Source of the DNA: Bacteroidales bacterium
GTDB lineage: Bacteria > Bacteroidota > Bacteroidia > Bacteroidales > P3
Assembly (NCBI GenBank): GCA_022482545.1
Contig: JAKVOZ010000008.1
Span: 1 to 64,000 of the forward strand
Length of the DNA: 64,000 bases
Direction: 5' to 3'
Position numbers and translations under genes: made by a program. Shown in pieces: positions 1-64,000 of the stretch. The notes below the pieces were generated by a model. The model searched no databases and had not been told where the DNA came from. It saw only the letters and a list, made by a program, of their open reading frames with translations. The stretch's first letter is position 1. Every line of letters begins with the position of its first letter.

Positions 1-262
1 CTTCTTTAAGTCCTAAACTACAAAGATCTTTTACTAATTTAACTACTTGTAATTTAGTTGCACCTGCTTCTGCTAAAACAACATCAAATGCTGTTTTTTC
101 TTCTGCAGGAGCTGCACCTGCTGCTGCTGGACCTGCTGCTACTGCTACTGCAGCTGCTGCTGGTTCTATACCATATTCTTCTTTTAATATGTCAGCTAAT
201 TCTTTAACTTCTTTTACGCTTAAATTAACTAATTGTTCTGCGAATGCTTTTAAATCTGCCAT
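1..262 (-). CDS. rplL: 50S ribosomal protein L7/L12, N-terminal part (cut by window edge)
   Basis: This is the flexible-stalk protein of the large subunit, which recruits translation factors. The reading frame starts at the ATG complementary to 260-262 and runs off the left edge. The visible product begins [20 protein letters not shown] (dimerisation domain), passes through an Ala/Gly/Pro hinge and enters the C-terminal domain ([20 protein letters not shown]). It lies 47 bp downstream of rplJ in the usual L10-L7/L12 order, and rpoB would be expected beyond the edge. Identity is clear. Only the extreme C-terminus is missing. Confidence 0.95.
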
Positions 263-309
263 TTTATTTTTTTTGTATTAATTCGTTATTAAATATTTTT
301 TATTACCTT

Positions 310-831
310 TTATTCAGATTTCTCTGATAATGTTTGTAGAACACCTGATATAGTATTTCCACCTGATTGTAATGCTCCAATAATGTTTTTAGCAGGAGAC
401 ATCAATGCTGACATTACTTCAGCTATCAATTCATTCTTAGACTTGATTGTTGTCAACTCTGTTAAACATCTGTCTCCAATATAAAATTCTTCTTCAACGT
501 AAGCTGATTTTAAGATAGGTTTTTCTTTCTTATCTCTAAATTCTTTTATCAACTTCGCAGGAGTATTATTTACATTAGATAACATTAAAGAAGTTTGTCC
601 TTTGAATGTTGGATAAATTTCTGAAAAATCTTTATCCATACTTTCCATTGCTTTTTTCAACAATGCATTCTTAACAACCAAAAGTTTTACTTCTTTCTTG
701 AAACATAATCTTCTTAGTTTTGCTGTATCAACAGAATTTAAACCTTCCAAATCTACTACATAAATATATGGATATTTTTGTAATTCTGTACCAATATTTT
801 CTATTAGTTGTTTTTTATCTTCTTTTTTCAT
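310..831 (-). CDS. rplJ: 50S ribosomal protein L10
   Basis: L10 is the base of the ribosomal stalk, binding 23S rRNA through its N-terminal domain and L7/L12 dimers through its C-terminal helix. The 173 residues are the normal family length. The N-terminus (MKKEDKKQLIENIGTELQKY) and the segment VKNALLKKAMES are typical of L10. It follows rplA by 22 bp and precedes rplL, as in most bacteria. The gap to rplA is too short for a classical L10 autoregulatory leader, so any feedback control must act elsewhere or by translational coupling (inference). Confidence 0.96.
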   Translation of the reverse strand: MKKEDKKQLIENIGTELQKYPYIYVVDLEGLNSVDTAKLRRLCFKKEVKLLVVKNALLKKAMESMDKDFSEIYPTFKGQTSLMLSNVNNTPAKLIKEFRDKKEKPILKSAYVEEEFYIGDRCLTELTTIKSKNELIAEVMSALMSPAKNIIGALQSGGNTISGVLQTLSEKSE

Positions 832-853
832 TGATATACTTTACCTTTAAAGA

Positions 854-1549
854 TTATTTACTAATAGTTTTTGCATCTATTTTAACGCCATGACTCATAG
901 TTGAAGAAACTGATACACTTTTCATATAAGTACCTTTTGCTGTCGTTGGTTTCAATTTTTCAATCATACGTAATACCTCAAGAGCATTATCTACGATATC
1001 TTGTTCTGAAAACGACATTCTTGCTACTGATGTATGAATGATACCGAATTTATCAACTTTGAAATCTATTTTGCCGGCTTTTACTTCTTGGACTGCCTTT
1101 GCTATATCCATTGTAACCGTGCCGGTTTTTGGATTAGGCATTAAACCACGAGGGCCTAATATTCTTCCTAATGCTCCAATTTTTGGCATTACACTTGGCA
1201 TAGTTATTATTACATCGACATCCGTCCAACCGCCTTTTATCTTAGTGATGTATTCATCTAACCCAACATATTCAGCTCCGGCAGCCTTAGCTTCCTCTTC
1301 TTTATCTTGAGGACAAAGTACAAGTACGCTTTTTGTTTTTCCTGTTCCATGAGGTAATGTTACTGTACCTCTAACCATTTGATTGGCTTTACGTGGATCT
1401 ACTCCTAAACGTACATCTAAATCAAAAGAAGCATCAAACTTAGTAAAAGTAATATCTTTTACTATTTTAACAGCTTCTGATAATGTATATTCTTTTGAAG
1501 AATCGTACTTTGTTAAGGCTTCTTTTTGTTTTTTCGATTGTTTTGCCAT
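854..1549 (-). CDS. rplA: 50S ribosomal protein L1
   Basis: L1 forms the mobile L1 stalk that helps eject deacylated tRNA from the E site. The 231-residue product has the family length. It carries the signature [19 protein letters not shown] in its middle and the C-terminal segment [20 protein letters not shown]. It lies between rplK (32 bp upstream) and rplJ in the conserved minus-strand block. L1 binds its own mRNA in several bacteria, but no L1-type leader is visible in the short gap before this gene. Confidence 0.97.
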
Positions 1550-1581
1550 CTTGCAATTCTCTATTTTTATTTAATTAAGGA

Positions 1582-2007
1582 CTATTCCTTAACCGTTATT
1601 CCCATACTACGAGCTGTACCCGCAATCATATTCATTGCAGATTCAACAGTAAAACAATTTAAGTCTACCATTTTTTCTTCCGCAATAGATTTGATTTGAT
1701 CTTTTGACAAAGAAGCCACTTTTGTTCTATTTGGTTCGCCTGAACCAGATTTAAGTTTAGCTACTTCTTTCAATTGTACAGCCACAGGTGTGGTTTTTAC
1801 TACAAAATCAAAACTTTTATCAGAGTAAACAGTGATAATAACAGGAACAATTTTACCTGCTTGTTTCTGTGTTCTTGCATTAAATTGTTTACAAAACTCC
1901 ATAATGTTAACACCTTTTGCACCTAATGCTGGTCCAACTGGTGGTGAAGGATTTGCTGCTCCTCCTTTGATTTGTAGTTTAATTAATCCTGCAACTTCTT
2001 TAGCCAT
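1582..2007 (-). CDS. rplK: 50S ribosomal protein L11
   Basis: L11 organises the GTPase-associated centre of 23S rRNA and is needed for RelA-type stringent signalling and factor turnover. The 141 residues match the family length. The N-terminal proline-rich stretch [20 protein letters not shown] and the C-terminal [20 protein letters not shown] are diagnostic. It sits 51 bp after nusG, which is the usual order secE-nusG-rplK-rplA. Confidence 0.97.
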
Positions 2008-2058
2008 TTTACTAATTGTGCGTTTAATTAAGTTATTAAATTAATTTAAGATATTTAA

Positions 2059-2604
2059 TTATTTCTCAACCTGAATGAATGATAATTCTACTGGAGTTTT
2101 TCTTCCAAATATCTTTACAATCACTTTTAGTTTTTTCTTTTCAAGATTTAACTCTTCTATTGTACCAGAAAAGTTTTTGAAAGGACCATCTATTATTTTA
2201 ACCGTTTCTCCAATAATAAAAGGATCACTTAAAGACTCATTTGTATCCATCATTTCATCAACACGGCCTAATATCCTTTTAACTTCAAAATCTTGCATAG
2301 GAACAGGTTTGCCACCTTTCTCTGCAATAAAATCAAGTACATTAGGAGTGTTTCTAATTATATGAATAACTTCTCCTTCCAAAACAGCCTCAACGAAAAC
2401 ATATCCTGGAAATAAAGTTCTTTCTTTACTAACTCTTTTACCATTGCGTACTGAGTAAACTTTTTCTGTTGGTATTAATATATTTGATACTAATTTAGCA
2501 AACATTTGATTGTGGGCTATCTCATTGTCAATATATTCTTTTGCTTTTTTCTCTTTTCCGGCTATTGCCTTAACAACATACCATCTTTTCTTTTGTTCAC
2601 TCAT
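2059..2604 (-). CDS. nusG: Transcription termination/antitermination factor NusG
   Basis: NusG binds RNA polymerase, suppresses pausing and couples transcription to Rho or the ribosome. The 181-residue protein has the NGN domain (RWYVVKAIAGKEKKAKEYID at the start, TLFPGYVFVEAVL in the middle) and a C-terminal KOW domain (IDGPFKNFSGTIEELN). There is no extra inserted domain. It lies 109 bp downstream of secE. That gap contains an AT-rich inverted repeat near 2671-2689 (TTCTTAA/TTAAGAA), but no convincing terminator or promoter. Confidence 0.96.
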   Translation of the reverse strand: MSEQKKRWYVVKAIAGKEKKAKEYIDNEIAHNQMFAKLVSNILIPTEKVYSVRNGKRVSKERTLFPGYVFVEAVLEGEVIHIIRNTPNVLDFIAEKGGKPVPMQDFEVKRILGRVDEMMDTNESLSDPFIIGETVKIIDGPFKNFSGTIEELNLEKKKLKVIVKIFGRKTPVELSFIQVEK

Positions 2605-2713
2605 TTTAAAATAAATTGAAATAATTATTTATCTAATAATAAAAATAATACTTCATTCAATATCTCAATTCTTAAATTAATTAAGAACCTGGGAAGCAAG
2701 ATATTAAATAAAA

Positions 2714-2935
2714 TTATGCCATCATTTGATACAAATACCCCAACAATCCTTTCCAAAACATTGTTGGATGTACTCCACAAGTAATATCCATTATAAATAC
2801 AATTAATGCTATAATTAATGATGCAACAAATACTACTATTGTACTATTTTGTAACTCTGCCATTGTTGGCCAAGAAACTTTATTCATCAATTCATCATAA
2901 CAACTTTTTACGTATGCAACTACTTTATTTGACAT
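2714..2935 (-). CDS. secE: Preprotein translocase subunit SecE
   Basis: SecE is the small clamp subunit of the SecYEG channel in the inner membrane. The 73-residue protein is the short single-span form common outside the enterics. An amphipathic N-terminal helix contains the hallmark YDELMNKVSWPT and is followed by one transmembrane segment (IVVFVASLIIALIVFIMDI). Position between tRNA-Trp and nusG supports the call. The short tail after the membrane span is ordinary for Bacteroidota. Confidence 0.95.
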   Translation of the reverse strand: MSNKVVAYVKSCYDELMNKVSWPTMAELQNSTIVVFVASLIIALIVFIMDITCGVHPTMFWKGLLGYLYQMMA

Positions 2936-2960
2936 ATCTTTATTATTTTATTATTTTTGC

Positions 2961-3030
2961 AGGGGAAGAGAGAGTCGAACTCCCATCAACGGTTTTGGAG
3001 ACCGCGATTCTGCCATTGAACTATTCCCCT
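2961..3030 (-). tRNA. tRNA-Trp (anticodon CCA)
   Basis: On the minus strand the 7-bp acceptor stem pairs AGGGGAA with TTCCCCT. The anticodon loop reads CTCCAAA, giving anticodon CCA, and the T loop is GTTCGAC. No CCA tail is encoded. It lies between tuf and secE, its conserved place in many bacteria. Confidence 0.95.
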
Positions 3031-3035
3031 TTGAT

Positions 3036-3067
3036 ACTAAAAGCAAGCTTTTTAACTTGCTTTTAGT
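3036..3067 (-). terminator. Hairpin between tuf and tRNA-Trp: possible terminator or processing site
   Basis: A perfect 12-bp inverted repeat, ACTAAAAGCAAG paired with CTTGCTTTTAGT around an 8-nt loop, lies downstream of tuf and just before tRNA-Trp. No uridine run follows it on the minus strand. It may therefore be a weak terminator, an mRNA 3' stabiliser or an RNase processing element rather than a strong intrinsic terminator. Confidence 0.55.
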
Positions 3068-3099
3068 GTTATTTATTATCTTATATTATTTATATTTAA

Positions 3100-4287
3100 T
3101 TAATCTAAGATTTTTGTTACTTGTCCAGCACCTACTGTTCTACCACCTTCACGGATAGCAAAACGTAAGTTTTCATTTAATGCAATTTCAGAAAGTAATT
3201 CAACTGTAATTGTCAAGTTATCTCCTGGCATAACCATCTCTCTTCCTTCTGGTAATGCTATTTCTCCTGTAACATCAGTTGTTCTGAAATAGAATTGAGG
3301 ACGATAATTATTATGGAATGGAGTATGACGACCACCTTCTTCTTTCTTTAAGATATAAACTTCAGCTTGGAATTTTTTATGAGGTTTAACTGTTCCTGGT
3401 TTAGCAATAACCATACCACGACGGATTTGCTCTTTATCTATACCTCTAAGTAATAAACCTACGTTATCTCCAGCTTCACCATCATCAAGAAGCTTACGGA
3501 ACATTTCAACACCTGTTACAGTTGATTTTAATTTTTCTGCACCCATACCAATAATATCTACTGGATCAGAAATATGAACTGTACCTGTTTCTATTCTTCC
3601 TGTTGCAACTGTACCACGTCCTGTAATAGAGAATACGTCTTCAATTGGCATTAAGAAATCTTTATCTTTATCTCTTTGTGGCAATGGAATCCATTCATCA
3701 ACAGCTTTCATTAACTCAACAACTTTATCTTCCCATTTTGGTTCTCCGTTTAAAGCTCCTAAAGCTGAACCACGAATAATTGGAGTGTTATCGCCGTCAA
3801 ATTTATAGAAATTTAACAAATCACGAATTTCCATTTCAACTAAGTCTAATAACTCTGGGTCATCAACTAAGTCAACTTTATTCATAAATACTACTATACG
3901 AGGAACACCTACTTGACGAGCTAATAAGATGTGCTCACGAGTTTGTGGCATAGGACCATCTGTTGCTGCTACAACAAGAATAGCACCATCCATTTGTGCA
4001 GCACCTGTAACCATGTTCTTTACATAGTCAGCGTGACCTGGACAGTCAACATGTGCATAGTGACGTGTTTCTGTTTGATACTCTACGTGAGCAGTGTTAA
4101 TTGTAATACCTCTCTCTTTTTCTTCTGGAGCAGAGTCAATTGAATCAAATGATTTAACCTCTGACAAACCTTTTTCTGCTAAAACTTTTGTAATTGCAGC
4201 TGTTAATGTTGTCTTACCGTGGTCTACGTGACCTATTGTACCAATGTTTACGTGTGGTTTTGAACGGTCGAATTTTTCTTTTGCCAT
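3100..4287 (-). CDS. tuf: Translation elongation factor Tu
   Basis: EF-Tu is the GTPase that delivers aminoacyl-tRNA to the ribosomal A site. The 395-residue protein shows the P-loop GHVDHGKT at residues 19-26, DCPGH at 81-85 and NKVD at 136-139, then the two beta-barrel domains ending [10 protein letters not shown]. It lies between tRNA-Gly and tRNA-Trp and is probably co-transcribed with the upstream tRNAs, since no separate TAnnTTTG promoter is obvious directly ahead of it. Codon use looks typical for a highly expressed gene of this genome. Confidence 0.98.
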
Positions 4288-4384
4288 AACTATTGACTTA
4301 TTAATTGTTAATTTTTTATTTCTTTTTTATTTTACTTTTCTTTTTTAAATAAGACAACAAAAGAGTTACTTAATAGATACCTCC

Positions 4385-4430
4385 CATTTACAACGATAAG
4401 GACGAATCGAACACTCAACTCCCCCTATTT
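4385..4430 (-). pseudogene. Possible decayed tRNA (3' half) between tRNA-Gly and tuf
   Basis: The minus strand contains a T-loop-like GTTCGATTC followed by CTTATCG, which resembles the T arm and acceptor end of the tRNA-Thr nearby. The T stem no longer pairs fully and no anticodon arm or 5' acceptor strand can be found. In E. coli the equivalent position (tRNA-Gly, tRNA-Thr, tufB) holds a second tRNA-Thr. A relic of such a gene is an inference and could be chance. Confidence 0.3.
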
Positions 4431-4444
4431 TATTGCTTATTTTG

Positions 4445-4517
4445 AGCGGAAAACGGGGCTCGAACCCGCCACCTATAGCTTGGAAGGCTATCGCTCTACC
4501 AAATGAGCTACTTCCGC
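4445..4517 (-). tRNA. tRNA-Gly (anticodon TCC)
   Basis: The minus-strand acceptor stem GCGGAAG pairs with TTTCCGC. The anticodon loop CTTCCAA gives TCC, and the T loop is GTTCGAG. No CCA is encoded. It is the third member of the tRNA-Thr/Tyr/Gly cluster upstream of tuf. Confidence 0.96.
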
Positions 4518-4570
4518 ATTATGTTAATTCATAAAACATATCTTTACAAATCATTTAAAGAAAAAAATCT

Positions 4571-4655
4571 TGGTGGGAAAGAGTGGACTCGAACCACTGA
4601 ACTCCGAAGAGGACAGATTTACAGTCTGTTGCAATTGCCACTATGCGACTTTCCC
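4571..4655 (-). tRNA. tRNA-Tyr (anticodon GTA), CCA encoded
   Basis: A class II tRNA with a long variable arm. The acceptor stem GGGAAAG pairs with CTTTCCC, and the anticodon loop CTGTAAA gives GTA. Unlike its neighbours it carries a genome-encoded 3' ACCA (4571-4574). The body is 82 nt before CCA. Confidence 0.95.
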
Positions 4656-4684
4656 AAAGATCATTTGTTTTGTTTTATGATTTG

Positions 4685-4758
4685 AGCCGATAGAGGGATT
4701 TGAACCCCCGACCCGCTGATTACAAATCAGCTGCTCTGGCCAACTGAGCTACATCGGC
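4685..4758 (-). tRNA. tRNA-Thr (anticodon TGT)
   Basis: The minus-strand acceptor stem GCCGATG pairs with TATCGGC. The anticodon loop TTTGTAA gives TGT, and the T loop is GTTCAAA. It is the promoter-proximal gene of the tRNA-tuf-ribosomal protein block. No CCA is encoded. Confidence 0.96.
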
Positions 4759-4779
4759 ATCATTGTTAAATTGCGAGTG

Positions 4780-4811
4780 CAAAGATACAACGAAACTCAA
4801 TACCCACCAAA
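4780..4811 (-). promoter_or_regulatory. Bacteroidota-type promoter of the tRNA/tuf block
   Basis: On the minus strand TTTG (4808-4811) is followed after 20 nt by TATCTTTG (4780-4787), matching the Bacteroidota consensus TTTG ... TAnnTTTG. It ends about 20 nt before tRNA-Thr, so transcription would start just ahead of that gene. Confidence 0.85.
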
Positions 4812-4941
4812 TATTTCTTGACTTTTTTTTATTTTTTTTTATAACTTACTCATTTTTAAGCTAAAAAAATTAATTGATTTATCCTTATCTTATCTCTCTA
4901 TATATTTAGCTTTAATTATAGGTTTATTTAATTTGTTCTTC

Positions 4942-5088
4942 ATCATATTTTATTATCTTTTGATTCTATTCAAATGGATTGCTATTCTAATAAAATAGTT
5001 CTTGATTCTATTTTAACGGATTAAAGAACTATTTTTCTATCTCTTTATTCTATTTAAATGGATCCTTATTCTATTTTATTTATTGTTT
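4942..5088. repeat. 21-bp-period ATTCTA array, seven units
   Basis: This AT-rich gap between the divergent tRNA-Thr and outer membrane protein genes (4759-5156) contains units starting at 4942, 4963, 4984, 5005, 5026, 5047 and 5068, each exactly 21 bp apart. Most begin ATTCTATT and contain AAATGGAT or a variant; the unit at 5026 begins GAACTATTTT. Inside the array, AAAATAGTTCTT (4992-5003) is perfectly complementary to AAGAACTATTTT (5024-5035), giving a 12-bp stem with a 20-nt loop. No promoter for the gene at 5157 could be assigned with confidence. Confidence 0.85.
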
Positions 5089-5156
5089 TTTTTAAAACAA
5101 ATTAAACTTTTATTTTTTTTGTTGTCAAAATAATGTAACTAAAAAAAGAAAAACTT

Positions 5157-7697
5157 ATGCAATTTATTAAAAAAGTATTATTATTAACTATTGTTGTTAT
5201 AACATTCACACAAATAGCATATTCTCAAAACAAAGCCAACACCAAAGCCAATAAATCTATTATCACTGGCAAAATATTAGATGGTAAGACTAATGAAAGT
5301 CTTCCTTATGTTTCTGTCGCAATTTTACGTGTTAAAGATTCTACTTTAATTAATGGAGGTATCACTAATGATAAAGGAATCTTTACTATAAATAATGTAA
5401 ATTACGGAAAATATATTCTTAGATGTAGTTTCGTTGGTTATAAAGATTATTTTCAAAAAATATCTGTTAATAGTCCCAAAACAACAATTGATGACATTAA
5501 GATAAGTGTTTCTTCAGAGACTTTAGATGCTGTTAATATTACTGCAGAAAGACAAATGATGGAATACAAACTTGATAAAAGAGTGATAAACGTTGATAAG
5601 AATCTTGTTGCAACAGGTGGTACTGCTTCTGATATATTAGATAATGTGCCAAGTGTTCAAGTTGATGATGAAGGTAATCTTACTCTTAGGGGCAATTCTA
5701 ATGTTACTCTATTAGTTGATGGCAAACCTTCTCAACTTCTTGGCAATGATATTCCTTCTGTTCTTGCTCAAATACCTGCTTCTTCTGTTGAATCCATAGA
5801 AGTAATAACTAATCCAAGTGCAAAATATAATCCAGAAGGAATGAGTGGTATAATTAATATAAAACTAAAAGAGAAAGGTAATAGAGGACTAAATGGAAAC
5901 GTTAATGTAACTGCTGGTTCTGCTGTTCAAAAATATATGCCACGAGATAATTTTTCTGCTGCATTAAATTGGTCTAACAAAAAATTTGCTCTTTCTGCTT
6001 CTATTGACGGTAATTATAGCGAGAGAGGAAGAAAATATGATAACTTTAAATATATTACAAAAAATGATAGCCTTACTGATGTTGTTCGTTCAACAAGAGA
6101 TGGTAGCGACCAACATAATGGTATTGGGGCAAGATTAGGTGCTGATTGGTATATCAATCCAAAAAACACATTATCTATTTCTTTTAATACTCATTATCAT
6201 AAAAGTCCAAATGATAATGGTATTGTTTATAATACTAATTTGTTTGACAGTATGAGTTATAGAACAAATAAACAAACAATAGATGGTTCAAGCGATGGAC
6301 ATTTTAATAATTTAGGTTTAACTTATAGCAAAACATTTAAACTTAAAGATGAAGAATTTTATGCTAATGTAACATGGAATTGGGGAAACTTCAATAATAG
6401 TACTAACGAACGCTTAGAATACTATAATACTTCTATTCCGACGTATGTTAGAGACGACGAAGGGACAAGCAAATTTCATCGTGCCGTAGCTGACATTCAC
6501 TATATATATCCTTTCAGCAAGGATTCTAAACTTGAAGTAGGTTATAATCTTGAATATTCAAAAGGTCTTTCTTCTTATGATTATTATCTTAATGGTAATA
6601 GTTTTGTAGATACAGCAACAAGTTATGATTTTCATAGTGAATCTCAAATACATGCTCTTTATGCTACTTTTGGTTTTATGATAGGACAAAAACTTTCAAC
6701 ACAACTTGGATTAAGAGGTGAAATGGTTAAAAATGATTTTAATAAAGATTTAATTGTTGGTGATGATACTAAATTTAACAAAGATTACAACTCTATTTAC
6801 CCAACAATACATATATCTTATCAAATAACACCTAAACAATCTGTTCAATTATCTTATTCAAGACGTATTCGTCGTCCTGATGCTTGGACACTTTTGCCTA
6901 ATATTGATGTTTCTAATCCAGAATATGTTCGTTTTGGCAATCCTAATATTGACCCAGAATATACAGATGCTTACGAGGCTGGCTATTCTATCATGCTAAA
7001 AAAGACAACAATTTATTCTTCTTTATATTATAGAGCAACAAATAATGAGATGACAAGATTTGAGTTTTATTGGGATAAAGCAAATTGCCATAACTATGGT
7101 TTTGATTGGGCTTGGGATATTGCCGGAGGTGCTGCTAATAGCGGAAGAATCGCACAAACAACAATGAATCTTGCTCATTGCTTCAATTATGGTTTAGAAC
7201 TTATAATTGACCAAGAGATAACAAAATGGTGGAAGGCTAATATTAGCGGTAATTTCTTTGGACAAGAAGAAGATGGCACTGAATTAAACTACTCAAAAGT
7301 TAATACAATCAATTGGAACGCTAAACTAACTTCAACGATGACACTTCCAAAAGATTTAACAATACAACTTTCTGGTCAATATTATGCTCCTCAAACAACT
7401 ATTCAAGGACACAACAATGCAAGTTATTTTGCTGACCTTGCTATAAGAAAAAACATCTTAAACAAACAAGGTACTATTGCTTTGAATGTTAGAGATATTT
7501 TCAATACAAGATGTCGTGATGGCTATTCTTTTACTGACCAATATGTTTCTTTCAATCATAGAAAACCATATTCTCAATCTGTTTCAGTTAGTTTTTCTTA
7601 TCGTTTTGGACAAACACAAAATATGAAGAAGAAAGTTAAACAACAGATGGACAACAACAATAATAGTTATGGTGGTAACGATAGTGATGATATATAA
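5157..7697 (+). CDS. TonB-dependent-receptor-like outer membrane protein (OMP_b-brl_3 type)
   Basis: An 846-residue outer membrane beta-barrel protein. It has a Sec signal peptide (residues 1 to about 24, ending AYSQ) and a carboxypeptidase-like regulatory domain at about 35-115 (ITGKILDGKTNESLPYVSV). A plug-like domain at about 140-235 contains SVESIEVITNPSAKYNPEG, and a long barrel follows, ending near SVSFSYRFG. After the last strand there is a basic then Asn/Asp-rich tail (about residues 820-846). No TonB box is evident and no SusD-type partner is adjacent, so the substrate is unknown. The gene stands alone on the plus strand and is followed 3 bp later by a small nuclease-fold protein. 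Confidence 0.85.
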   Translation: MQFIKKVLLLTIVVITFTQIAYSQNKANTKANKSIITGKILDGKTNESLPYVSVAILRVKDSTLINGGITNDKGIFTINNVNYGKYILRCSFVGYKDYFQKISVNSPKTTIDDIKISVSSETLDAVNITAERQMMEYKLDKRVINVDKNLVATGGTASDILDNVPSVQVDDEGNLTLRGNSNVTLLVDGKPSQLLGNDIPSVLAQIPASSVESIEVITNPSAKYNPEGMSGIINIKLKEKGNRGLNGNVNVTAGSAVQKYMPRDNFSAALNWSNKKFALSASIDGNYSERGRKYDNFKYITKNDSLTDVVRSTRDGSDQHNGIGARLGADWYINPKNTLSISFNTHYHKSPNDNGIVYNTNLFDSMSYRTNKQTIDGSSDGHFNNLGLTYSKTFKLKDEEFYANVTWNWGNFNNSTNERLEYYNTSIPTYVRDDEGTSKFHRAVADIHYIYPFSKDSKLEVGYNLEYSKGLSSYDYYLNGNSFVDTATSYDFHSESQIHALYATFGFMIGQKLSTQLGLRGEMVKNDFNKDLIVGDDTKFNKDYNSIYPTIHISYQITPKQSVQLSYSRRIRRPDAWTLLPNIDVSNPEYVRFGNPNIDPEYTDAYEAGYSIMLKKTTIYSSLYYRATNNEMTRFEFYWDKANCHNYGFDWAWDIAGGAANSGRIAQTTMNLAHCFNYGLELIIDQEITKWWKANISGNFFGQEEDGTELNYSKVNTINWNAKLTSTMTLPKDLTIQLSGQYYAPQTTIQGHNNASYFADLAIRKNILNKQGTIALNVRDIFNTRCRDGYSFTDQYVSFNHRKPYSQSVSVSFSYRFGQTQNMKKKVKQQMDNNNNSYGGNDSDDI

Positions 7698-7700
7698 TTA

Positions 7701-8090
7701 ATGATGAGAGATAAAATATTTGACATTATAAGAAGAAGATATGTTGCCTTCACCCCAGAAGAAGAGGTAAGACAAAACACTATTCAAATTCTTATCAACG
7801 ATTTTTCTTATCCAAAGACAAGGTTTTCTGTTGAAGGACAAATAAATGTTGGCAATACAATAAGACGATATGATATTGTTGTAATGAATAAAGACAGAAA
7901 ACCTTTTATGCTAATAGAATGTAAAGCAAAAGATGTTAAACTTGACGAAAATGTTATATCGCAAGCAACATCATATAATATCACACTAAATGCTCCTTAT
8001 GTTTTAATAACTAATAATCTCACTACTGTTATTCTTCATAAAATAAATAATGAATATTTTCAAGAACAAGAAATTCCTCAAATAACATAA
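7701..8090 (+). CDS. Solo type I restriction R-subunit N-terminal-like domain protein (PD-(D/E)xK fold)
   Basis: A 129-residue protein resembling the HSDR_N_2 domain, without the helicase that follows it in HsdR. The nuclease-fold signature is visible as Glu45, Asp58 (RRYDIVV) and Glu73-x-Lys75 (LIECKAK), with a following Gln88 typical of the superfamily. Such stand-alone domains are frequent in Bacteroidota and their role is not established; the catalytic residues are intact, so nuclease activity is possible but unproven. It lies 3 bp after the outer membrane protein gene, suggesting co-transcription. Its end overlaps the end of the convergent RHS fragment. Confidence 0.75.
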   Translation: MMRDKIFDIIRRRYVAFTPEEEVRQNTIQILINDFSYPKTRFSVEGQINVGNTIRRYDIVVMNKDRKPFMLIECKAKDVKLDENVISQATSYNITLNAPYVLITNNLTTVILHKINNEYFQEQEIPQIT

Positions 8091-8911
8091 AATATAACTG
8101 CTGGCATCAAATCAAAATATTGCAAATCTACCCAATCTTCTCCATATGGTAAATAATTCAATGTCTGTGTTACTTTACCATCACCATTCGTTACGTATGA
8201 TGCACTTCCTAAATGATCACTATGATAATAGAACGCTGGCTCCTTTTCATCCTTTCCTATATAGTTATCTGCTATCACTCTGAATAAATCATTACTTTCA
8301 TAACTCTCTATCTCTGGCTCTACTTTCATACATCCATCAAACGTATGCATCACTCCATCTCTTTCTTTTCTTATCTGCTCTTCATATCCTTCTATCAAGG
8401 TTTCTACTTGTTTCTTTAAATCGTCTTCTGTTATATTATTAAATCCTCCTCCTATCTTACTACATATCCTCTTCCCTTCTTCAAAGTAATGTTTCGTGTA
8501 TCCTTTCTCATTGATTGTTATCAACTCACTCGCATATAATGTTGGGTGTTCCAATATAGGTTTACCATATTCATTCCCATTCTGTGATATATCTATCGTC
8601 TGTCCTGTAAATTTTAAGTTCCTTTCCCCTCCTGCTGTATAGTTATAATATGCACTCTCTCCTTCTCCCGTCTCTCTATATCCTTGCAATCGGTTATCCT
8701 CTGTCCAACAAAGATTCCTTTCCCTTTTCTTCTTCTCGTCTATTTGATATATCATATTACCTTTCTTATCCCATTCATAATAATCAATTGCCCCACTATT
8801 ACCATCATTTATCTTTGTTACTGCATATGGATTACTATCTTCATAATAATACTTATTAGTATAATCAACACTATATATTCCTTGTTTATTATCTATTCTT
8901 TTACTCTTCAT
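8078..8911 (-). pseudogene. RHS/YD-repeat protein fragment, truncated before the core end
   Basis: A 277-residue frame made of RHS/YD-repeat sequence (for example YYEWDKKGNMIYQIDEKKKR and YYHSDHLGSASYVTNGDG) with no signal peptide at its start. RHS proteins normally end in a conserved core followed by a variable toxin tip. Here the frame breaks right after the motif YFDLMPA and ends with seven unrelated residues, while the second RHS copy at 9492-10526 continues through the core. Both the N-terminal shell and the tip are absent, so this is most likely a displaced, inactive module. The break falls 7 bp beyond the stop codon of the gene ending at 8090. Confidence 0.75.
8098..8268. repeat. 171-bp direct repeat, copy 1 (RHS core)
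   Basis: This segment matches 10337-10507 with only scattered differences by eye. It encodes the RHS segment from the DHLGSASYVTN region to YFDLMPA. The match begins abruptly at CTGCTGGCATC and ends after ATAGTTAT, marking a recombination or duplication boundary. Confidence 0.85.
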
Positions 8912-9006
8912 ATACTTCTCTTCGATTCAATTCTTTTTCATTAAAATCACCACAACTACAATTTTTTTTGATTTAATCATAAAATCTGCTACAGTAAAAT
9001 CAAAGT

Positions 9007-9495
9007 TTAATGTATGTATATACCAAGATTTACATATGCATCATCTACCCCTTTTTTCAAACTATCTTCATTTATGTATATAACTGTATCTTGATCGTAT
9101 ATATTTGTATCTATTTTAATATAAGCAATATTATAGTAGTATTTGATATTTTTATTTATATCATAAATTTTATATCTAGATGAAAATCTAATTTTATTAA
9201 TCACATTTTTGTGATACGTATTATATGCTTCATTCAAAACATAAATAACAGAATCTGACATCCAATACATGTATAATCTTGTATTTTCTTTTATTTCAAT
9301 ATAATTACATTTTGGAATTTCTTTTGATTCATATTTATATGGAATAACAAACCAACTATTATTTGATCCAAACTTTTTTATAACAGTTACACATCTACCA
9401 TGTGTTGAGTAATAATATTCATGTTTTGTACAAGCAACTGATAATAATAGAATTAATATTACAATAAATAAATTTTTTATACTACATTTTTTCAT
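9007..9495 (-). CDS. Putative lipoprotein, candidate partner of the RHS tip
   Basis: A 162-residue protein with a type II signal peptide. A basic start is followed by a hydrophobic stretch and a lipobox ending at Cys22 (SVAC). The mature part is rich in Tyr, Lys, Ile and Asn and has no recognised domain. Its ATG overlaps the stop of the RHS tip gene by 4 nt, so the two are translationally coupled. In polymorphic toxin loci the gene directly after a toxin tip is commonly its immunity protein, so that role is proposed from position only. Confidence 0.6.
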   Translation of the reverse strand: MKKCSIKNLFIVILILLLSVACTKHEYYYSTHGRCVTVIKKFGSNNSWFVIPYKYESKEIPKCNYIEIKENTRLYMYWMSDSVIYVLNEAYNTYHKNVINKIRFSSRYKIYDINKNIKYYYNIAYIKIDTNIYDQDTVIYINEDSLKKGVDDAYVNLGIYIH

Positions 9496-10526
9496 CTTTT
9501 TATTCGTTTAAAAGCATTAGAAAAACCACGAAAACAAGATACTGTCGATATATAATTCCAATTACCTCCATATGTTTTAAATCCTAAGTATTGTGCAGAT
9601 TGAGACACTTGTGATTCTATGTTTAAGCCACCACTTTGATAAGACTGATAAGCATCAAACCCAGCTCTTGTCTCAATCCAATTTAGACCATTTTTTGCAC
9701 AAATCATACCTGCCACATAATTACCAACATCTCTGGCTGAACCATAAACATTAGAACCTTCTACACCTCTTATTCCATCTAACTTCATACCTCTGTTATA
9801 ATAAATATCTGTACTTCCTTCATCTGAAGAATATCCTAAATATTTAAAATCGTATTTTTTTTTATTTCTTGCCCAAAATGCATATTCTCCTGCGGTAATA
9901 GAAGATTTATCCATTTTCCTTATAAAATCTTTCCCTGAATTATCTTTTGTATTAATTACAGCACCTGTAACAGCTTCACCATCTTCATTAAAGAAAGAAT
10001 ATTTCGTCAAAGTCCTTCCTATTGTCTTTGAAGTTTTACTCCCTTTTCCATCAACCAAATAAATACCCCTATCATTATTTAGCTTTCCCCCTGTTATTTT
10101 ATATTTACCATTACCTTGATCAGATACCCATATTTCTTCCCCATTAGGGTCTATAAGTTTTACAGGATTATCGGCACAATAAACATATGGACTTAGATTA
10201 GGGTATTTATCGCTCATCGGATCTACACTTAACCAACTTAGCTTCTCACTATCATAATATCTCGCTCCATAATAATTATATCCACTCTCTGCGTCTTTCT
10301 CCTTCCCATTAAACTTATATACTCCCAAATTTCTCTCTGCTGGCATCAAATCAAAATATTGCAAATCTACCCAATCTTCGCCATATGGTAAATAATTCAA
10401 TGTCTGTGTTATTTTACCATCACTATTCGTTACGTATGATGCACTTCCTAAATGGTCTGAATGATAATAAAACGCTGGCTCATTTTCTTTCTTTCCTATA
10501 TAGTTATATGACTTCTTTCTTTCCAT
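9492..10526 (-). CDS. RHS core C-terminal module with a variable C-terminal domain
   Basis: A 344-residue protein. Residues about 18-130 are the RHS hyperconserved core (FYYHSDHLGSASYVTN, NGKEKDAESGYNYYGARYYD, SPYVYCADNPVKLIDPNGEE). Residues about 131-344 are a variable domain I do not recognise. The frame starts inside the RHS shell with no signal peptide, so it is an orphan tip module rather than a full RHS toxin. A TAnnTTTG promoter element lies 24-31 bp upstream, so it may still be expressed. The following lipoprotein gene overlaps by 4 nt. Toxin activity of the tip is inferred from architecture only. Confidence 0.7.
   Translation of the reverse strand: MERKKSYNYIGKKENEPAFYYHSDHLGSASYVTNSDGKITQTLNYLPYGEDWVDLQYFDLMPAERNLGVYKFNGKEKDAESGYNYYGARYYDSEKLSWLSVDPMSDKYPNLSPYVYCADNPVKLIDPNGEEIWVSDQGNGKYKITGGKLNNDRGIYLVDGKGSKTSKTIGRTLTKYSFFNEDGEAVTGAVINTKDNSGKDFIRKMDKSSITAGEYAFWARNKKKYDFKYLGYSSDEGSTDIYYNRGMKLDGIRGVEGSNVYGSARDVGNYVAGMICAKNGLNWIETRAGFDAYQSYQSGGLNIESQVSQSAQYLGFKTYGGNWNYISTVSCFRGFSNAFKRIKR
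10337..10507. repeat. 171-bp direct repeat, copy 2 (RHS core)
   Basis: Partner of 8098-8268. It lies at the 5' end of the 344-residue RHS module. The two copies are in the same orientation, about 2.2 kb apart. Confidence 0.85.
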
Positions 10527-10542
10527 AAGATAACTTAATTAT

Positions 10543-10574
10543 TTCGCCACAAAGGTAATTATTTATTTTGATTT
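10543..10574 (-). promoter_or_regulatory. Duplicated promoter segment ahead of the RHS module (-7 box 10550-10557)
   Basis: On the minus strand TACCTTTG (10550-10557) matches the TAnnTTTG box. The surrounding 32 bp (10543-10574) reappear with a single difference at 11472-11503 ahead of a small membrane protein gene. No clear -33 TTTG is present. Confidence 0.55.
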
Positions 10575-10676
10575 TATATGTGTTCTATAATTATTCTAAT
10601 TATTATTTTTTCTTTTTTTTAATTAACTACTTATATCATTAACTCCTATTTTAATACAACACATAAATCTAATAAA

Positions 10677-11078
10677 TTATTTAATTTTTTGCAAATAATT
10701 TATAGAATCAAAATTTTTAACATACCCAATTTTATCATATGAATAAATATATAATGTATCTAATACAGAACAACTATATCTAGGAATAGATATTATTTTA
10801 GAAATCCATTTAGGATTATTCAAATAAAAATTAGACTTTAATATTATTAAACTATCTTTTATTTCATAATAACCATTTATTGAATCTCTGATTTCTCCTG
10901 TAATATATATGTATTTTTCTGTATATGAACTATCATAATTATTAAAATACAAATATTGCACATTTTTATCATCTACTTTTGTAAAAAAAATATCTGTACT
11001 GTATTTTTTACTAACACAAGAAGTCATTAATACAATTAAACATAAAACAATAATATTGTAATACTTAAAATATCTCAT
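10677..11078 (-). CDS. Small putative lipoprotein
   Basis: A 133-residue protein with a lipoprotein signal (hydrophobic segment then lipobox MTSC, Cys21). The mature part is Tyr/Ser/Ile-rich with no recognisable domain. It is set apart from its neighbours by AT-rich spacers, and no TAnnTTTG box was found upstream. Its place beside RHS modules and its lipoprotein signal make it a candidate orphan immunity protein, but nothing in its sequence shows this. Confidence 0.55.
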   Translation of the reverse strand: MRYFKYYNIIVLCLIVLMTSCVSKKYSTDIFFTKVDDKNVQYLYFNNYDSSYTEKYIYITGEIRDSINGYYEIKDSLIILKSNFYLNNPKWISKIISIPRYSCSVLDTLYIYSYDKIGYVKNFDSINYLQKIK

Positions 11079-11222
11079 ATTCTAATTATTTTTAAATTTA
11101 AAGGAATTTTTAAACGATTTAATTGTTTTATTCCCCATTACTTTTAATATTTTTTTTTGCTTATAACTCATATTCTTGTACATTACCTAATTCTATATTT
11201 ATATTTACTCCAGTATTCAATA

Positions 11223-11429
11223 TTATCTTAATATTATTCCTTTATAAATAAATACTATCCCTAAAATAATGAAACCTATTGCTCCTATATATCCCCTTAG
11301 ATCCCACTGTTTTTCATATGCTAGATCTTCACTATTTTCATCCCCAGAAGGATTTTTTATAACCCATATCAAACCTAATACGCCTACTATTAATGATACT
11401 ATTCCCCATATTAAATCTTTTATATTCAT
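11223..11429 (-). CDS. Small two-span membrane protein
   Basis: A 68-residue protein with two predicted membrane helices (LIWGIVSLIVGVLGLIWVI and YIGAIGFIILGIVFIYKGI) joined by an acidic loop. No family is recognised. A copy of the RHS-module promoter segment sits about 50 bp upstream (11479-11486), which suggests it belongs to the same duplicated cassette set. It could be a small immunity-type protein or an unrelated membrane protein. Confidence 0.55.
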   Translation of the reverse strand: MNIKDLIWGIVSLIVGVLGLIWVIKNPSGDENSEDLAYEKQWDLRGYIGAIGFIILGIVFIYKGIILR

Positions 11430-11471
11430 AATTATTTTCTCTTTTTGTCATTAATGTGATTAATCATTTAC

Positions 11472-11503
11472 TTCGCCACAAAGGTAGTTATTTATTTTGA
11501 TTT
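11472..11503 (-). promoter_or_regulatory. Second copy of the RHS promoter segment (-7 box 11479-11486)
   Basis: On the minus strand TACCTTTG (11479-11486) is embedded in 32 bp nearly identical to 10543-10574. It would drive the 68-residue membrane protein. Confidence 0.55.
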
Positions 11504-11593
11504 AAAAGAAAGATTGTTCTTTTATTTTGATTTGATTATAAAAAACATACTGCGAAATCCAGTACATCTATTTTCTTTTTGCGATGTACTGCC

Positions 11594-11681
11594 AGTACAA
11601 CAGCAATGTATTATCAGTACAACAGCGATGTATTATCAGTACATTAGCAATGTACTGGCAGTACAACAGCAATGTATTTTA
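11594..11681. repeat. 22-bp-period array of near-palindromic GTAC words, four units
   Basis: Units start AGTACA at 11594, 11616, 11638 and 11660, each exactly 22 bp apart, with a partial unit at 11571. The unit core is GTACAACAGCAATGTA; in the third unit GTACATT and AATGTAC form a perfect 7-bp inverted repeat around AGC. The array fills part of the 409-bp gap 11430-11838, which has no convincing gene. Confidence 0.85.
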
Positions 11682-11691
11682 TTTTTTCTTT

Positions 11692-11733
11692 ATTCTATTA
11701 GAATGAATTACTATCCTAACAAAATAGAATTAA
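11692..11733. repeat. 21-bp-period ATTCTA array, two units
   Basis: Units at 11692 (ATTCTATTAGAATGAATT) and 11713 (ATCCTAACAAAATAGAAT) lie 21 bp apart and directly follow the 22-bp GTAC array. They match the dispersed 21-bp family seen at several other intergenic sites here. Confidence 0.65.
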
Positions 11734-11773
11734 CAATACGTTTAAAATAAATAAGATAAAGTATATTTATAAA

Positions 11774-11810
11774 CAAAGTGAGTGCTATTATTACAACAAC
11801 ACTCACTTTG
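11774..11810 (-). terminator. Terminator of the greA-HIT operon
   Basis: A perfect 11-bp inverted repeat, CAAAGTGAGTG with CACTCACTTTG around a 15-nt loop, lies 28 bp after the HIT gene stop. On the minus strand it is followed by TTTATAAAT. Confidence 0.7.
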
Positions 11811-11838
11811 CTTATTTTATATAAGATTAGTCTTTCTC

Positions 11839-12231
11839 TTACATATTTTTTGAAATATTTGATGCTATTTCTTTTAATTCATCATCTGTTAATGATAATT
11901 TTTCATTCGCAAAATTCAAATCTCCAACTTTTTCCAATGGAACAAGATGAATATGTGCATGACGAACATCTAAACCAATAACTGCCATACCTACTTTCTG
12001 GCAAGGATATGCTTTTTTTATTGCTTTTGCTACTCGTTTTGCATAACATACAAAAGCTGACAATTCTTCATCAGATAAATCAAAAATATAATCAGTCTCT
12101 TTCTTTGGAATAACAAGAGTATGCCCTTTTGCAAGAGGATTAATATCTAAGAATGCATAAAAATCTTCATTCTCTGCTACCTTATATGAAGGAATCTCAC
12201 CTTTTAATATTTTTGAGAATATTGTTGCCAT
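11839..12231 (-). CDS. HIT family nucleotide hydrolase
   Basis: A 130-residue histidine-triad protein of the Hint/protein kinase C interacting type, which hydrolyses nucleoside phosphoramidates or related nucleotides. The start (MATIFSKILKGEIPSYKV) and the catalytic triad His91-x-His93-x-His95 (RHAHIHLVPL) are intact. It begins 4 bp after greA stops, so the two form an operon, and a strong hairpin follows. The physiological substrate cannot be read from sequence. Confidence 0.92.
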   Translation of the reverse strand: MATIFSKILKGEIPSYKVAENEDFYAFLDINPLAKGHTLVIPKKETDYIFDLSDEELSAFVCYAKRVAKAIKKAYPCQKVGMAVIGLDVRHAHIHLVPLEKVGDLNFANEKLSLTDDELKEIASNISKNM

Positions 12232-12235
12232 AATA

Positions 12236-12709
12236 TTATCGTGTTATTTTTGTTATTTTCAATTTCATTACACCAGCAGGAACATTTATTTCAGCCGTAT
12301 CTCCTACTTTCTTTCCCAATAAACCTTTTGCTATTGGAGAAGTGATTGATATTTTTCCTAATTTAAGGTTTGCTTCACTTTCTGGGACTATTTCGTAAGT
12401 TAATTTTTTCTTTAATGCAACATTTTCAAACTCTACTTTTGACAACAATAGAACTTTGGACGTATCTATTTTTGTTTCATCTAATAGACGAGCATTTGCT
12501 ATTACGGCTTGTAACTTAGATATCTTTGCTTCCAAAAGACCTTGTGCTTCTTTTGCTGCATCATATTCTGCATTTTCCGATAAATCACCTTTATCTCTTG
12601 CTTCTGCTATTGCTGCTGAGATTGCTGGTCTTTCTACTGTTACCAATTGATGTAACTCATCTTTTAACTTTTGTAATCCTTCTTCTGAATAATACTTAAT
12701 TTCTGCCAT
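12236..12709 (-). CDS. greA: Transcription elongation factor GreA
   Basis: GreA rescues backtracked RNA polymerase by stimulating transcript cleavage. The 157 residues match the family. The N-terminal coiled coil has the acidic tip (IAEARDKGDLSENAEYDAAKE), with the catalytic Asp and Glu residues present, and the C-terminal FKBP-like domain includes SPIAKGLLGKKVGDTAEINVP. It is transcribed with the HIT gene and is separated from the upstream PorV-like gene by a hairpin. Confidence 0.96.
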   Translation of the reverse strand: MAEIKYYSEEGLQKLKDELHQLVTVERPAISAAIAEARDKGDLSENAEYDAAKEAQGLLEAKISKLQAVIANARLLDETKIDTSKVLLLSKVEFENVALKKKLTYEIVPESEANLKLGKISITSPIAKGLLGKKVGDTAEINVPAGVMKLKITKITR

Positions 12710-12734
12710 AAATCTTTACTTGTTTATTATAAAC

Positions 12735-12768
12735 GAATAGAAGACTTTGCTTAGAAAGCCTTCTATTC
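12735..12768 (-). terminator. Hairpin between the PorV-like gene and greA
   Basis: GAATAGAAG pairs with CTTCTATTC, and an inner CTTT/AAAG extends the stem past one mismatch. It lies 34 bp beyond the PorV-like stop. The T run is stronger on the plus-strand side, but on the minus strand it is followed by TTTATAAT, so it probably ends the four-gene operon. Confidence 0.6.
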
Positions 12769-12802
12769 ATTTTTTTATTTATAAATTAATTATACCTCTA
12801 TC

Positions 12803-13903
12803 TTACATTGATAAAACTACACCGATTGAATGAATACCATCCATAATAACAGTTGTTCTATATGCGTAATCTATTGATAAATCTATACCTCTTTTATTTC
12901 CTTTAGCTTTTTGAATTGGAGCACAAACAGAAGCACCTGCTGTGAAACCAGAACTAAAACTTGTCTTATCTTCATTAGTATAGATATCTTTTGTACCACC
13001 ACCTTGATATGTATAACCACAACGTACCATAAAGTATTTCATGTATCCATATTCAAGTCCTAATGTGTAAAGGTCTTTTGTAAATGCCATTGATTCGTAG
13101 TTACCTGCAACTGTTAATCTTTGACAATTATCTCTTTGTGTTTTATCTCCAAATAAGAAATCATAAGATGCTCCTATATTCAAACTTGAAGGTAGTTCCC
13201 ATGATAAAGAACGTTGTTCAACTGTTTGATAGTGATTTGAGTTTTCCATTAAAGCATTTACTGACAAACCATCACCAGAGAAACTCATTGAAGGTCCCCA
13301 ATTCTTTAAAGCAATACCAAATCTTATCTCATAATTTGCTCCTGTTACATATTGAACACCAGCATCAAATGCTACACCTGTTGCTGTAACATTATCAATA
13401 CCTTCATTAATCAACTTTATTGTAGCTCCAGCAAAAATACTTGATGAAAATGCTTTTGCGTAAGAAACTCCTATATTCATTAATGTTGGTTTGTATGTTC
13501 CATTATTTCCAACTTCCGGAGAATTTATTGTTGTTCTTTGTATTGTTCCAAAACTCATTGAATTTACAGAAAGTCCTAAAACTCCATAATCTCCTAAGTT
13601 TTGAGCCAAACCTGCTGCAACAAGACCTATATCTGAATTATTTAACCAATGAGAATATGTGAAATATCCCTCAGTTCCTAATGTATGTCCTAAACCTGCG
13701 ACATTAGTAAATAACGCATCTATTCCTGAACCACAAGCTGTATTTACACTAGACCAACCTGCACTTCTTGCCCATGGGTTAATTAACAATTCTCCTGCTC
13801 CGGCTGTGCCTCGTCTATCATCATTCCCGGCTTTTAAAGTCATATTAGGTACTATCATAATAAACAATATGACTAAACTAATTATTCTATATATTTTATT
13901 CAT
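12803..13903 (-). CDS. PorV/PorQ-family outer membrane beta-barrel protein
   Basis: A 366-residue protein with a Sec signal peptide (1 to about 24) and the family's N-terminal segment GTAGAGELLINPWARSAGWS followed by the NPAG-like turn FTNVAGLGHT. The remainder alternates as in a transmembrane beta-barrel. PorV and PorQ are outer membrane components of the type IX secretion system that bind or process cargo; many paralogues have unknown roles. It is the last gene of an operon after a 1529-residue secreted protein, and the pairing suggests it serves that protein's export or anchoring (inference). It is not necessarily the main PorV of the cell. Confidence 0.8.
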   Translation of the reverse strand: MNKIYRIISLVILFIMIVPNMTLKAGNDDRRGTAGAGELLINPWARSAGWSSVNTACGSGIDALFTNVAGLGHTLGTEGYFTYSHWLNNSDIGLVAAGLAQNLGDYGVLGLSVNSMSFGTIQRTTINSPEVGNNGTYKPTLMNIGVSYAKAFSSSIFAGATIKLINEGIDNVTATGVAFDAGVQYVTGANYEIRFGIALKNWGPSMSFSGDGLSVNALMENSNHYQTVEQRSLSWELPSSLNIGASYDFLFGDKTQRDNCQRLTVAGNYESMAFTKDLYTLGLEYGYMKYFMVRCGYTYQGGGTKDIYTNEDKTSFSSGFTAGASVCAPIQKAKGNKRGIDLSIDYAYRTTVIMDGIHSIGVVLSM

Positions 13904-13947
13904 AACTTATTTCCTCTATTATAAATTAATTATTTTTTAGTTTCTTT

Positions 13948-16900
13948 CTATTGGAATGAATTTAAGTCTACTGGACGTAAAGCTCCAAACCATTTAATTA
14001 ATTTTTCACCAACACCATCAGCTTTAATATGAATTAAGTAAACACCTCCTGAAATTTGAAGTCCTCTTTCATTCTTTAAATCCCAATCAATTGAAGTTAA
14101 AGGTGTTCCTCCTCCTGAAACTAATGTTGCAGAAGGTCCTCTTAATTTACGTACAACTGTTCCATCTACCGCATAAATAGTTATGTAACAATCTGGTGGT
14201 AGATTTGTAATCTTAACCATATTTTGAATTTGATCAGTTTCATATAAATTGGCTGCAAAATATGGATTTGGTACAACTGTTATATTATCCAAAGCTGTTT
14301 TAGCTACTTCCTTATCTCCAATAACAGTTGCCAAATTATTCTCTATTGTAAATTGATACATTGGATAATTGCTATTTTCTGGTGTAGTTGGAGAAACAGG
14401 ATTGTTTGCTGCGGCTGCTCCTGACCAATATAATTGATATGGTTTTCTTACTCTAAGCTTAACTATCGCATCAGTAGGAATTAACATTGGATTTTTCTTT
14501 GCTATTGCTACATTAACACCTTGTTCAAATAAGTTTGTAATAGGTGCTGGCATTCCAACCCACATAACAGAAGCATATAATGCATGACCTGCTGCTAATT
14601 GATCTAAATTTTCTGCTGAAACTCCAGTTGCAGATGAAAGTGTTTCAAGTAAGCCTTTTGCCCAAACACCTTTATCATATCTAGTTGGTTTGATTGTTTG
14701 AGTTTCTGCATTTACGTTATTAATTTTGAAAGATGATGTTCCTAATACATATACATAATGCATTCCTCCAAATGTTTCTTGACCGTAATCAGTTCCATAA
14801 GAAGCTGGATTCCACATCATATCTCTACCATTAAATTCACCTAATTCAGAATTTTCTCCAAACATCATATTTAATCTTTCTCCTGTTTCCAAATTAACTG
14901 CATATCCAGGGAACCAACCCATACCCATATCTCCATTTGTCATTGATTGACCATTACAATATACTGAGGCATGTTTTCTTAAAGTAAATTTCTTTGCTCC
15001 GCCTTCTGTTATTGCAGAATGTGTTCCCATTTCAATTACCGGACATCTTGTCCATTTCGTAGTATCACTTGTAAATACTATATCAACAGAAGCTAAATTA
15101 TTCAAATTATTATAAATTAAACTTGGAATCTTTAATGTATTAAATAATCCTTTATCATATGGTTCTGAAGAATTTCTCAAATATCCACTAGAAAATCCTG
15201 GATGTTGTGCTGAAATTGAAGCAAAACGATATGGTGCCCAAGTTCCGTTTAAACAACCTTCATATTCTCCCTTTGGATCTATAGGAATATTTACACTTGC
15301 TCCTGCAGAAGATGTTCCTTTGTAATAATAATCTGATAATGTATCAGTAGAAGCATCATTTTCTCCTGAAGGCATTGAACTTCCTGAACGAATCCAATTT
15401 GTAGTTGCAGAACCATCAGCGTCTGGATAACCAAACAACCATGTACTTGCACTATTCTTGTATGTTAAAGAAGAACTTAATAATGATCCTGAAATTAAAT
15501 CTCCACCTGCAGCTTCTGTTTTATTATAATCTATGCTATTAGCAACATTAGCTGGATTTGAAAGAGAAATAGATATTCCTAAATCAAATATTATCTGTTC
15601 ATTTATATCTCCAATAGGTCTCTTTGATCTTATTTCTTTTTGTGTTGTTCCACTATAAACTGGTTTTGTTGTATCTATGTTTGTTATAACCCAATAACAA
15701 CTATCAAATACATTCTCAAAACCTTCTTTTGGTTCCAACTTTATTCTATAAGAACCTGGCTTTATACTTAGTGGGTCAACAACTTTAATATTCAATGGAC
15801 CATAATTTGTTTGATATTCTGGTTTTTCTATTAAATTCTTTGTATATTGACCATCAAGAGTATTTAATTGATTTCCATTTTCATCTGTTGGATATTGATT
15901 AGTTTGTCCCATCAATGCTTCCATTGTACTACTCTTGAAATTCAATATCATTCCTCCATTTCCATTTCCTTCAATTCTCATAATCTCAGGAGATTCTCCA
16001 TAATAAGATTGAACTAATGTTCCATTATGTTCAGATTCTACTTTGTGTGGTATTGCAACAACTGGCTCTATTGAAGATCCATCTCCTGCTTTATCACTAG
16101 CTAAATATGGTTCTTTTTGTCCATCAACTTTCGTAGCATCTGTTGGACTAAATGGTTTGAAATTATTGTAAGCATATGCAATTGCTATGTAATAATATTT
16201 CTTATTATTTACAATCCTTGTATCTGCTGTTGTAGCAAATTTATCTTCCGTTACTTTAAATGTATGTTGGATTCCTTTATTTGCTCCTTCTACCATTACT
16301 TGAGAACTTAATTGTCCTGTAGAATTTGTAGTATAATTTGTAAGAGTTGCTATTGCTTGATTGTTTTGATCTGCATCATAATTCTCAATATCACATTGTG
16401 CAACTAAACGAGCTTTACTATTATCATATATTTCAGCTACTGAAACATTAGCGTCTTTTAATTGGAAAATTTGATAACCCTCAAACTTATAATATCTATC
16501 AGGTAAATGTCCATTAACAGAATCTTTTGCTATTGATGGATCTAATGCTTTGAATGATTCATTTATATTATTTCCTGTAACATTATCTAAATAAAGTATT
16601 ATCTGTCTATCTAATTCTTGTACTGTTAAATTAGGTGCACTTGGAGTTGGTAGTGGATTAAAACATTCATCAAATAATGCTTGACACTTATCATCAACCT
16701 TACGTAAAAGTTCTACAGATGCAGTTGGTCCACCTGTTGTTGCTTGAGCAAATGGTATACCAACAGTAATATAATTGATAGCACCTGGTTTTAATGTGAA
16801 AGGTCCTGCTGATTGCATAAAACGTCTATCACCTGCTGAATTCGAAGCTGTATTTTCTGACCACTCATTACCTTTTCCTATATCTTCATGGCCACCATTT

Positions 16901-18537
16901 CTTGTACCCCAACCCCAAATATCACTTGTTCCTGGGAACATGAAATCAGCATCATAATCTTTCAAAAATCCTGTACCTCCATTATATCCATTTCCACCAT
17001 ATTTCATGTGTACTCCATTTTTCCATAAACCTCTTAAATAATTGTAGTAATCTGAAGCCTTTGATGGTTCACCATTATCATATGTACTATTATTATAGTA
17101 TACAAACCTACGCATACCAAAACGTTCATCATCTATAATACCGTTTCCAAAGTTAACTCCATTGATAGCACATGCATCTATTGAATCTTTTGATTTTGGA
17201 TACCAAGCTAATTTATATTTCTCAGCGTTATCTGTTAATAATATTGGATTTATCTTACCATTAGCATCTCTATATTGATTTAATGCAGCTGCACCATAAT
17301 TATCTATGAATGCATTTGTATCTATCTTAGGATTATCTCTACCATCTGGATCCATATAAGGGCCTTGGAAGAAATCTATACCTATTGCTGGTGGATTTCC
17401 TGAATATGCTCCTGTTCCTGGTCCATCTGTTGCTTTTCCATTATAACAATAACCTAAACCTCTTTCAACATCACAACCAACGAAATCATCTTGTGCATAC
17501 CCTAAATCTGGATCTACCCATTGACTAAAATATGTATTTGTTAAAGTAAATGTAGAACGATTTATAATTTCATAAGAATAAAATGTCATATTATTTATTT
17601 CATCATTCATTGTAAATGCAAAAGCTTGAGCTCTAATCTCTAAACCTATTGGGTTCTCAGAGCCAGATTCTGTGTGAGAATTACCTTTATCATTAAATAT
17701 CCACCATAAAGTTTCATCTCCTTTTAATACTTGGTCTACTAACAAACCACCATAAGCTTTAATTGTTCCACCTGTTCCATAATTTGGACTTGTTGTATCA
17801 GATTCCATTGTAGGTGTTGGAGTATATGAACTACCAGCTGGAAGATTATTCTTTATTGTTTGAGGACATAATTTACCATCAAAATCATAATAAGGATAAT
17901 CACCATCAGCATAATTATATTTACCATCTTTATTTTGATCATAGAATGGAGCTAAAAATCTTGATTGATTTTTAGATGTGTTTCCATTACCTGGCCAATT
18001 CTTAATAGCATCTGTTAGTGTGGCTGGATCATAAGTTCCTGGTATTGGCTTACCCTCTGCATCTGTTTGAAATGAACTAATGAAGTTCTTAACCTCTGCT
18101 TTTGTGATTCTGTAAAGTTTATCCCACTCATCACAAACTGATTTATTAATAGATGCTTTTCCATCTACTGTTAATGGCCCTGGCCAAAAATCTTCTCCCT
18201 CACTTCCAAATCTAAGTGCAGCAACACGTAATTGTAAGTTTTCATCTTGTCCACCTATCCAAAGTGCGGCACAAAACATAGCTGTACTATTACCGTTTTT
18301 AGGAACAAAATATCGTGCCGTAGAACCATCGTACCACATATTACCTCCTTGGTTAATACGGGCACGTACATTGTTTATGCTCAATTCAGCAGAACCTTGT
18401 GCTCTACGACATCTTTCCAAATCTGCTTTGGCTCTAGGTCTAGTTGCCATCTTGCCTTTGTATGCTTCACCATTGGCCATACATACAAAACATAAACAAA
18501 CGATTAATAATGATAATTTGCAAACTATATGTTTCAT
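13948..18537 (-). CDS. Very large secreted protein with FlgD/T9SS-like C-terminal domain
   Basis: A 1529-residue exported protein with a signal peptide (1 to about 24, ending MANGEA). The N-terminal third contains the repeated-family phrase SINNVRARINQGGNMWYDG and AALWIGGQ, seen in a conserved Bacteroidota protein of unknown function. The last ~100 residues (VVPNPYFAANL ... ERGLQISGGVYLIHIKADG) resemble FlgD Ig-like/T9SS sorting domains. It is Asn, Gly and Tyr rich and lacks recognised catalytic motifs. It sits between a TonB receptor and a PorV/PorQ-like protein with gaps of 35 and 44 bp. It is probably displayed on the cell surface; its function is not known to me. Confidence 0.75.
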   Translation of the reverse strand: MKHIVCKLSLLIVCLCFVCMANGEAYKGKMATRPRAKADLERCRRAQGSAELSINNVRARINQGGNMWYDGSTARYFVPKNGNSTAMFCAALWIGGQDENLQLRVAALRFGSEGEDFWPGPLTVDGKASINKSVCDEWDKLYRITKAEVKNFISSFQTDAEGKPIPGTYDPATLTDAIKNWPGNGNTSKNQSRFLAPFYDQNKDGKYNYADGDYPYYDFDGKLCPQTIKNNLPAGSSYTPTPTMESDTTSPNYGTGGTIKAYGGLLVDQVLKGDETLWWIFNDKGNSHTESGSENPIGLEIRAQAFAFTMNDEINNMTFYSYEIINRSTFTLTNTYFSQWVDPDLGYAQDDFVGCDVERGLGYCYNGKATDGPGTGAYSGNPPAIGIDFFQGPYMDPDGRDNPKIDTNAFIDNYGAAALNQYRDANGKINPILLTDNAEKYKLAWYPKSKDSIDACAINGVNFGNGIIDDERFGMRRFVYYNNSTYDNGEPSKASDYYNYLRGLWKNGVHMKYGGNGYNGGTGFLKDYDADFMFPGTSDIWGWGTRNGGHEDIGKGNEWSENTASNSAGDRRFMQSAGPFTLKPGAINYITVGIPFAQATTGGPTASVELLRKVDDKCQALFDECFNPLPTPSAPNLTVQELDRQIILYLDNVTGNNINESFKALDPSIAKDSVNGHLPDRYYKFEGYQIFQLKDANVSVAEIYDNSKARLVAQCDIENYDADQNNQAIATLTNYTTNSTGQLSSQVMVEGANKGIQHTFKVTEDKFATTADTRIVNNKKYYYIAIAYAYNNFKPFSPTDATKVDGQKEPYLASDKAGDGSSIEPVVAIPHKVESEHNGTLVQSYYGESPEIMRIEGNGNGGMILNFKSSTMEALMGQTNQYPTDENGNQLNTLDGQYTKNLIEKPEYQTNYGPLNIKVVDPLSIKPGSYRIKLEPKEGFENVFDSCYWVITNIDTTKPVYSGTTQKEIRSKRPIGDINEQIIFDLGISISLSNPANVANSIDYNKTEAAGGDLISGSLLSSSLTYKNSASTWLFGYPDADGSATTNWIRSGSSMPSGENDASTDTLSDYYYKGTSSAGASVNIPIDPKGEYEGCLNGTWAPYRFASISAQHPGFSSGYLRNSSEPYDKGLFNTLKIPSLIYNNLNNLASVDIVFTSDTTKWTRCPVIEMGTHSAITEGGAKKFTLRKHASVYCNGQSMTNGDMGMGWFPGYAVNLETGERLNMMFGENSELGEFNGRDMMWNPASYGTDYGQETFGGMHYVYVLGTSSFKINNVNAETQTIKPTRYDKGVWAKGLLETLSSATGVSAENLDQLAAGHALYASVMWVGMPAPITNLFEQGVNVAIAKKNPMLIPTDAIVKLRVRKPYQLYWSGAAAANNPVSPTTPENSNYPMYQFTIENNLATVIGDKEVAKTALDNITVVPNPYFAANLYETDQIQNMVKITNLPPDCYITIYAVDGTVVRKLRGPSATLVSGGGTPLTSIDWDLKNERGLQISGGVYLIHIKADGVGEKLIKWFGALRPVDLNSFQ

Positions 18538-18572
18538 AATTTTTATAATATTTCTTTCTTTATTAAATTTTA

Positions 18573-21500
18573 TTAGAATTGATAAGATACTCCTATGTAT
18601 ACCATTCTTGGTGTTGAATAATTATAGTAACCATCATTCAAATACATTGAATAGTAATTTCTATAAGCAGCTTCATTCAATTGTACTGATATTTCAGTTT
18701 GTGTTTCTGGGTCAGAAAGATAGCCATTATCATCTGGATCTCCTGTTACACCAAATACGCCTGTTATATTTTTTACATTAAGTACATTTGTTATTGTACA
18801 AAATACATCTAACATTGTAGTTTTCTTTCCTACTGGAATAACAAAAGCTTTATCTGCTGTAAGGTCTAAACGATAATTCCATGGTAAACGAGAACCTCTA
18901 TAACTACCAACAATTGTATATTGTTTATTACTATAATATTTTGTATAAGGAGCTCCTGATTGCATAACTCCAGTTAAATTAATACCAAAGTTTTGTAGCC
19001 ATTTAATGTTTTGTATTCTTGTATTACCATCTTTATCTTTTACTTTACGTTTTGTTGTTGGTCCATTATATTTATCCCCACCTTCATAACGAAAATCAAG
19101 TCCTAATTTAAAAGCATGTCTTCTATCATCACTAATAGGGAACATCATCTTTACATTTGGATAACCTGCTTTAATTAAAGATTGTAATGTTGTTGAAGGC
19201 AAACCTGTTGTTCCTTCTGCGTATTGCAACGTATAGTTAGCATTAAGCTTGATGTTTTTGAAACGACGTAAATCATAAGAAATTGTCAAACCCTTTGTTG
19301 TTCTAAAATCTTGGTTATCGTATGAATAATATGTACTTGTTGGGTCTGCTCCAACATATTGAACCAAAGCAATAAGATCTCTTGTTTGTTTATAATATGC
19401 TGAAAGAGATAAAACTGAACTAGCTGACAATACTTGTTGGAAACCTAATTCATAGTTTGTAATCTTTTCTGGTTTTAAATTAGGATTAGTTAATGTGGCA
19501 CCACTCATTTTCTCCATAAATAAATAACTTGCATAATTTGCTTGCCAATATCCTTCACCTGGACGACGAGCAATGATATCATATGATGCTTTAAATTCAG
19601 ATTTATCAGATACTGGGAAAGAAAATGCTATACGTGGCATTGCTACTACTTGTGGTTCATAATCTTTAAATGCATCTGTTGAAATCTCTGTAGGATAACC
19701 TGTATCTAATAATTTACCTTTTCTATATGGTAATGGTTGTCCTGAAGCTCCTGATACATCTGATGGGTCTGAAACAATTGCTCCATCTGCATTATACCAT
19801 GTTGTTCCTGAACCTTTTCCTGAACGGTATCCTGTAATTTGTACATTATTAAATGATGTCGTACTTGATAAAGAATTTACATATACTGTTGCATCATCTG
19901 ACACACTACTTGGAATAGTGTATGTTAATGTTGCATCACTCTTTTGTGCTTTTCTTAATTCACCTGCTGTATATGAACTATATAATAAATATGGATCTTT
20001 TAAGCCCATTTGGTTTCCATCAAATCTATCAACACGAACACCAACATTAAATATCAAATCTCTAAATAAGAATTGATCTTGAATATATCCTGCCATATAA
20101 ATAGGTTCCCATGCTCCAAGATTTCTTTGTCCGTTTTTACCAGAGAAATAATCTTGCAATGCTTGTTTACCTGTTACTTTCTTTCCTGTATGATCATATC
20201 CATAATATGAAACCAATGCGTTTCCTGAATTATACAACTCATCTGCAGAAAACATATCCAAAGAGAATGTTGATGGATCATAACTATCAATATCAATATA
20301 TTCTGTTCCATTTTCTGCCAATCCTAATGCTTGACGTAGATGTTTATCAAAATATGTTTGACTTGTTCCATCATAATTACGATCATAAGAAATATAAGGA
20401 TAATATCCATCTCTATCAATATGAGGATTATCTAAATCTCTATATAATATTTGTTGATTAGCTTCTTGTCTCATAATTGTCCATAAAGAAGAAGCTGCTA
20501 ATTGATATGCTCTGTATATATCTTGTTCATATTGGAAACCTAATTCTAAAGAATGTTTTCCTATATCAGCTGAAACCTTAACAGAAGCATTAATATATTC
20601 ATTTTCTGCTTTTGAATATGATGTTGATGGAACTCCAACATTTGTATATAATCCATATACACTACTTGGTAAACTTCCATTAATAAGACCTTTATTATCT
20701 TGAATATATTGAAGTCTTGATAAATCCAAACCTAAATGTGAAAAATTATCACTATATAATTGAGAAGTATATGCTGATAAACCAGGATTATCTGTTGAAG
20801 GAGTATAATCTACTCTATATTCATTCCAACTACCTGATTGTACATAAGCATATCCATCTTCTAAACCATCTCCATCTAAATCATATCTTTGTAATTGATA
20901 CTCTGGTCTAAAATAACGACGGAACGTTCCAACATGTCCATATTTAAAATAATCATCTTTATGATTTTTATTATATGTCTCACTATAATCTTTTTGATAA
21001 GAACCAATGATATCAAATAAAATATTCTTTATTTTTGAAGAAGCATTGTTATCTGTTGATAATCTTTGAGTAAGATTTGCCATTACATAAATTTCACTAC
21101 TCTTAGATTCTGAATTGTTATCATTATTTAATAATATTGTAGAAAGAGCGCCATTCTTTCCCATACTATTTACATATTGTCCATTAAGTTTTAATGAAGT
21201 GTTTTTTGAGATACGTATATCCAAACCACCTTCTATAACAAATGTATTTGACCAAAGGTTTGATTTACGTCCTACTTGTTCAAAATCAGAAGAATTTAAA
21301 TATGATGCTGCATATTGAATTGCTCCATCTCTATATACTAATGGATTTTGTTGAATTTGTGTTAGAACATTATCTTTTACCATATGATAATATCTATCAC
21401 TTGGTCTAAAATAAGGATCTTGTACGTAAGTATTAGAACCGTCTAAACGGAATCCAATAATTGTATTTTGTGCACCTGTTGCCTTATCTGTTTTTGTGTA

Positions 21501-22274
21501 AATAGGTCCCGTTAAAAAGAACTCTCCTCTATGATACCCTCTTGTATCAAAAGGTTCAGAAGTTCTATACTGGATTGATCCTAAAAATGTATTTTGTGGC
21601 GGTTTCAATGTTATATTTGCGGCACCTCCAATTGTTTCTCCATAACGTGCTGGTGTTCCTCCTAATATAATTTGAACCTCAGAAATGGCAGACTTTGGAA
21701 TAGAAACAGAGCCTTGTTTTTTAACTCCATTTACATAATTCTGCATATCTGATTCACCTCTTGCACTTCCAGCAGAACCATTATTATCTGCCACACCTCC
21801 AACAGTTGCAATAATTGCATCTACAGAATTAGCTGACATCTTATCTATATCGTCAGACGTAATTCTCTTTCCTTGTTCAGCTGATCCTTTTTCTATCAAA
21901 GGAACTTTATATCCCTGAACTTCTACTGTTTGAAGGACTTCTGATGTTGGAGTCATTGTTATATCTCCACCGGTAGAAAATCCAGTGGCAACAACTCTTA
22001 CACCTTCCTTAATAACTGATTTGTAGCCAACATAAGATGCTTTAATATCATACGTACCTGGATTTAACGGCTTAATTTGATAAGTACCATCCATATTCGT
22101 AGTAGCACCACCTTTTTGTTGCCCATTCTGTACAACGATAACGTTAACAAATGGCAATGGCTCTTTCGTTTTTGAATCAGTAATTGTACCCGTCAGTACT
22201 CCCTGCGAATACATTACTACGTTTGCTGCTAATAACAGCCCGAGCGTAAATAATATTTTTTTAAGCATACTCAT
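18573..22274 (-). CDS. Large TonB-dependent receptor with carboxypeptidase-like regulatory domain
   Basis: A 1233-residue outer membrane receptor. It has a signal peptide (about 1-24), a regulatory domain at about 26-110 (GVLTGTITDSKTKEPLPFVNV), a plug (NYVNGVKKQGSVSIPKSAIS) and a long barrel ending YIGVSYQF. Large extracellular loops account for its size. It is not accompanied by SusD; the downstream genes are a huge secreted protein and a PorV/PorQ-like protein. In this arrangement it may act in export or assembly of a surface structure rather than nutrient uptake (inference). The gene starts 32 bp after the small 120-residue gene. Confidence 0.85.
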   Translation of the reverse strand: MSMLKKILFTLGLLLAANVVMYSQGVLTGTITDSKTKEPLPFVNVIVVQNGQQKGGATTNMDGTYQIKPLNPGTYDIKASYVGYKSVIKEGVRVVATGFSTGGDITMTPTSEVLQTVEVQGYKVPLIEKGSAEQGKRITSDDIDKMSANSVDAIIATVGGVADNNGSAGSARGESDMQNYVNGVKKQGSVSIPKSAISEVQIILGGTPARYGETIGGAANITLKPPQNTFLGSIQYRTSEPFDTRGYHRGEFFLTGPIYTKTDKATGAQNTIIGFRLDGSNTYVQDPYFRPSDRYYHMVKDNVLTQIQQNPLVYRDGAIQYAASYLNSSDFEQVGRKSNLWSNTFVIEGGLDIRISKNTSLKLNGQYVNSMGKNGALSTILLNNDNNSESKSSEIYVMANLTQRLSTDNNASSKIKNILFDIIGSYQKDYSETYNKNHKDDYFKYGHVGTFRRYFRPEYQLQRYDLDGDGLEDGYAYVQSGSWNEYRVDYTPSTDNPGLSAYTSQLYSDNFSHLGLDLSRLQYIQDNKGLINGSLPSSVYGLYTNVGVPSTSYSKAENEYINASVKVSADIGKHSLELGFQYEQDIYRAYQLAASSLWTIMRQEANQQILYRDLDNPHIDRDGYYPYISYDRNYDGTSQTYFDKHLRQALGLAENGTEYIDIDSYDPSTFSLDMFSADELYNSGNALVSYYGYDHTGKKVTGKQALQDYFSGKNGQRNLGAWEPIYMAGYIQDQFLFRDLIFNVGVRVDRFDGNQMGLKDPYLLYSSYTAGELRKAQKSDATLTYTIPSSVSDDATVYVNSLSSTTSFNNVQITGYRSGKGSGTTWYNADGAIVSDPSDVSGASGQPLPYRKGKLLDTGYPTEISTDAFKDYEPQVVAMPRIAFSFPVSDKSEFKASYDIIARRPGEGYWQANYASYLFMEKMSGATLTNPNLKPEKITNYELGFQQVLSASSVLSLSAYYKQTRDLIALVQYVGADPTSTYYSYDNQDFRTTKGLTISYDLRRFKNIKLNANYTLQYAEGTTGLPSTTLQSLIKAGYPNVKMMFPISDDRRHAFKLGLDFRYEGGDKYNGPTTKRKVKDKDGNTRIQNIKWLQNFGINLTGVMQSGAPYTKYYSNKQYTIVGSYRGSRLPWNYRLDLTADKAFVIPVGKKTTMLDVFCTITNVLNVKNITGVFGVTGDPDDNGYLSDPETQTEISVQLNEAAYRNYYSMYLNDGYYNYSTPRMVYIGVSYQF

Positions 22275-22306
22275 TATAGTGTATTATTTTTGTTTCTTAA
22301 AATTTT

Positions 22307-22669
22307 TTACTTATATGGTCTTTCTATTATAGAAGAATAAATTATAGCTTTTTTTAAATCAAATTTTTTTTCTTCTTCTTTTATTTCTTTATTCTTCGTA
22401 TTTTTTATTTTTTCCTTCGTTTTATCTTCAAAAGTTATCGTTTTTTTTTCTACAACTTTATCCTCTTTTATTTTACTAATATTCTTTTGTTTATAATCAT
22501 TACTTCTATCTTCATTTACCTTATTTAAAACTTCTGTCCATTCTTCAAAAATAGATTGTCCCTTATTTTGTTTCTTTTTATCATCGTTTTGTTTGCTTTG
22601 CTTCTTGTCCTTAAACATTGGCAATATTATTGTCACAAACAAAATAATTACAAATACTAATGTTTTCAT
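22307..22669 (-). CDS. Small membrane-anchored Lys/Glu-rich protein
   Basis: A 120-residue protein with an N-terminal membrane helix (LVFVIILFVTIILPMF), a long Lys/Glu/Asn-rich middle and a conserved-looking end, FDLKKAIIYSSIIERPYK. Related short proteins ending in DLRKAVIYSEIL-like motifs occur in other Bacteroidales, without known function. It begins the operon leading to the TonB receptor (32-bp gap). A TAAATTTG promoter box lies 14-21 bp before its start, giving a very short leader. Confidence 0.65.
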   Translation of the reverse strand: MKTLVFVIILFVTIILPMFKDKKQSKQNDDKKKQNKGQSIFEEWTEVLNKVNEDRSNDYKQKNISKIKEDKVVEKKTITFEDKTKEKIKNTKNKEIKEEEKKFDLKKAIIYSSIIERPYK

Positions 22670-22682
22670 TTTAAAATTTTGG

Positions 22683-22690
22683 CAAATTTA
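22683..22690 (-). promoter_or_regulatory. -7 box of the TonB/secreted protein/PorV-like operon
   Basis: The minus strand reads TAAATTTG, matching TAnnTTTG, just upstream of the first gene of the four-gene operon. No clear -33 element is visible. Confidence 0.5.
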
Positions 22691-22721
22691 AATATTTTTT
22701 TTCAATGCTCCATTATTATTT

Positions 22722-22768
22722 AGAAGAAAAATTTTGACAAGATTGTTTTTTGTCAAAATTTTTCTTCT
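22722..22768 (-). terminator. Terminator after secDF
   Basis: A perfect 19-bp inverted repeat (22722-22740 with 22750-22768) lies 10 bp beyond the secDF stop. Its second arm on the minus strand contains TTTTTCTTCT, which can serve as the uridine tract. Confidence 0.75.
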
Positions 22769-22777
22769 ATTCTGTCT

Positions 22778-25700
22778 TTATTTTGCTATCGACTTTCTCA
22801 ATTCTTCTTTCTTTTTTGTTCTCATTATCAAGAAATAAGCTGTTGGACAAGCTACACATAATGAAGAAAAACATCCACTTGTTATACCTATCAATAATGA
22901 GAAAGAAAATCCTCTTAAACCATCTCCACCAAACATAAATATAATCAATAATGTTAGTAAAGTAGTTCCTAAAGTATTAAATGTTCTACTTAAAGTTTGA
23001 TTCATTGCATTATTCATTAATTTACCATAATTTTCTTTCGGATACAACCTTACATTTTCCCTAATACGGTCAAACACAATAACTGTATCATTTATTGAAT
23101 ATCCAATAACTGTTAATACTGCGGCTACAAATTGTTGATCTACTTCCAAATTAAATGGTAATATCTTATTAAATAATGAGAAGGCTCCTATTGTTATTAA
23201 AGCATCAAATGTAAGTGATGCTAAACCTGCTAAACCATATTGCCATTTTTTAAATCTTATAGCAACATAAATAAAGATTAATATCAAAGAAATAATAACA
23301 GCTATGATTGCTGAACGTTGAATATCTTCAGCCATTGTTGGTCCAACTATTTCAGAACTAATTATTCCAAGAGGACTCTTTAATGTAGATTCAAATTGAG
23401 ATAATGATATATTTGATTTATAAAAACCTTTTGTACCATTATACAATTTAGCTATAACCTCTTGCTTTACTTTATTATTATCTTCTTTTATTTTATATTT
23501 AGTAGTAATCTTAACTTGATAATTTGGTCCAAATGTTTTAACTTCTGGAGCTGATCCAAATTCCTTTTGCAATGAATTTCTAACTGCTTCTGAGTGTACA
23601 TCTTGATCAAAACGAACAACATAAGTACGCCCACCAGAGAAATCAACACCATAATCAAGTCCTTTAAATGTTAATGATCCTAATACTATAACTATCAATA
23701 TACTTGTTAATGCAAATTGTGCTTTATGACCTCCAACCCAATTTATTTTTGGATTTTCAAGAAAATGTTGTGTTATTTTAGTATAGAAAGTAATATTTCT
23801 ATGTTCTCCTTTTCTATTTAATAAAGATTCAAATACTAATCTTGATATAAAAATACCACAGAATAACGATGTTAATATACCTATACATAATGTGATAGCA
23901 AATCCTTGTACTGGGCCACTACCAAAATATGCCAATACTATACCTGTAATTAATGTAGTTACATTTCCATCTATAATTGCAGAATATGCCTCTTTATATC
24001 CATCTGATATTGCTGTGCTAATATTCTTACCTGCTAACAATTCCTCTTTTATACGTTCATTTATAATGACGTTAGCATCAACTGCCATACCCATTGTTAA
24101 TACTATACCTGCAATACCAGGCAAAGTTAAAACAGCCCCTATTGAGGCGAGTACGCCAAATAAGAAAAATAAATTTGAAAGCAATGCAACACAAGCCGCT
24201 ATTCCTGCCATATTATAGAAGAATATAATATAAACCATAATAAGTATAAATGCAACAAAGAATGAAGCCATTCCTGCATTAATAGATTCAGTACCTAATG
24301 ATGGTCCAACAACTGATTCTTGAACAATTTTAGCTGGTGCTGTTAATTTACCAGATTTTAATATATTTGCTAAATCTTTTGTTTCTTCAACTGTAAATGC
24401 TCCTGATATTTCTGAACGTCCTCCTGTTATTTCATCATTAACTCTTGGGGCAGAATAAACAACACTATCCAAAACAATTGCTATACATTTTCCAACATTA
24501 GCGCCTGTTAATTTAGCCCACTTGTGAGAAGCTTCATCTTTCATTACCATTGATACAACAGGATGACCTTGTTGATTAAAATCATCTTTTGCATCAGAAA
24601 TAATATCTCCATCAAGTAATGGCGTTTTTGCTTTATTAGTGAATTGTATTACATATAATTCGTATTCATTTGTTTTTGATATTGGTTTTGCTGACCATAA
24701 GAACATAACATCTTGTGGAAGAATTCTTGAAGCTTGTTTTAATAGTTTATTAATTTCAATCCTATTTCCTCCTACAGCAGTTCCTATTACTGCTGGTTGC
24801 AAATCACCTTGATTTAAATGTGAGAACAATGATAATAATGGATGATTTTGTTTATTATTAACATTTTGTGCTTTATTATTATTTTGTGCAACATTTTTAT
24901 TCTCAGTTGCAGTTGTTGTTAGTGTTTCTCCATTTGCACTTTCATTAATAGTATCAGATCCTGAATGTGCTGTCGCCAACCATGTATCTGCTGCTTTTAA
25001 TCCTGATGCAACTTTTGAAGCATCTCCAACTAACCAAAATTGAAGTTGGGCACTTCCCTCTAAAAGAGTTGTTACTCTCTGAGGGTCTTTTATTCCAGGA
25101 AGTTCTATTAAAATTCTCTCTGTGGCTTGAAGTTTTTGAATTGTTGGTTGTGCAACGCCAAACTTATCAATACGTTTTGATAAAACTTGGAATGTTCTTT
25201 CATAAGCATCTGTACATTCCAATCTTATCGCATCTATTATTTGTGCGTTTGATGAAGTTGCTGTAATACCTTTTTCTTTTAACTTAACTCTAAAAAAAGT
25301 AGAAAGTTCTACTCTCTGACTTTCATTCGCTTGTTTTACAACTTGTTCAAAAGCATCAATATATTTACCACCATTTTGTTTGTGTAAATTATTTGCTTGA
25401 TTAAGCAATTTTGTAAGAACAGGGTCATTAGGATTTGTCGCCAAATTCTTAATAACATCAGCAGTAGAAACCTCCATCATAACGTTCATACCACCTTTTA
25501 AATCAAGTCCTAAGTTAATTTCTCTCGCCTTACATTCCTTATACGAGAATTGTCTCATGAAAAGAAAATTATATACTGGTTTCTCTGATATAGAATCCAA
25601 ATAATAATTTTCTCTTTCACTTGAAAGTGAATCAAAAATTTCTTGTTCACGTAAATCATTACCCTTTGCCAAAGTTCTTGCTAAACTCTTCGTGTATCCA

Positions 25701-25822
25701 TTTGTTGCAAATTCCTTTGCATTACTCTCAACTTTCTTAGTATAATACGTAAAAGATAATTGATAGATACAAATCAATGCGAATATAATCGCAATAACTT
25801 TTATGGCACCTTTATTCTGCAT
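22778..25822 (-). CDS. secDF: Protein translocase subunits SecD-SecF, fused
   Basis: A 1014-residue fusion of SecD and SecF, which use the proton gradient to pull exported proteins through SecYEG. The SecD half has an N-terminal membrane span, the motif GLDLKGG at residues 105-111, an unusually Asn/Gln/Thr-rich insertion in the periplasmic domain (roughly residues 285-330) and the membrane segment AGIAGIVLTMGMAVDANVII. The SecF half contains GLDYGVDFSGGRTYVVRF and IGYSINDTVIVFDRIRENVR. Fusion is the norm in Bacteroidota. It is monocistronic, with its own promoter and terminator. Confidence 0.96.
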   Translation of the reverse strand: MQNKGAIKVIAIIFALICIYQLSFTYYTKKVESNAKEFATNGYTKSLARTLAKGNDLREQEIFDSLSSERENYYLDSISEKPVYNFLFMRQFSYKECKAREINLGLDLKGGMNVMMEVSTADVIKNLATNPNDPVLTKLLNQANNLHKQNGGKYIDAFEQVVKQANESQRVELSTFFRVKLKEKGITATSSNAQIIDAIRLECTDAYERTFQVLSKRIDKFGVAQPTIQKLQATERILIELPGIKDPQRVTTLLEGSAQLQFWLVGDASKVASGLKAADTWLATAHSGSDTINESANGETLTTTATENKNVAQNNNKAQNVNNKQNHPLLSLFSHLNQGDLQPAVIGTAVGGNRIEINKLLKQASRILPQDVMFLWSAKPISKTNEYELYVIQFTNKAKTPLLDGDIISDAKDDFNQQGHPVVSMVMKDEASHKWAKLTGANVGKCIAIVLDSVVYSAPRVNDEITGGRSEISGAFTVEETKDLANILKSGKLTAPAKIVQESVVGPSLGTESINAGMASFFVAFILIMVYIIFFYNMAGIAACVALLSNLFFLFGVLASIGAVLTLPGIAGIVLTMGMAVDANVIINERIKEELLAGKNISTAISDGYKEAYSAIIDGNVTTLITGIVLAYFGSGPVQGFAITLCIGILTSLFCGIFISRLVFESLLNRKGEHRNITFYTKITQHFLENPKINWVGGHKAQFALTSILIVIVLGSLTFKGLDYGVDFSGGRTYVVRFDQDVHSEAVRNSLQKEFGSAPEVKTFGPNYQVKITTKYKIKEDNNKVKQEVIAKLYNGTKGFYKSNISLSQFESTLKSPLGIISSEIVGPTMAEDIQRSAIIAVIISLILIFIYVAIRFKKWQYGLAGLASLTFDALITIGAFSLFNKILPFNLEVDQQFVAAVLTVIGYSINDTVIVFDRIRENVRLYPKENYGKLMNNAMNQTLSRTFNTLGTTLLTLLIIFMFGGDGLRGFSFSLLIGITSGCFSSLCVACPTAYFLIMRTKKKEELRKSIAK

Positions 25823-25866
25823 ATCTCTATGTTTTTTTTTAAATTCTTATAATTTTTTTAAAGTTG

Positions 25867-25874
25867 CAAAGTTA
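25867..25874 (-). promoter_or_regulatory. -7 box of secDF
   Basis: The minus strand reads TAACTTTG, matching TAnnTTTG, about 45 bp before the start codon. Confidence 0.6.
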
Positions 25875-26174
25875 AAAGTTTATTTATTAACAGCATAATT
25901 TATTATTATTTTTTTTCAAAAAAAATTAAGTATTCTTTTTATCTTTAATCTTAATTGTCTAAAAACAAGATGTTTAATATTTTTTGTTTATATGAAAATA
26001 TCTTTATTAATATAAGCATCATTAATTTAAAAAGATTATTCAATTTTAAAATATACCTTATTATATATAAATGATTTTCTTTTGTATTTATTATAATACA
26101 TAATGTTAAGGTATAAAATTTAATCAAAATATAAAAAAATATAAAAAAAATTATCCGTCTAATAAAGAAATAAT

Positions 26175-26182
26175 TATCTTTG
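26175..26182 (+). promoter_or_regulatory. -7 box of the MFS gene
   Basis: TATCTTTG matches TAnnTTTG 33 bp before the ATG. A -33 TTTG is not evident. Confidence 0.6.
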
Positions 26183-26215
26183 CACTCTGAAAATTTAATA
26201 AAAACTTAAAATAAA

Positions 26216-27643
26216 ATGACAGAAAAAGTAACAAAATTAATGAATGATGTGCCTGCTATAAGATGGGCAGCTCTTATTCTCATTGCTTTGATGATGTTCT
26301 TCGGCTATATGTTTGTCGATGTAATGTCTCCAATACAAAGTTTAATAGAAGGACAACGTGGATGGGGCCCTTCTGTATTCGGAACTTACGCAAGTGCTGA
26401 ATATATCTTAAATGTATGTGGTTTTCTTATCTTAGCTGGTATCATACTTGACAAATCAGGCATAAGATTTACAGGAACATTATCCGCATCTTTAATGGTA
26501 ATTGGTGCTACTATTAAATTTATTGGTATTAGCGATTGGTTCCAAACAACAGAGTTTAATACATGGCTTAACTCTTGGTGGGTTTCTATGCCAGGAAGTG
26601 CAAAATTAGCAAGTTTAGGTTTTATGATTTTTGGCTGTGGCTGTGAAATGGCAGGTATTACAGTTTCTAAATCAATAGCTAAATGGTTTGAAGGAAAAGA
26701 AATGGCTCTTGCTATGGGATTAGAAATGGCAATTGCACGTGTTGGAGTATTCTCTATATTTTCTATATCTCCTTGGTTAGCAACTAAATTTGGTAGTGTA
26801 GTTGCTCCAGTAGCTTTTTGTACAGTATTATTAATCATAGGATTAATCTTCTTCCTTGTGTTCTGTGTAATGGATAAGAAATTTGACAAACAACTTGGAG
26901 ATAAATTAAAACTTGATCCTGAAGATGAATTTAAAATCAGTGATATTGGCAAAATATTTTCAAGTCAAATATTTTGGGTAGTTGCTTTATTATGTGTTCT
27001 TTACTATTCTGCAATATTCCCATTTCAAAGATATGGAGCGAATATGTTACAATGCAACTTAGACGGTATTACTCCACAAGCTGCTTCAAATATATTCCGT
27101 TGGTTTCCAATAGGTGCTGCAATCATCACTCCTTTTCTTGGTTCTTTTCTTGATAATAAAGGAAAAGGTGCAACAATGCTTATATTTGGCTCTTTATTAT
27201 TAATAATTTGCCATTTAGTATTTGCTTTTGTTTTACCATCAACTCACAGTGAATTAATTGCTTATAGTACAATAGTTATACTTGGAGTTTCATTTGCTTT
27301 GGTTCCTGCTGCTCTTTGGCCAAGTGTTCCAAAAATAATGGATTCTCGTTATCTTGGAAGTGCATATTCTTTAATATTTTGGATTCAAAACATAGGCTTA
27401 TGCTTTGTTCCTAAGATTATAGGAAACGTGTTAGAATCTGTTAATGCTAATAATCCTGAAGTAATTAAAGCAAAAGCACAAATTGCTGCAGGCGCAAAAG
27501 ATGTTCTTGTTCCTTACAACTACACTATTCCATTAATTATCTTCGCAAGTTTTGGTGTTGTTGCTCTATTTATAGCAATCTACCTTAAAATACTTGATAA
27601 GAAAAAAGGATTTGGCCTAGAACAACCAAATATTAAGAAATAA
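26216..27643 (+). CDS. Major facilitator superfamily transporter
   Basis: A 475-residue inner membrane protein with about 12 hydrophobic helices. The first is WAALILIALMMFFGYMFVDV, and the loop GIILDKSGIRFTG resembles the MFS signature between helices 2 and 3. The overall look (an N-terminal VMSPIQ segment and a central cytoplasmic loop around KKFDKQLGDK) is similar to MFSD1-like bacterial transporters, but the substrate cannot be assigned. It is a single-gene unit with its own promoter and a strong terminator. Confidence 0.85.
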   Translation: MTEKVTKLMNDVPAIRWAALILIALMMFFGYMFVDVMSPIQSLIEGQRGWGPSVFGTYASAEYILNVCGFLILAGIILDKSGIRFTGTLSASLMVIGATIKFIGISDWFQTTEFNTWLNSWWVSMPGSAKLASLGFMIFGCGCEMAGITVSKSIAKWFEGKEMALAMGLEMAIARVGVFSIFSISPWLATKFGSVVAPVAFCTVLLIIGLIFFLVFCVMDKKFDKQLGDKLKLDPEDEFKISDIGKIFSSQIFWVVALLCVLYYSAIFPFQRYGANMLQCNLDGITPQAASNIFRWFPIGAAIITPFLGSFLDNKGKGATMLIFGSLLLIICHLVFAFVLPSTHSELIAYSTIVILGVSFALVPAALWPSVPKIMDSRYLGSAYSLIFWIQNIGLCFVPKIIGNVLESVNANNPEVIKAKAQIAAGAKDVLVPYNYTIPLIIFASFGVVALFIAIYLKILDKKKGFGLEQPNIKK

Positions 27644-27662
27644 TCAATATTTATATTTAAAT

Positions 27663-27702
27663 AAAAAAATAGAACTCCCACAATAAAGAGTTCTATTTTT
27701 TT
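27663..27702 (+). terminator. Terminator of the MFS gene
   Basis: A perfect 15-bp stem pairs the A-run plus TAGAACTC with GAGTTCTA plus a T-run around a 10-nt loop, 19 bp after the stop. It has A and T tracts on both sides and could act in both directions. The rest of the gap to 27927 is AT rich with nothing recognisable. Confidence 0.88.
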
Positions 27703-27927
27703 ATTCATATATTTTCAAAAATCAAAGCAAATCATAAGCAATTTATTTTTTTTGAATTATAGAGAGGTTTAATATCACAAAAATCATCATCAAATATCTT
27801 ACTTTCAATATTATATACACTATTTTTCAATAATAAAAAAATTGCAAAATCCCTCATAAAATTTCACAACTTTTAATACATAAACAACTGCAAACAAATT
27901 AGTTAAATTCAATTACAAAGTTTTTTA

Positions 27928-29064
27928 TTATTTACACTCATTTTGAATTATACGATAAAAAATTCTTGCAGTAGGAACAATAATATCATCACAGAAATTA
28001 TAAGTTGGTGAATGCAGTGGTGAAGCTTCCTCTCCTATACCCACACCAAACATTGCTCCTTTAATTTTCTGCGTTATTAAACCGAAATCTTCTCCCCAAC
28101 GAAACGCATCTTCAATATATTTATATTCTATCTTCTCTGTTTTTGTTGCATTTTCTATACATTTAACATTCTCTTGATTATTCTCATTTGCATAAAAACG
28201 CTCTAAATAATTAGTTTGCAATGATATACCTTCTATTTCCTGTATTAATTGCAAAATCTTATCTTTTATTTCATCACATTTACTATCTAATACATCGTTC
28301 TTTTTTGCTCTAAACGTATATCTCAATACGCCTTTACCTGCAGAAACTCCATAAGATTGACTTCCCACATCAAATTCTATTAATGTAGCTAGAAAATAAT
28401 CATCTTTTGAAAAATTTTTTTGTTCTAATTTTTCTATTAACTGCTTAGTTTGCAACATAATATCAAATGGCGATATTGCATTTTCTGGTTCTGCTGCATG
28501 TGATGTTTTTCCGGTAAATATCATATCACAACTAACAACAGCACATGTAAAACTTTTTTTATTCAAAAGCACTAAACCTTTTTTATATTTTGGAATATTA
28601 TGTATAGCATAAGCTGAATCTATATCATATTTTTTTAATATTCCACTCTCAATAACTTTCATCGCCCCTTTACCATCTTCTTCTGATGGTTGAAAAAGAA
28701 GTAATACACGAATGTTTTTCAGTGGATTATGTGATAAAAGATTGGCTAAATAAATAAGAATAGATGTATGACCATCATGTCCACAAAGATGAGCAACATT
28801 TTCATCATTCGACTTATATTCAAGATTATTCACTTCTCTTGCTTGAAGTGCATCAATGTCTGCTCTAAACAATATCGTTTTTTTAGATTCTCCAAAACAA
28901 TATTCAACCAACAATCCATTTGAATTTGGTATTTCTTCTATCTTACTTGTTTGCAAACAATTAAGGCAATTTAATATATATTTTTTAGTATTTATTTCCT
29001 CTCCACTTCTTTCTGCTATCCTATGTAAATTATGCCTTATTTCTATTATATTCATAATAATCAA
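27928..29064 (-). CDS. M20 family amidohydrolase/peptidase
   Basis: A 378-residue M20D-type zinc amidohydrolase, the group that cleaves N-acyl or N-carbamoyl amino acid amides and some indole conjugates. The metal site is visible as Asp69 (FRADIDAL), Cys94-Gly-His96-Asp-Gly-His99 and the acidic pair in FQPSEEDGKGA. The dimerisation domain follows (AIHNIPKYKKG, FTGKTSHAAEPE). The start could be the first or fourth codon, since both are ATG. The gene is monocistronic, and its upstream region is occupied by a 21-bp repeat array. Confidence 0.88.
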   Translation of the reverse strand: MIIMNIIEIRHNLHRIAERSGEEINTKKYILNCLNCLQTSKIEEIPNSNGLLVEYCFGESKKTILFRADIDALQAREVNNLEYKSNDENVAHLCGHDGHTSILIYLANLLSHNPLKNIRVLLLFQPSEEDGKGAMKVIESGILKKYDIDSAYAIHNIPKYKKGLVLLNKKSFTCAVVSCDMIFTGKTSHAAEPENAISPFDIMLQTKQLIEKLEQKNFSKDDYFLATLIEFDVGSQSYGVSAGKGVLRYTFRAKKNDVLDSKCDEIKDKILQLIQEIEGISLQTNYLERFYANENNQENVKCIENATKTEKIEYKYIEDAFRWGEDFGLITQKIKGAMFGVGIGEEASPLHSPTYNFCDDIIVPTARIFYRIIQNECK

Positions 29065-29138
29065 ATTAGTTCTTTATTCTATTTTACTATCTTTTGATTC
29101 TATTTTAATGGATTAAAGAGATAATAAAATATCTCTTC
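29055..29138. repeat. 21-bp-period ATTCTA array upstream of the M20 gene, about four units
   Basis: Units start at 29055, 29076 (ATTCTATTTTACTATC), 29097 (ATTCTATTTTAATGGATT) and 29118, exactly 21 bp apart. The first overlaps the start of the M20 gene. At the far end AGAGATA (29117-29123) and TATCTCT (29130-29136) form a 7-bp hairpin. Confidence 0.8.
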
Positions 29139-29176
29139 GTTATATTTAATTTTCTCTTGAAACTATTTCTATAAAA

Positions 29177-29211
29177 AAAACTGTTCAATATTTAAAATAT
29201 TGAACAGTTTT
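29177..29211 (-). terminator. Terminator of the ExbB/ExbD operon
   Basis: A near-perfect palindrome (AAAACTGTTCAATAT with its complement, stem at least 15 bp) is followed on the minus strand by eight consecutive T. It lies 21 bp after the last exbD stop. This is one of the clearest intrinsic terminators in the window. Confidence 0.92.
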
Positions 29212-29232
29212 AATTTTAATTATATAATTATA

Positions 29233-29703
29233 TTAGTATGTGTTCTTAACTCTTTTTGAAGCTGCATACATAATACGTAATGCTCCTGCTTTTCTAAGTT
29301 CTTGCTTAACATCTGTTACATCTCCCATTCTTACATTTTTATCACATTTTAATGTTGTTGTAATTAATGGACGATCTGCCTCATTTCTTGAAGCTTTTTC
29401 TGCTTCAACATAAGAACCTATATCAGATACTTCACCTATTTGGTCATTAAGTTGAATACGTGTTCCCGAACCATATTTTCTTTCATCTAATGGAGTACCT
29501 ATATATATAGCACTTGCTAATGATTTTTTCTCCAATTTTTGAATTTCTGATGCTTGTGGAACTTCCAATTTAACCATTACAGAGCTTTCTCTCATAGTTG
29601 AAATAACCATAAAGAAGAACAAGAACATAAATACAATATCAGACATTGAACTTGTATTCAATCCTGGAACTCCATCTGATTCTTTTTTTGTAAATCTTGC
29701 CAT
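29233..29703 (-). CDS. exbD: ExbD/TolR-family biopolymer transport protein (second copy)
   Basis: A 156-residue protein with a short cytoplasmic start (PGLNTSSMSDIVFMFLFFFMV). The single membrane helix carries the proton-relay Asp in SMSDIVF, and a periplasmic domain follows. With ExbB it forms the proton-driven motor that energises TonB-dependent outer membrane transport or related processes. The start overlaps the stop of the upstream exbD by one base, showing tight coupling. Two different ExbD proteins in tandem are common in Bacteroidota. Confidence 0.92.
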   Translation of the reverse strand: MARFTKKESDGVPGLNTSSMSDIVFMFLFFFMVISTMRESSVMVKLEVPQASEIQKLEKKSLASAIYIGTPLDERKYGSGTRIQLNDQIGEVSDIGSYVEAEKASRNEADRPLITTTLKCDKNVRMGDVTDVKQELRKAGALRIMYAASKRVKNTY

Positions 29704-30326
29704 TATTGATTTCCTCCCGTTGTATTATTTGTTGCTGTTGTAGCAGCTGTTTTTTGTCCTCCGATATTTCTTGGCTCTGCTTCTGAAATTGCAATTGGTA
29801 TTGCTTTATCAATAGCCTCTCTTTGTGCATCTGAACAATCTACGTATTTTTTACCAAATTTATTCCTTGCCAAGTTATTTCTCAAATCATTAACAGCAGC
29901 TGTCAATTCATTCTGTACTTTAACATACATATCATAAGATGTACCTCTATCGTTTTGTATTGAGATAACCCCTTTTGAAACCTCAACCTTTCCTAATAAT
30001 GGTATTTCTTTAGATTCTTTCTCTGGTAAATCTGCTGCATTTGTTGGGTTTGATAAGAACTCTTCTGCTCTGTCTTTTAAAGAATTAATATCACCTAATT
30101 CACCATTGATTAATAATCTATCTTGCATATCTACCAAAACCACGAAAGTATTCCTCTTGTGAATATCTGGTGGTATTGCATTAGGATCCGCTGGTGGTGG
30201 CAAACGTCTTTGTATTCCTGAATCCGTATTAATTGATGATGTTAATAGGAAAAAGGTTAATAGCAAAAACGAGATGTCAGACATTGACGAACTGTTTAAT
30301 GCTGGTAATTTTCTACTAGATGCCAT
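29703..30326 (-). CDS. exbD: ExbD/TolR-family biopolymer transport protein (first copy)
   Basis: A 207-residue protein with the family N-terminus LNSSSMSDISFLLLTFFLLT. The membrane Asp is in MSDISF, and the periplasmic domain is longer than in the second copy. A Pro-rich stretch follows the helix (RLPPPADPNAIPPD), and the C-terminus is Ala/Thr/Asn-rich (roughly residues 190-207). It lies 4 bp after the 155-residue membrane protein and overlaps the next exbD by one base. Confidence 0.92.
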   Translation of the reverse strand: MASSRKLPALNSSSMSDISFLLLTFFLLTSSINTDSGIQRRLPPPADPNAIPPDIHKRNTFVVLVDMQDRLLINGELGDINSLKDRAEEFLSNPTNAADLPEKESKEIPLLGKVEVSKGVISIQNDRGTSYDMYVKVQNELTAAVNDLRNNLARNKFGKKYVDCSDAQREAIDKAIPIAISEAEPRNIGGQKTAATTATNNTTGGNQ

Positions 30327-30330
30327 AATT

Positions 30331-30798
30331 CTATTTTATTTTTTTAGCAATTTCTGAATACAATACTGATATTATTACACAAGCAAACAATATGTATACC
30401 ATATATAAACCTGCACCTATCAATCTTGAATTACTATAACTTGATCCTGTTTTATCAAATATCGCTTGTGAAATATCTGTTCCAGAAGCAACAAGATATG
30501 AAACTGCAAATATTTCTACTAAGGATATTATTCCTATTATTATCCCTATCTGTTTTTTCCAATCATCTCTTAATCCTGTTACAATTTGTATTATTGCAAA
30601 GCATATTGCTGTTACAATAGCCAAAATGCAGAAGATTACAGAAGACCAATAGGCAATATTCCAAAATGTTGAAGCAATAGGTTGTTGTGTAATTGCATCT
30701 TGCTTAAAAGTTAATGCATAACCAACTGAACATATTGATGCTATTATTGCCCATACAATTGTTATTATCCAATATATTTTTCTATAATCGTTTTTCAT
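30331..30798 (-). CDS. Four-span membrane protein inside the ExbB/ExbD operon
   Basis: A 155-residue integral membrane protein with four hydrophobic segments (about residues 9-29, 46-70, 82-103 and 127-150). Its place between exbB and exbD is conserved in many Bacteroidales as far as I recall, but I know of no assigned function. It may be an accessory subunit of the motor (inference from position). An Asp/Gln-containing periplasmic loop lies between spans 3 and 4. Confidence 0.7.
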   Translation of the reverse strand: MKNDYRKIYWIITIVWAIIASICSVGYALTFKQDAITQQPIASTFWNIAYWSSVIFCILAIVTAICFAIIQIVTGLRDDWKKQIGIIIGIISLVEIFAVSYLVASGTDISQAIFDKTGSSYSNSRLIGAGLYMVYILFACVIISVLYSEIAKKIK

Positions 30799-30887
30799 TT
30801 CTTTCCTCCTTGGTTTTATTGTTTTTAAGTAAAAATTATTTAATCTTGTGATTATTGTGTTTCAATAATCTGCTTTAATTAAAAAAA

Positions 30888-31715
30888 TTACTTTCTATTT
30901 TTTACCAAGATGTCCATAAATGATATAGAAGCATCTTCCATTGAAGCTACTAAACTATCAATTTTTGTTAATAGGTAGTTGTAACATACTTGAAGAATTA
31001 AGGCTGTAATCAAACCAAAGACTGTTGTTAATAAGGCAACTTTCATACCACCTGCAACAACTGTCGGAGATATATCACCTGCTTTTTCAATATCATCAAA
31101 TGCTTGAACCATTCCAACAACTGTTCCTAAGAACCCTAAAGATGGAGCAAGTGCTATAAACAATGAAATCCATGTCATATTGCTTTCCAATCTTGCCATT
31201 TGAACTCCACCATAAGATGTAATTGATTTTTCTACATCCTCTAAACCATTTCCAACTCTATCTAATCCTTGATAGAAAATAGAAGCAACTGGCCCACGTG
31301 TATTTCTACAAACATCTTTAGCTCCTTCATAATCTCCTTTTGAAACATTCTCTTCTATTCTCTTTAATAATTTATCTGTATTTGTTGTTGAAAGATTAAG
31401 ATAAAGTACTCTTTCTATAACTAATGCAAGACCTAAAATCAAACAGATTAAAATAGGTGTCATCCAACCAACACCACCTTCAATATATTTTGTCTTTAAC
31501 ATTTGGTGGAATGATTGTGTGTCAGCTTGAGCTGATGCTTGTTTCGTTGTTGATTCAGTGGCTGATGCAGTTGCTGATGTGGCTGATTCAGATACTGATT
31601 CTGTTTTTGATTCTGTTGCTGCCTTTTTAGCACCTTTATCTTGCGCAAAAGCAACATTTGATAAACATAATGTCAATATTACTAATACTGACAAATAAGC
31701 ACATACTTTTTTCAT
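30888..31715 (-). CDS. exbB: ExbB/TolQ/MotA-family proton channel protein
   Basis: A 275-residue proton channel subunit. It starts with a cleavable-looking signal segment (1 to about 25, ending AFAQ) and a 40-residue Ser/Thr/Ala/Glu linker that enteric ExbB lacks; similar extensions are common in Bacteroidota. The core has three membrane spans, including MTPILICLILGLALVIERVL and the family signature APSLGFLGTVVGMVQAFDDI. It heads an operon with a membrane protein and two ExbD proteins and is preceded by a TAAATTTG box. Confidence 0.92.
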   Translation of the reverse strand: MKKVCAYLSVLVILTLCLSNVAFAQDKGAKKAATESKTESVSESATSATASATESTTKQASAQADTQSFHQMLKTKYIEGGVGWMTPILICLILGLALVIERVLYLNLSTTNTDKLLKRIEENVSKGDYEGAKDVCRNTRGPVASIFYQGLDRVGNGLEDVEKSITSYGGVQMARLESNMTWISLFIALAPSLGFLGTVVGMVQAFDDIEKAGDISPTVVAGGMKVALLTTVFGLITALILQVCYNYLLTKIDSLVASMEDASISFMDILVKNRK

Positions 31716-31792
31716 AGCTTTTTAAATTGTTTTTTAATTTTTTATTTTCTTTATTTTTTATTTTTTAATTCTTTCTAACGAATAATTGGTTG

Positions 31793-31800
31793 CAAATTTA
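31793..31800 (-). promoter_or_regulatory. -7 box of the exbB operon
   Basis: The minus strand reads TAAATTTG, matching TAnnTTTG, about 78 bp before the exbB start. Confidence 0.55.
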
Positions 31801-31843
31801 CAACCTTATTTTTAAAATACAATAATTATTTCGTTTTTTTTAA

Positions 31844-33145
31844 TTATTTTTCTAAACTTTTTATTTCTATTTCTTCATTCTCTGTTACTAAAACTTTATC
31901 TATCCTTGCTTTATCCATATCAACTATTTCAAACGTAAAATCATTCCATTTTATTTTTTCACCTTCTTTTGGTATTCTTCCAGTTATTTCAAGAATTAAT
32001 CCACTCAATGTATTAAATTTATTATATTGATAAACGTCTTCTTTATCAAAATGACTAAGAAAATCATAAAAAGGATATTGCCCATCTACTAAATACGTCC
32101 CATCTTGACGTTTAATAAATTCTTGCTCCTCATCATCTGTATCTAACTCCGATGAATTACCAACAAGTGCTTCTAATATATTATTCATCGTTATCAATCC
32201 TTGCATCATTCCAAACTCATCTATTATAAAAGCATAATGTATCCTATTTTTCTTGAAGATTTCTAATGTTTTATAAACACTAACACTTTCATGTATAAAT
32301 TGAGGTTCTCTCATTATTTGACTAACATTAACTTTTCTATCTGTAATAGCAAATAAATCTTTAATATAAATTACTCCCACAACATTGTCTAATGTTTTAT
32401 CTGCAACAGGATATATATAATGTATATTATTAGCAAGTTTATTAATAACATCTTCTATTGTAGCTTCAACATCAAACCATTCTAATTCACTTCTATGTGT
32501 CATAAGTGAAATTATTTCTCTGTCTCCTAAATCAAAAACTCTACCTACTATATCATGTTCTGTTACCTCTATTTCACCTGCATCTGCACTATCATCTATT
32601 ATTGATTTTATTTCATCTTCTGTTGGTTTATTTGTATTATTCTGCTCTATTCCAAGTATTGAAACTAAAATATTCGTTGTCTTTGTAAGTAACCAAACAA
32701 AAGGATATGCTATTTTTGACAAAGTATGCATTGGCTTAATAATAAAACTTGCTATTCTTTCTGGATTACTTCTGCCTATTATTTTTGGCACAAGCTCTCC
32801 CAAGATAAGCATAACATAAGTTTCTGTTAATATTATTATAACTCTTGAACTAATGATTGCTATCGTTTGTTCTACTTTGAGTTTTATAAAAATATCAGCA
32901 AGTTTTTTCACGTAACTTTCTCCTGTATAAAGACCTATTATAAGACCTATCGTAGTTATTGCTATTTGTATTGTAGAAAGAAATTTATCTGGATTTTCAG
33001 TTACTTTAAGTACTTGTTTTGCAGTATTATTTCCTTTTTTTGAATCTGCCTCTAATTTACTTTTACGCGAAGAAATAACTGCCATCTCTGACATAGAAAA
33101 TACGCCATTCAACAATATAAAAAATAGTATTATTAACGCCTCCAT
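31844..33145 (-). CDS. Hemolysin-C/CorC-type membrane protein with CBS domains
   Basis: A 433-residue protein with the architecture DUF21 (CNNM) membrane domain, about four spans in residues 1-140, then two CBS domains (SLMTHRSELEWFDVEATIED; IMREPQFIHESVSVYKTLEI) and a C-terminal CorC/HlyC transporter-associated domain (GTYLVDGQYPFYDFLSHF). Related proteins take part in Mg or Co ion handling; in Bacteroidota the paralogue GldE has the same layout and links to gliding and T9SS. Which one this is cannot be told here. It follows lspA by 13 bp. Confidence 0.85.
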   Translation of the reverse strand: MEALIILFFILLNGVFSMSEMAVISSRKSKLEADSKKGNNTAKQVLKVTENPDKFLSTIQIAITTIGLIIGLYTGESYVKKLADIFIKLKVEQTIAIISSRVIIILTETYVMLILGELVPKIIGRSNPERIASFIIKPMHTLSKIAYPFVWLLTKTTNILVSILGIEQNNTNKPTEDEIKSIIDDSADAGEIEVTEHDIVGRVFDLGDREIISLMTHRSELEWFDVEATIEDVINKLANNIHYIYPVADKTLDNVVGVIYIKDLFAITDRKVNVSQIMREPQFIHESVSVYKTLEIFKKNRIHYAFIIDEFGMMQGLITMNNILEALVGNSSELDTDDEEQEFIKRQDGTYLVDGQYPFYDFLSHFDKEDVYQYNKFNTLSGLILEITGRIPKEGEKIKWNDFTFEIVDMDKARIDKVLVTENEEIEIKSLEK

Positions 33146-33158
33146 TTTTTATAATATT

Positions 33159-33824
33159 TTATTTAATTGTTTCTTCGTTTTTTGCAATTATCTGCTCGTT
33201 TTCTTCATTTTTTTCTTCATCTTCTTTTATTGGTTCTCTTTTAATAAAAGCAGAGACAATTAAAAGAACAACTCCTATTGTTATTGAAGCATCAGAAAAA
33301 TTGAATATTGCATTAAAGAAATGAAATGGTTGTCCTCCAACAAAAGGTATCCATGTTGGAAATATTGTATCTACTATTGGAAAATAAAACATATCTACAA
33401 CCTTACCGAATAATATTGGAGCATATCCTCCTGTTTTTGGAAAAATAGTTGCAACTTGGAACAATGTACTCTCTGAAAACATTACTCCATATATTAATGA
33501 GTCTATAATATTGCCAACAGCACCAGCAAATATTAATGCAAAACTATATATAACTATCTGTTTATCTTTTCGTTTTACTAATTTTTGCAAATAAAAATAT
33601 ATTAAAACAGAAGCAACTAAACGAATAAATGTAAGAAAAAACTTACCAAAATCACCACCAAAACTCATTCCAAACGCCATTCCTTTATTCTCAACAAAAT
33701 GTATTCTACACCATTGTCCAATTAAATCAACTTCTTGTCCAATAGTGAAATGTGTTTTAATAAATATCTTAATTATTTGGTCTATAACCAAAACAGCTAT
33801 TATTAATATTAATGGTTTTTTCAC
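33159..33824 (-). CDS. lspA: Lipoprotein signal peptidase (signal peptidase II)
   Basis: A 221-residue inner membrane aspartic protease that removes lipoprotein signal peptides. The catalytic pair is visible as Asp144 (GKVVDMFYFP) and Asp178 (FNFSDASI), with the supporting GNIID at 104-108. About 30 residues separate GNIID from VVDMF, an enlarged loop compared with the enteric protein, and the C-terminus has an acidic Glu/Lys tail. It lies 3 bp after the DksA-like gene and before the CBS protein, in one operon. Confidence 0.95.
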   Translation of the reverse strand: MKKPLILIIAVLVIDQIIKIFIKTHFTIGQEVDLIGQWCRIHFVENKGMAFGMSFGGDFGKFFLTFIRLVASVLIYFYLQKLVKRKDKQIVIYSFALIFAGAVGNIIDSLIYGVMFSESTLFQVATIFPKTGGYAPILFGKVVDMFYFPIVDTIFPTWIPFVGGQPFHFFNAIFNFSDASITIGVVLLIVSAFIKREPIKEDEEKNEENEQIIAKNEETIK

Positions 33825-33827
33825 CTT

Positions 33828-34232
33828 TTATTTCTTCTTTTTGTTTTGCATCATCTTTGCCTCAATGCTTAATGTTGCATGTGGAACAACCTTTAAACGT
33901 TCTTTTGGAATAAGTTTGCCTGTTACTCTGCAAATACCATAAGTCTTGTTCTCTATTCTAACAAGTGCTGCCTCCAAATCTTTTATATATTTTTGTTGTC
34001 TTGCTGCCATGTTTGCATTATCTTCTTTATTGCCAACATCACAACCTTCCTCTAAATTCTTAAATGTAGGACTTGTATCTGTTGTATCATTAGAATCACT
34101 CAAAAAAGCATCTGACATTAACATATCAAGATTTTCTTTTGCCTTTGCTATCTTTTCTAAAATTAAATCTTTGAATTCTTGTAGTTCTTCATCAGAATAT
34201 CTAACTTTTTCTTCCTTATTATTCTTTTCCAT
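33828..34232 (-). CDS. TraR/DksA-family protein
   Basis: A 134-residue member of the DksA/TraR family, whose founding members bind the RNA polymerase secondary channel. A coiled-coil N-terminal part is followed by the C-terminal segment YGICRVTGKLIPKERLKVVP. Only one cysteine of the zinc finger remains (GICR), a degeneration typical of Bacteroidota members. Association with lspA downstream (3-bp gap) is frequent in this phylum. Regulation by ppGpp is not shown by the sequence. Confidence 0.88.
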   Translation of the reverse strand: MEKNNKEEKVRYSDEELQEFKDLILEKIAKAKENLDMLMSDAFLSDSNDTTDTSPTFKNLEEGCDVGNKEDNANMAARQQKYIKDLEAALVRIENKTYGICRVTGKLIPKERLKVVPHATLSIEAKMMQNKKKK

Positions 34233-34277
34233 TGTACCTTAAATTTTTTAATTATTAAATATATTTAATTGAGTTTG

Positions 34278-34285
34278 CAAATATA
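34278..34285 (-). promoter_or_regulatory. -7 box of the dksA-lspA-CBS operon
   Basis: The minus strand reads TATATTTG, matching TAnnTTTG, about 46 bp before the DksA-like start. A TTG lies 22 nt further upstream. Confidence 0.55.
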
Positions 34286-34333
34286 CTTGATATTTTGAAA
34301 ATAGACGCAATATTTTTGTTATCAATTATAAAT

Positions 34334-34918
34334 TTATATACTTTTTATTGTCTTAAAGATAAGTTTTATATCGCCAATAAATGATTGTGAAATAATATAT
34401 TGCCTATTAAGTTCAAGTTTTTTAGGCATCACTTCTTTAATATAAAATTCTTGTGGATTATCTGCTTTTTCAAGTAGTGCATTTTCATTTCTGTATTCAA
34501 TAGAAGCAATATCGGTTATTCCAGGGCGAACACTTAATACTTGTTTCTGCTCATCAGAATACATATCAACATAATATCTCACTTCTGGTCTTGGTCCTAC
34601 AAACGACATATTTCCTTTTAATACATTAAATAGTTGTGGTAATTCATCTAACTTATATTTCCTTATAATATAGCCTACTTTTGTTACTCTATTGTCTTTC
34701 TCTCCAACTGTTATAAGTTGTTTTTTATCAGAATTTACTTTCATAGAGCGAAACTTATACAAAGTGAAATCTTTATTATCTTTACCTACACGTTTTTGTT
34801 TATAAAACACGCCTCCTTTACTTGTCAATCCCACCAAAAGACTTATTATAATAAAGGTAGGTAATAAAAAAATAATACCCAAAAATGAAAACACAATATC
34901 AAAACTTCTTTTAATCAT
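34334..34918 (-). CDS. Sugar-1-phosphate transferase for undecaprenyl phosphate (PglC/WcaJ C-domain type)
   Basis: A 194-residue small monotopic phosphoglycosyl transferase, which starts assembly of a glycan by loading a sugar phosphate on undecaprenyl phosphate. It has one N-terminal hydrophobic segment (VFSFLGIIFLLPTFIIISLL) and the motifs FYKQKRVGKDNKDFTLYKFRSM, RKYKLDELPQLFNVLKGNMSFVGPRPE and SVRPGITDIASIEYR. It overlaps the aminotransferase gene by one base. The pair suggests an aminosugar-containing surface glycan such as a bacillosamine-type sugar (inference). No glycosyltransferase cluster surrounds it. Confidence 0.92.
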   Translation of the reverse strand: MIKRSFDIVFSFLGIIFLLPTFIIISLLVGLTSKGGVFYKQKRVGKDNKDFTLYKFRSMKVNSDKKQLITVGEKDNRVTKVGYIIRKYKLDELPQLFNVLKGNMSFVGPRPEVRYYVDMYSDEQKQVLSVRPGITDIASIEYRNENALLEKADNPQEFYIKEVMPKKLELNRQYIISQSFIGDIKLIFKTIKSI

Positions 34919-36138
34919 TAGTTGTTTTCTTTAATTATTGTATTATATCCTTCAACAAGATTCTTTAATATATAATCTACTTGCTCGTTTGTTAGTTGTG
35001 GATAAAGCGGAAGAGTAATCTCTCGTTTAAAAGTATCATAAGCAACTGGATAATCTTTTATCTCATAACCCATATTCTTAAATAAAGTCAAACAAGGCAT
35101 AGGAATATAATGTACATTAGTTGCTATTTCTTTCTTGGCAAGATATTCTATAAGAAGGTCTCTTTGTTTCTCTGTTATAGGATTAAGTCTTAATGGAAAA
35201 AGATGATAAGCCGTCTGTATTTCTTGATTACTTTTAAATGGCAAAACAGCCCAAGAGTATTTTTCTAAGCAGTTATAATAGCGGTCAAACACACGTTTTC
35301 GCTCATTAAGCAAATAATCATATTTTCTTATCTGAGCCAAAGCAATAGCAGCATTAACATCAGGCAAGTTTATTTTCAATCCTCTATCCACAACATCATA
35401 TCGCCATGAAGAGAGCTGTGTTTTAGAAAAAGAATCCTTTGTTTGCCCATTCAAAGACATTATCTTAAACCAAGAATGTAGTTTTTCATTATCAAAAGGC
35501 TTTGGAAGGTTCAAACAAATCATTCCTCCCTCGGCAGATGTTATGTTTTTAACTGCATGAAACGAAAGAACACAAATATCAACCATTTGTGCAACATTTT
35601 CATTGCTTATCTTGGCTCCTATTGAGTGTGCAGAATCAGAGATAATCATTATTCTACCAAGAGTTTTTTGTGTTTCACTCTCAGCAGAGAACATATCTTT
35701 TATTTCTTTACTCTCAACAATTTCTCTTATCTTCTTATAATCGCAAGGAATACCTCCTAAATCAACAGGAAGTATTGCTTTGGTATGAGGAGTTATTGCT
35801 TTTCTTATCTTTTCTACATCAATCGTTAGGTCATTATTTATATCTACCATAACAGGCTTTGCTCCTGCGTCCATAACTGCCATAGCTGTTGCACAATATG
35901 TATAAGCTGGCACAATAACCTCATCATCTTTTTTTACGCCAAGCCATTTCAATGAAAGTATTGCCCCACTTGTCCATGAATTTACTGCATTACACGCTTT
36001 GCAATCAACATATTGTTTTACTTCCTTTTCAAGTGCATTAACTTTTGGTCCTGTTGTAATCCAACCAGAAAGCAAAGAATCCTTTACTTCTTTTAATACA
36101 TCATCATCAATATAAGGTGGTGAAAACGGTATCTTCAT
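34918..36138 (-). CDS. DegT/DnrJ/EryC1/StrS-family sugar aminotransferase
   Basis: A 406-residue PLP enzyme that transfers an amino group to a nucleotide-linked keto-sugar. Family motifs are PFSPPYIDDDVLKEV at the start, PAYTYCATAMAVMDAGAKPV, and LSFHAVKNITSAEGG with the PLP-binding lysine at residue 197. It is translationally coupled to the phosphoglycosyl transferase, which presumably uses a sugar it helps make. The dehydratase and acetyltransferase of such pathways are not in this window. Confidence 0.92.
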   Translation of the reverse strand: MKIPFSPPYIDDDVLKEVKDSLLSGWITTGPKVNALEKEVKQYVDCKACNAVNSWTSGAILSLKWLGVKKDDEVIVPAYTYCATAMAVMDAGAKPVMVDINNDLTIDVEKIRKAITPHTKAILPVDLGGIPCDYKKIREIVESKEIKDMFSAESETQKTLGRIMIISDSAHSIGAKISNENVAQMVDICVLSFHAVKNITSAEGGMICLNLPKPFDNEKLHSWFKIMSLNGQTKDSFSKTQLSSWRYDVVDRGLKINLPDVNAAIALAQIRKYDYLLNERKRVFDRYYNCLEKYSWAVLPFKSNQEIQTAYHLFPLRLNPITEKQRDLLIEYLAKKEIATNVHYIPMPCLTLFKNMGYEIKDYPVAYDTFKREITLPLYPQLTNEQVDYILKNLVEGYNTIIKENN

Positions 36139-36151
36139 ATTCTTTTAGTTT

Positions 36152-36421
36152 TTATTCTCTTTCTTTAATTGTTACTTTAATTGTATCGCCAACTTGCTTA
36201 CCTATCTTTTTTCTTATATCTTTTCTTATTCCTATTATATAGTTTGGTGTTCCCATTTTACAAACAACGCCATCATATTCTTCATCATCAAACGTTGCTT
36301 TCACTTTTAATCTACCTTTATTAAACTCTTTCTTTACATCAAACGGCACCTCAACGTATGCAGCGTCCATATCCTCAACTTTTATTATCCTTGCACTAAA
36401 ACTATATATCTTTTCATTCAT
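36152..36421 (-). CDS. DUF1905 domain protein
   Basis: An 89-residue protein consisting of a single DUF1905 domain (FSARIIKVEDMDAAYVEVPF, VVCKMGTPNYIIGIRKDIRK). The domain is a small beta-barrel fold of unknown function, often fused to a YdeI-like region elsewhere; here it stands alone. It begins 13 bp before the aminotransferase gene and shares its transcript, which is probably incidental. Its upstream region is the 22-bp palindromic array. Confidence 0.8.
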   Translation of the reverse strand: MNEKIYSFSARIIKVEDMDAAYVEVPFDVKKEFNKGRLKVKATFDDEEYDGVVCKMGTPNYIIGIRKDIRKKIGKQVGDTIKVTIKERE

Positions 36422-36431
36422 TTGTTTCTTT

Positions 36432-36594
36432 ATTCTAATAAATTCTTTCTTTATTCTATTCTAACATAATGCCATTATGTTTCTTCTATAATGCCATTAT
36501 GTTGCTTTCATAATGCCATTATGTTGCTTCTATAATGCCATTATGTTCGTTCAATAATGCCATTATTGTTTAACTATCTCTTTATTCTAATTTA
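36432..36594. repeat. 21-bp ATTCTA units flanking a 22-bp array
   Basis: ATTCTA-type units at 36432 and 36453 (21 bp apart) lead into the CATAATGCCATTATG array. On the far side the segment AACTATCTCTTTATTCTA (to 36589) ends next to the stop codon of the FucP-like gene. The whole 173-bp gap is therefore repeat material. Confidence 0.75.
36465..36567. repeat. 22-bp-period array of CATAATGCCATTATG words, five units
   Basis: Units start at 36465, 36487, 36509, 36531 and 36553, exactly 22 bp apart. Each core is an inverted repeat (ATAATG/CATTAT sharing the centre), and the spacers differ (for example TTTCTTC, TTGCTTT, TTGCTTC). The first and last bases of the core vary together so that the ends still pair in four of the five units. 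No protein-coding content is evident. Confidence 0.9.
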
Positions 36595-37995
36595 TCATAT
36601 CTTTATTTCTTCTTTGCCAATCTTATATCCCTTGAAGCCATAGAAGAAAAGATAAAGATAAGACAACATTGGAACGATATACGATAGTCTTATACCAACA
36701 GCATCTGCAATAAGTCCTTGAAGAGGTGGAAGAATTGCTCCACCAAGTATCATCATTATTAAAATAGATGAAGCACTTGCTGTCTGTTTGCCAAGATTAT
36801 CTATTGCCAAAGTGAAAACATTACTCCACATTATTGAATTAAATAATCCTATTGAAAGCAAACACCACATTCCTATGCCACCTTGTATCTCTATACCACT
36901 AAAAAGTAAGCCTATATTAACTATCGCAAAAATAGAAAGTGTAAGTGCTGGTTTGCCTTGACCAAGATAAAAAAATATGAAGTTAAGGCAAACAAATACA
37001 AGGAAGAACCATACATCTCCAAAAGTAAGATGATGAAAATAATAGTTAATTAAAAAGATTACAGCAAACGATGCTACTGCCAAAATAATCATATCAAGAA
37101 GTTTTTTCATTGGTTTGGCTTTTGAAAGAGAGACTGCACCAAGAAATCTTCCTATCATAGCACCTCCCCAATAGTAAGAAAGAAAAGCAGCTGCTATATC
37201 TTGTGGAAGATTTGTTGTTTCCTTGATATATGATACTAAATTACTGCCTATTGTTACTTCAGCCCCAACATAAAAAAATACTCCTAATGCTCCAAGAAGC
37301 ACATAAGGTTTTTTGAATATACTTTGTTCGTTGCCTCCTTCTTCATTTTCTTGTTCTTCTTCTGTCTTTATCTTTGAAAAATAAATGAAAACTGCCAATG
37401 CAATCAAAAGACAAGCAAGAAAAAGATAAGGAAGAAAGACTGCATCTGCTCCTTGTGATGTTTTTCCGAAGTAAGTGAAGATGAAATAACCTCCAAGAGC
37501 TGGTCCAAGTGTTGTTCCAAGAGAATTAAATGCTTGTGAAAGATTTAATCTTGAAGATGCTGTATCTTTATCTCCTATTATTGCCACAAAAGGATTAGCC
37601 GCAATTTGCAAAAACGTCAATCCTATTCCAAGCATAAAAAGAGCCACCAAGAAAATACTAAAAGGCAAGAAACTCTTTGCTATCATTGCAAAACAGAAAC
37701 AAGCAATAGCCGCAATAATTAAGCCTATAACTAATGTAGTTTTATAACCATATTTATGAATAGGGTCTTTCTTTGTCTTAGTCCAAAAATAAAAGATTAA
37801 TGAACCAACAAAATATGCAATGAAAAAAGCAAATTGTACTATGTTTGCTTGAAAGTGTGATAAATGATAAACACTTTTAAAATATGGAATAAGAATATCG
37901 TTTAATGATGTAATAAATCCCCACATGAAAAACAAGACTGTTATGCTTATCATTGGGATTAATGATGTTTTTGGTTTATTTGTAATATGTTTCAT
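36595..37995 (-). CDS. FucP-like MFS sugar transporter
   Basis: A 466-residue proton-sugar symporter of the glucose/galactose/fucose (FGHS) family. It has twelve predicted spans. Family motifs include FFMWGFITSLNDILIPYFK near the start and LGIGLTFLQIAANPFVAIIGD in the middle. The sugar cannot be specified. It is the last gene after the AddB-like and M16 genes (4-bp gap to M16), so it is probably co-transcribed with them although functionally unrelated. Confidence 0.9.
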   Translation of the reverse strand: MKHITNKPKTSLIPMISITVLFFMWGFITSLNDILIPYFKSVYHLSHFQANIVQFAFFIAYFVGSLIFYFWTKTKKDPIHKYGYKTTLVIGLIIAAIACFCFAMIAKSFLPFSIFLVALFMLGIGLTFLQIAANPFVAIIGDKDTASSRLNLSQAFNSLGTTLGPALGGYFIFTYFGKTSQGADAVFLPYLFLACLLIALAVFIYFSKIKTEEEQENEEGGNEQSIFKKPYVLLGALGVFFYVGAEVTIGSNLVSYIKETTNLPQDIAAAFLSYYWGGAMIGRFLGAVSLSKAKPMKKLLDMIILAVASFAVIFLINYYFHHLTFGDVWFFLVFVCLNFIFFYLGQGKPALTLSIFAIVNIGLLFSGIEIQGGIGMWCLLSIGLFNSIMWSNVFTLAIDNLGKQTASASSILIMMILGGAILPPLQGLIADAVGIRLSYIVPMLSYLYLFFYGFKGYKIGKEEIKI

Positions 37996-37999
37996 AATC

Positions 38000-39238
38000 T
38001 TATTTTTGTGCTAAATAATATAATGTATTATGTTTTCCTTCAAAGAAAGTACGTTTGGCAAGAGTTGTTATATCGTTTATTGTTACTTGCTTGTAATTGT
38101 CTTTATCTTTATTAATATTTTCAAGCATATCAAGATGATAATAATAAGCAAGATTCATTGCTTTATCAAGTATTTTTATGTTATTAAAGGTTGTTGTTGA
38201 AATATTCTTGTTCTTAACTTTCATAAACTCTTTTTCACTTGATGGATTATTGATAAGGTTTTCAAGTTCTTGCCAAATTAGTTTTTCTCCTTCTTTTATA
38301 TCCGTGTCATCTGCATATTTGCCAAGAATCATAAACATTCCTTTGTCATCATCTCCACTTACAACTGCATCAATAGCAGTGAATTTCTTTTTTTCTACAA
38401 CAAGATTATTATACAAGCGACTACTCTTGCCATTAGATAATATATCACTAATCAAATCATAAACATAATAATCTTTATTCTTTCTTTCACACATTGGAAA
38501 AGTTATTACAATAAGATTTGATGGCACATCTCTATAAATAGTTTTCTCTCTATTTTCATTTTGTAAAGGTTCTTGAAGATAATTCCTTTTTATTATTGGA
38601 TTGTTTGAAGAAAAAGAAAACATCTCTTCAACTGTTTCAATCACTTTTTCTGTTTCAACATTACCGGAAATTGAAAGTATAACATTATTTGGTTGATAGT
38701 ATGTATCATAAAACTGTCTTACAATATCCAATGATGCTCCTTCTATATGAGAAATATCTTTTCCTATTGTCTGCCATTTATAAGGGTGTACTTTATATGT
38801 TAATTCTCTTATTTCTTTGTATAAGTCGCCATAAGGTTGATTAAGATACCTTTGTTTAAACTCTTCTGTAACCACTTTTTTTTGCACAGATAAATGATTT
38901 TCATCAATAAGAAGATTTCTCATTCTATCTTTCTCTATATCAAGTACAGTATTAAGATAAATCTTTGGCACTGTAATATAAAAATTTGTGAAATCATTAT
39001 TTGTAAAAGCATTACTTTCTCCACCGAGAGAATTGATTAAAGTATCAAAATCATTGTAATTCGTACTTCCTGAAAACATAAGATGTTCAAAAAGATGAGC
39101 AAATCCTGTATGATTTTCTTGTTCGTCTTTACTTCCTACTTTATATAATAAATTAACAGCAACAAGCTCTGTCATCTTATCTTGATTGACAACAAGTTTT
39201 AAGCCATTTCCTAATTCTTTTTCTTTATAATGTATCAT
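38000..39238 (-). CDS. M16-family zinc peptidase
   Basis: A 412-residue insulinase/mitochondrial-processing-peptidase-like protein. The inverted zinc motif is intact: His48-x-x-Glu51-His52 (HLFEHLMFSGS), with the downstream acidic ligand region TEEFKQRYLNQPYG. A single polypeptide holds both M16 halves at the usual length for the short bacterial members. No signal peptide is visible, so it is probably cytoplasmic. It starts 6 bp after the AddB-like gene. Confidence 0.9.
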   Translation of the reverse strand: MIHYKEKELGNGLKLVVNQDKMTELVAVNLLYKVGSKDEQENHTGFAHLFEHLMFSGSTNYNDFDTLINSLGGESNAFTNNDFTNFYITVPKIYLNTVLDIEKDRMRNLLIDENHLSVQKKVVTEEFKQRYLNQPYGDLYKEIRELTYKVHPYKWQTIGKDISHIEGASLDIVRQFYDTYYQPNNVILSISGNVETEKVIETVEEMFSFSSNNPIIKRNYLQEPLQNENREKTIYRDVPSNLIVITFPMCERKNKDYYVYDLISDILSNGKSSRLYNNLVVEKKKFTAIDAVVSGDDDKGMFMILGKYADDTDIKEGEKLIWQELENLINNPSSEKEFMKVKNKNISTTTFNNIKILDKAMNLAYYYHLDMLENINKDKDNYKQVTINDITTLAKRTFFEGKHNTLYYLAQK

Positions 39239-39244
39239 ATCTTT

Positions 39245-41947
39245 TTAATTACAAAATAATTTATAAGGACAATATTTACAGTTATCATCATTATTTTTCA
39301 TTGGATAAGTATCTCCTTCTTTTATATCTAATAAGTCCGACACTAAACCTTTCAAATAACTCTCAAATTCATCATTTATTTGCTTATTATATACAAGATC
39401 CTCTTTCTTCCTCTCACTACCTATCTTTATTCTATTATTTTTTATATTAGAGAGATAAATTATTTTAGGAGTTATTTCTTTTCCTTCATACATAAGCCAA
39501 CAATAAAACAAAAGCTCAAAAACATTATTCAATCCTTTCTTCCTACTTTTATTATCATTTAAAAGAAATAATTCATCAAAGCCACTGCAACTTGAATCAT
39601 AATCTCCTTTGCTTCCTGTTTTATAATCAACAATACAGATGTCTCCTCTATTATCTCTATCTATCCTATCCAACCTTCCCATAAAATGAATTATCTTTCC
39701 ATTTATTTCTAAATCTTTCTTTATTTCTTTTTCTCCGCAAAGATACTCATTTTTCTCTTCTCTATCATAAACAAACAAATCTTTTAAGTATTTTTTTAAA
39801 ATATCTTTATGCAGTGGACTAATGGCATCTATCTCTTTTTGTTTTTTAATATATTTGATTTTATTTTCAGTTTCATCAAAAGGATTTTCAAGTGCTTTAT
39901 TAAGTGTTTTCTCTATTTCATCATCTATATTATCACCTATATTATTATTTTTCATATTTTCATAAAACAAATATGCCATTTTATGAAAAACATTCCCAAA
40001 AGCAATCGGAAGTAAATTATCATCTTTTACATCTTCTCTTAAATGTAGGACAGAATCTAAATAAAACATCTTTTTGCAATCAATTAGTTTATTAAGGTTT
40101 GACGGACTAAGAAAAGATTTTCCATCATCTATAAAATGAAAATCATTTTCATATTTCTTATAATTTCTAACTTCTGATTTAATAAAATTATCCGAAACAA
40201 TATTTTTCTCTTTAATCATCTTGTTTGCAATCATTTCCACTTTTATTTGATGGAGAAATCTACTCATCTCTTTCATTTTTCCATCACTTAAAGTCGTTGT
40301 ATAAACAAAATCTAACCTCTTTGCTTTATGGAAAAGACGGTAAAAGTAATAAGCAAACAATCCCACTTTTCTTTCAACAGACATCATATTGTATGCCTTC
40401 TTGAAAGAGAAAGGAATGAAAGATGAATCATTGCCTACTTTTGGAAGATTGTTGTCTGTTGTAGATAACATCAAAACATAATCAAAATCTAACTCTCTTG
40501 TTTCCAACAATCCCATAACTTGCAAGCCGGAAGTATTATCTGAAATCATATCAACACTTAGTTGTGATAATCTTTTCTTTATTACTTTTTCTATTACATC
40601 ATTGCTAATTATTGTCTTATCTTCTAAATTATCTAACAATATAACAAACGACAACAATATTTCATTAATTTTTTTCAAAACATCTAATTGCCAAAATTCT
40701 TCTTGTTTATTTTGTTTTATAATCTTATCTGCTTTTTCTTTTATCTTTGCATTAATATTTTCCTTATCTAACTTGTTTGCAGTTAGTAAGGAAGAAACCA
40801 TAGAAGTTATTTCACCATAAAGATAAGACTGCTTAAAAGGATAACCCATAGTAATATTAGCCTCTATTTCTTTTGGTATAGATTTGATAACAAGAGAAAT
40901 AAGTGATTCATCATTAAGTATTATTGCAACTTTTCTATCATCTTCTTTTTTGTAATCTATATCTTTTAAAAACTTTTCAATATAAGACAATGATAAACTC
41001 TCATAAGGCGATGATATTATATTGATTTCTTGTTTGTTATTCTCTATATTATTAAATTCATTCTTACTAAAACTATCATTCATTGGAAAGTTTTGAAGAT
41101 TTTCTCTTATAAATATACCCGCTTCGTTAGATATATCTTTGTAATAGTATTCATCATAATCCCAATAGAAGTTAGTCGTGTAATTCTCTTTAAGATTCTT
41201 AAAAATCCTTTTCTCACTTATATTCAAAACACTGAATCCAACAATAGCAATATCATCATTTTCCAACTTTATCTCTTTATTTTCCAATCCGAGATAAAGT
41301 TTTTTGTAGAGCATTCCTTCATAAGCTAATTGTTTTGTTTGCAAAGAGTTATTAAAATCTTCATATATCTCATACAAACAATTCCAGATAGAAACAAATT
41401 TCTTAATCATAATGCTTTTATCCTGCAAATCAGTATTAAAAAGTTTATTTATAAGAGATATTTGCTCCTCACTAAGATATTCTTCTGGCTTTAAAGCAAG
41501 GTCTTTGTAATCATTAAGATTCTTATATAGTTGTTTGGCATCAATAAGATTCTTATCTATCTCATCAAAATCGTTTAATATTACTTTTCCCCAATAATAA
41601 AATTCATCAAAACTTTCTTCTACTTCATTTGTTTGCAAAGGATTATGAGTATAATATATTTTGCAATAACTCTTATAAAGATAGTACAAGAGAGTTAATT
41701 CATCTGCTTTTTCAAAATCATAAATATACTTATCTAATAAGTCATTAATTGAAAGAATATCAGGACTTAAAAAAGGTTTATCAAGTTTTGCTCCTATTTC
41801 TTTAAGAAAAAACTTTATCGCTCTTTTATTTGGAAAAACCACTGTAAGGTTTTGCAAATTAGATTTATACTTCTCTATAATATCTTCTGCAACAAGCGAA
41901 AGAAAACTACTATCTTTTTTATCTGTCATATTATTTTGTTCTATCAT
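39245..41947 (-). CDS. AddB-like PD-(D/E)xK nuclease with iron-sulfur cluster
   Basis: A 900-residue protein resembling the AddB subunit of the AddAB double-strand-break resection complex. The N-terminal part is an inactive helicase-like region (VVFPNKRAIKFFLKEI). The C-terminal nuclease has VDYKTGSK near residue 772, and four cysteines that can bind an Fe-S cluster are present: Cys624, Cys890, Cys893 and Cys899 (CKYCPYKLFC). The AddA-like gene is immediately upstream on the same strand, but a 181-bp gap with its own promoter box separates them. Translation may start at codon 1 or codon 7. Confidence 0.88.
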   Translation of the reverse strand: MIEQNNMTDKKDSSFLSLVAEDIIEKYKSNLQNLTVVFPNKRAIKFFLKEIGAKLDKPFLSPDILSINDLLDKYIYDFEKADELTLLYYLYKSYCKIYYTHNPLQTNEVEESFDEFYYWGKVILNDFDEIDKNLIDAKQLYKNLNDYKDLALKPEEYLSEEQISLINKLFNTDLQDKSIMIKKFVSIWNCLYEIYEDFNNSLQTKQLAYEGMLYKKLYLGLENKEIKLENDDIAIVGFSVLNISEKRIFKNLKENYTTNFYWDYDEYYYKDISNEAGIFIRENLQNFPMNDSFSKNEFNNIENNKQEINIISSPYESLSLSYIEKFLKDIDYKKEDDRKVAIILNDESLISLVIKSIPKEIEANITMGYPFKQSYLYGEITSMVSSLLTANKLDKENINAKIKEKADKIIKQNKQEEFWQLDVLKKINEILLSFVILLDNLEDKTIISNDVIEKVIKKRLSQLSVDMISDNTSGLQVMGLLETRELDFDYVLMLSTTDNNLPKVGNDSSFIPFSFKKAYNMMSVERKVGLFAYYFYRLFHKAKRLDFVYTTTLSDGKMKEMSRFLHQIKVEMIANKMIKEKNIVSDNFIKSEVRNYKKYENDFHFIDDGKSFLSPSNLNKLIDCKKMFYLDSVLHLREDVKDDNLLPIAFGNVFHKMAYLFYENMKNNNIGDNIDDEIEKTLNKALENPFDETENKIKYIKKQKEIDAISPLHKDILKKYLKDLFVYDREEKNEYLCGEKEIKKDLEINGKIIHFMGRLDRIDRDNRGDICIVDYKTGSKGDYDSSCSGFDELFLLNDNKSRKKGLNNVFELLFYCWLMYEGKEITPKIIYLSNIKNNRIKIGSERKKEDLVYNKQINDEFESYLKGLVSDLLDIKEGDTYPMKNNDDNCKYCPYKLFCN

Positions 41948-41965
41948 CTCTTTACTTAAAAAAAT

Positions 41966-42007
41966 TAGTTCTTTGATTCAGTGAAATAGATTAAAGAATT
42001 AATTTTG
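41966..42007 (-). repeat. 21-bp repeat pair forming a hairpin in the addB-like leader
   Basis: TAGTTCTTTGATTCAGTG at 41966 and TAGATTAAAGAATTAATT at 41987 are 21 bp apart. AAAATTAGTTCTTT (41961-41974) and AAAGAATTAATTTT (41993-42006) pair over 14 positions with one G-U-type position, around an 18-nt loop. It lies between the promoter box at 42041-42048 and the start at 41947, hence in the mRNA leader. Confidence 0.65.
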
Positions 42008-42040
42008 TTTGTTTCATAACTTTATTTTTGTTTGTTTTTG

Positions 42041-42048
42041 CAAAGGTA
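42041..42048 (-). promoter_or_regulatory. -7 box of the addB-like operon
   Basis: The minus strand reads TACCTTTG, matching TAnnTTTG, about 94 bp before the AddB-like start. Transcripts from here would carry the 14-bp hairpin in their leader. Confidence 0.6.
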
Positions 42049-42099
42049 AAAAATTACAAAGAGTTAAGTGAATTAAAACAAAGAAATTTTTAAATAAGT

Positions 42100-42128
42100 C
42101 TTCGTTTTTTCAAAAAATTTCTTCGTTT
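42100..42128. repeat. CTTCGTTTTT words 21 bp apart after the addA-like gene
   Basis: CTTCGTTTTT occurs at 42100 and again at 42121, exactly 21 bp apart, the second running into the end of the AddA-like gene. A similar CGTTTTA pair with the same interval lies at 57389 and 57410. Confidence 0.45.
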
Positions 42129-45100
42129 TTATTTCTGCACTTCTATTATCTTTTGTTCTTGTTCATTATCAGGAATATACCAAAGAAAACATTTTACATT
42201 TTTATAGCCAACTTCTTGTAGTAAGTCCCTATATTCATTTACTTGTTTAATATATTTTTGATGCGACTTCTCCTCCTCTTGTGCAAACTTATAATCTACA
42301 ACAACTACCTCATCATCTTTTATCATTATTCTATCAGGACGTTTTTCCTTTTCTTCACCTTTTATGTTGATTATACTCCTTTCATTCATAACTTGCATCG
42401 TTCCATCAAACCATCTGTAAGGTTTTGCAAACAAGAACATTGAGTTAAGAATATTGTTTAGTCCTTTTTCATCTATTTCTTCTGTCTTGTAAATATTTTT
42501 TATTTTATTTATTGCTCCAACTCTATCATTTTCTGTTTTTATTTTTGAAAGTAAGTTATGAAGTATTGTTCCTCTATGTCTTTTACTTTCATTCTCTGAC
42601 TGAAAATATTCTTTTGACTTTTTGTTACTGCTAAATTCAAGTGCATTATCTTTAAAATCTATTTCTTTTACCTCAACAACCTCTTCTTGCTCTTCACTCT
42701 TTTCTTTGTCTTCATAATACTCTACATCTTTCCCTTTATATAAATAAAATCCTTCTTCATTTTCAGAAAATAAATCACTGGTTATAATATATTTATGTAA
42801 GATTTTGCCCATATCACTCTCTGGTTTATTGTCTTCTTTCTTTTTGTTATCCTTAGTTTCTTTTTCTGTAAATGAAGAGATTATTGAAAGATGTTTCTTA
42901 CTCCTTGTAAAAGCCACATAAGAGAGGTTAATATTATCTATTTTTTGCATATAAAGTTCTTCTTCACGCTCTTTTTGGAAGATAGTCTTTGATAATTGAG
43001 CAACAGAAGCATTAATTATTGGCATAGATGTTAGTTTTTCCCCTTCTCCTATGTTATATATCCATATATTTTCTTTTGTTTTCTGCATCTCCCAATTACA
43101 ATACGGCACAATTACTACATTGTATTCCAATCCTTTACTCTTATGAATAGAAGTTATCTGCAAACAATCCCTTATATTCTTGTTTTCAACCGTCTTTTCA
43201 TTTAGTTCCCTATCCCAATAATCTAAAAAGTCTTCTATTTTCTCACTTTTAGTTTGCATAAAATCTTGTACTTTATCATAAAAAGCAGGCAAAAATCTTG
43301 TATCTTGTTCAACGTTCAATAGTTTTGCAAGTTTTACTACAAGTTCCAATAAAGATTCTTTTCTAATATCTTTTATTGTTTCAAGATTTTTAAGATTCTC
43401 GTTCTCATTTATAAACTCTTTTGAAATAACATAAGACTTATCATTCAAATATCTTAAAGCACAAATAATAGTATTAACAGCCTTTGAGCAAGAGAACAAG
43501 AATGCTACATCAGAAATAGGATTATACTGTTTTTCTTCTTGTTTTAGTCTATTTGCTAAGTCAATAATATATTTATTATCTCTGCAAAGAATTGTTATAT
43601 CTTTTAATTGATAACCTTTTTCTAAATAATAATCTATCTCATTCTTTGTTGCAAGATACATATCTTCTGTTTCTTTATCCAAAAACTTTATCCTAACACT
43701 GCCTTTATCTTCATTCCCTTGTTTTATCTTTTGTTTTTCTTCTTTAAAATAAAGTTTAGAAAACAAACCATTATTAAATTCTACTATATTACCAAGAGTT
43801 CTAAAATTATATTCTAATCTTATTATTTTATTACTCTCATCTTCTACTAAATTGTTTAATATTCTCCAATCGCCCTCACGAAAACGATAAATACTTTGCT
43901 TAATATCTCCAAACACAAATGCTTTGCCATAACTACTTAAACACTCCTGAATTAATATATTAAAGTTTTGCCATGATAATGTATTAGTATCTTGAAACTC
44001 ATCTATCATTACATTATTTATTATTTGACCTATCTTTTCATAAACAAAAGGAAGGTCATTGTTTGTAAGGAAAGACAACAAGTATTCTGTATTTGAAAGA
44101 ACAAACACATTATCTTCTTTCAGTAGTTCATTCTTTTTCTTTGAAATATAACTAAGCACTCCTATTGGATAAATACTTTGTATTATTTGTTTTCTTGTAT
44201 GATAAACAAAATAACTCTCTTGGAAAAAGTTATTAATGTTTTCTATGCAATTTACTAATTCTTGCGATGATGTACCCTTACTTAAATAATCTGTACCATT
44301 ATTATATTCCTCTATACTCTTCTCTATTACATCACAATCTTTATCCATAGATAAATTTTTAATCTTATTATGAATTCCTTTACTCTTATTGTAAAAAATA
44401 ATATTATCATTTACATCTATTTCTTCTTTCTTGCATATATCAAAAAACTCTTTCTTCCTCTGCTCTAATTCATTTTCTAATTTTTTGTTTTCTGCTTCTA
44501 ATCTCTTTAACTCTTTACCTAAATTTTCCAAAGAAAGAAACTCATCATCTATATGCTGTCTAACAAATTTATTCTGTAATTCTTTTGTAAAGTCAAGCAA
44601 TGTTTTTTTAAAGTTCCAACTCTTATTATTTTCTTGTTGATAACGAAAAAATTCATAAAGCCAATCCTTTAATAACTTACCCTCTTTATCTTTTTGACCT
44701 GAATCCTTAATTAAATTTTCAACCGCCTGTTTATTGTAATCACTATCATCAATAACAAGGTTGAAACTACTATTTATTCCAATCTCTTTTGCTAAATTTC
44801 TAAGAATAAGTTGGAAAAAAGAATCTATTGTAAGTATATTAAAAAAAGAATAATTGTGCAAAATATCTCTCAATGCTTTTTGAGTTTTTTGTTTCACTTC
44901 ATTTACTGTCAAATTCTTATTTTGCTCATTTAATTGCTTTGTTTGCAAAACTTTATAATATGAATTTTCCTTAACCTCATCTTCTTTTGCGTTACTCAAA
45001 TACAACAAAACTTCAACAATTCTATCTTTCATCTCCTTTGTTGAAGCATTAGTAAAAGTTACAGCAAGAATGTTTTTGAAACTCTCTGGATTTTTCATCA

Positions 45101-45185
45101 ATAAGTCCAAGTATTCAACAACAAGATTAAATGTCTTACCACTACCAGCAGAAGCTAAATATATTTGCAATTTATTCTCATTCAT
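42129..45185 (-). CDS. AddA-like UvrD-family helicase/nuclease
   Basis: A protein of about 1018 residues combining an SF1A helicase with a C-terminal RecB-like nuclease. Walker A (SAGSGKTF) lies near residue 17, the DEFQDT motif near residue 395, and the nuclease VVDYKFAQ near residue 963. With the AddB-like protein it should resect double-strand breaks for recombination. I chose the ATG at 45185 (MNENKLQIYLASAG): the promoter box at 45209-45216 would put the transcript start within a few bases of the alternative ATG at 45197. A Lys/Glu-rich coiled coil lies near residues 225-250. Confidence 0.9.
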   Translation of the reverse strand: MNENKLQIYLASAGSGKTFNLVVEYLDLLMKNPESFKNILAVTFTNASTKEMKDRIVEVLLYLSNAKEDEVKENSYYKVLQTKQLNEQNKNLTVNEVKQKTQKALRDILHNYSFFNILTIDSFFQLILRNLAKEIGINSSFNLVIDDSDYNKQAVENLIKDSGQKDKEGKLLKDWLYEFFRYQQENNKSWNFKKTLLDFTKELQNKFVRQHIDDEFLSLENLGKELKRLEAENKKLENELEQRKKEFFDICKKEEIDVNDNIIFYNKSKGIHNKIKNLSMDKDCDVIEKSIEEYNNGTDYLSKGTSSQELVNCIENINNFFQESYFVYHTRKQIIQSIYPIGVLSYISKKKNELLKEDNVFVLSNTEYLLSFLTNNDLPFVYEKIGQIINNVMIDEFQDTNTLSWQNFNILIQECLSSYGKAFVFGDIKQSIYRFREGDWRILNNLVEDESNKIIRLEYNFRTLGNIVEFNNGLFSKLYFKEEKQKIKQGNEDKGSVRIKFLDKETEDMYLATKNEIDYYLEKGYQLKDITILCRDNKYIIDLANRLKQEEKQYNPISDVAFLFSCSKAVNTIICALRYLNDKSYVISKEFINENENLKNLETIKDIRKESLLELVVKLAKLLNVEQDTRFLPAFYDKVQDFMQTKSEKIEDFLDYWDRELNEKTVENKNIRDCLQITSIHKSKGLEYNVVIVPYCNWEMQKTKENIWIYNIGEGEKLTSMPIINASVAQLSKTIFQKEREEELYMQKIDNINLSYVAFTRSKKHLSIISSFTEKETKDNKKKEDNKPESDMGKILHKYIITSDLFSENEEGFYLYKGKDVEYYEDKEKSEEQEEVVEVKEIDFKDNALEFSSNKKSKEYFQSENESKRHRGTILHNLLSKIKTENDRVGAINKIKNIYKTEEIDEKGLNNILNSMFLFAKPYRWFDGTMQVMNERSIINIKGEEKEKRPDRIMIKDDEVVVVDYKFAQEEEKSHQKYIKQVNEYRDLLQEVGYKNVKCFLWYIPDNEQEQKIIEVQK

Positions 45186-45208
45186 AATTCTCAACATTTT
45201 TAATTTTG

Positions 45209-45216
45209 CAAATATA
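45209..45216 (-). promoter_or_regulatory. -7 box of the addA-like gene
   Basis: The minus strand reads TATATTTG, matching TAnnTTTG. Its closeness to the gene favours the start codon at 45185 over 45197. Confidence 0.55.
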
Positions 45217-45352
45217 ATATATTTTCAGATTTATTTTATTCTATTCTAAGATTTCGTAATGTTTGAATAAGAATATTGATAATATTTTATATCAAAGTGA
45301 TTAAGATTATACGTAAAAGATACATATGTTTATACTATCAAAAAATTAATAG

Positions 45353-45414
45353 CCGTGTTGATACGTTCCAACACGCTCAAAACGTGATTGGATACGTATC
45401 AAACGTCGTAACTA
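45353..45414. repeat. ACG-word array with about 21-bp period
   Basis: Within the 489-bp gap 45198-45686 there are three related segments: CCGTGTTGATACGTTCCAAC, then ACGCTCAAAACGTGATTG (45373), then ACGTATCAAACGTCGTAA (45394), the last two 21 bp apart. GTGTTG/CAACAC and GATACGTATC are local palindromes. This patch is the only G+C-richer stretch in the gap; the remainder is AT rich. Confidence 0.55.
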
Positions 45415-45629
45415 TTAAAATTATTGTGTGAGAATTGCAATAAAATTACTATTATTGATACTTAATAATACATATCATTTGATTATCAATTATTTAATCA
45501 CTAATAAAACGAAGAAATATTTTTTTATTTTAAAGAGTTACTAAATTATTTCTTCATTATATTGACACAATATTGTTATGTTATTTTCAAAAATTATTAC
45601 AAAAATTTTTTAGTTTAGTTTTTTATAAC

Positions 45630-45637
45630 TACCTTTG
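45630..45637 (+). promoter_or_regulatory. -7 box of the M6 metalloprotease gene
   Basis: TACCTTTG matches TAnnTTTG, 49 bp before the ATG. No exact TTTG occurs at -33. Confidence 0.6.
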
Positions 45638-45686
45638 CAAGTTATATTTAAACAATTTTGATTAAAAACAACAAAAGTTAAAAGAT

Positions 45687-48600
45687 ATGAAAAAACTAAT
45701 TTTAGGATTGATGCTATCAATTCTTTGTATTGGAGGATACAACAATGTTTATGCAGTTGTTGCATACCCTCACCCTACGGAAGTTAAACAATCAGATGGA
45801 ACAATGGTTACTGTTCTTTTGAAAGGAGATGAAAAAGTTTCATGGGCAAAAACAACTGACGACTACACTTTATTGAGAAGTGATAATGGAGATTTTGTTT
45901 ATGCTATTTCTGATGGTAAAGATGGAATGGTTGCTTCAAATATGATTTGCCACAATGTTGGTCAAAGAAATATTAATGAAATAAGATTTGTATCATCTTT
46001 AAGTAAAGACTTATTCTTCTCAAAAGAGCAAATATCTCTAATGAAACAAATATGGGATATTAAATCTGATTTTGCAAGTAAAAGTATGAAAACAAGTACT
46101 AATTCGGTTGAGAATTATAAGATGGTAGTTATTCTTATGGGATATGCTGACACTCCTTTTTCTACACCAAGAGAAGAAGTAGATAATTTGTTTAATCAAG
46201 TAGGTTATTCTAAGTATGGACATCCAGGAAGTGTTCATGATTATTTTGATGCAGCAAGTTTCAAACAATTAAATCTTTCTGCAAAAGTTGTTGGTCCATA
46301 TACAGCACAATACAATTTAGCATATTATGGCAAAGACACAGTACTATCTTACAATGGAGTATCTTATGAGTATAAAGATTTTCATGTTAGAGAATTAATT
46401 ACAGAGGCAGTTGATGCAGCAAACAATGATGTTGATTTTTCTCAATACACAAATAATGATGGAGATCAAGTTTCTTGTGTGTATGTTCTTTATGCAGGAG
46501 TTTCTCAAGCATATGGAGGAGGCAATCCAAGCAACACAATATGGCCTCATCGTTCTAGGCTTACTTCTCCTTATTTAGTTGACGGTGTATATGTTTATAA
46601 TTATGGTTGTTCTTCTGAATTTGATGGATGTACAAATTATACAAAACCTTTGAAAATAGGAACAATATGTCATGAATTTTCTCATGTTCTTGGACAACCT
46701 GATTATTATGATACAGACTATAATGAACATGGGGTTTCTTTTACTCCTGAAGATTGGGACATAATGGCAAGTGGAAATTACAACAACAATGGAATGTTTC
46801 CTCCACTTTGGTCTGCCATGGAAAGAACAGAAAGGAACTATATTACAATAAAAGAAGTATCTGATACAGGTAGTAATACTCTTGCTCCTTTGAGCGTAGG
46901 TAATCAAGCATATAAACTTTCTTTTAGTAATGACGAATATTATATTTTAGAAAATCGTCAACAAACAGGTTGGGATTCTTATATTCCTGGACATGGTCTT
47001 TTGATTTATCATGTAGATAAGACAGTTTCTGGATGGAATAGCAATTGTTCTAACTGCGACACGGCAAGAAATGGTTACAAACTTATAACAGCAGATAATT
47101 CTACATCAACTTATTCTACTAGTACGTGTTTCCCAGGTACAACAAACAATACTTCTTTTACCGACCATTCTTCTCCAAACAGTCGTGCTTATAATGGAAC
47201 ATTGCTCAACAAGCCTATAACTTCAATAAGTGAAAATGCAACAACAAATAACATAACATTCGTTTATGGAGATATAATAAACAATATGCCTGTTGTTCTA
47301 ACAAATTCCGTAAATCCTATATTAGATTCAATAAAAGTATCTGCAACAATAAGCAATGCTTCTTCATTAACAATAACAGAAAGAGGTATATGTTATTCTA
47401 CAACAAATTCAACTCCAAAAATAACAGACAACGTATTAACATCTACTTCAACAAGTAATACTTTTAATGTTAATTTATCGTCAGTTACTCCAAACACAAC
47501 TTATTATGTAAGGGCTTATGCAAAAGCAGGAAATTATGTTGGATATGGTGAAATTATGAGCGTTGTTTCTTCTTGCTCTTCTCAAACAGAGTTTCCTTAT
47601 CTTGTTTCTTTTGAAGAGAATGAAACAGATATAAATTGTTGGAAACAAGAATATTCAACATTTATTGCAAACAAATGGAATTTTATTGATACAACTAATA
47701 TTAGTGGTGCAATCAATAATGCTCATAGCGGAGATAGATTTGCTTTTATTCATTCTGATTGGAATAATGGAACTCAAACAATAAAACTTGTTACTAATCC
47801 TGTTGATATAAGTAATTTAAGCGAACCAATACTTAAATTTTACCATAATCAAAAAGCCAATTCTTCGGCACAAGATGTATTAAAGATTTATTATAAAACA
47901 ACTCCTTCTTCTGCATGGAATCTTCTAACAACTTATTCCAACGATATATCTACTTGGCAAAAAGATTCTATTTTACTTCCAAATAAAAGCAATAGTTATT
48001 TTATTGGATTTGAATCTAATGTTAGAGGTGGATATGGTATAGGTTTAGATGATATTGAAATAACAGACAACAACATCAATTCTTTTTCTATTGTAACAAC
48101 AGATAGTATTGAACAAATAACAGATGTTGCAGCAAACGTTTATTGTAATTTAGTTGCAAACGGTAATTCTAACATTCAAAACAAAGGCATAGTCATTAGT
48201 GAAAATCCTAATCCTACAATAAACGATAGTATTTATTATGCCACAAACAATAATATTGGTTCTTATCAAATAAATATTAATAATCTTAATCCTTCAACAA
48301 CATATTATGTAAGAAGTTTTGCAAGAAATAATTTCCTTCTTTCTTACGGACAAGAAAAATCATTCATAACAAGTTGTGCTCGTATATCTAATTTCCCTTA
48401 CACACCTAACATAAATAGTGGAGATACTAATTGTTTTGTTAATAATGGAGGCTGGAATACTAACCCTACTGAAAGTTCTTATGAGTTTGCTTATTCAACA
48501 GATAATCATTCATCTTCACTTACTCTTCCTATTTTTGATTTTTCTAATAAAGATAGTTTAACTTTAAGTTTTGATTACAAACAATTATCTTCTACGACAA

Positions 48601-49952
48601 TAGACACATTAAAAGTTTATTACAAGGCAAATGTTGCTTCAGAAAAAGAATTGCTTGGTACATATTCATCAAACAATACTTCTTTTTCTAACACAATAAT
48701 AAACATTCCAACAACTAACCATCAAAACGATAACTCTTATATTTCTTTTGAAGGTATAAGTAAGGTTGGTGGAAAAGTTAGTATCAAAAACATAAATATA
48801 AAAGCAATATTACAAATACCTATCGTTTCAACAGATTCTGTTTTTCTTGCATCATACAACTCTATCTCAACGAACGCAAATGTTATTTATTCTGGTATGA
48901 GTAATGTTACAAATAGAGGTATATGTTATTCCACAACACCAAATCCAACAATAAATAACTCTATTGTTTCTTCTGGTAATGGTTCTGGTAGTTATACTTC
49001 AACAATAAATAATCTACCTCCATCAACAACATATTATATTAAAGCATTTGCTACGAATAGTTATGGAACTGCTTATGGAGAGCAAAAGACAATAGCAACT
49101 CCTTTCACTCCTATTTTTAACAATGTTATAGACGGAGCTCAAACATTATGTAATGGTGGCGTTGGAACAACAATAAATGGATCAACACCAACAGGAGGCG
49201 ACGGAACAAATTATTCTTATCTTTGGATTATTAGCACTGATAGTATTAATTGGGCAGTAGCAAATAATGGTAGCTTAACAACTAACCCCAACTTTGAACC
49301 ACGACAATTACATACTACAACTTATTATAGAAGAATAGTTACATCTTCTCTTGCAATAGATACAAGCAATGTTGTAACAATAACTGTTAATCAAACAAGT
49401 AGAGGTGGAAATATCTTTGTTTTAACAGATGAAGATTCAATAAGACAAGGAAGTGTATTGAAATTGCAACTAAGAGCATACACAGGAGATATTATTAGAT
49501 GGGAAAGAATGCGTCCAGAAGAAGATTGGTCTGAAATAAGTAATTCTGCTAATAGTGGAGCTAATCTTTCTGATATTCCTGACATTACTGGTAATTGGTC
49601 TTATAGAGTAGTTGTGAAAAATGGTGTTTGTCCTGCTGTTAATTCTTCTGAAAAAACTGTCGTAGTTAAAGAAAGTGTTGGACTTAATGATATAACAAAT
49701 AATTCTTATAGCATTGTTCTAACTCCTAATCCATCTAATGGCAACATAACATTTATTGTTAGTGGAATAAATAATGAGAAAGTAAATATCGTTGTTAATG
49801 ATATGAATGGAAAGATAGTTTATAATGAAAAACATAATATAATTAGTGGCAACAATACTCTTGATTTAACTTCATTACGTACTGGCACTTACGTCATATC
49901 TATCAATAACAATAACATTTTATGGAAAGAAAAAATAATTATTCAAAGATAA
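45687..49952 (+). CDS. Secreted M6-family metalloprotease with T9SS sorting domain
   Basis: A 1421-residue secreted protease. It has a signal peptide (1 to about 24) and an immune-inhibitor-A-like M6 catalytic domain with zinc motif His329-Glu330-x-x-His333-x-x-Gly336-x-x-Asp339 (HEFSHVLGQPD). The tail contains three similar fibronectin-like modules with the phrases RGICYSTT/KGIVISEN and TTYYVRAYA/TTYYIKAFA, separated by MAM-like jelly-roll segments (VSFEENETDINCWKQE). It ends in a type A T9SS sorting domain (LTPNPSNGNITFIVSG to KEKIIIQR). It is probably exported through T9SS and surface-attached or released. The stop overlaps the nadC start (TAATG). Confidence 0.93.
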   Translation: MKKLILGLMLSILCIGGYNNVYAVVAYPHPTEVKQSDGTMVTVLLKGDEKVSWAKTTDDYTLLRSDNGDFVYAISDGKDGMVASNMICHNVGQRNINEIRFVSSLSKDLFFSKEQISLMKQIWDIKSDFASKSMKTSTNSVENYKMVVILMGYADTPFSTPREEVDNLFNQVGYSKYGHPGSVHDYFDAASFKQLNLSAKVVGPYTAQYNLAYYGKDTVLSYNGVSYEYKDFHVRELITEAVDAANNDVDFSQYTNNDGDQVSCVYVLYAGVSQAYGGGNPSNTIWPHRSRLTSPYLVDGVYVYNYGCSSEFDGCTNYTKPLKIGTICHEFSHVLGQPDYYDTDYNEHGVSFTPEDWDIMASGNYNNNGMFPPLWSAMERTERNYITIKEVSDTGSNTLAPLSVGNQAYKLSFSNDEYYILENRQQTGWDSYIPGHGLLIYHVDKTVSGWNSNCSNCDTARNGYKLITADNSTSTYSTSTCFPGTTNNTSFTDHSSPNSRAYNGTLLNKPITSISENATTNNITFVYGDIINNMPVVLTNSVNPILDSIKVSATISNASSLTITERGICYSTTNSTPKITDNVLTSTSTSNTFNVNLSSVTPNTTYYVRAYAKAGNYVGYGEIMSVVSSCSSQTEFPYLVSFEENETDINCWKQEYSTFIANKWNFIDTTNISGAINNAHSGDRFAFIHSDWNNGTQTIKLVTNPVDISNLSEPILKFYHNQKANSSAQDVLKIYYKTTPSSAWNLLTTYSNDISTWQKDSILLPNKSNSYFIGFESNVRGGYGIGLDDIEITDNNINSFSIVTTDSIEQITDVAANVYCNLVANGNSNIQNKGIVISENPNPTINDSIYYATNNNIGSYQININNLNPSTTYYVRSFARNNFLLSYGQEKSFITSCARISNFPYTPNINSGDTNCFVNNGGWNTNPTESSYEFAYSTDNHSSSLTLPIFDFSNKDSLTLSFDYKQLSSTTIDTLKVYYKANVASEKELLGTYSSNNTSFSNTIINIPTTNHQNDNSYISFEGISKVGGKVSIKNINIKAILQIPIVSTDSVFLASYNSISTNANVIYSGMSNVTNRGICYSTTPNPTINNSIVSSGNGSGSYTSTINNLPPSTTYYIKAFATNSYGTAYGEQKTIATPFTPIFNNVIDGAQTLCNGGVGTTINGSTPTGGDGTNYSYLWIISTDSINWAVANNGSLTTNPNFEPRQLHTTTYYRRIVTSSLAIDTSNVVTITVNQTSRGGNIFVLTDEDSIRQGSVLKLQLRAYTGDIIRWERMRPEEDWSEISNSANSGANLSDIPDITGNWSYRVVVKNGVCPAVNSSEKTVVVKESVGLNDITNNSYSIVLTPNPSNGNITFIVSGINNEKVNIVVNDMNGKIVYNEKHNIISGNNTLDLTSLRTGTYVISINNNNILWKEKIIIQR

Positions 49953-50803
49953 TGAATGAAAGTTTAATAAAAGAACATATAAAAAACGCTTTAAAAGAAG
50001 ATATACAAGAAGGAGATTTTTCGTCTCTTTCTTGTATTGATGAAAATGCTCAAAGGAAAGTTAAACTTGTAGCAAAGCAAGAAGGTATTGTTTGTGGTAT
50101 TGATGTGTTTTGTATGGTCTTTGAAGAATTAGACTCAAAAAAAGATATTAAGATACAGAAGTTCTTTAATGATGGAGATAAAATAAAAAGTGGTGATATT
50201 ATTCTTAAAATCAAAGGTAATGCAAGAAATATACTTTCTGCTGAAAGAACAGCACTAAACTACATTCAACTTATGTCTGGCATATCAACAACAACTTCAT
50301 ATTATGTTTCATTAATAAAAAACACCAATACAAAACTTTTAGATACAAGAAAAACCACACCAACTCTTCGTCTTTTTGAAAAATATGCAGTAAAAATAGG
50401 CGGAGGAGAAAATCATCGCTTTGGTTTATATGATATGATTATGTTAAAAGACAATCATATTGATTTTGCCGGCGGAATAGAACAAGCTATTAAAAAGACA
50501 AACACATATTTAAAAGAGAACAACAAAGATTTAAAGATAGAAATAGAAGTTAGAAACTTTGATGAATTAAATCAAGTGCTTTCTGTTGGTAATGTAGATA
50601 GAATAATGATTGATAACTTCTCAGTAGAAGATGCAAAGAAAGCAATAAAGATTATTAATCATCGTTTTGAAACTGAATGTTCTGGCGGAATAAATGAAAA
50701 AACAATAAAAGATTTTGCTCAAAGTGGAGTAGATTATATTTCTGTTGGAGCATTAACTCATCATATTTCTGCATTAGATTTAAGTTTAGTTGCTGATGAA
50801 TAG
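49952..50803 (+). CDS. nadC: Nicotinate-nucleotide pyrophosphorylase (quinolinate phosphoribosyltransferase)
   Basis: NadC converts quinolinate and PRPP to nicotinate mononucleotide in de novo NAD synthesis. I chose the start at 49952 (MNESLIKEHIKNAL) because it overlaps the protease stop as TAATG; an in-frame ATG 30 bp earlier lies inside the protease gene. The 283-residue product shows LLDTRKTTPTLRLFEKYAVK, GGGENHRFGLYDMIMLKDNH and CSGGINEKTIKDFAQSGVDY. It overlaps the next gene by 8 nt. nadA and nadB are not in the window. Confidence 0.95.
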   Translation: MNESLIKEHIKNALKEDIQEGDFSSLSCIDENAQRKVKLVAKQEGIVCGIDVFCMVFEELDSKKDIKIQKFFNDGDKIKSGDIILKIKGNARNILSAERTALNYIQLMSGISTTTSYYVSLIKNTNTKLLDTRKTTPTLRLFEKYAVKIGGGENHRFGLYDMIMLKDNHIDFAGGIEQAIKKTNTYLKENNKDLKIEIEVRNFDELNQVLSVGNVDRIMIDNFSVEDAKKAIKIINHRFETECSGGINEKTIKDFAQSGVDYISVGALTHHISALDLSLVADE

Positions 50804-51866
50804 CAAAGGACAAAAATTCTTACGCAAGTTTATTTATTGGAGACCAACACGAACTGTTCTCCACAACTCTCGTTTGCTTGTTCTTCCAGGATTTCAAGGT
50901 GTTCCTATTTTTGATGTTATGCTATTTTTTATAAAAGGGCTAACAAAAGGAGTGATTAATCAAAGAAGTGCAGCAATGAGTTTTCATTTCTTTTTGTCTC
51001 TTTTTCCTCTAATATTGTTTCTTTTCACTCTTCTACCATTTATGCATCTCCACGCACTAACAACGCAACTACTTACAACATTACAAGAATTTACACCTTC
51101 AAGTATTTACCCTTTTATTGACAATACCATAACCGACCTAATGAGTCATAAACATAAAGGTTTGATGTCAATAGGTTTCTTATCTTCAATTTACGTTGCA
51201 TCATCAGGAGTTAATTCCATACTTGTCTCTTTTAACCAATCTCAACATACAAGAAAAAAGAAAAGTTTTATTAAACGAAGAATGATGAGTATAGCACTTG
51301 TTTTAGGGTTAGCTGTTATCTTAATAATAAGTCTATTTTTAATATTATTTTCAAAAACAACATTTAATTATCTTATTGATATCAACATCATCAACACTCT
51401 TACTAAACTTTATATGATGCGAATAATTAAATGGACTCTTCTTATCAGTTTAGTTTATTTGGCTTTTGCTTCAATATATTATTTTGCACCATCAAACAAA
51501 CAAGGATATAAGTTTTTCTCTGCCGGAGCATCTCTTGGCACTCTCCTATTTATATTAACCACACAAGGATTTAACTTTTATATCATACATTTTTCAAGAT
51601 ACAACGCTCTTTATGGCTCAATTGGTGCAATGATTATTTTTCTTATTTGGATATATATTAATTCTTATTTATTGTTAATTGGATTTGAACTTAATGCTTC
51701 AATAGCAGATGCCTATCAACAAGGATATAGCAAACATTCAAGAAGAAATGATAAAGATAAAATATCAATTAATAAGACGGCAAGGAATATGTCTCCTATG
51801 AAAAAAATGAGAAAAAAAATAATCTTAAAGTTTTTAAAATACCAAAAAAGCAAACAACAAAAATAG
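50796..51866 (+). CDS. YihY/BrkB-family (UPF0761) membrane protein
   Basis: A 356-residue inner membrane protein with about six spans in the characteristic arrangement: AMSFHFFLSLFPLILFLFTL, SIGFLSSIYVASSGVNSI, then YYFAPSNKQGYKFFSAGASL and LIWIYINSYLLLIGFELNAS. The family was once called ribonuclease BN, which was a mis-assignment; its role is uncertain. The ATG at 50796 overlaps the nadC end by 8 nt. The C-terminus is basic and cytoplasmic. A 21-bp repeat array begins at its last codon. Confidence 0.9.
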   Translation: MNSKGQKFLRKFIYWRPTRTVLHNSRLLVLPGFQGVPIFDVMLFFIKGLTKGVINQRSAAMSFHFFLSLFPLILFLFTLLPFMHLHALTTQLLTTLQEFTPSSIYPFIDNTITDLMSHKHKGLMSIGFLSSIYVASSGVNSILVSFNQSQHTRKKKSFIKRRMMSIALVLGLAVILIISLFLILFSKTTFNYLIDINIINTLTKLYMMRIIKWTLLISLVYLAFASIYYFAPSNKQGYKFFSAGASLGTLLFILTTQGFNFYIIHFSRYNALYGSIGAMIIFLIWIYINSYLLLIGFELNASIADAYQQGYSKHSRRNDKDKISINKTARNMSPMKKMRKKIILKFLKYQKSKQQK

Positions 51867-51989
51867 TTCCTTATTCCGCTGAAATAGAATCAAAAGATAA
51901 TAAAATAAAACGAAAAAATATTTGAATAGAATGAAGAAATATTTTAGCAGAATCAAGAGATAATAAAATAGTTCTTTAATCCATTTTAA
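51864..51989. repeat. 21-bp-period array, six units, inverted orientation
   Basis: Units start at 51864, 51885, 51906, 51927, 51948 and 51969, each 21 bp apart, with leading words TAGTTC, TAGAAT, TAAAAC, TAGAAT, CAGAAT and TAGTTC. This is the reverse complement of the ATTCTA/GAACTA family. It fills half of the gap between the YihY-like gene and the superoxide dismutase. Confidence 0.85.
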
Positions 51990-52065
51990 TATTGTTAAAA
52001 AAAGTTCATTTAAGAATAAATTGCCAAAAATAATACACTATTAAAAAATATTTCTTATTTTTTTA

Positions 52066-52095
52066 TTGTGCTTTAAATTTAATTTCATACCTTTG
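52066..52095 (+). promoter_or_regulatory. Promoter of the superoxide dismutase gene
   Basis: TTG (52066-52068) is followed after 19 nt by TACCTTTG (52088-52095), a good Bacteroidota promoter 33 bp before the ATG. Confidence 0.75.
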
Positions 52096-52127
52096 TAAAG
52101 TTATTAAAATAAAGAAATTAAAAGATT

Positions 52128-52706
52128 ATGGCAAAATTTACATTACCGGCTCTACCATATGCAATGGACGCATTGGAGCCTTATATCAGCAAAACGACAT
52201 TAGAGTTCCATTATGGCAAACATCATCAAAACTATGTTAATACTCTTAACACTTTGATTGAAGGAACAGAATTTGAAAATCTTTCATTAGAACAAATCAT
52301 TGAAAGAGCAAAAGGTGGCATATTTAATAATGCTGCACAAGTTTGGAATCATACTTTTTATTGGAATTGTATGACAAAAAATCATCAAAAAGAGCCTAAG
52401 GGTAAATTAAAAGAAGCAATAGATAAGACCTTTGGTAGTTTTTCTAATTTTAAAGAAGAATTTACTAAATATGCAACAACGCTTTTTGGTTCAGGATGGT
52501 GCTGGCTTGTAATGAATAAAGAGAATAAACTTGAAATAGTTCAAACATCAAATGCAGGTAATCCTATAACAGAAGGAAAGAAACCTATTTTAGTTTGTGA
52601 TGTTTGGGAACATGCTTATTATCTTGACAAACAAAATGCAAGACCAAAATACGTAACAGACTTTTTTGAATTAATAGATTGGGGAAAAGTAGAAAAGAAC
52701 TTCTAA
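52128..52706 (+). CDS. sodB: Superoxide dismutase, Fe-type (possibly cambialistic)
   Basis: This enzyme converts superoxide to oxygen and hydrogen peroxide in the cytoplasm. The 192-residue protein has metal ligands His28, His75, Asp158 and His162. Gln71 in AAQVWNHTFYW is the position that marks iron enzymes, in place of a later Gln in manganese types. Several Bacteroidota enzymes of this class accept either metal. It is monocistronic and points to an organism that meets some oxygen. Confidence 0.95.
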   Translation: MAKFTLPALPYAMDALEPYISKTTLEFHYGKHHQNYVNTLNTLIEGTEFENLSLEQIIERAKGGIFNNAAQVWNHTFYWNCMTKNHQKEPKGKLKEAIDKTFGSFSNFKEEFTKYATTLFGSGWCWLVMNKENKLEIVQTSNAGNPITEGKKPILVCDVWEHAYYLDKQNARPKYVTDFFELIDWGKVEKNF

Positions 52707-52733
52707 AATTTCAAAATTAAAGATAATATATTC

Positions 52734-52762
52734 TTGATTTTGAAATAAAAACTTTAACTTTG
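52734..52762 (+). promoter_or_regulatory. Promoter of nifJ
   Basis: TTG (52734-52736) and TAACTTTG (52755-52762) are separated by 18 nt. The leader to the ATG at 52841 is about 70 nt. Confidence 0.6.
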
Positions 52763-52840
52763 CAAATTAATTTCCTTCATCAATAAAAATGAAGGAAAGA
52801 AATATTATTTAAAAATCATTTTATAAGATATAAAATCAAT

Positions 52841-55800
52841 ATGGCAAGAGAAAAAAAATTCTTAACATGTGATGGAAATCAAGCAGCAGCTCATGTAGCA
52901 TATATGTTCAGTGAGATGGCAGCGATATATCCTATCACACCATCATCTCCAATGGCAGAGAATGTTGATGAATGGTCAGCAGCAGGAAGAAAAAACCTTT
53001 TTGGAGAAACAGTTAAATTAGTAGAGATGCAATCAGAAGCAGGTGCAGCAGGTGCTGTTCACGGTGCTTTACAAGCAGGAGCATTGACAACAACATTTAC
53101 AGCTTCACAAGGCTTACTTCTTATGATACCTAATATGTACAAGATAGCAGGAGAATTACTTCCAGGAGTATTTCACGTTACAGCTCGTACATTAGCTACT
53201 CACGCATTATCAATATTTGGAGATCATTCAGATATTTACGCATGTCGTCAAACAGGATTTGCTATGCTTTGTTCTTCTTCTGTTCAAGAGGCAATGGATT
53301 TGGCAGGTGTAGCTCATTTAAGTGCAATTAAAGGTAGAGTTCCTTTTATGCATTTCTTTGATGGCTTCCGTACTTCTCACGAAATACAAAAAATAGAAGC
53401 CCTTTCAAATGAAGATTTTGATGGGCTAATAGATAAAGACGCTTTAAAAGCATTCAAAGATAATGCTCTTAATCCTGATCACCCTGTAACAAGAGGTACT
53501 GCTCAAAATCCTGATGTTTTCTTCCAAGCAAGTGAAGCAAGCAACAAATTCTATGATGCAATACCAGATATAGTTAATGACTATATGCAAAAAGTTGGTC
53601 AAGTAACAGGTAGAGTACATAAACCATTTGAATATTATGGAGCAGAAGATGCAGAAAACATAATCATTGCTATGGGTTCTGTTAATGATACAATAAAAGA
53701 AGTTATTGATTATCTTGCAAAGAAAGGCGAAAAACTTGGACTTGTTACTGTTCATCTTTATCGTCCATTCTCAGCTAAATATTTCTTAAATGTATTACCA
53801 AAAAGTGTAAAGAGAATTTGCGTTTTAGACCGTACAAAAGAATGTGGTGCAACAGGAGATCCATTATACTTAGATGTTGTTGAAGTTGTTAATAATGAAT
53901 GTTCATGCAAAGAAAAACCAATGGTTATTGGTGGTCGTTATGGACTTTCTTCTAAGGATACAACACCAGCTCAAATACTTTCTGTTTATGAAAACCTTAA
54001 AGCAAAACAACCTAAGAATAAATTTACAGTAGGTATTGTTGATGATGTTACTAATCTTTCTCTTCCAATGTTAGACGAAGTTTCAATGGCAACAAAAGGT
54101 ACATTTGAAGCTAAGTTCTATGGTTTAGGTGCTGATGGTACTGTTGGAGCAAACAAGAACTCTATTAAGATTATAGGAAATAATACAGATAAATATTGTC
54201 AAGCATATTTTGCTTATGATAGTAAGAAATCAGGAGGATTTACTTGCTCTCACCTTCGTTTTGGTGATAACCCTATTCGTTCTCCATATCTTGTAACAAC
54301 ACCAGATTTTGTTGCATGCCATGTTTTCTCATATCTAAGACAATATGAAGTATTAAAAGGTATAAAAGAAAACGGTACTTTCCTTTTAAACTCTATGTTT
54401 GATGCACAAGAAACTGTTAAACATTTACCAGTAAAGATAAAGAAGATTCTTGCACAAAAGAACATTAACTTCTATATCATCAATGCAACTAAAATAGCAG
54501 AAGAGATAGGTCTTGGAAATAGAACAAATACTATTCTTCAATCTGCATTCTTTAAGATAGCAAGCGTTATACCTTACGATTTAGCTGTAACTCAAATGAA
54601 GAAAGCTATTGAAAAGTCATATGGCAAGAAAGGTGAAAACATAGTTAAGATGAACTATGCTGCTGTTGATAGAGGTGGAGATGTTACAAAGGTTGAAGTA
54701 AAGAAAGAATGGTTAAATGAAGACGAAAAGAAAGATGCTTGCGTAAATAATCACCCAGCATTTATTAAGAATGTTGTTGATGTTATCAATGCACAAGAAG
54801 GTGATACACTTCCTGTTTCTGCTTTTGTTGGAAAAGAAAACGGTACTTTCCCTTCTGGTACATCTAAATATGAAAAACGTGGTATAGCTTCTCACGTTCC
54901 TATGTGGAATGCAAATAATTGTATTCAATGTAATCAATGTTCATTAGTTTGTCCTCACGCTGCTATTCGTCCATTCCTTATCAATGAAAAAGAAATGAAT
55001 GAACTTAAAGGCGTTCAAACAATAAAAGCTAATGGAAAAGAATTTGAAGGACTACAATTTAGAGTTCAAATAGACCCATTAGATTGTACAGGTTGTGGAA
55101 ACTGCGTTGATGTTTGCCCTGCTAAGACAAAAGCCTTAGAGATGAAACCAATAACAGAAAGACAAGAAGACATTAAACTTTGGGATGCTATGATAGAAAA
55201 AGTATCTAACAAAGCTAATCTTACTGATATAACAAAATCTATTAAAAATTCTCAATTCTCTAAACCATTATTTGAGTTCTCTGGAGCTTGTGCTGGTTGT
55301 GGAGAAACACCTTATATAAAACTTATCACTCAATTATTTGGTAGTAGAATGATGGTTGCAAATGCTACTGGTTGTTCTTCTATTTATGGTGGTTCTTGTC
55401 CATCTATGCCTTATACAACTAACGAAGAAGGAAGAGGTCCTGCATGGGCTAACTCTTTATTTGAAGATAACGCTGAATTTGGTTTAGGTATGGCTGTTGC
55501 TACTCGCAAGATGAGAGATAGAGTTGAAGATTTAATGAGAAAAGGTTTAACTTGCTCTTGTTGCTCTGATGAACAAAAAGTATTATTCCAACTTTGGATA
55601 GATAATCGTGAGAATGCAGAAATAACAGAGAAAGTTTATAAAGAACTTATTCCTCTTTGCGAAAAATGTTCATGTGATACATGCAAAGCTATCATTGAGA
55701 ACAAACAATATATCATCAAAAAATCTCAATGGATATTTGGTGGTGATGGTTGGGGCTACGATATAGGTTATGGTGGACTTGATCACGTTATTGCAAGTGG

Positions 55801-56383
55801 TGAGAATGTAAACATACTTGTTGTTGATACAGAGGTTTATTCTAACACTGGTGGACAAGCATCAAAAGCTACTCCAATGGGTGCTATTGCTAAGTTTGCT
55901 GCAAGTGGCAAACGTGTAAGAAAGAAAGACCTTGGTATGATAGCAACTACTTATGGTTATGTTTATGTTGCACAAGTATCAATAGGAGCTAATCCTTCTC
56001 AATATATTAAGGCACTTAAAGAGGCTGAGGCTTACGATGGTCCATCTCTTATCATTGCTTATGCTCCTTGTATCAATCACGGAATAAAAGCTGGTATGGG
56101 TAAGACACAAGCAGAACAAAAGAAAGCTGTTGAATGTGGTTATTGGCAACTATGGAGATATAATCCAGAGCTTGCAAATGAAGGAAAGAATCCATTTAGT
56201 CTTGATTCACAAGAACCAAACTGGGATAACTTCCAAGCATTTATTGATGGCGAAGTTCGTTACAACTCTTTAAAGAAAGCATTCCCTGAACAAGCTGCTG
56301 AGTTATTTAATGCAGCCGAAGAAAATGCTAAATGGCGTTATGCTTCTTATAAGAGAATGTCTACAATGGATTGGAATAAATAA
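52841..56383 (+). CDS. nifJ: Pyruvate:ferredoxin (flavodoxin) oxidoreductase
   Basis: A single-chain 1180-residue enzyme that oxidises pyruvate to acetyl-CoA and CO2 while reducing ferredoxin or flavodoxin, central to anaerobic fermentation. The N-terminal domain (YPITPSSPMAENVDEW) is followed by two 4Fe-4S ferredoxin sites, Cys694/697/700/704 (CIQCNQCSLVCP) and Cys749/752/755/759 (CTGCGNCVDVCP). The proximal cluster and thiamine site include CAGCGETPYIKL and GDGWGYDIGYGG near residue 969. All domains are complete. It is a single-gene unit ended by a clear terminator. Confidence 0.97.
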   Translation: MAREKKFLTCDGNQAAAHVAYMFSEMAAIYPITPSSPMAENVDEWSAAGRKNLFGETVKLVEMQSEAGAAGAVHGALQAGALTTTFTASQGLLLMIPNMYKIAGELLPGVFHVTARTLATHALSIFGDHSDIYACRQTGFAMLCSSSVQEAMDLAGVAHLSAIKGRVPFMHFFDGFRTSHEIQKIEALSNEDFDGLIDKDALKAFKDNALNPDHPVTRGTAQNPDVFFQASEASNKFYDAIPDIVNDYMQKVGQVTGRVHKPFEYYGAEDAENIIIAMGSVNDTIKEVIDYLAKKGEKLGLVTVHLYRPFSAKYFLNVLPKSVKRICVLDRTKECGATGDPLYLDVVEVVNNECSCKEKPMVIGGRYGLSSKDTTPAQILSVYENLKAKQPKNKFTVGIVDDVTNLSLPMLDEVSMATKGTFEAKFYGLGADGTVGANKNSIKIIGNNTDKYCQAYFAYDSKKSGGFTCSHLRFGDNPIRSPYLVTTPDFVACHVFSYLRQYEVLKGIKENGTFLLNSMFDAQETVKHLPVKIKKILAQKNINFYIINATKIAEEIGLGNRTNTILQSAFFKIASVIPYDLAVTQMKKAIEKSYGKKGENIVKMNYAAVDRGGDVTKVEVKKEWLNEDEKKDACVNNHPAFIKNVVDVINAQEGDTLPVSAFVGKENGTFPSGTSKYEKRGIASHVPMWNANNCIQCNQCSLVCPHAAIRPFLINEKEMNELKGVQTIKANGKEFEGLQFRVQIDPLDCTGCGNCVDVCPAKTKALEMKPITERQEDIKLWDAMIEKVSNKANLTDITKSIKNSQFSKPLFEFSGACAGCGETPYIKLITQLFGSRMMVANATGCSSIYGGSCPSMPYTTNEEGRGPAWANSLFEDNAEFGLGMAVATRKMRDRVEDLMRKGLTCSCCSDEQKVLFQLWIDNRENAEITEKVYKELIPLCEKCSCDTCKAIIENKQYIIKKSQWIFGGDGWGYDIGYGGLDHVIASGENVNILVVDTEVYSNTGGQASKATPMGAIAKFAASGKRVRKKDLGMIATTYGYVYVAQVSIGANPSQYIKALKEAEAYDGPSLIIAYAPCINHGIKAGMGKTQAEQKKAVECGYWQLWRYNPELANEGKNPFSLDSQEPNWDNFQAFIDGEVRYNSLKKAFPEQAAELFNAAEENAKWRYASYKRMSTMDWNK

Positions 56384-56407
56384 TATTATTCTAAATATTA
56401 AATAAGT

Positions 56408-56446
56408 AAAGAGGATTTAGTTTTTCTAAGTCCTCTTTTGTTTTTG
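56408..56446 (+). terminator. Terminator of nifJ
   Basis: AAAGAGGATTTAG pairs with CTAAGTCCTCTTT (one U-G pair) around a TTTTT loop and is followed by TTGTTTTTG, 25 bp after the stop. Confidence 0.85.
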
Positions 56447-56489
56447 TGATAATTATTAATCAAATACAAAGAATAAAACATTATTTTAT

Positions 56490-56594
56490 TAGATTCTATT
56501 ATCATTAAAATAGTTCTTTATTCCGTTGAAATAGAATAGCAATCCATTAAAATAGAATCAAGAACTATTTTGCTATCTCTTTATTCTATTTGAA
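56490..56594. repeat. 21-bp-period array, five units, inverted orientation
   Basis: Units start at 56490, 56511, 56532, 56553 and 56574, each 21 bp apart. AAAATAGTTCTT (56507-56518) and AAGAACTATTTT (56560-56571) form a perfect 12-bp stem, with a 41-nt loop that contains two further units. It lies between the convergent nifJ and methyltransferase genes. Confidence 0.85.
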
Positions 56595-56602
56595 CAGTGT
56601 AA

Positions 56603-57328
56603 TTATAGAAGAAATTTCTTTGTTAATTGTTCGTATTCTTTTGTGTAATTGCCATCAATATCTCTAATAAATATCCTTTCTATTTGCTTATTTTTAGGTT
56701 CGCTTTGGAAGATATTGACTATCCTTTTGCATTCTGTTTTAGGTGAAGAAAAGATTTGATATTGTTTTTCCACGTAAATATTTTTTTTATTAAATATATC
56801 TTCTAATGTATCAGCCTCATTTTTTGGCAAGATAACCATTATCTTAGAATGTTCATCAATAAGACTTTCACAACAAATCGCAAAATCATCAAGCGGTAAA
56901 GAATCATTATGGCGAGCCTTTGTTTTTCTATCGTTTGGCGAAGCAAGTGAAGAAGTAAAATAAGGTGGATTAGAGATAATAAGGTCAAACGTCTTAGGAT
57001 TACTTTCTTTTAATGTTGTTTGTTGTCTAAAATCTTGAAAAGAAATAAGGTCTGCTTGCAATCTATCTTTATATTTAGATGAAAAAAAATTGCTTTTTGC
57101 TTCTATGATAGACTTTTCATCAATATCAATTGCTATAATCTTTGCATAAGGATATGTTTGAGCCATACAAAGACTAATTATTCCGCAACCACAACCAACA
57201 TCAAGAATGTTTTTCGCCTCCATTCTTGGTGCCAAAGAAGATAAAAGTATGGCATCTGTACCAACTTTCATTGTTGATTCTTTATGATTTAATGAAAACT
57301 CTTTGCAATTAAAATCCATAATCAACAT
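56603..57328 (-). CDS. tRNA1(Val) adenine-37 N6-methyltransferase-like protein (TrmN6/YfiC family)
   Basis: A 241-residue class I SAM-dependent methyltransferase. Motif I is DVGCGCGI at residues 43-50, and the N6-adenine type catalytic motif is NPPY at residues 120-123 (LIISNPPYFTSS). The family methylates A37 of tRNA-Val in enterics, and the start FSLNHKESTMKVGTDAILL is characteristic. The start may be codon 1 or codon 4, since both are ATG. It is monocistronic, with a possible repeat-based hairpin upstream. Confidence 0.88.
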   Translation of the reverse strand: MLIMDFNCKEFSLNHKESTMKVGTDAILLSSLAPRMEAKNILDVGCGCGIISLCMAQTYPYAKIIAIDIDEKSIIEAKSNFFSSKYKDRLQADLISFQDFRQQTTLKESNPKTFDLIISNPPYFTSSLASPNDRKTKARHNDSLPLDDFAICCESLIDEHSKIMVILPKNEADTLEDIFNKKNIYVEKQYQIFSSPKTECKRIVNIFQSEPKNKQIERIFIRDIDGNYTKEYEQLTKKFLL

Positions 57329-57388
57329 CGTTTTTTATTCTTCTTCTCATCTAAAAAAAATAACGCTAAAATCTTTTACTTAACTCTT

Positions 57389-57430
57389 CGTTTTATTTAA
57401 TTATTTCATCGTTTTAGTAAAATATAACGA
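57389..57430. repeat. CGTTTTA words 21 bp apart with flanking inverted repeat
   Basis: CGTTTTA occurs at 57389 and 57410, exactly 21 bp apart. CTTCGTT (57386-57392) is complementary to AACGAAG just beyond the second unit, so the segment can fold. It lies between mntP and the methyltransferase gene. Confidence 0.45.
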
Positions 57431-57443
57431 AGAAAAAATTTGA

Positions 57444-58019
57444 TTAAAAAAAGTAGTGTTCTGCTAATGTTTTTAATCCTATAATCATAAGAATTAATCC
57501 ACCAAGAAACAATGCAATACGAGGTTTAATGAAATACATTCTCTCTCCCATCTTTGCTCCGACAAGAGACAAAACAAATGTTGTTATGAAGATGATAGCA
57601 ATTGCCACTATTTGCTGTCCAACAAGCCATTTTAAACCAAAACTAATTCCAACAGCAAACGCATCAATACTTGTTGCAATACTTAACATAAGAAGAACTT
57701 TTGTTTGAGATATATCAAAAATCTTCTTTTTAAGATTATAGTTCTTTGCTTCCATAAGCATCTTTAATCCTATAACAAACAAAAGAGCAAAACTTACCCA
57801 ACAAGCAATATCTTTTATTGTCTCTTTGAAAATATCTCCAAGTATAGAACCAAGAAAAGGCATAAGTGCTTGAAAAAATCCGAAACAAAAAGCAAGTAAG
57901 AGTGTTCTACTTTTTGTTAATGTTTTTTGCAATCCACATGTTATTGAAACAGTGAAACAATCCATTGCCAACGCAATACCAAGAAGCACAACTTCTATTA
58001 AAAAATTAAGATTAAACAT
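57444..58019 (-). CDS. mntP: Manganese efflux pump MntP
   Basis: A 191-residue membrane protein with six predicted spans that exports Mn2+. The duplicated motif with conserved acidic residues is visible as LGIALAMDCFTVSITCGLQ and LSIATSIDAFAVGISFGL. It overlaps the rsmA end by 8 nt, so the two are coupled although functionally unrelated. No yybP-ykoY-type manganese riboswitch is visible upstream of the operon. Confidence 0.94.
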   Translation of the reverse strand: MFNLNFLIEVVLLGIALAMDCFTVSITCGLQKTLTKSRTLLLAFCFGFFQALMPFLGSILGDIFKETIKDIACWVSFALLFVIGLKMLMEAKNYNLKKKIFDISQTKVLLMLSIATSIDAFAVGISFGLKWLVGQQIVAIAIIFITTFVLSLVGAKMGERMYFIKPRIALFLGGLILMIIGLKTLAEHYFF

Positions 58020-58779
58020 TGTAAATTGTGTTTGTTAAATTAATAAAATCATCTACACTAAGTTGCTCTGCACGAAGAGTAAGCAACTCTTTATCCACCA
58101 TACTTAAATCTTTGTTTAATGCTTTCAAACTTTGACGAAGCATCTTCCTTCTTTGATTGAAAGCAGTCTTAACAACAAGAACAAAACTATTTTCATCACA
58201 AGGTAAACTCTTAACTTCATTTCTTTCTAAACGAATGACAGCTGACTGAACCTTTGGAATAGGATAAAAAACAGATTTATCTACCGTGAAAAGATAAGAT
58301 ATATTATAGAAAGCAGATAAGAAAACAGACAAAATACCATAAGTTTTATTACCATTTTTAGCAACTATTCTTTGGGCAACTTCTTTTTGAAACATACCAA
58401 CAACTTCGCTAACATTATCTCTATTCTCAAAAACTTTGAAAAGGATTTGATTTGATATATTGTAAGGGAAATTGCCAATAATAGCACATCTTTCAGAAAA
58501 AGTATCATTAAAATTGATTTTTAGAAAATCATCTTCAATAATCTTTGTTTGTAAAGCAGGATAGTTTTCTTTAAGATATGCCACCGATTCTGTATCAATC
58601 TCAACAACCTTAAAGTTTTTTATATCATTATCAAGCAAATATTTAGTTAAAACGCCCATACCTGCACCTATCTCCAACACATTGTTTTTCTCTTTCAAGT
58701 TATTTACAATATTTTGTGCTATCGTTTCATCTGTAAGGAAATGCTGACCTAAGTATTTCTTTGCTCTAACTTGTTTCAT
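58012..58779 (-). CDS. rsmA: 16S rRNA dimethyladenosine transferase
   Basis: RsmA (KsgA) dimethylates two adjacent adenines in the 3' terminal helix of 16S rRNA late in small-subunit assembly. The 255-residue protein starts with KYLGQHFLTDETIAQNIV and has the SAM motif EIGAGMGVLT at about 37-46, the catalytic GNFPYNISNQI, and the helical C-domain (AFNQRRKMLRQSLKAL). It follows the tsf terminator and overlaps mntP. Confidence 0.97.
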   Translation of the reverse strand: MKQVRAKKYLGQHFLTDETIAQNIVNNLKEKNNVLEIGAGMGVLTKYLLDNDIKNFKVVEIDTESVAYLKENYPALQTKIIEDDFLKINFNDTFSERCAIIGNFPYNISNQILFKVFENRDNVSEVVGMFQKEVAQRIVAKNGNKTYGILSVFLSAFYNISYLFTVDKSVFYPIPKVQSAVIRLERNEVKSLPCDENSFVLVVKTAFNQRRKMLRQSLKALNKDLSMVDKELLTLRAEQLSVDDFINLTNTIYNV

Positions 58780-58804
58780 CTATTTATCTTTTTATTAATG
58801 ATAT

Positions 58805-58838
58805 AAAAAAAGGAAGCAAAACAGAATGTTTCGCTTCC
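58805..58838 (-). terminator. Terminator of the rplM-rpsI-rpsB-tsf operon
   Basis: On the minus strand GGAAGCGAAAC pairs with GTTTTGCTTCC (one G-U) around a 5-nt loop and is followed by seven T. It lies 25 bp after the tsf stop. Confidence 0.88.
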
Positions 58839-58862
58839 AAATTAATATATGAAAAGAATTTT

Positions 58863-59690
58863 TTACGCACCTAATTCAGCTCTTGCGAAAGAAGTTACAG
58901 TTAAATCTTTATCTTGTTGTTTAAGATATTGTTCAACTGTTGTTTTTGCTTCAAGGATAAATTCTTGAGGTAAAAGCGTACTTTCTTTAAAGAACTTATT
59001 TAACTTACCTTCTGCAATTTTCTCAATCATATTTTCTGGCTTACCTTCTTCTTTTATTTGAATACGATAAACTTCCATTTCTTTTTCTATTATATCTTGA
59101 GGTACAGAAGATTTATCAACTGATATTGGTCTCATAGAAACAACTTGCATAGCCATTTCTTTACCAACCTTATCAAAGTTTGTTTTATTTAATCCAACAA
59201 CGCTTGCCATTCTGTTACCAGGATGAGTGTAAGCATAAGTTGCAGGAGCTTCTATGGCAGAATATTGAGAAAAAGTGATTTTTTCACCAATCTTTGCTAC
59301 TTGATCAACTAAAAGTGTTTCAACTGTTGTACCATTAATGCTAAGTTTATTAACCTCATCAATAGTTTTTGCTTTTGCTTTTATTGCTTGATCAAGAACA
59401 CTCTTTGTAAAAGAAACAAAGCCTTCGTTTTGAGCAACGAAATCTGTTTCGCAATTAATCATAATAACAGCTGCGAATGTATTACTACTATCACATTCTG
59501 CTAAAACGCAACCTTCATTAGCTGATCTATCAGCTCTTTTTGCTGCTAATTTCTTGCCTTTTTCTCTTAAATAATCGATTGCTTTATCAAAATCACCGTC
59601 GCATTCAACAAGTGCTTTCTTGCAATCCATCATTCCAACTCCTGTAAGTTGTCTTAATTTATTTATGTCTTGTACTGTTACGTTTGCCAT
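58863..59690 (-). CDS. tsf: Translation elongation factor Ts
   Basis: EF-Ts is the nucleotide exchange factor for EF-Tu. The 275-residue protein begins with the UBA-like domain (INKLRQLTGVGMMDCKKALV) followed by LREKGKKLAAKRADRSANEG, then the core contacting EF-Tu (INCETDFVAQNEGF). The length is normal. It lies 12 bp after rpsB, the near-universal pairing, and ends the operon. Confidence 0.97.
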   Translation of the reverse strand: MANVTVQDINKLRQLTGVGMMDCKKALVECDGDFDKAIDYLREKGKKLAAKRADRSANEGCVLAECDSSNTFAAVIMINCETDFVAQNEGFVSFTKSVLDQAIKAKAKTIDEVNKLSINGTTVETLLVDQVAKIGEKITFSQYSAIEAPATYAYTHPGNRMASVVGLNKTNFDKVGKEMAMQVVSMRPISVDKSSVPQDIIEKEMEVYRIQIKEEGKPENMIEKIAEGKLNKFFKESTLLPQEFILEAKTTVEQYLKQQDKDLTVTSFARAELGA

Positions 59691-59702
59691 AATCTTTTCT
59701 CC

Positions 59703-60608
59703 TTAATCTTTTTTAGCAACAGGTTTTTTAGCAATTACTTTACGAGGACGTTTGTCTAATGCTTTCTTTTTATCAGCACTATCTTGATCCAATTCAATTG
59801 CTTTTACTTTCTTTACCTTCTTTACTTTTCCATCTTCTGTTGTAACTTCATCATCAAGAAGTTCAGTTGCTAATTTTTGTTCTTGTTCTTGCTCTTCTTG
59901 TTCTTGAATTTGAGCATCTTTATCAAGTTTTCTTTCTTGTAGTCCTTCTTCAATAGCATCACACATATACTTTAATATTAAAGATATTGATTTTGATGCA
60001 TCATCATTTGCTGGAATAGGAAAATCAATTAAGTCTGGATTACAATTAGTATCAACGATAGCAAATGTTGGTATATTTAATCTTCTTGCTTCTGCAACTG
60101 CAATATGTTCTTTATTAATATCTATTACAAATAATGCTGAAGGAAGATGAGTTAAACCAGCAATAGAGCCAAGGTTTTTCTCTAATTTTGCTTTTTCTCT
60201 TGTGATTTGTAAACGTTCACGTTTTGAAATCATATTATTTTCCTTATTAGATATAAGTTTATCTAATGAAGACATCTTTTTTACTGCTTTCCTAATAGTA
60301 ACAAAGTTTGTAAGCATACCACCAGGCCAACGTTCTGTAACGAATGGCATATTAACTTGCTTTACTGTGTTTGCTACTACGTCTTTTGCTTGCTTCTTTG
60401 TTGAAACAAATAGTATCTGTTTTCCTGATTTTGCTATTTGTTTTAAAGCTGTAGCTGCTTCTTCTGCTTTTGCAGCTGTTTTGTAAAGGTCAATAATGTG
60501 GATACCATTATGTTCCATAAAAATATATGGAGCCATCTTAGGATTCCATTTTCTTTTCAAGTGTCCAAAGTGAACACCTGCCTCTAACATTTTGTCAAAT
60601 TCTAACAT
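59703..60608 (-). CDS. rpsB: 30S ribosomal protein S2 with C-terminal extension
   Basis: S2 is a small-subunit protein needed for S1 binding and mRNA docking. Residues 1-230 are the normal core (AGVHFGHLKRKWNPKMAPYIF, RWPGGMLTNFVTIRKAV, IPTFAIVDTNCNPDLIDFPI). About 70 extra residues follow: a Gln/Glu stretch, an acidic patch and a basic Lys/Arg tail (about 232-301). The gene is preceded by a 110-bp gap with two stem-loops, a probable leader, and is followed by tsf. Confidence 0.97.
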   Translation of the reverse strand: MLEFDKMLEAGVHFGHLKRKWNPKMAPYIFMEHNGIHIIDLYKTAAKAEEAATALKQIAKSGKQILFVSTKKQAKDVVANTVKQVNMPFVTERWPGGMLTNFVTIRKAVKKMSSLDKLISNKENNMISKRERLQITREKAKLEKNLGSIAGLTHLPSALFVIDINKEHIAVAEARRLNIPTFAIVDTNCNPDLIDFPIPANDDASKSISLILKYMCDAIEEGLQERKLDKDAQIQEQEEQEQEQKLATELLDDEVTTEDGKVKKVKKVKAIELDQDSADKKKALDKRPRKVIAKKPVAKKD

Positions 60609-60652
60609 CTTCTTTTGTTTGTTTACTTTCCTTTTAAAATTTATTTAACTTC

Positions 60653-60714
60653 AATTGATAAGTAGTTATTTTAAAATAAATCTTATCAATTTGGATACTA
60701 AACTTATTATCCAA
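60653..60714 (-). promoter_or_regulatory. Probable rpsB mRNA leader: two tandem stem-loops
   Basis: In the rpsI-rpsB gap, TTGGATA (60691-60697) pairs with TATCCAA (60708-60714) around 10 nt. Directly next to it AATTGATAAG (60653-60662) pairs with CTTATCAATT (60682-60691) around 19 nt. The stems share base 60691. No uridine tract follows on the minus strand, so a terminator is less likely than a structured leader for autoregulation by S2 (inference). Confidence 0.6.
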
Positions 60715-60718
60715 TATC

Positions 60719-61108
60719 CTAACGTTTGCTGAATTGGAAACGTTTTCTTGCTTTCTTTTGTCCTGGTTTCTTTCTTTCAACCATACGAGAATCTCTTTTT
60801 AGAAGACCTTTTGATTTAAGAGCCGGTCTATCTTCAAGATTTGCTTCACATAAAGCTCTTGCTATTGCCATTCTTAAAGCTTCTGCTTGACCTGATATTC
60901 CACCACCATCAAGGTTTGCTTTAACATCAAATTTATCTTCTGCTCCTATTGTCTCAAATGCTTGACGGCAAATATATTGTAGTGGAGCTGTTGGAAAATA
61001 TTCTTTATAGTCTTTACCATTAACTACGATATTGCCATTGCCAACTTTCATATAAACTCTTGCAACAGCAGTCTTTCTTCTTCCTATTGTGTTTATTACG
61101 CCTTCCAT
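60719..61108 (-). CDS. rpsI: 30S ribosomal protein S9
   Basis: S9 is a small-subunit head protein whose C-terminal tail reaches the P-site tRNA. The 129-residue product has NTIGRRKTAVARVYMK, LDGGGISGQAEALRMAIARA and the universal C-terminus RKRFQFSKR. It starts 2 bp after rplM stops, the standard L13-S9 pair. Confidence 0.97.
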   Translation of the reverse strand: MEGVINTIGRRKTAVARVYMKVGNGNIVVNGKDYKEYFPTAPLQYICRQAFETIGAEDKFDVKANLDGGGISGQAEALRMAIARALCEANLEDRPALKSKGLLKRDSRMVERKKPGQKKARKRFQFSKR

Positions 61109-61110
61109 TT

Positions 61111-61566
61111 TTATCTAATTGAATTAAGATTTACTAACTCTGGTTTCTGTGCTTCATATTTATGGTTTGGACCAACTACAACATGAAGATTTTTAAATAA
61201 AGCATCACCTAATTTGCTCTTTGGCAACATACCTTTAATTGCATGTTGAAGAATTCTTTCTGGGAATTTATTAAGAACCTCTCTTGGTGAAGAAAAACGT
61301 TGTCCTCCTGGATAACCTGTATGACGAACATAAACTTTGTCTGTTAGTTTTTTACCCGTCAATCTAACTTTCTCTGCATTTATTATTATTACATTATCTC
61401 CACAATCAACGTTTGGAGTATAACATGGTTTATGTTTGCCTCTAAGGACATTAGCTGCTCTTGTTGCAACACGTCCAACGACTTGATTCTCTGCATCAAT
61501 AACAATCCATTTCTTTTCAACAGCACTCTTACTTATTGATACTGTTTTATAGCTTAATGTGCTCAT
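61111..61566 (-). CDS. rplM: 50S ribosomal protein L13
   Basis: L13 is an early-assembly protein of the large subunit. The 151-residue product has the signatures VIDAENQVVGRVATRAANVL, GKHKPCYTPNVDCGDNVIII and YVRHTGYPGGQRF. It is first in the rplM-rpsI-rpsB-tsf unit. A hairpin at the predicted 5' end of the transcript (61670-61723) suggests feedback control by L13, and a strong promoter lies just beyond it. Confidence 0.97.
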   Translation of the reverse strand: MSTLSYKTVSISKSAVEKKWIVIDAENQVVGRVATRAANVLRGKHKPCYTPNVDCGDNVIIINAEKVRLTGKKLTDKVYVRHTGYPGGQRFSSPREVLNKFPERILQHAIKGMLPKSKLGDALFKNLHVVVGPNHKYEAQKPELVNLNSIR

Positions 61567-61669
61567 CTTTTATTATTTTCTTCTAATTTTAAAATAAATT
61601 AAAAATCGTTTTTCATCTTTTGTTTTCTTCTCAAGGCCAATTGAAAATCAACAAAAAATCATTGTTTTC

Positions 61670-61723
61670 CTCTAAATGAATCAATTATAGGATGATTCAC
61701 GGGTTGCTAATTGTCATTTAGAG
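61670..61723 (-). promoter_or_regulatory. Probable L13 mRNA leader structure
   Basis: CTCTAAATGA (61670-61679) pairs with TCATTTAGAG (61714-61723). After a 2-nt bulge CAATTA (61682-61687) pairs with TAATTG (61708-61713), leaving a 20-nt loop that contains ACGGGTTGC. An alternative 7-bp pairing, TGAATCA (61677-61683) with TGATTCA (61693-61699), overlaps the outer stem, so two exclusive folds are possible. The predicted transcript start falls at or next to the outer arm. Ribosomal-protein leaders upstream of rplM are known in Bacteroidia as a class; identity with that class was not tested. Confidence 0.7.
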
Positions 61724-61727
61724 TGTG

Positions 61728-61757
61728 CAAAGGTACAACTTTTTATTTGATAACAAA
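61728..61757 (-). promoter_or_regulatory. Promoter of the rplM operon
   Basis: On the minus strand TTTG (61754-61757) precedes TACCTTTG (61728-61735) by 18 nt, a good Bacteroidota promoter. Confidence 0.8.
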
Positions 61758-61882
61758 TACTTTTTTAGAAAAATTTTAATTTACTTAACATTTTAATGTT
61801 GAAAAATTAGAAAAATTTAATTTTGCGAAAATCTTATTTGTCTTCAATTAACAATCTTTTAATTTTACCAAAATGTATTAAA

Positions 61883-62050
61883 GAACTATTTTACTGTCTT
61901 TTGATTCTAATAAAATGAATCGCTATTCTATTCAAATATATCTTTATTCTATTTTATTATCTTTTGATTCTATTTTAATGGAATAAAGAACTATTTTAAC
62001 ATCTCTTTATTTCATTCAAATTGTTCTTTATTCTATTTTTTGTTTTGTAT
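61883..62050. repeat. 21-bp-period array, eight units (longest in the window)
   Basis: Units start at 61883, 61904, 61925, 61946, 61967, 61988, 62009 and 62030, all exactly 21 bp apart. Leading words are GAACTA, ATTCTA, ATTCTA, ATTCTA, ATTCTA, GAACTA, ATTTCA and ATTCTA. The array takes up much of the 529-bp gap 61567-62095 and ends in the promoter of the gene at 62096, so the last unit overlaps its -33 element (62039-62042). Confidence 0.92.
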
Positions 62051-62070
62051 CAATATTTTTTATACCTTTG
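62039..62070 (+). promoter_or_regulatory. Promoter of the 235-residue membrane protein gene
   Basis: TTTG (62039-62042), a 20-nt spacer and TACCTTTG (62063-62070) match the Bacteroidota consensus closely, 26 bp before the ATG. Confidence 0.8.
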
Positions 62071-62095
62071 CTTCAATTAATCAAAGCAAATTATT

Positions 62096-62803
62096 ATGAA
62101 TAGTTTTATTAGCATTGCGTCTTCAATAATTTATTTTATTATTATTTTAATAATATTAATAACATTATTATATATAGGAGTATATTCATTCAATAAAAAG
62201 AAAAATAAAAAAACTGATTTAAATTATAATAAACAACATATTAGAAATAAAAGCATTTTTATAACATTATTTATTCTTTCTTTATTATGGGCTATCTTTG
62301 TTATTTTCATAGGCATTGTTATGTATAGTTGGGATCTTGATACATACAAAAAAAATATAATAGAAGTCAATACGGAAATAAAACCTTTTGTTTATTATGT
62401 TGAAAAGTTTAAAAAAGAGAATAAACGTTTGCCAACACAAAAAGAATTTGATAAATGGGTAAGATATGAATACAATGATTATTCTGTAGAACCACAAAAA
62501 ATATGTCATGCAAACTATATACGTAAATTAGACAATGTTACTGTAGAAGATGAGTATAAATTTAAAGACATTAATTGGCAAACAGACTATGCAATATCGT
62601 ATTGGAATGGAGATTCCTTTGATTATTATTTATCATGGAAGAAGTTTTATGATGTTAGTATATATACAAAAGAAGATGCAAGAAAAGGACTGATTATTAC
62701 TATCTTAATAGGAATATTACCATTAATATTATTATTTTCTGTAAGGAGAATAAAAAACATAAGAAACAAAAACAAGATTATAGAAAAACAACAAACATTA
62801 TGA
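62096..62803 (+). CDS. Membrane protein of unknown function
   Basis: A 235-residue protein with two N-terminal membrane helices (about 7-30 and 51-75) and one near the C-terminus (about 198-217). A roughly 115-residue extracytoplasmic part lies between, containing LPTQKEFDKWVRYEYNDYS and DYYLSWKKFYDV. I recognise no family. It has a strong promoter and overlaps the ogt-like gene by 4 nt, forming a two-gene operon. A functional link to DNA repair is not evident. Confidence 0.65.
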   Translation: MNSFISIASSIIYFIIILIILITLLYIGVYSFNKKKNKKTDLNYNKQHIRNKSIFITLFILSLLWAIFVIFIGIVMYSWDLDTYKKNIIEVNTEIKPFVYYVEKFKKENKRLPTQKEFDKWVRYEYNDYSVEPQKICHANYIRKLDNVTVEDEYKFKDINWQTDYAISYWNGDSFDYYLSWKKFYDVSIYTKEDARKGLIITILIGILPLILLFSVRRIKNIRNKNKIIEKQQTL

Positions 62804-63309
62804 AAACTATTAAAATTCAATATTATAAATCAATAATAGGAGAATTATTACTTGGCTGTTCTGACAATAAGTTATGTCTTTGCGATTGGGTAAAAGAAGA
62901 AAGACGAAACATTATTGATAAAAAAATACAAAACGCCTTAAATGCAAGATATGAAGTAGGCAATAGTGAAGTAATTGAACAAACGATAAAAGAATTAGAT
63001 GAATATTTTGCAAAGCGAAGAAAGATGTTTGATATACCTCTTTTGTTTGTTGGCACTTCTTTTCAAAAGACTGTTTGGAAGGAATTGCTTAATATTCCTT
63101 ATGGCAAGACCATCTCTTATAAAGAACTCGCACAAAAAATAGGTAATCCAAAGGCAATTCGTGCAGTAGCTAATGCAAATAGATTAAATGCTATTTCTAT
63201 TCTTGTTCCTTGTCACCGTGTCATTAGTTCTAATAATAAACTTGTTGGATATGGTGGAGGCTTAACTGCAAAAAAGACTTTATTAGATTTGGAAAACAAT
63301 ATTTTGTAA
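62800..63309 (+). CDS. ogt: Methylated-DNA--protein-cysteine methyltransferase
   Basis: A suicidal repair protein that takes the methyl group from O6-methylguanine. The 169-residue protein has the catalytic Cys138 in PCHRVI, the helix-turn-helix with the Arg finger (KAIRAVANANRLN) and YGKTISYKELAQKIGNPKA. No Ada regulatory domain is present, so it is the Ogt-type form. It is co-transcribed with the upstream membrane protein. Confidence 0.95.
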   Translation: MKTIKIQYYKSIIGELLLGCSDNKLCLCDWVKEERRNIIDKKIQNALNARYEVGNSEVIEQTIKELDEYFAKRRKMFDIPLLFVGTSFQKTVWKELLNIPYGKTISYKELAQKIGNPKAIRAVANANRLNAISILVPCHRVISSNNKLVGYGGGLTAKKTLLDLENNIL

Positions 63310-63392
63310 TTTCTATTCATTAATCCTATCTATACTTAATTATAATAAAACAGTTTTGTAGGTTTGATAAAACATAAATAATAATGTGTAAA

Positions 63393-63455
63393 TAGTTCTT
63401 TAATCCATTTTAGCGAAATAAAGAACTATTTTTCTATCTCTTTATTTCGCTTTAA
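63393..63455. repeat. 21-bp-period array with a 13-bp hairpin, three units
   Basis: Units start at 63393, 63414 and 63435. AAATAGTTCTTTA (63390-63402) and TAAAGAACTATTT (63419-63431) form a perfect 13-bp stem with a 16-nt loop. It lies in the 333-bp gap 63310-63642 after the ogt-like gene; the stem could help end that transcript. The rest of the gap is AT rich and holds the tRNA-Cys promoter. Confidence 0.8.
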
Positions 63456-63599
63456 AGAAACAAGAAATATGATTATTTGAGATAAATTCTTAATAATTCT
63501 GATATATTATTTATCATTTAGGAATAAATAAGTTAGCAAGATAATAATATTAAAAATCTTGTCTTTATTTTAAGAAAACTAACAAAAAATAAAATAAAA

Positions 63600-63630
63600 T
63601 TTGGTATTTAAAAAAAAAGTTGTACTTTTG
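63600..63630 (+). promoter_or_regulatory. Promoter of tRNA-Cys
   Basis: TTTG (63600-63603), a 19-nt spacer and TACTTTTG (63623-63630) match TTTG ... TAnnTTTG, 12 bp before the tRNA. Confidence 0.82.
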
Positions 63631-63642
63631 CAAAGTAAATAA

Positions 63643-63713
63643 GGTCTCTTGACCGAGTGGCTAGGTGCCGGTCTGCAAAACCGTTTACTCCAGTTCGAAT
63701 CTGGGAGAGACCT
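63643..63713 (+). tRNA. tRNA-Cys (anticodon GCA)
   Basis: The acceptor stem GGTCTCT pairs with AGAGACC. The anticodon loop CTGCAAA gives GCA, and the T loop is GTTCGAA. No CCA is encoded. It is a single tRNA gene with its own promoter. Confidence 0.95.
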
Positions 63714-63875
63714 CTTACCCTTATTATTTCTTTGCCCTTAATGTTGTCTAAACCCTTACTATATCTAAGTAAATAAAGGATTTTTACCACTTTTCATAAT
63801 TACACAAAAACACTTAAAAAGTAAAAAAACAACAAAAAACCCGCACAAAAACCCACACAAGTTTTTTTATTGTAT

Positions 63876-63883
63876 TATCTTTG
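63876..63883 (+). promoter_or_regulatory. Orphan -7 box near the right edge
   Basis: TATCTTTG matches TAnnTTTG and is followed by the typical CA. No gene on the plus strand starts before the window ends, so the target would lie beyond it. A clear -33 element is missing. The stretch 63714-63875 is A/C rich and holds nothing else I recognise. Confidence 0.35.
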
Positions 63884-63917
63884 CAAAATCAAATTTAGTA
63901 TTAAAAATAATTTTTAT

Positions 63918-64000
63918 TTATTGTAGCACTTCATTTGAAAGTACTTTTATGTATTCATCTATTAATACCGTTCTTCTCTTATTGGATAATCCATTATGAT
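63918..64000 (-). CDS. Possible 3' end of a minus-strand gene
   Basis: A minus-strand frame enters from the right edge and ends at a TAA at 63918-63920, coding for 26 residues that finish RRTVLIDEYIKVLSNEVLQ. This is too short to assign and may be chance. A plus-strand promoter-like box just to its left argues against, or marks a convergent arrangement. Confidence 0.25.
   Translation of the reverse strand, partial: HNGLSNKRRTVLIDEYIKVLSNEVLQ

Follow-up and report, generated by a model that had tools for sequence, protein, structure and literature searches.

Intergenic AT-rich words of alternating orientation on a one-turn helical clock in a gut Bacteroidales group look like landing strips for a candidate DNA-binding or DNA-wrapping protein

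Repeated protein sites at helical spacing are known from plasmid iterons and from arrays of Fis or Lrp, and the ARG boxes of the ArgR regulator are 18-bp boxes set 3 bp apart. Degenerate nucleoid proteins read flexible YR steps from one face of the DNA. Among dispersed chromosomal repeats, BrickBuilt has a host of the Bacteroidales lineage. PMC4596501 describes BrickBuilt of Porphyromonas gingivalis as a minisatellite MITE whose 23-nt units, each close to two helical turns long, are repeated in tandem between genes at scattered genomic sites; its leader and tail end in small inverted repeats, and one strain has 19 copies. BIME/REP elements are introduced in PMC2817692 as high-copy, intergenic, regularly spaced units of alternating orientation. 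PMC6379681 presents BIMEs as binding sites for several proteins and BIME-2 as overrepresented for gyrase cleavage sites, and attributes to strong gyrase sites a helically phased composition and an enrichment downstream of highly transcribed operons.

The repeats described here are found in a gut Bacteroidales group and consist of intergenic AT-rich words whose phasing is strict enough to suggest landing strips for a candidate DNA-binding or DNA-wrapping protein. BIMEs are nearest to them in way of working and BrickBuilt in unit length and lineage, and the arrays lack defining features of both. The arrays resemble BIME/REP in being extragenic, present in many copies and of alternating orientation; a BIME is, however, a palindrome of 20-40 bp, whereas the unit here is one helical turn (a 9-bp word) that changes from step to step, and inspection by eye of the unit profile and of the half-word dictionary gave neither the GTAG nor the CGTC tag of REP/BIME. 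With BrickBuilt they share the intergenic position, the tandem units of about two turns and the dispersal, but the 21-bp family is, with few exceptions, devoid of a general leader or tail, and 61 arrays are already present in 464 kb. By sequence, the BrickBuilt consensus had no match with up to 3 mismatches in the window (the whole 64,000-nucleotide stretch of DNA that was analysed), and the pitch is 21 (or 22) bp, not 23. Helical phasing is common to the arrays and to the gyrase-wrapping motif, from which they differ by a main AT/GC component of 21 bp, not 10, and by discrete words. Unlike iterons and Fis or Lrp arrays, they occupy many chromosomal loci and comprise several unrelated sequence families. 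No description of this repeat was found in titles and abstract openings from searches of open-licence literature, nor in passages of PMC4596501, PMC5771137, PMC3733652, PMC3940949, PMC6379681 and PMC2817692.

The window is part of contig C8 of genome G000 (1.88 Mb, 23 contigs) and has a G+C content of about 30%. The main sample was made of the window plus 400 kb from the same genome (464 kb in all), and the main comparison genome, G008, belongs to the same genus. ORFs used for counts inside and outside genes were called mechanically. In the 464 kb, a 21-bp profile gave 433 hits on the two strands, which could be joined into 61 arrays, the shortest with 2 units and the longest with 8; the original prediction that all copies are intergenic proved nearly right, since 387 of these hits lie mostly outside ORFs and 46 mostly inside (both strands counted).

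Within the window, the predicted eight-unit array at 61883-62030 was recovered as a chain of eight in-register hits at 61862-62026, and the array as a whole (61862-62037) lies between the ribosomal L13 gene on the minus strand and a plus-strand ORF. Five more arrays, predicted at 4942, 29055, 51864, 56490 and 63393, were found with 4 to 6 profile hits each (at 4942, 29076, 51873, 56478 and 63339-63440, respectively). They are located at 4942-5079 (6 hits in register, between a minus-strand tRNA-Thr/Tyr/Gly cluster and a plus-strand outer-membrane beta-barrel gene), at 29065-29177 (5 in-register hits, with an ExbD/TolR gene on one side and an M20 peptidase gene on the other), at 51861-51995 (6 in-register hits, where a BrkB-family gene ends, ahead of superoxide dismutase), at 56478-56600 (6 hits in register, between convergent genes, and separate from a terminator-like hairpin at 56408-56438), and at 63391-63455 ahead of tRNA-Cys, where the profile chain at 63339-63440 has 4 hits over 5 positions. 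The shorter copies predicted at 11692 and 36432 were recovered (11671-11730, 3 hits, and 36432-36470, 2 hits), and the one at 41966 was not recovered by the profile. Each of the two recovered copies abuts a 22-bp palindromic array, the 22-bp arrays of the window being located at 11560-11676 (CAGTACA family, with 33-bp leader spacing) and at 36465-36571 (CATAATGCCATTATG palindrome family). The profile added two short arrays of 2 hits, at 45514-45552 and 57390-57428. Genes adjoining arrays are ordinary (EF-Tu, a tRNA cluster, outer-membrane beta-barrel, M20 peptidase, ExbD/TolR, BrkB, superoxide dismutase, ribosomal L13 and O6-methylguanine methyltransferase), and none of the 10 scanned proteins was a mobile-element protein.

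Spacing was measured on pairs of the words ATTCTATTT or GAACTATTT, allowing one mismatch, on both strands of the 464 kb. A distance of 21 bp separated 57 intergenic pairs, versus 2 pairs in ORFs and 0.25 per shuffle, which is the excess over shuffled and coding DNA looked for in the original prediction. Multiples of 21 were also abundant between genes (34 pairs at 42 bp, 21 at 63 and 14 at 84, the mean of other intergenic distances being 0.70), while ORF pairs at 21, 42, 63 and 84 bp numbered 2, 1, 0 and 2, with 0.10-0.30 each in shuffles. In the whole genome, 26 of the 28 ATTCTATT pairs 11-41 bp apart are exactly 21 bp apart, one being at 22 and one at 18 (4 matches for the reversed-pattern control). 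The nearest intergenic spacing in G008 was 21 bp in 415 cases, 42 in 87, 63 in 8 and 22 in 4, and 20 bp was not among the 20 commonest values listed; 516 of the 556 nearest neighbours less than 130 bp apart were in register, and 14 pairs at 21 bp fell in DNA called as ORF. The 21-bp arrays are thus confirmed as real, and they form a larger phenomenon than originally described.

The unit profile is an 18-bp pseudo-dyad followed by a 3-bp spacer. Because both strands feed the profile, the dyad was re-tested with forward and reverse words counted independently. The forward/reverse offset modulo 21 was 10 in 137 of 156 pairs in G000 and in 1735 of 1778 in G008; the raw offsets (-11, 10, -32, 31, etc.) place the reverse word 10 bp after or 11 bp before the forward one, plus multiples of 21. 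Words therefore alternate in orientation every 10 or 11 bp, i.e. at each helical turn, and 21 bp corresponds to two steps; the predicted clock stands as to its spacing and is refined as to its step.

Several unit statistics were computed on arrays of more than two units; the half-word dictionary was built from 44 of the 61 G000 arrays, and from the 66 of 68 G008 regions that contain an anchor. Half-words form a small discrete dictionary, led by GTTTTAGAA, GTTTTAATT and GAGATAGAA in G008 and by ATTCTATTT and GAACTATTT in G000. Read outward from the spacer, they have in both genomes the frame R-N3-YR (+2, +6, +7), which is favoured by the choice of anchors and profiles, and the bases that fill it differ. 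Among 55 non-anchor interior units of G008 (of 301), +2 was R in 98%, +7 was R in 99%, and +6 was Y in only 68%; YR steps are largely in fixed columns, partly favoured by how units were chosen. Near-palindromic half-word neighbours across the spacer were rarer than under random pairing (9.9% versus 21.8% in G008, 7.5% versus 21.3% in G000), a scarcity that may reflect oriented units copied as wholes. Orientation switches of the spacer were skewed in G008 (66 arrays; 74 of type -+ and 39 of type +-, with about 73 and 72 in order shuffles). An apparent asymmetry of distant half-word complementarity was put down to end effects, as the first left or last right half of a chain is often outside the array. 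The AA/TT component of 10.5 bp is dominant in G000 and not in G008, so that simple intrinsic curvature is not a shared property.

Self-matches were also searched at lags of 10-60 in the intergenic DNA of relatives, most samples being about 20 kb or less. Lags in G000 were 22 (11 matches), 21 (10), 44 (9) and 42 (6), with one each at 12, 34 and 36, and those in G008 were 21 (53), 42 (48) and one at 23. Smaller samples of congeners gave 21 (4) and 22 (1) in G001, 22 (1) in G002, 21 (1) in G010, 22 (1) in G011 and 22 (3) in G013, as well as one match at 41 and one at 42 in G006 and one at 41 in G009; one of the G006 matches is a near-perfect 41-bp duplication and not an array of this kind. For other genera of the family, matches were at 22 (2) and 44 (1) in G014, at 21 (1) in G016, and at 21 (1) and 42 (1) in G024. 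The samples, mostly of about 20 kb or less, had no match in G003, G004, G005, G007 and G012, and the mostly small samples had none in 4 of 7 family genomes of other genera (G015, G018, G020 and G023) and in 7 of 7 genomes of other families. Words vary by species, and congeners place different ones 21 or 22 bp apart. A clear excess of the core AAACNAAG recurring at 11-41 bp, defined as 30 matches or more and no less than 3 times the reversed control, was seen in 11 of 121 family genomes, spanning four genera, and in none of 195 genomes from other families (198 genomes searched in the order). The genome of the window, whose commonest words differ, is just under this line (42 versus 15). In G053, the genome used for the AAACNAAG spacing tally, all of its 63 matches being listed, 49 were at 21 bp.

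Adjacent units have an identity of 0.60 in G008 and of 0.58 in G000, versus 0.56 and 0.53 for random ones, and their likeness in excess of order shuffles is 0.67 bases in G008 and 0.08 in G000. Array-to-array alignments, kept when at least 84 bp long, at most 97% identical and limited to one per array pair, contained 207 gap openings for 49,870 mismatches in G008 and 13 for 3,460 in G000 (about 1 per 250), a ratio pushed down by the inclusion among mismatches of unit pairs that are not true copies and by the tendency of local alignments to stop at indels. For neutral bacterial spacer DNA, one gap opening is expected for every ten or twenty mismatches, and even so the ratio in the arrays is far below this expectation. 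Spacing had been predicted to be better conserved than sequence and to fit two helical turns; this very low slippage agrees with it, as do the 21- or 22-bp spacing of different words among congeners and three further genera, and the unrelated 22-bp palindromic families of the same genome.

Eleven 22-bp arrays are present in the 464 kb, belonging to the CAGTACA family (7), to the CATAATG-CATTATG palindromes (3) and to AAAAGACGGTCTTTT (1), and 7 of the 11 abut or nearly abut 21-bp units. Genome-wide, the 76 CAGTACA pairs 11-41 bp apart are spaced by 22 (57 pairs), 33 (15), 32 (3) and 23 bp (1), versus 0 for the control; the steps of 22 and 33 bp are whole helical turns again. Since 14 of the 15 steps of 33 bp have nearly the same leader, the CAGTACA family has more the look of an ordinary dispersed element.

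The reading preferred here, with about even confidence, is that of a dispersed BIME-like family of intergenic mosaics whose register is held by a candidate dimeric or DNA-wrapping protein reading one face of the helix. Each element consists of 9-bp words drawn from a small dictionary particular to the species, 10 or 11 bp apart and alternating in orientation, so that every 21 bp contains an 18-bp pseudo-dyad and a 3-bp spacer. If a dimeric DNA-binding or DNA-wrapping protein bound cooperatively along one face of the whole array, a copy with a slipped unit would be left unbound and lost, and the register would thereby be kept. The mode of action would resemble that of BIMEs or of phased nucleoid-protein arrays, and new arrays appear to be seeded by block copying from existing ones. 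Shared register, alternation of orientation and the R/Y frame fit contacts of a dimeric or wrapping protein with flexible YR steps on a single face. The low slippage, the different words at a two-turn pitch in relatives, the unrelated 22-bp families, the presence or absence of entire arrays at orthologous sites and the lack of signs of selection for array-wide hairpins also count in favour of this reading. As to the same-face display predicted for a phased binding or nucleoid protein, the register is borne out, and the display and its protein stay a proposal, no binding protein for the arrays having been identified. Against this reading, a discrete half-word dictionary is what copying, and not just selection on a degenerate site, would produce, and a copying machinery working in 21-bp steps could hold the register by itself; the 14 ORF pairs of G008, and a location bias that is strong in G000 but weak in G008, also count against it.

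The main rival is a selfish element copied in two-turn steps, a minisatellite or MITE-like element such as BrickBuilt of Porphyromonas, which a transposase, or slippage and recombination, would spread and whose copying mechanism would keep the 21-bp register with no host function; it is given appreciable weight, clearly below even. Copying accounts for some of the likeness among arrays, which is block-wise (88% over 119-122 bp; 94.9% over 214 bp between loci L026 and L040). Whole arrays also come and go between species: among the 7 orthologous gaps comparable between G000 and G008, 4 have an array in one species and none in the other, and none is shared. The one-species arrays of 21 bp are at C1:81014 (G000) and at C8:25823 and C1:91488 (G008), and a 22-bp one at C1:111610 is restricted to G000. 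These two points, together with strand alternation at each turn, go beyond the original prediction. The leader of the CAGTACA family at 33-bp spacing (15 of 76 matches) is a further argument for a selfish element. By contrast, the 21-bp arrays share no general leader or tail: their similarity generally stops at the array edge (95th percentile at 16-17 bp beyond it, 99th at 39 and 50 bp), hence a family seen without constant ends. No Y1/RAYT transposase was detected in the genus, PF01797 being present in 0 of 14 genus genomes and in 5 of 14 control genomes, and the 464 kb contained no dispersed multi-copy gene, its paralogues above 60% identity amounting to 3 pairs, of which two are tandem neighbours. 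Indels are few despite a divergence of about 40% between neighbouring units, and the two-turn pitch recurs in several unrelated families, which also argues against a selfish origin.

A role at the RNA level, with transcribed hairpins acting as terminators or mRNA stabilisers, is improbable. It is suggested by folding, which beats dinucleotide shuffles on both strands (mean z of -5.8 for 58 G008 arrays and of -3.2 for 19 G000 arrays), and by the location of arrays among genes. With array gaps (at least 3 hits) of any length compared to gaps of 120-3000 bp, so that fractions are approximate, G000 has arrays in 16 convergent, 20 tandem and 7 divergent gaps, versus 22, 71 and 26, and G008 in 14, 40 and 10, versus 43, 121 and 57. 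Convergent gaps are therefore favoured in G000 (a strong bias) and divergent ones less used in G008, neither bias being common to both; in tandem gaps, the array is nearer to the end of the upstream gene in 13 of 20 cases in G000 and 27 of 40 in G008. However, shuffling the order of units costs only 0.95 and 0.24 kcal/mol, and no array-wide dyad exceeds order shuffles. The fold of array RNA thus follows from the dictionary, array-wide hairpins show no sign of selection in the order shuffles and the dyad test, and strongly complementary neighbours are under-represented in both G008 and G000. A scan for intrinsic terminators asking for 3 G-C pairs gave 8 sites in 45000-64000 (6.1 in shuffles), none of them inside an array, and the only Rfam matches in the window were 5 tRNAs.

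Operators of an ordinary regulator, as the ARG boxes of ArgR, have the same geometry (18-bp pseudo-palindrome plus 3-bp spacer), but they are a very improbable explanation, as Arg_repressor (PF01316) was detected in none of 61 family genomes, among them G000 and G008, versus 9 of 14 control genomes (Bacteroides ihuae being one of the 9), and the arrays counted in 464 kb are too many for a classical regulon. That the clock is an artefact of chance or composition in AT-rich spacer DNA has almost no probability left: the words are indeed AT-rich and partly of low complexity, but the pair counts already refute it, and besides 21, 22 and their doubles no lag between 10 and 60 was met more than once in any sampled genome.

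A broader and on balance unlikely proposal extends the preferred binding-protein reading to a family-wide helical-clock code, in which words alternate strand at each turn, unrelated families converge on the two-turn pitch, and a candidate lineage-specific chromosome-organising or DNA-wrapping protein would read register and purine/pyrimidine frame over base sequence. Dispersed bacterial repeats are usually defined by their sequence; here the conserved trait is helical geometry, while words vary by species. If a protein reads the arrays, they would provide a gut lineage with a genome-wide scaffold encoded in sequence, in which selection on helical register would be directly measurable; if none does, a copying process in two-turn steps would be equally unexpected. 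A 29-bp stretch of G024, from another genus, at C38:10164-10192 is identical to G008 array sequence, which may reflect old constraint or horizontal exchange. Two-turn arrays may reach wider in the order, as G179, from another Bacteroidales family, has short runs of AAACAAAG cores 22 bp apart, with one step of 23, at C3:32888-32961 and C3:149231-149305. A long word combination was found at 0 loci in the viral contigs scanned, and its sole match in genome contigs was to RGIG4461, a Bacteroidales MAG of roe deer omasum, at the very locus of G008.

Two features of the G000 sequence were recorded in addition. Two genes (window 9492-10526 and G000:C2:85355-86365) are 89% identical over 146 of about 340 aa, and a 22-bp array is located about 1 kb from one of them and about 0.1 kb from the other. 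The region G000:C1:32789-57471 (L050-L051) consists of 168-bp units (56 codons) repeated in tandem over about 24.7 kb; it appears to encode a giant repetitive protein, with the frame interrupted in the assembly.
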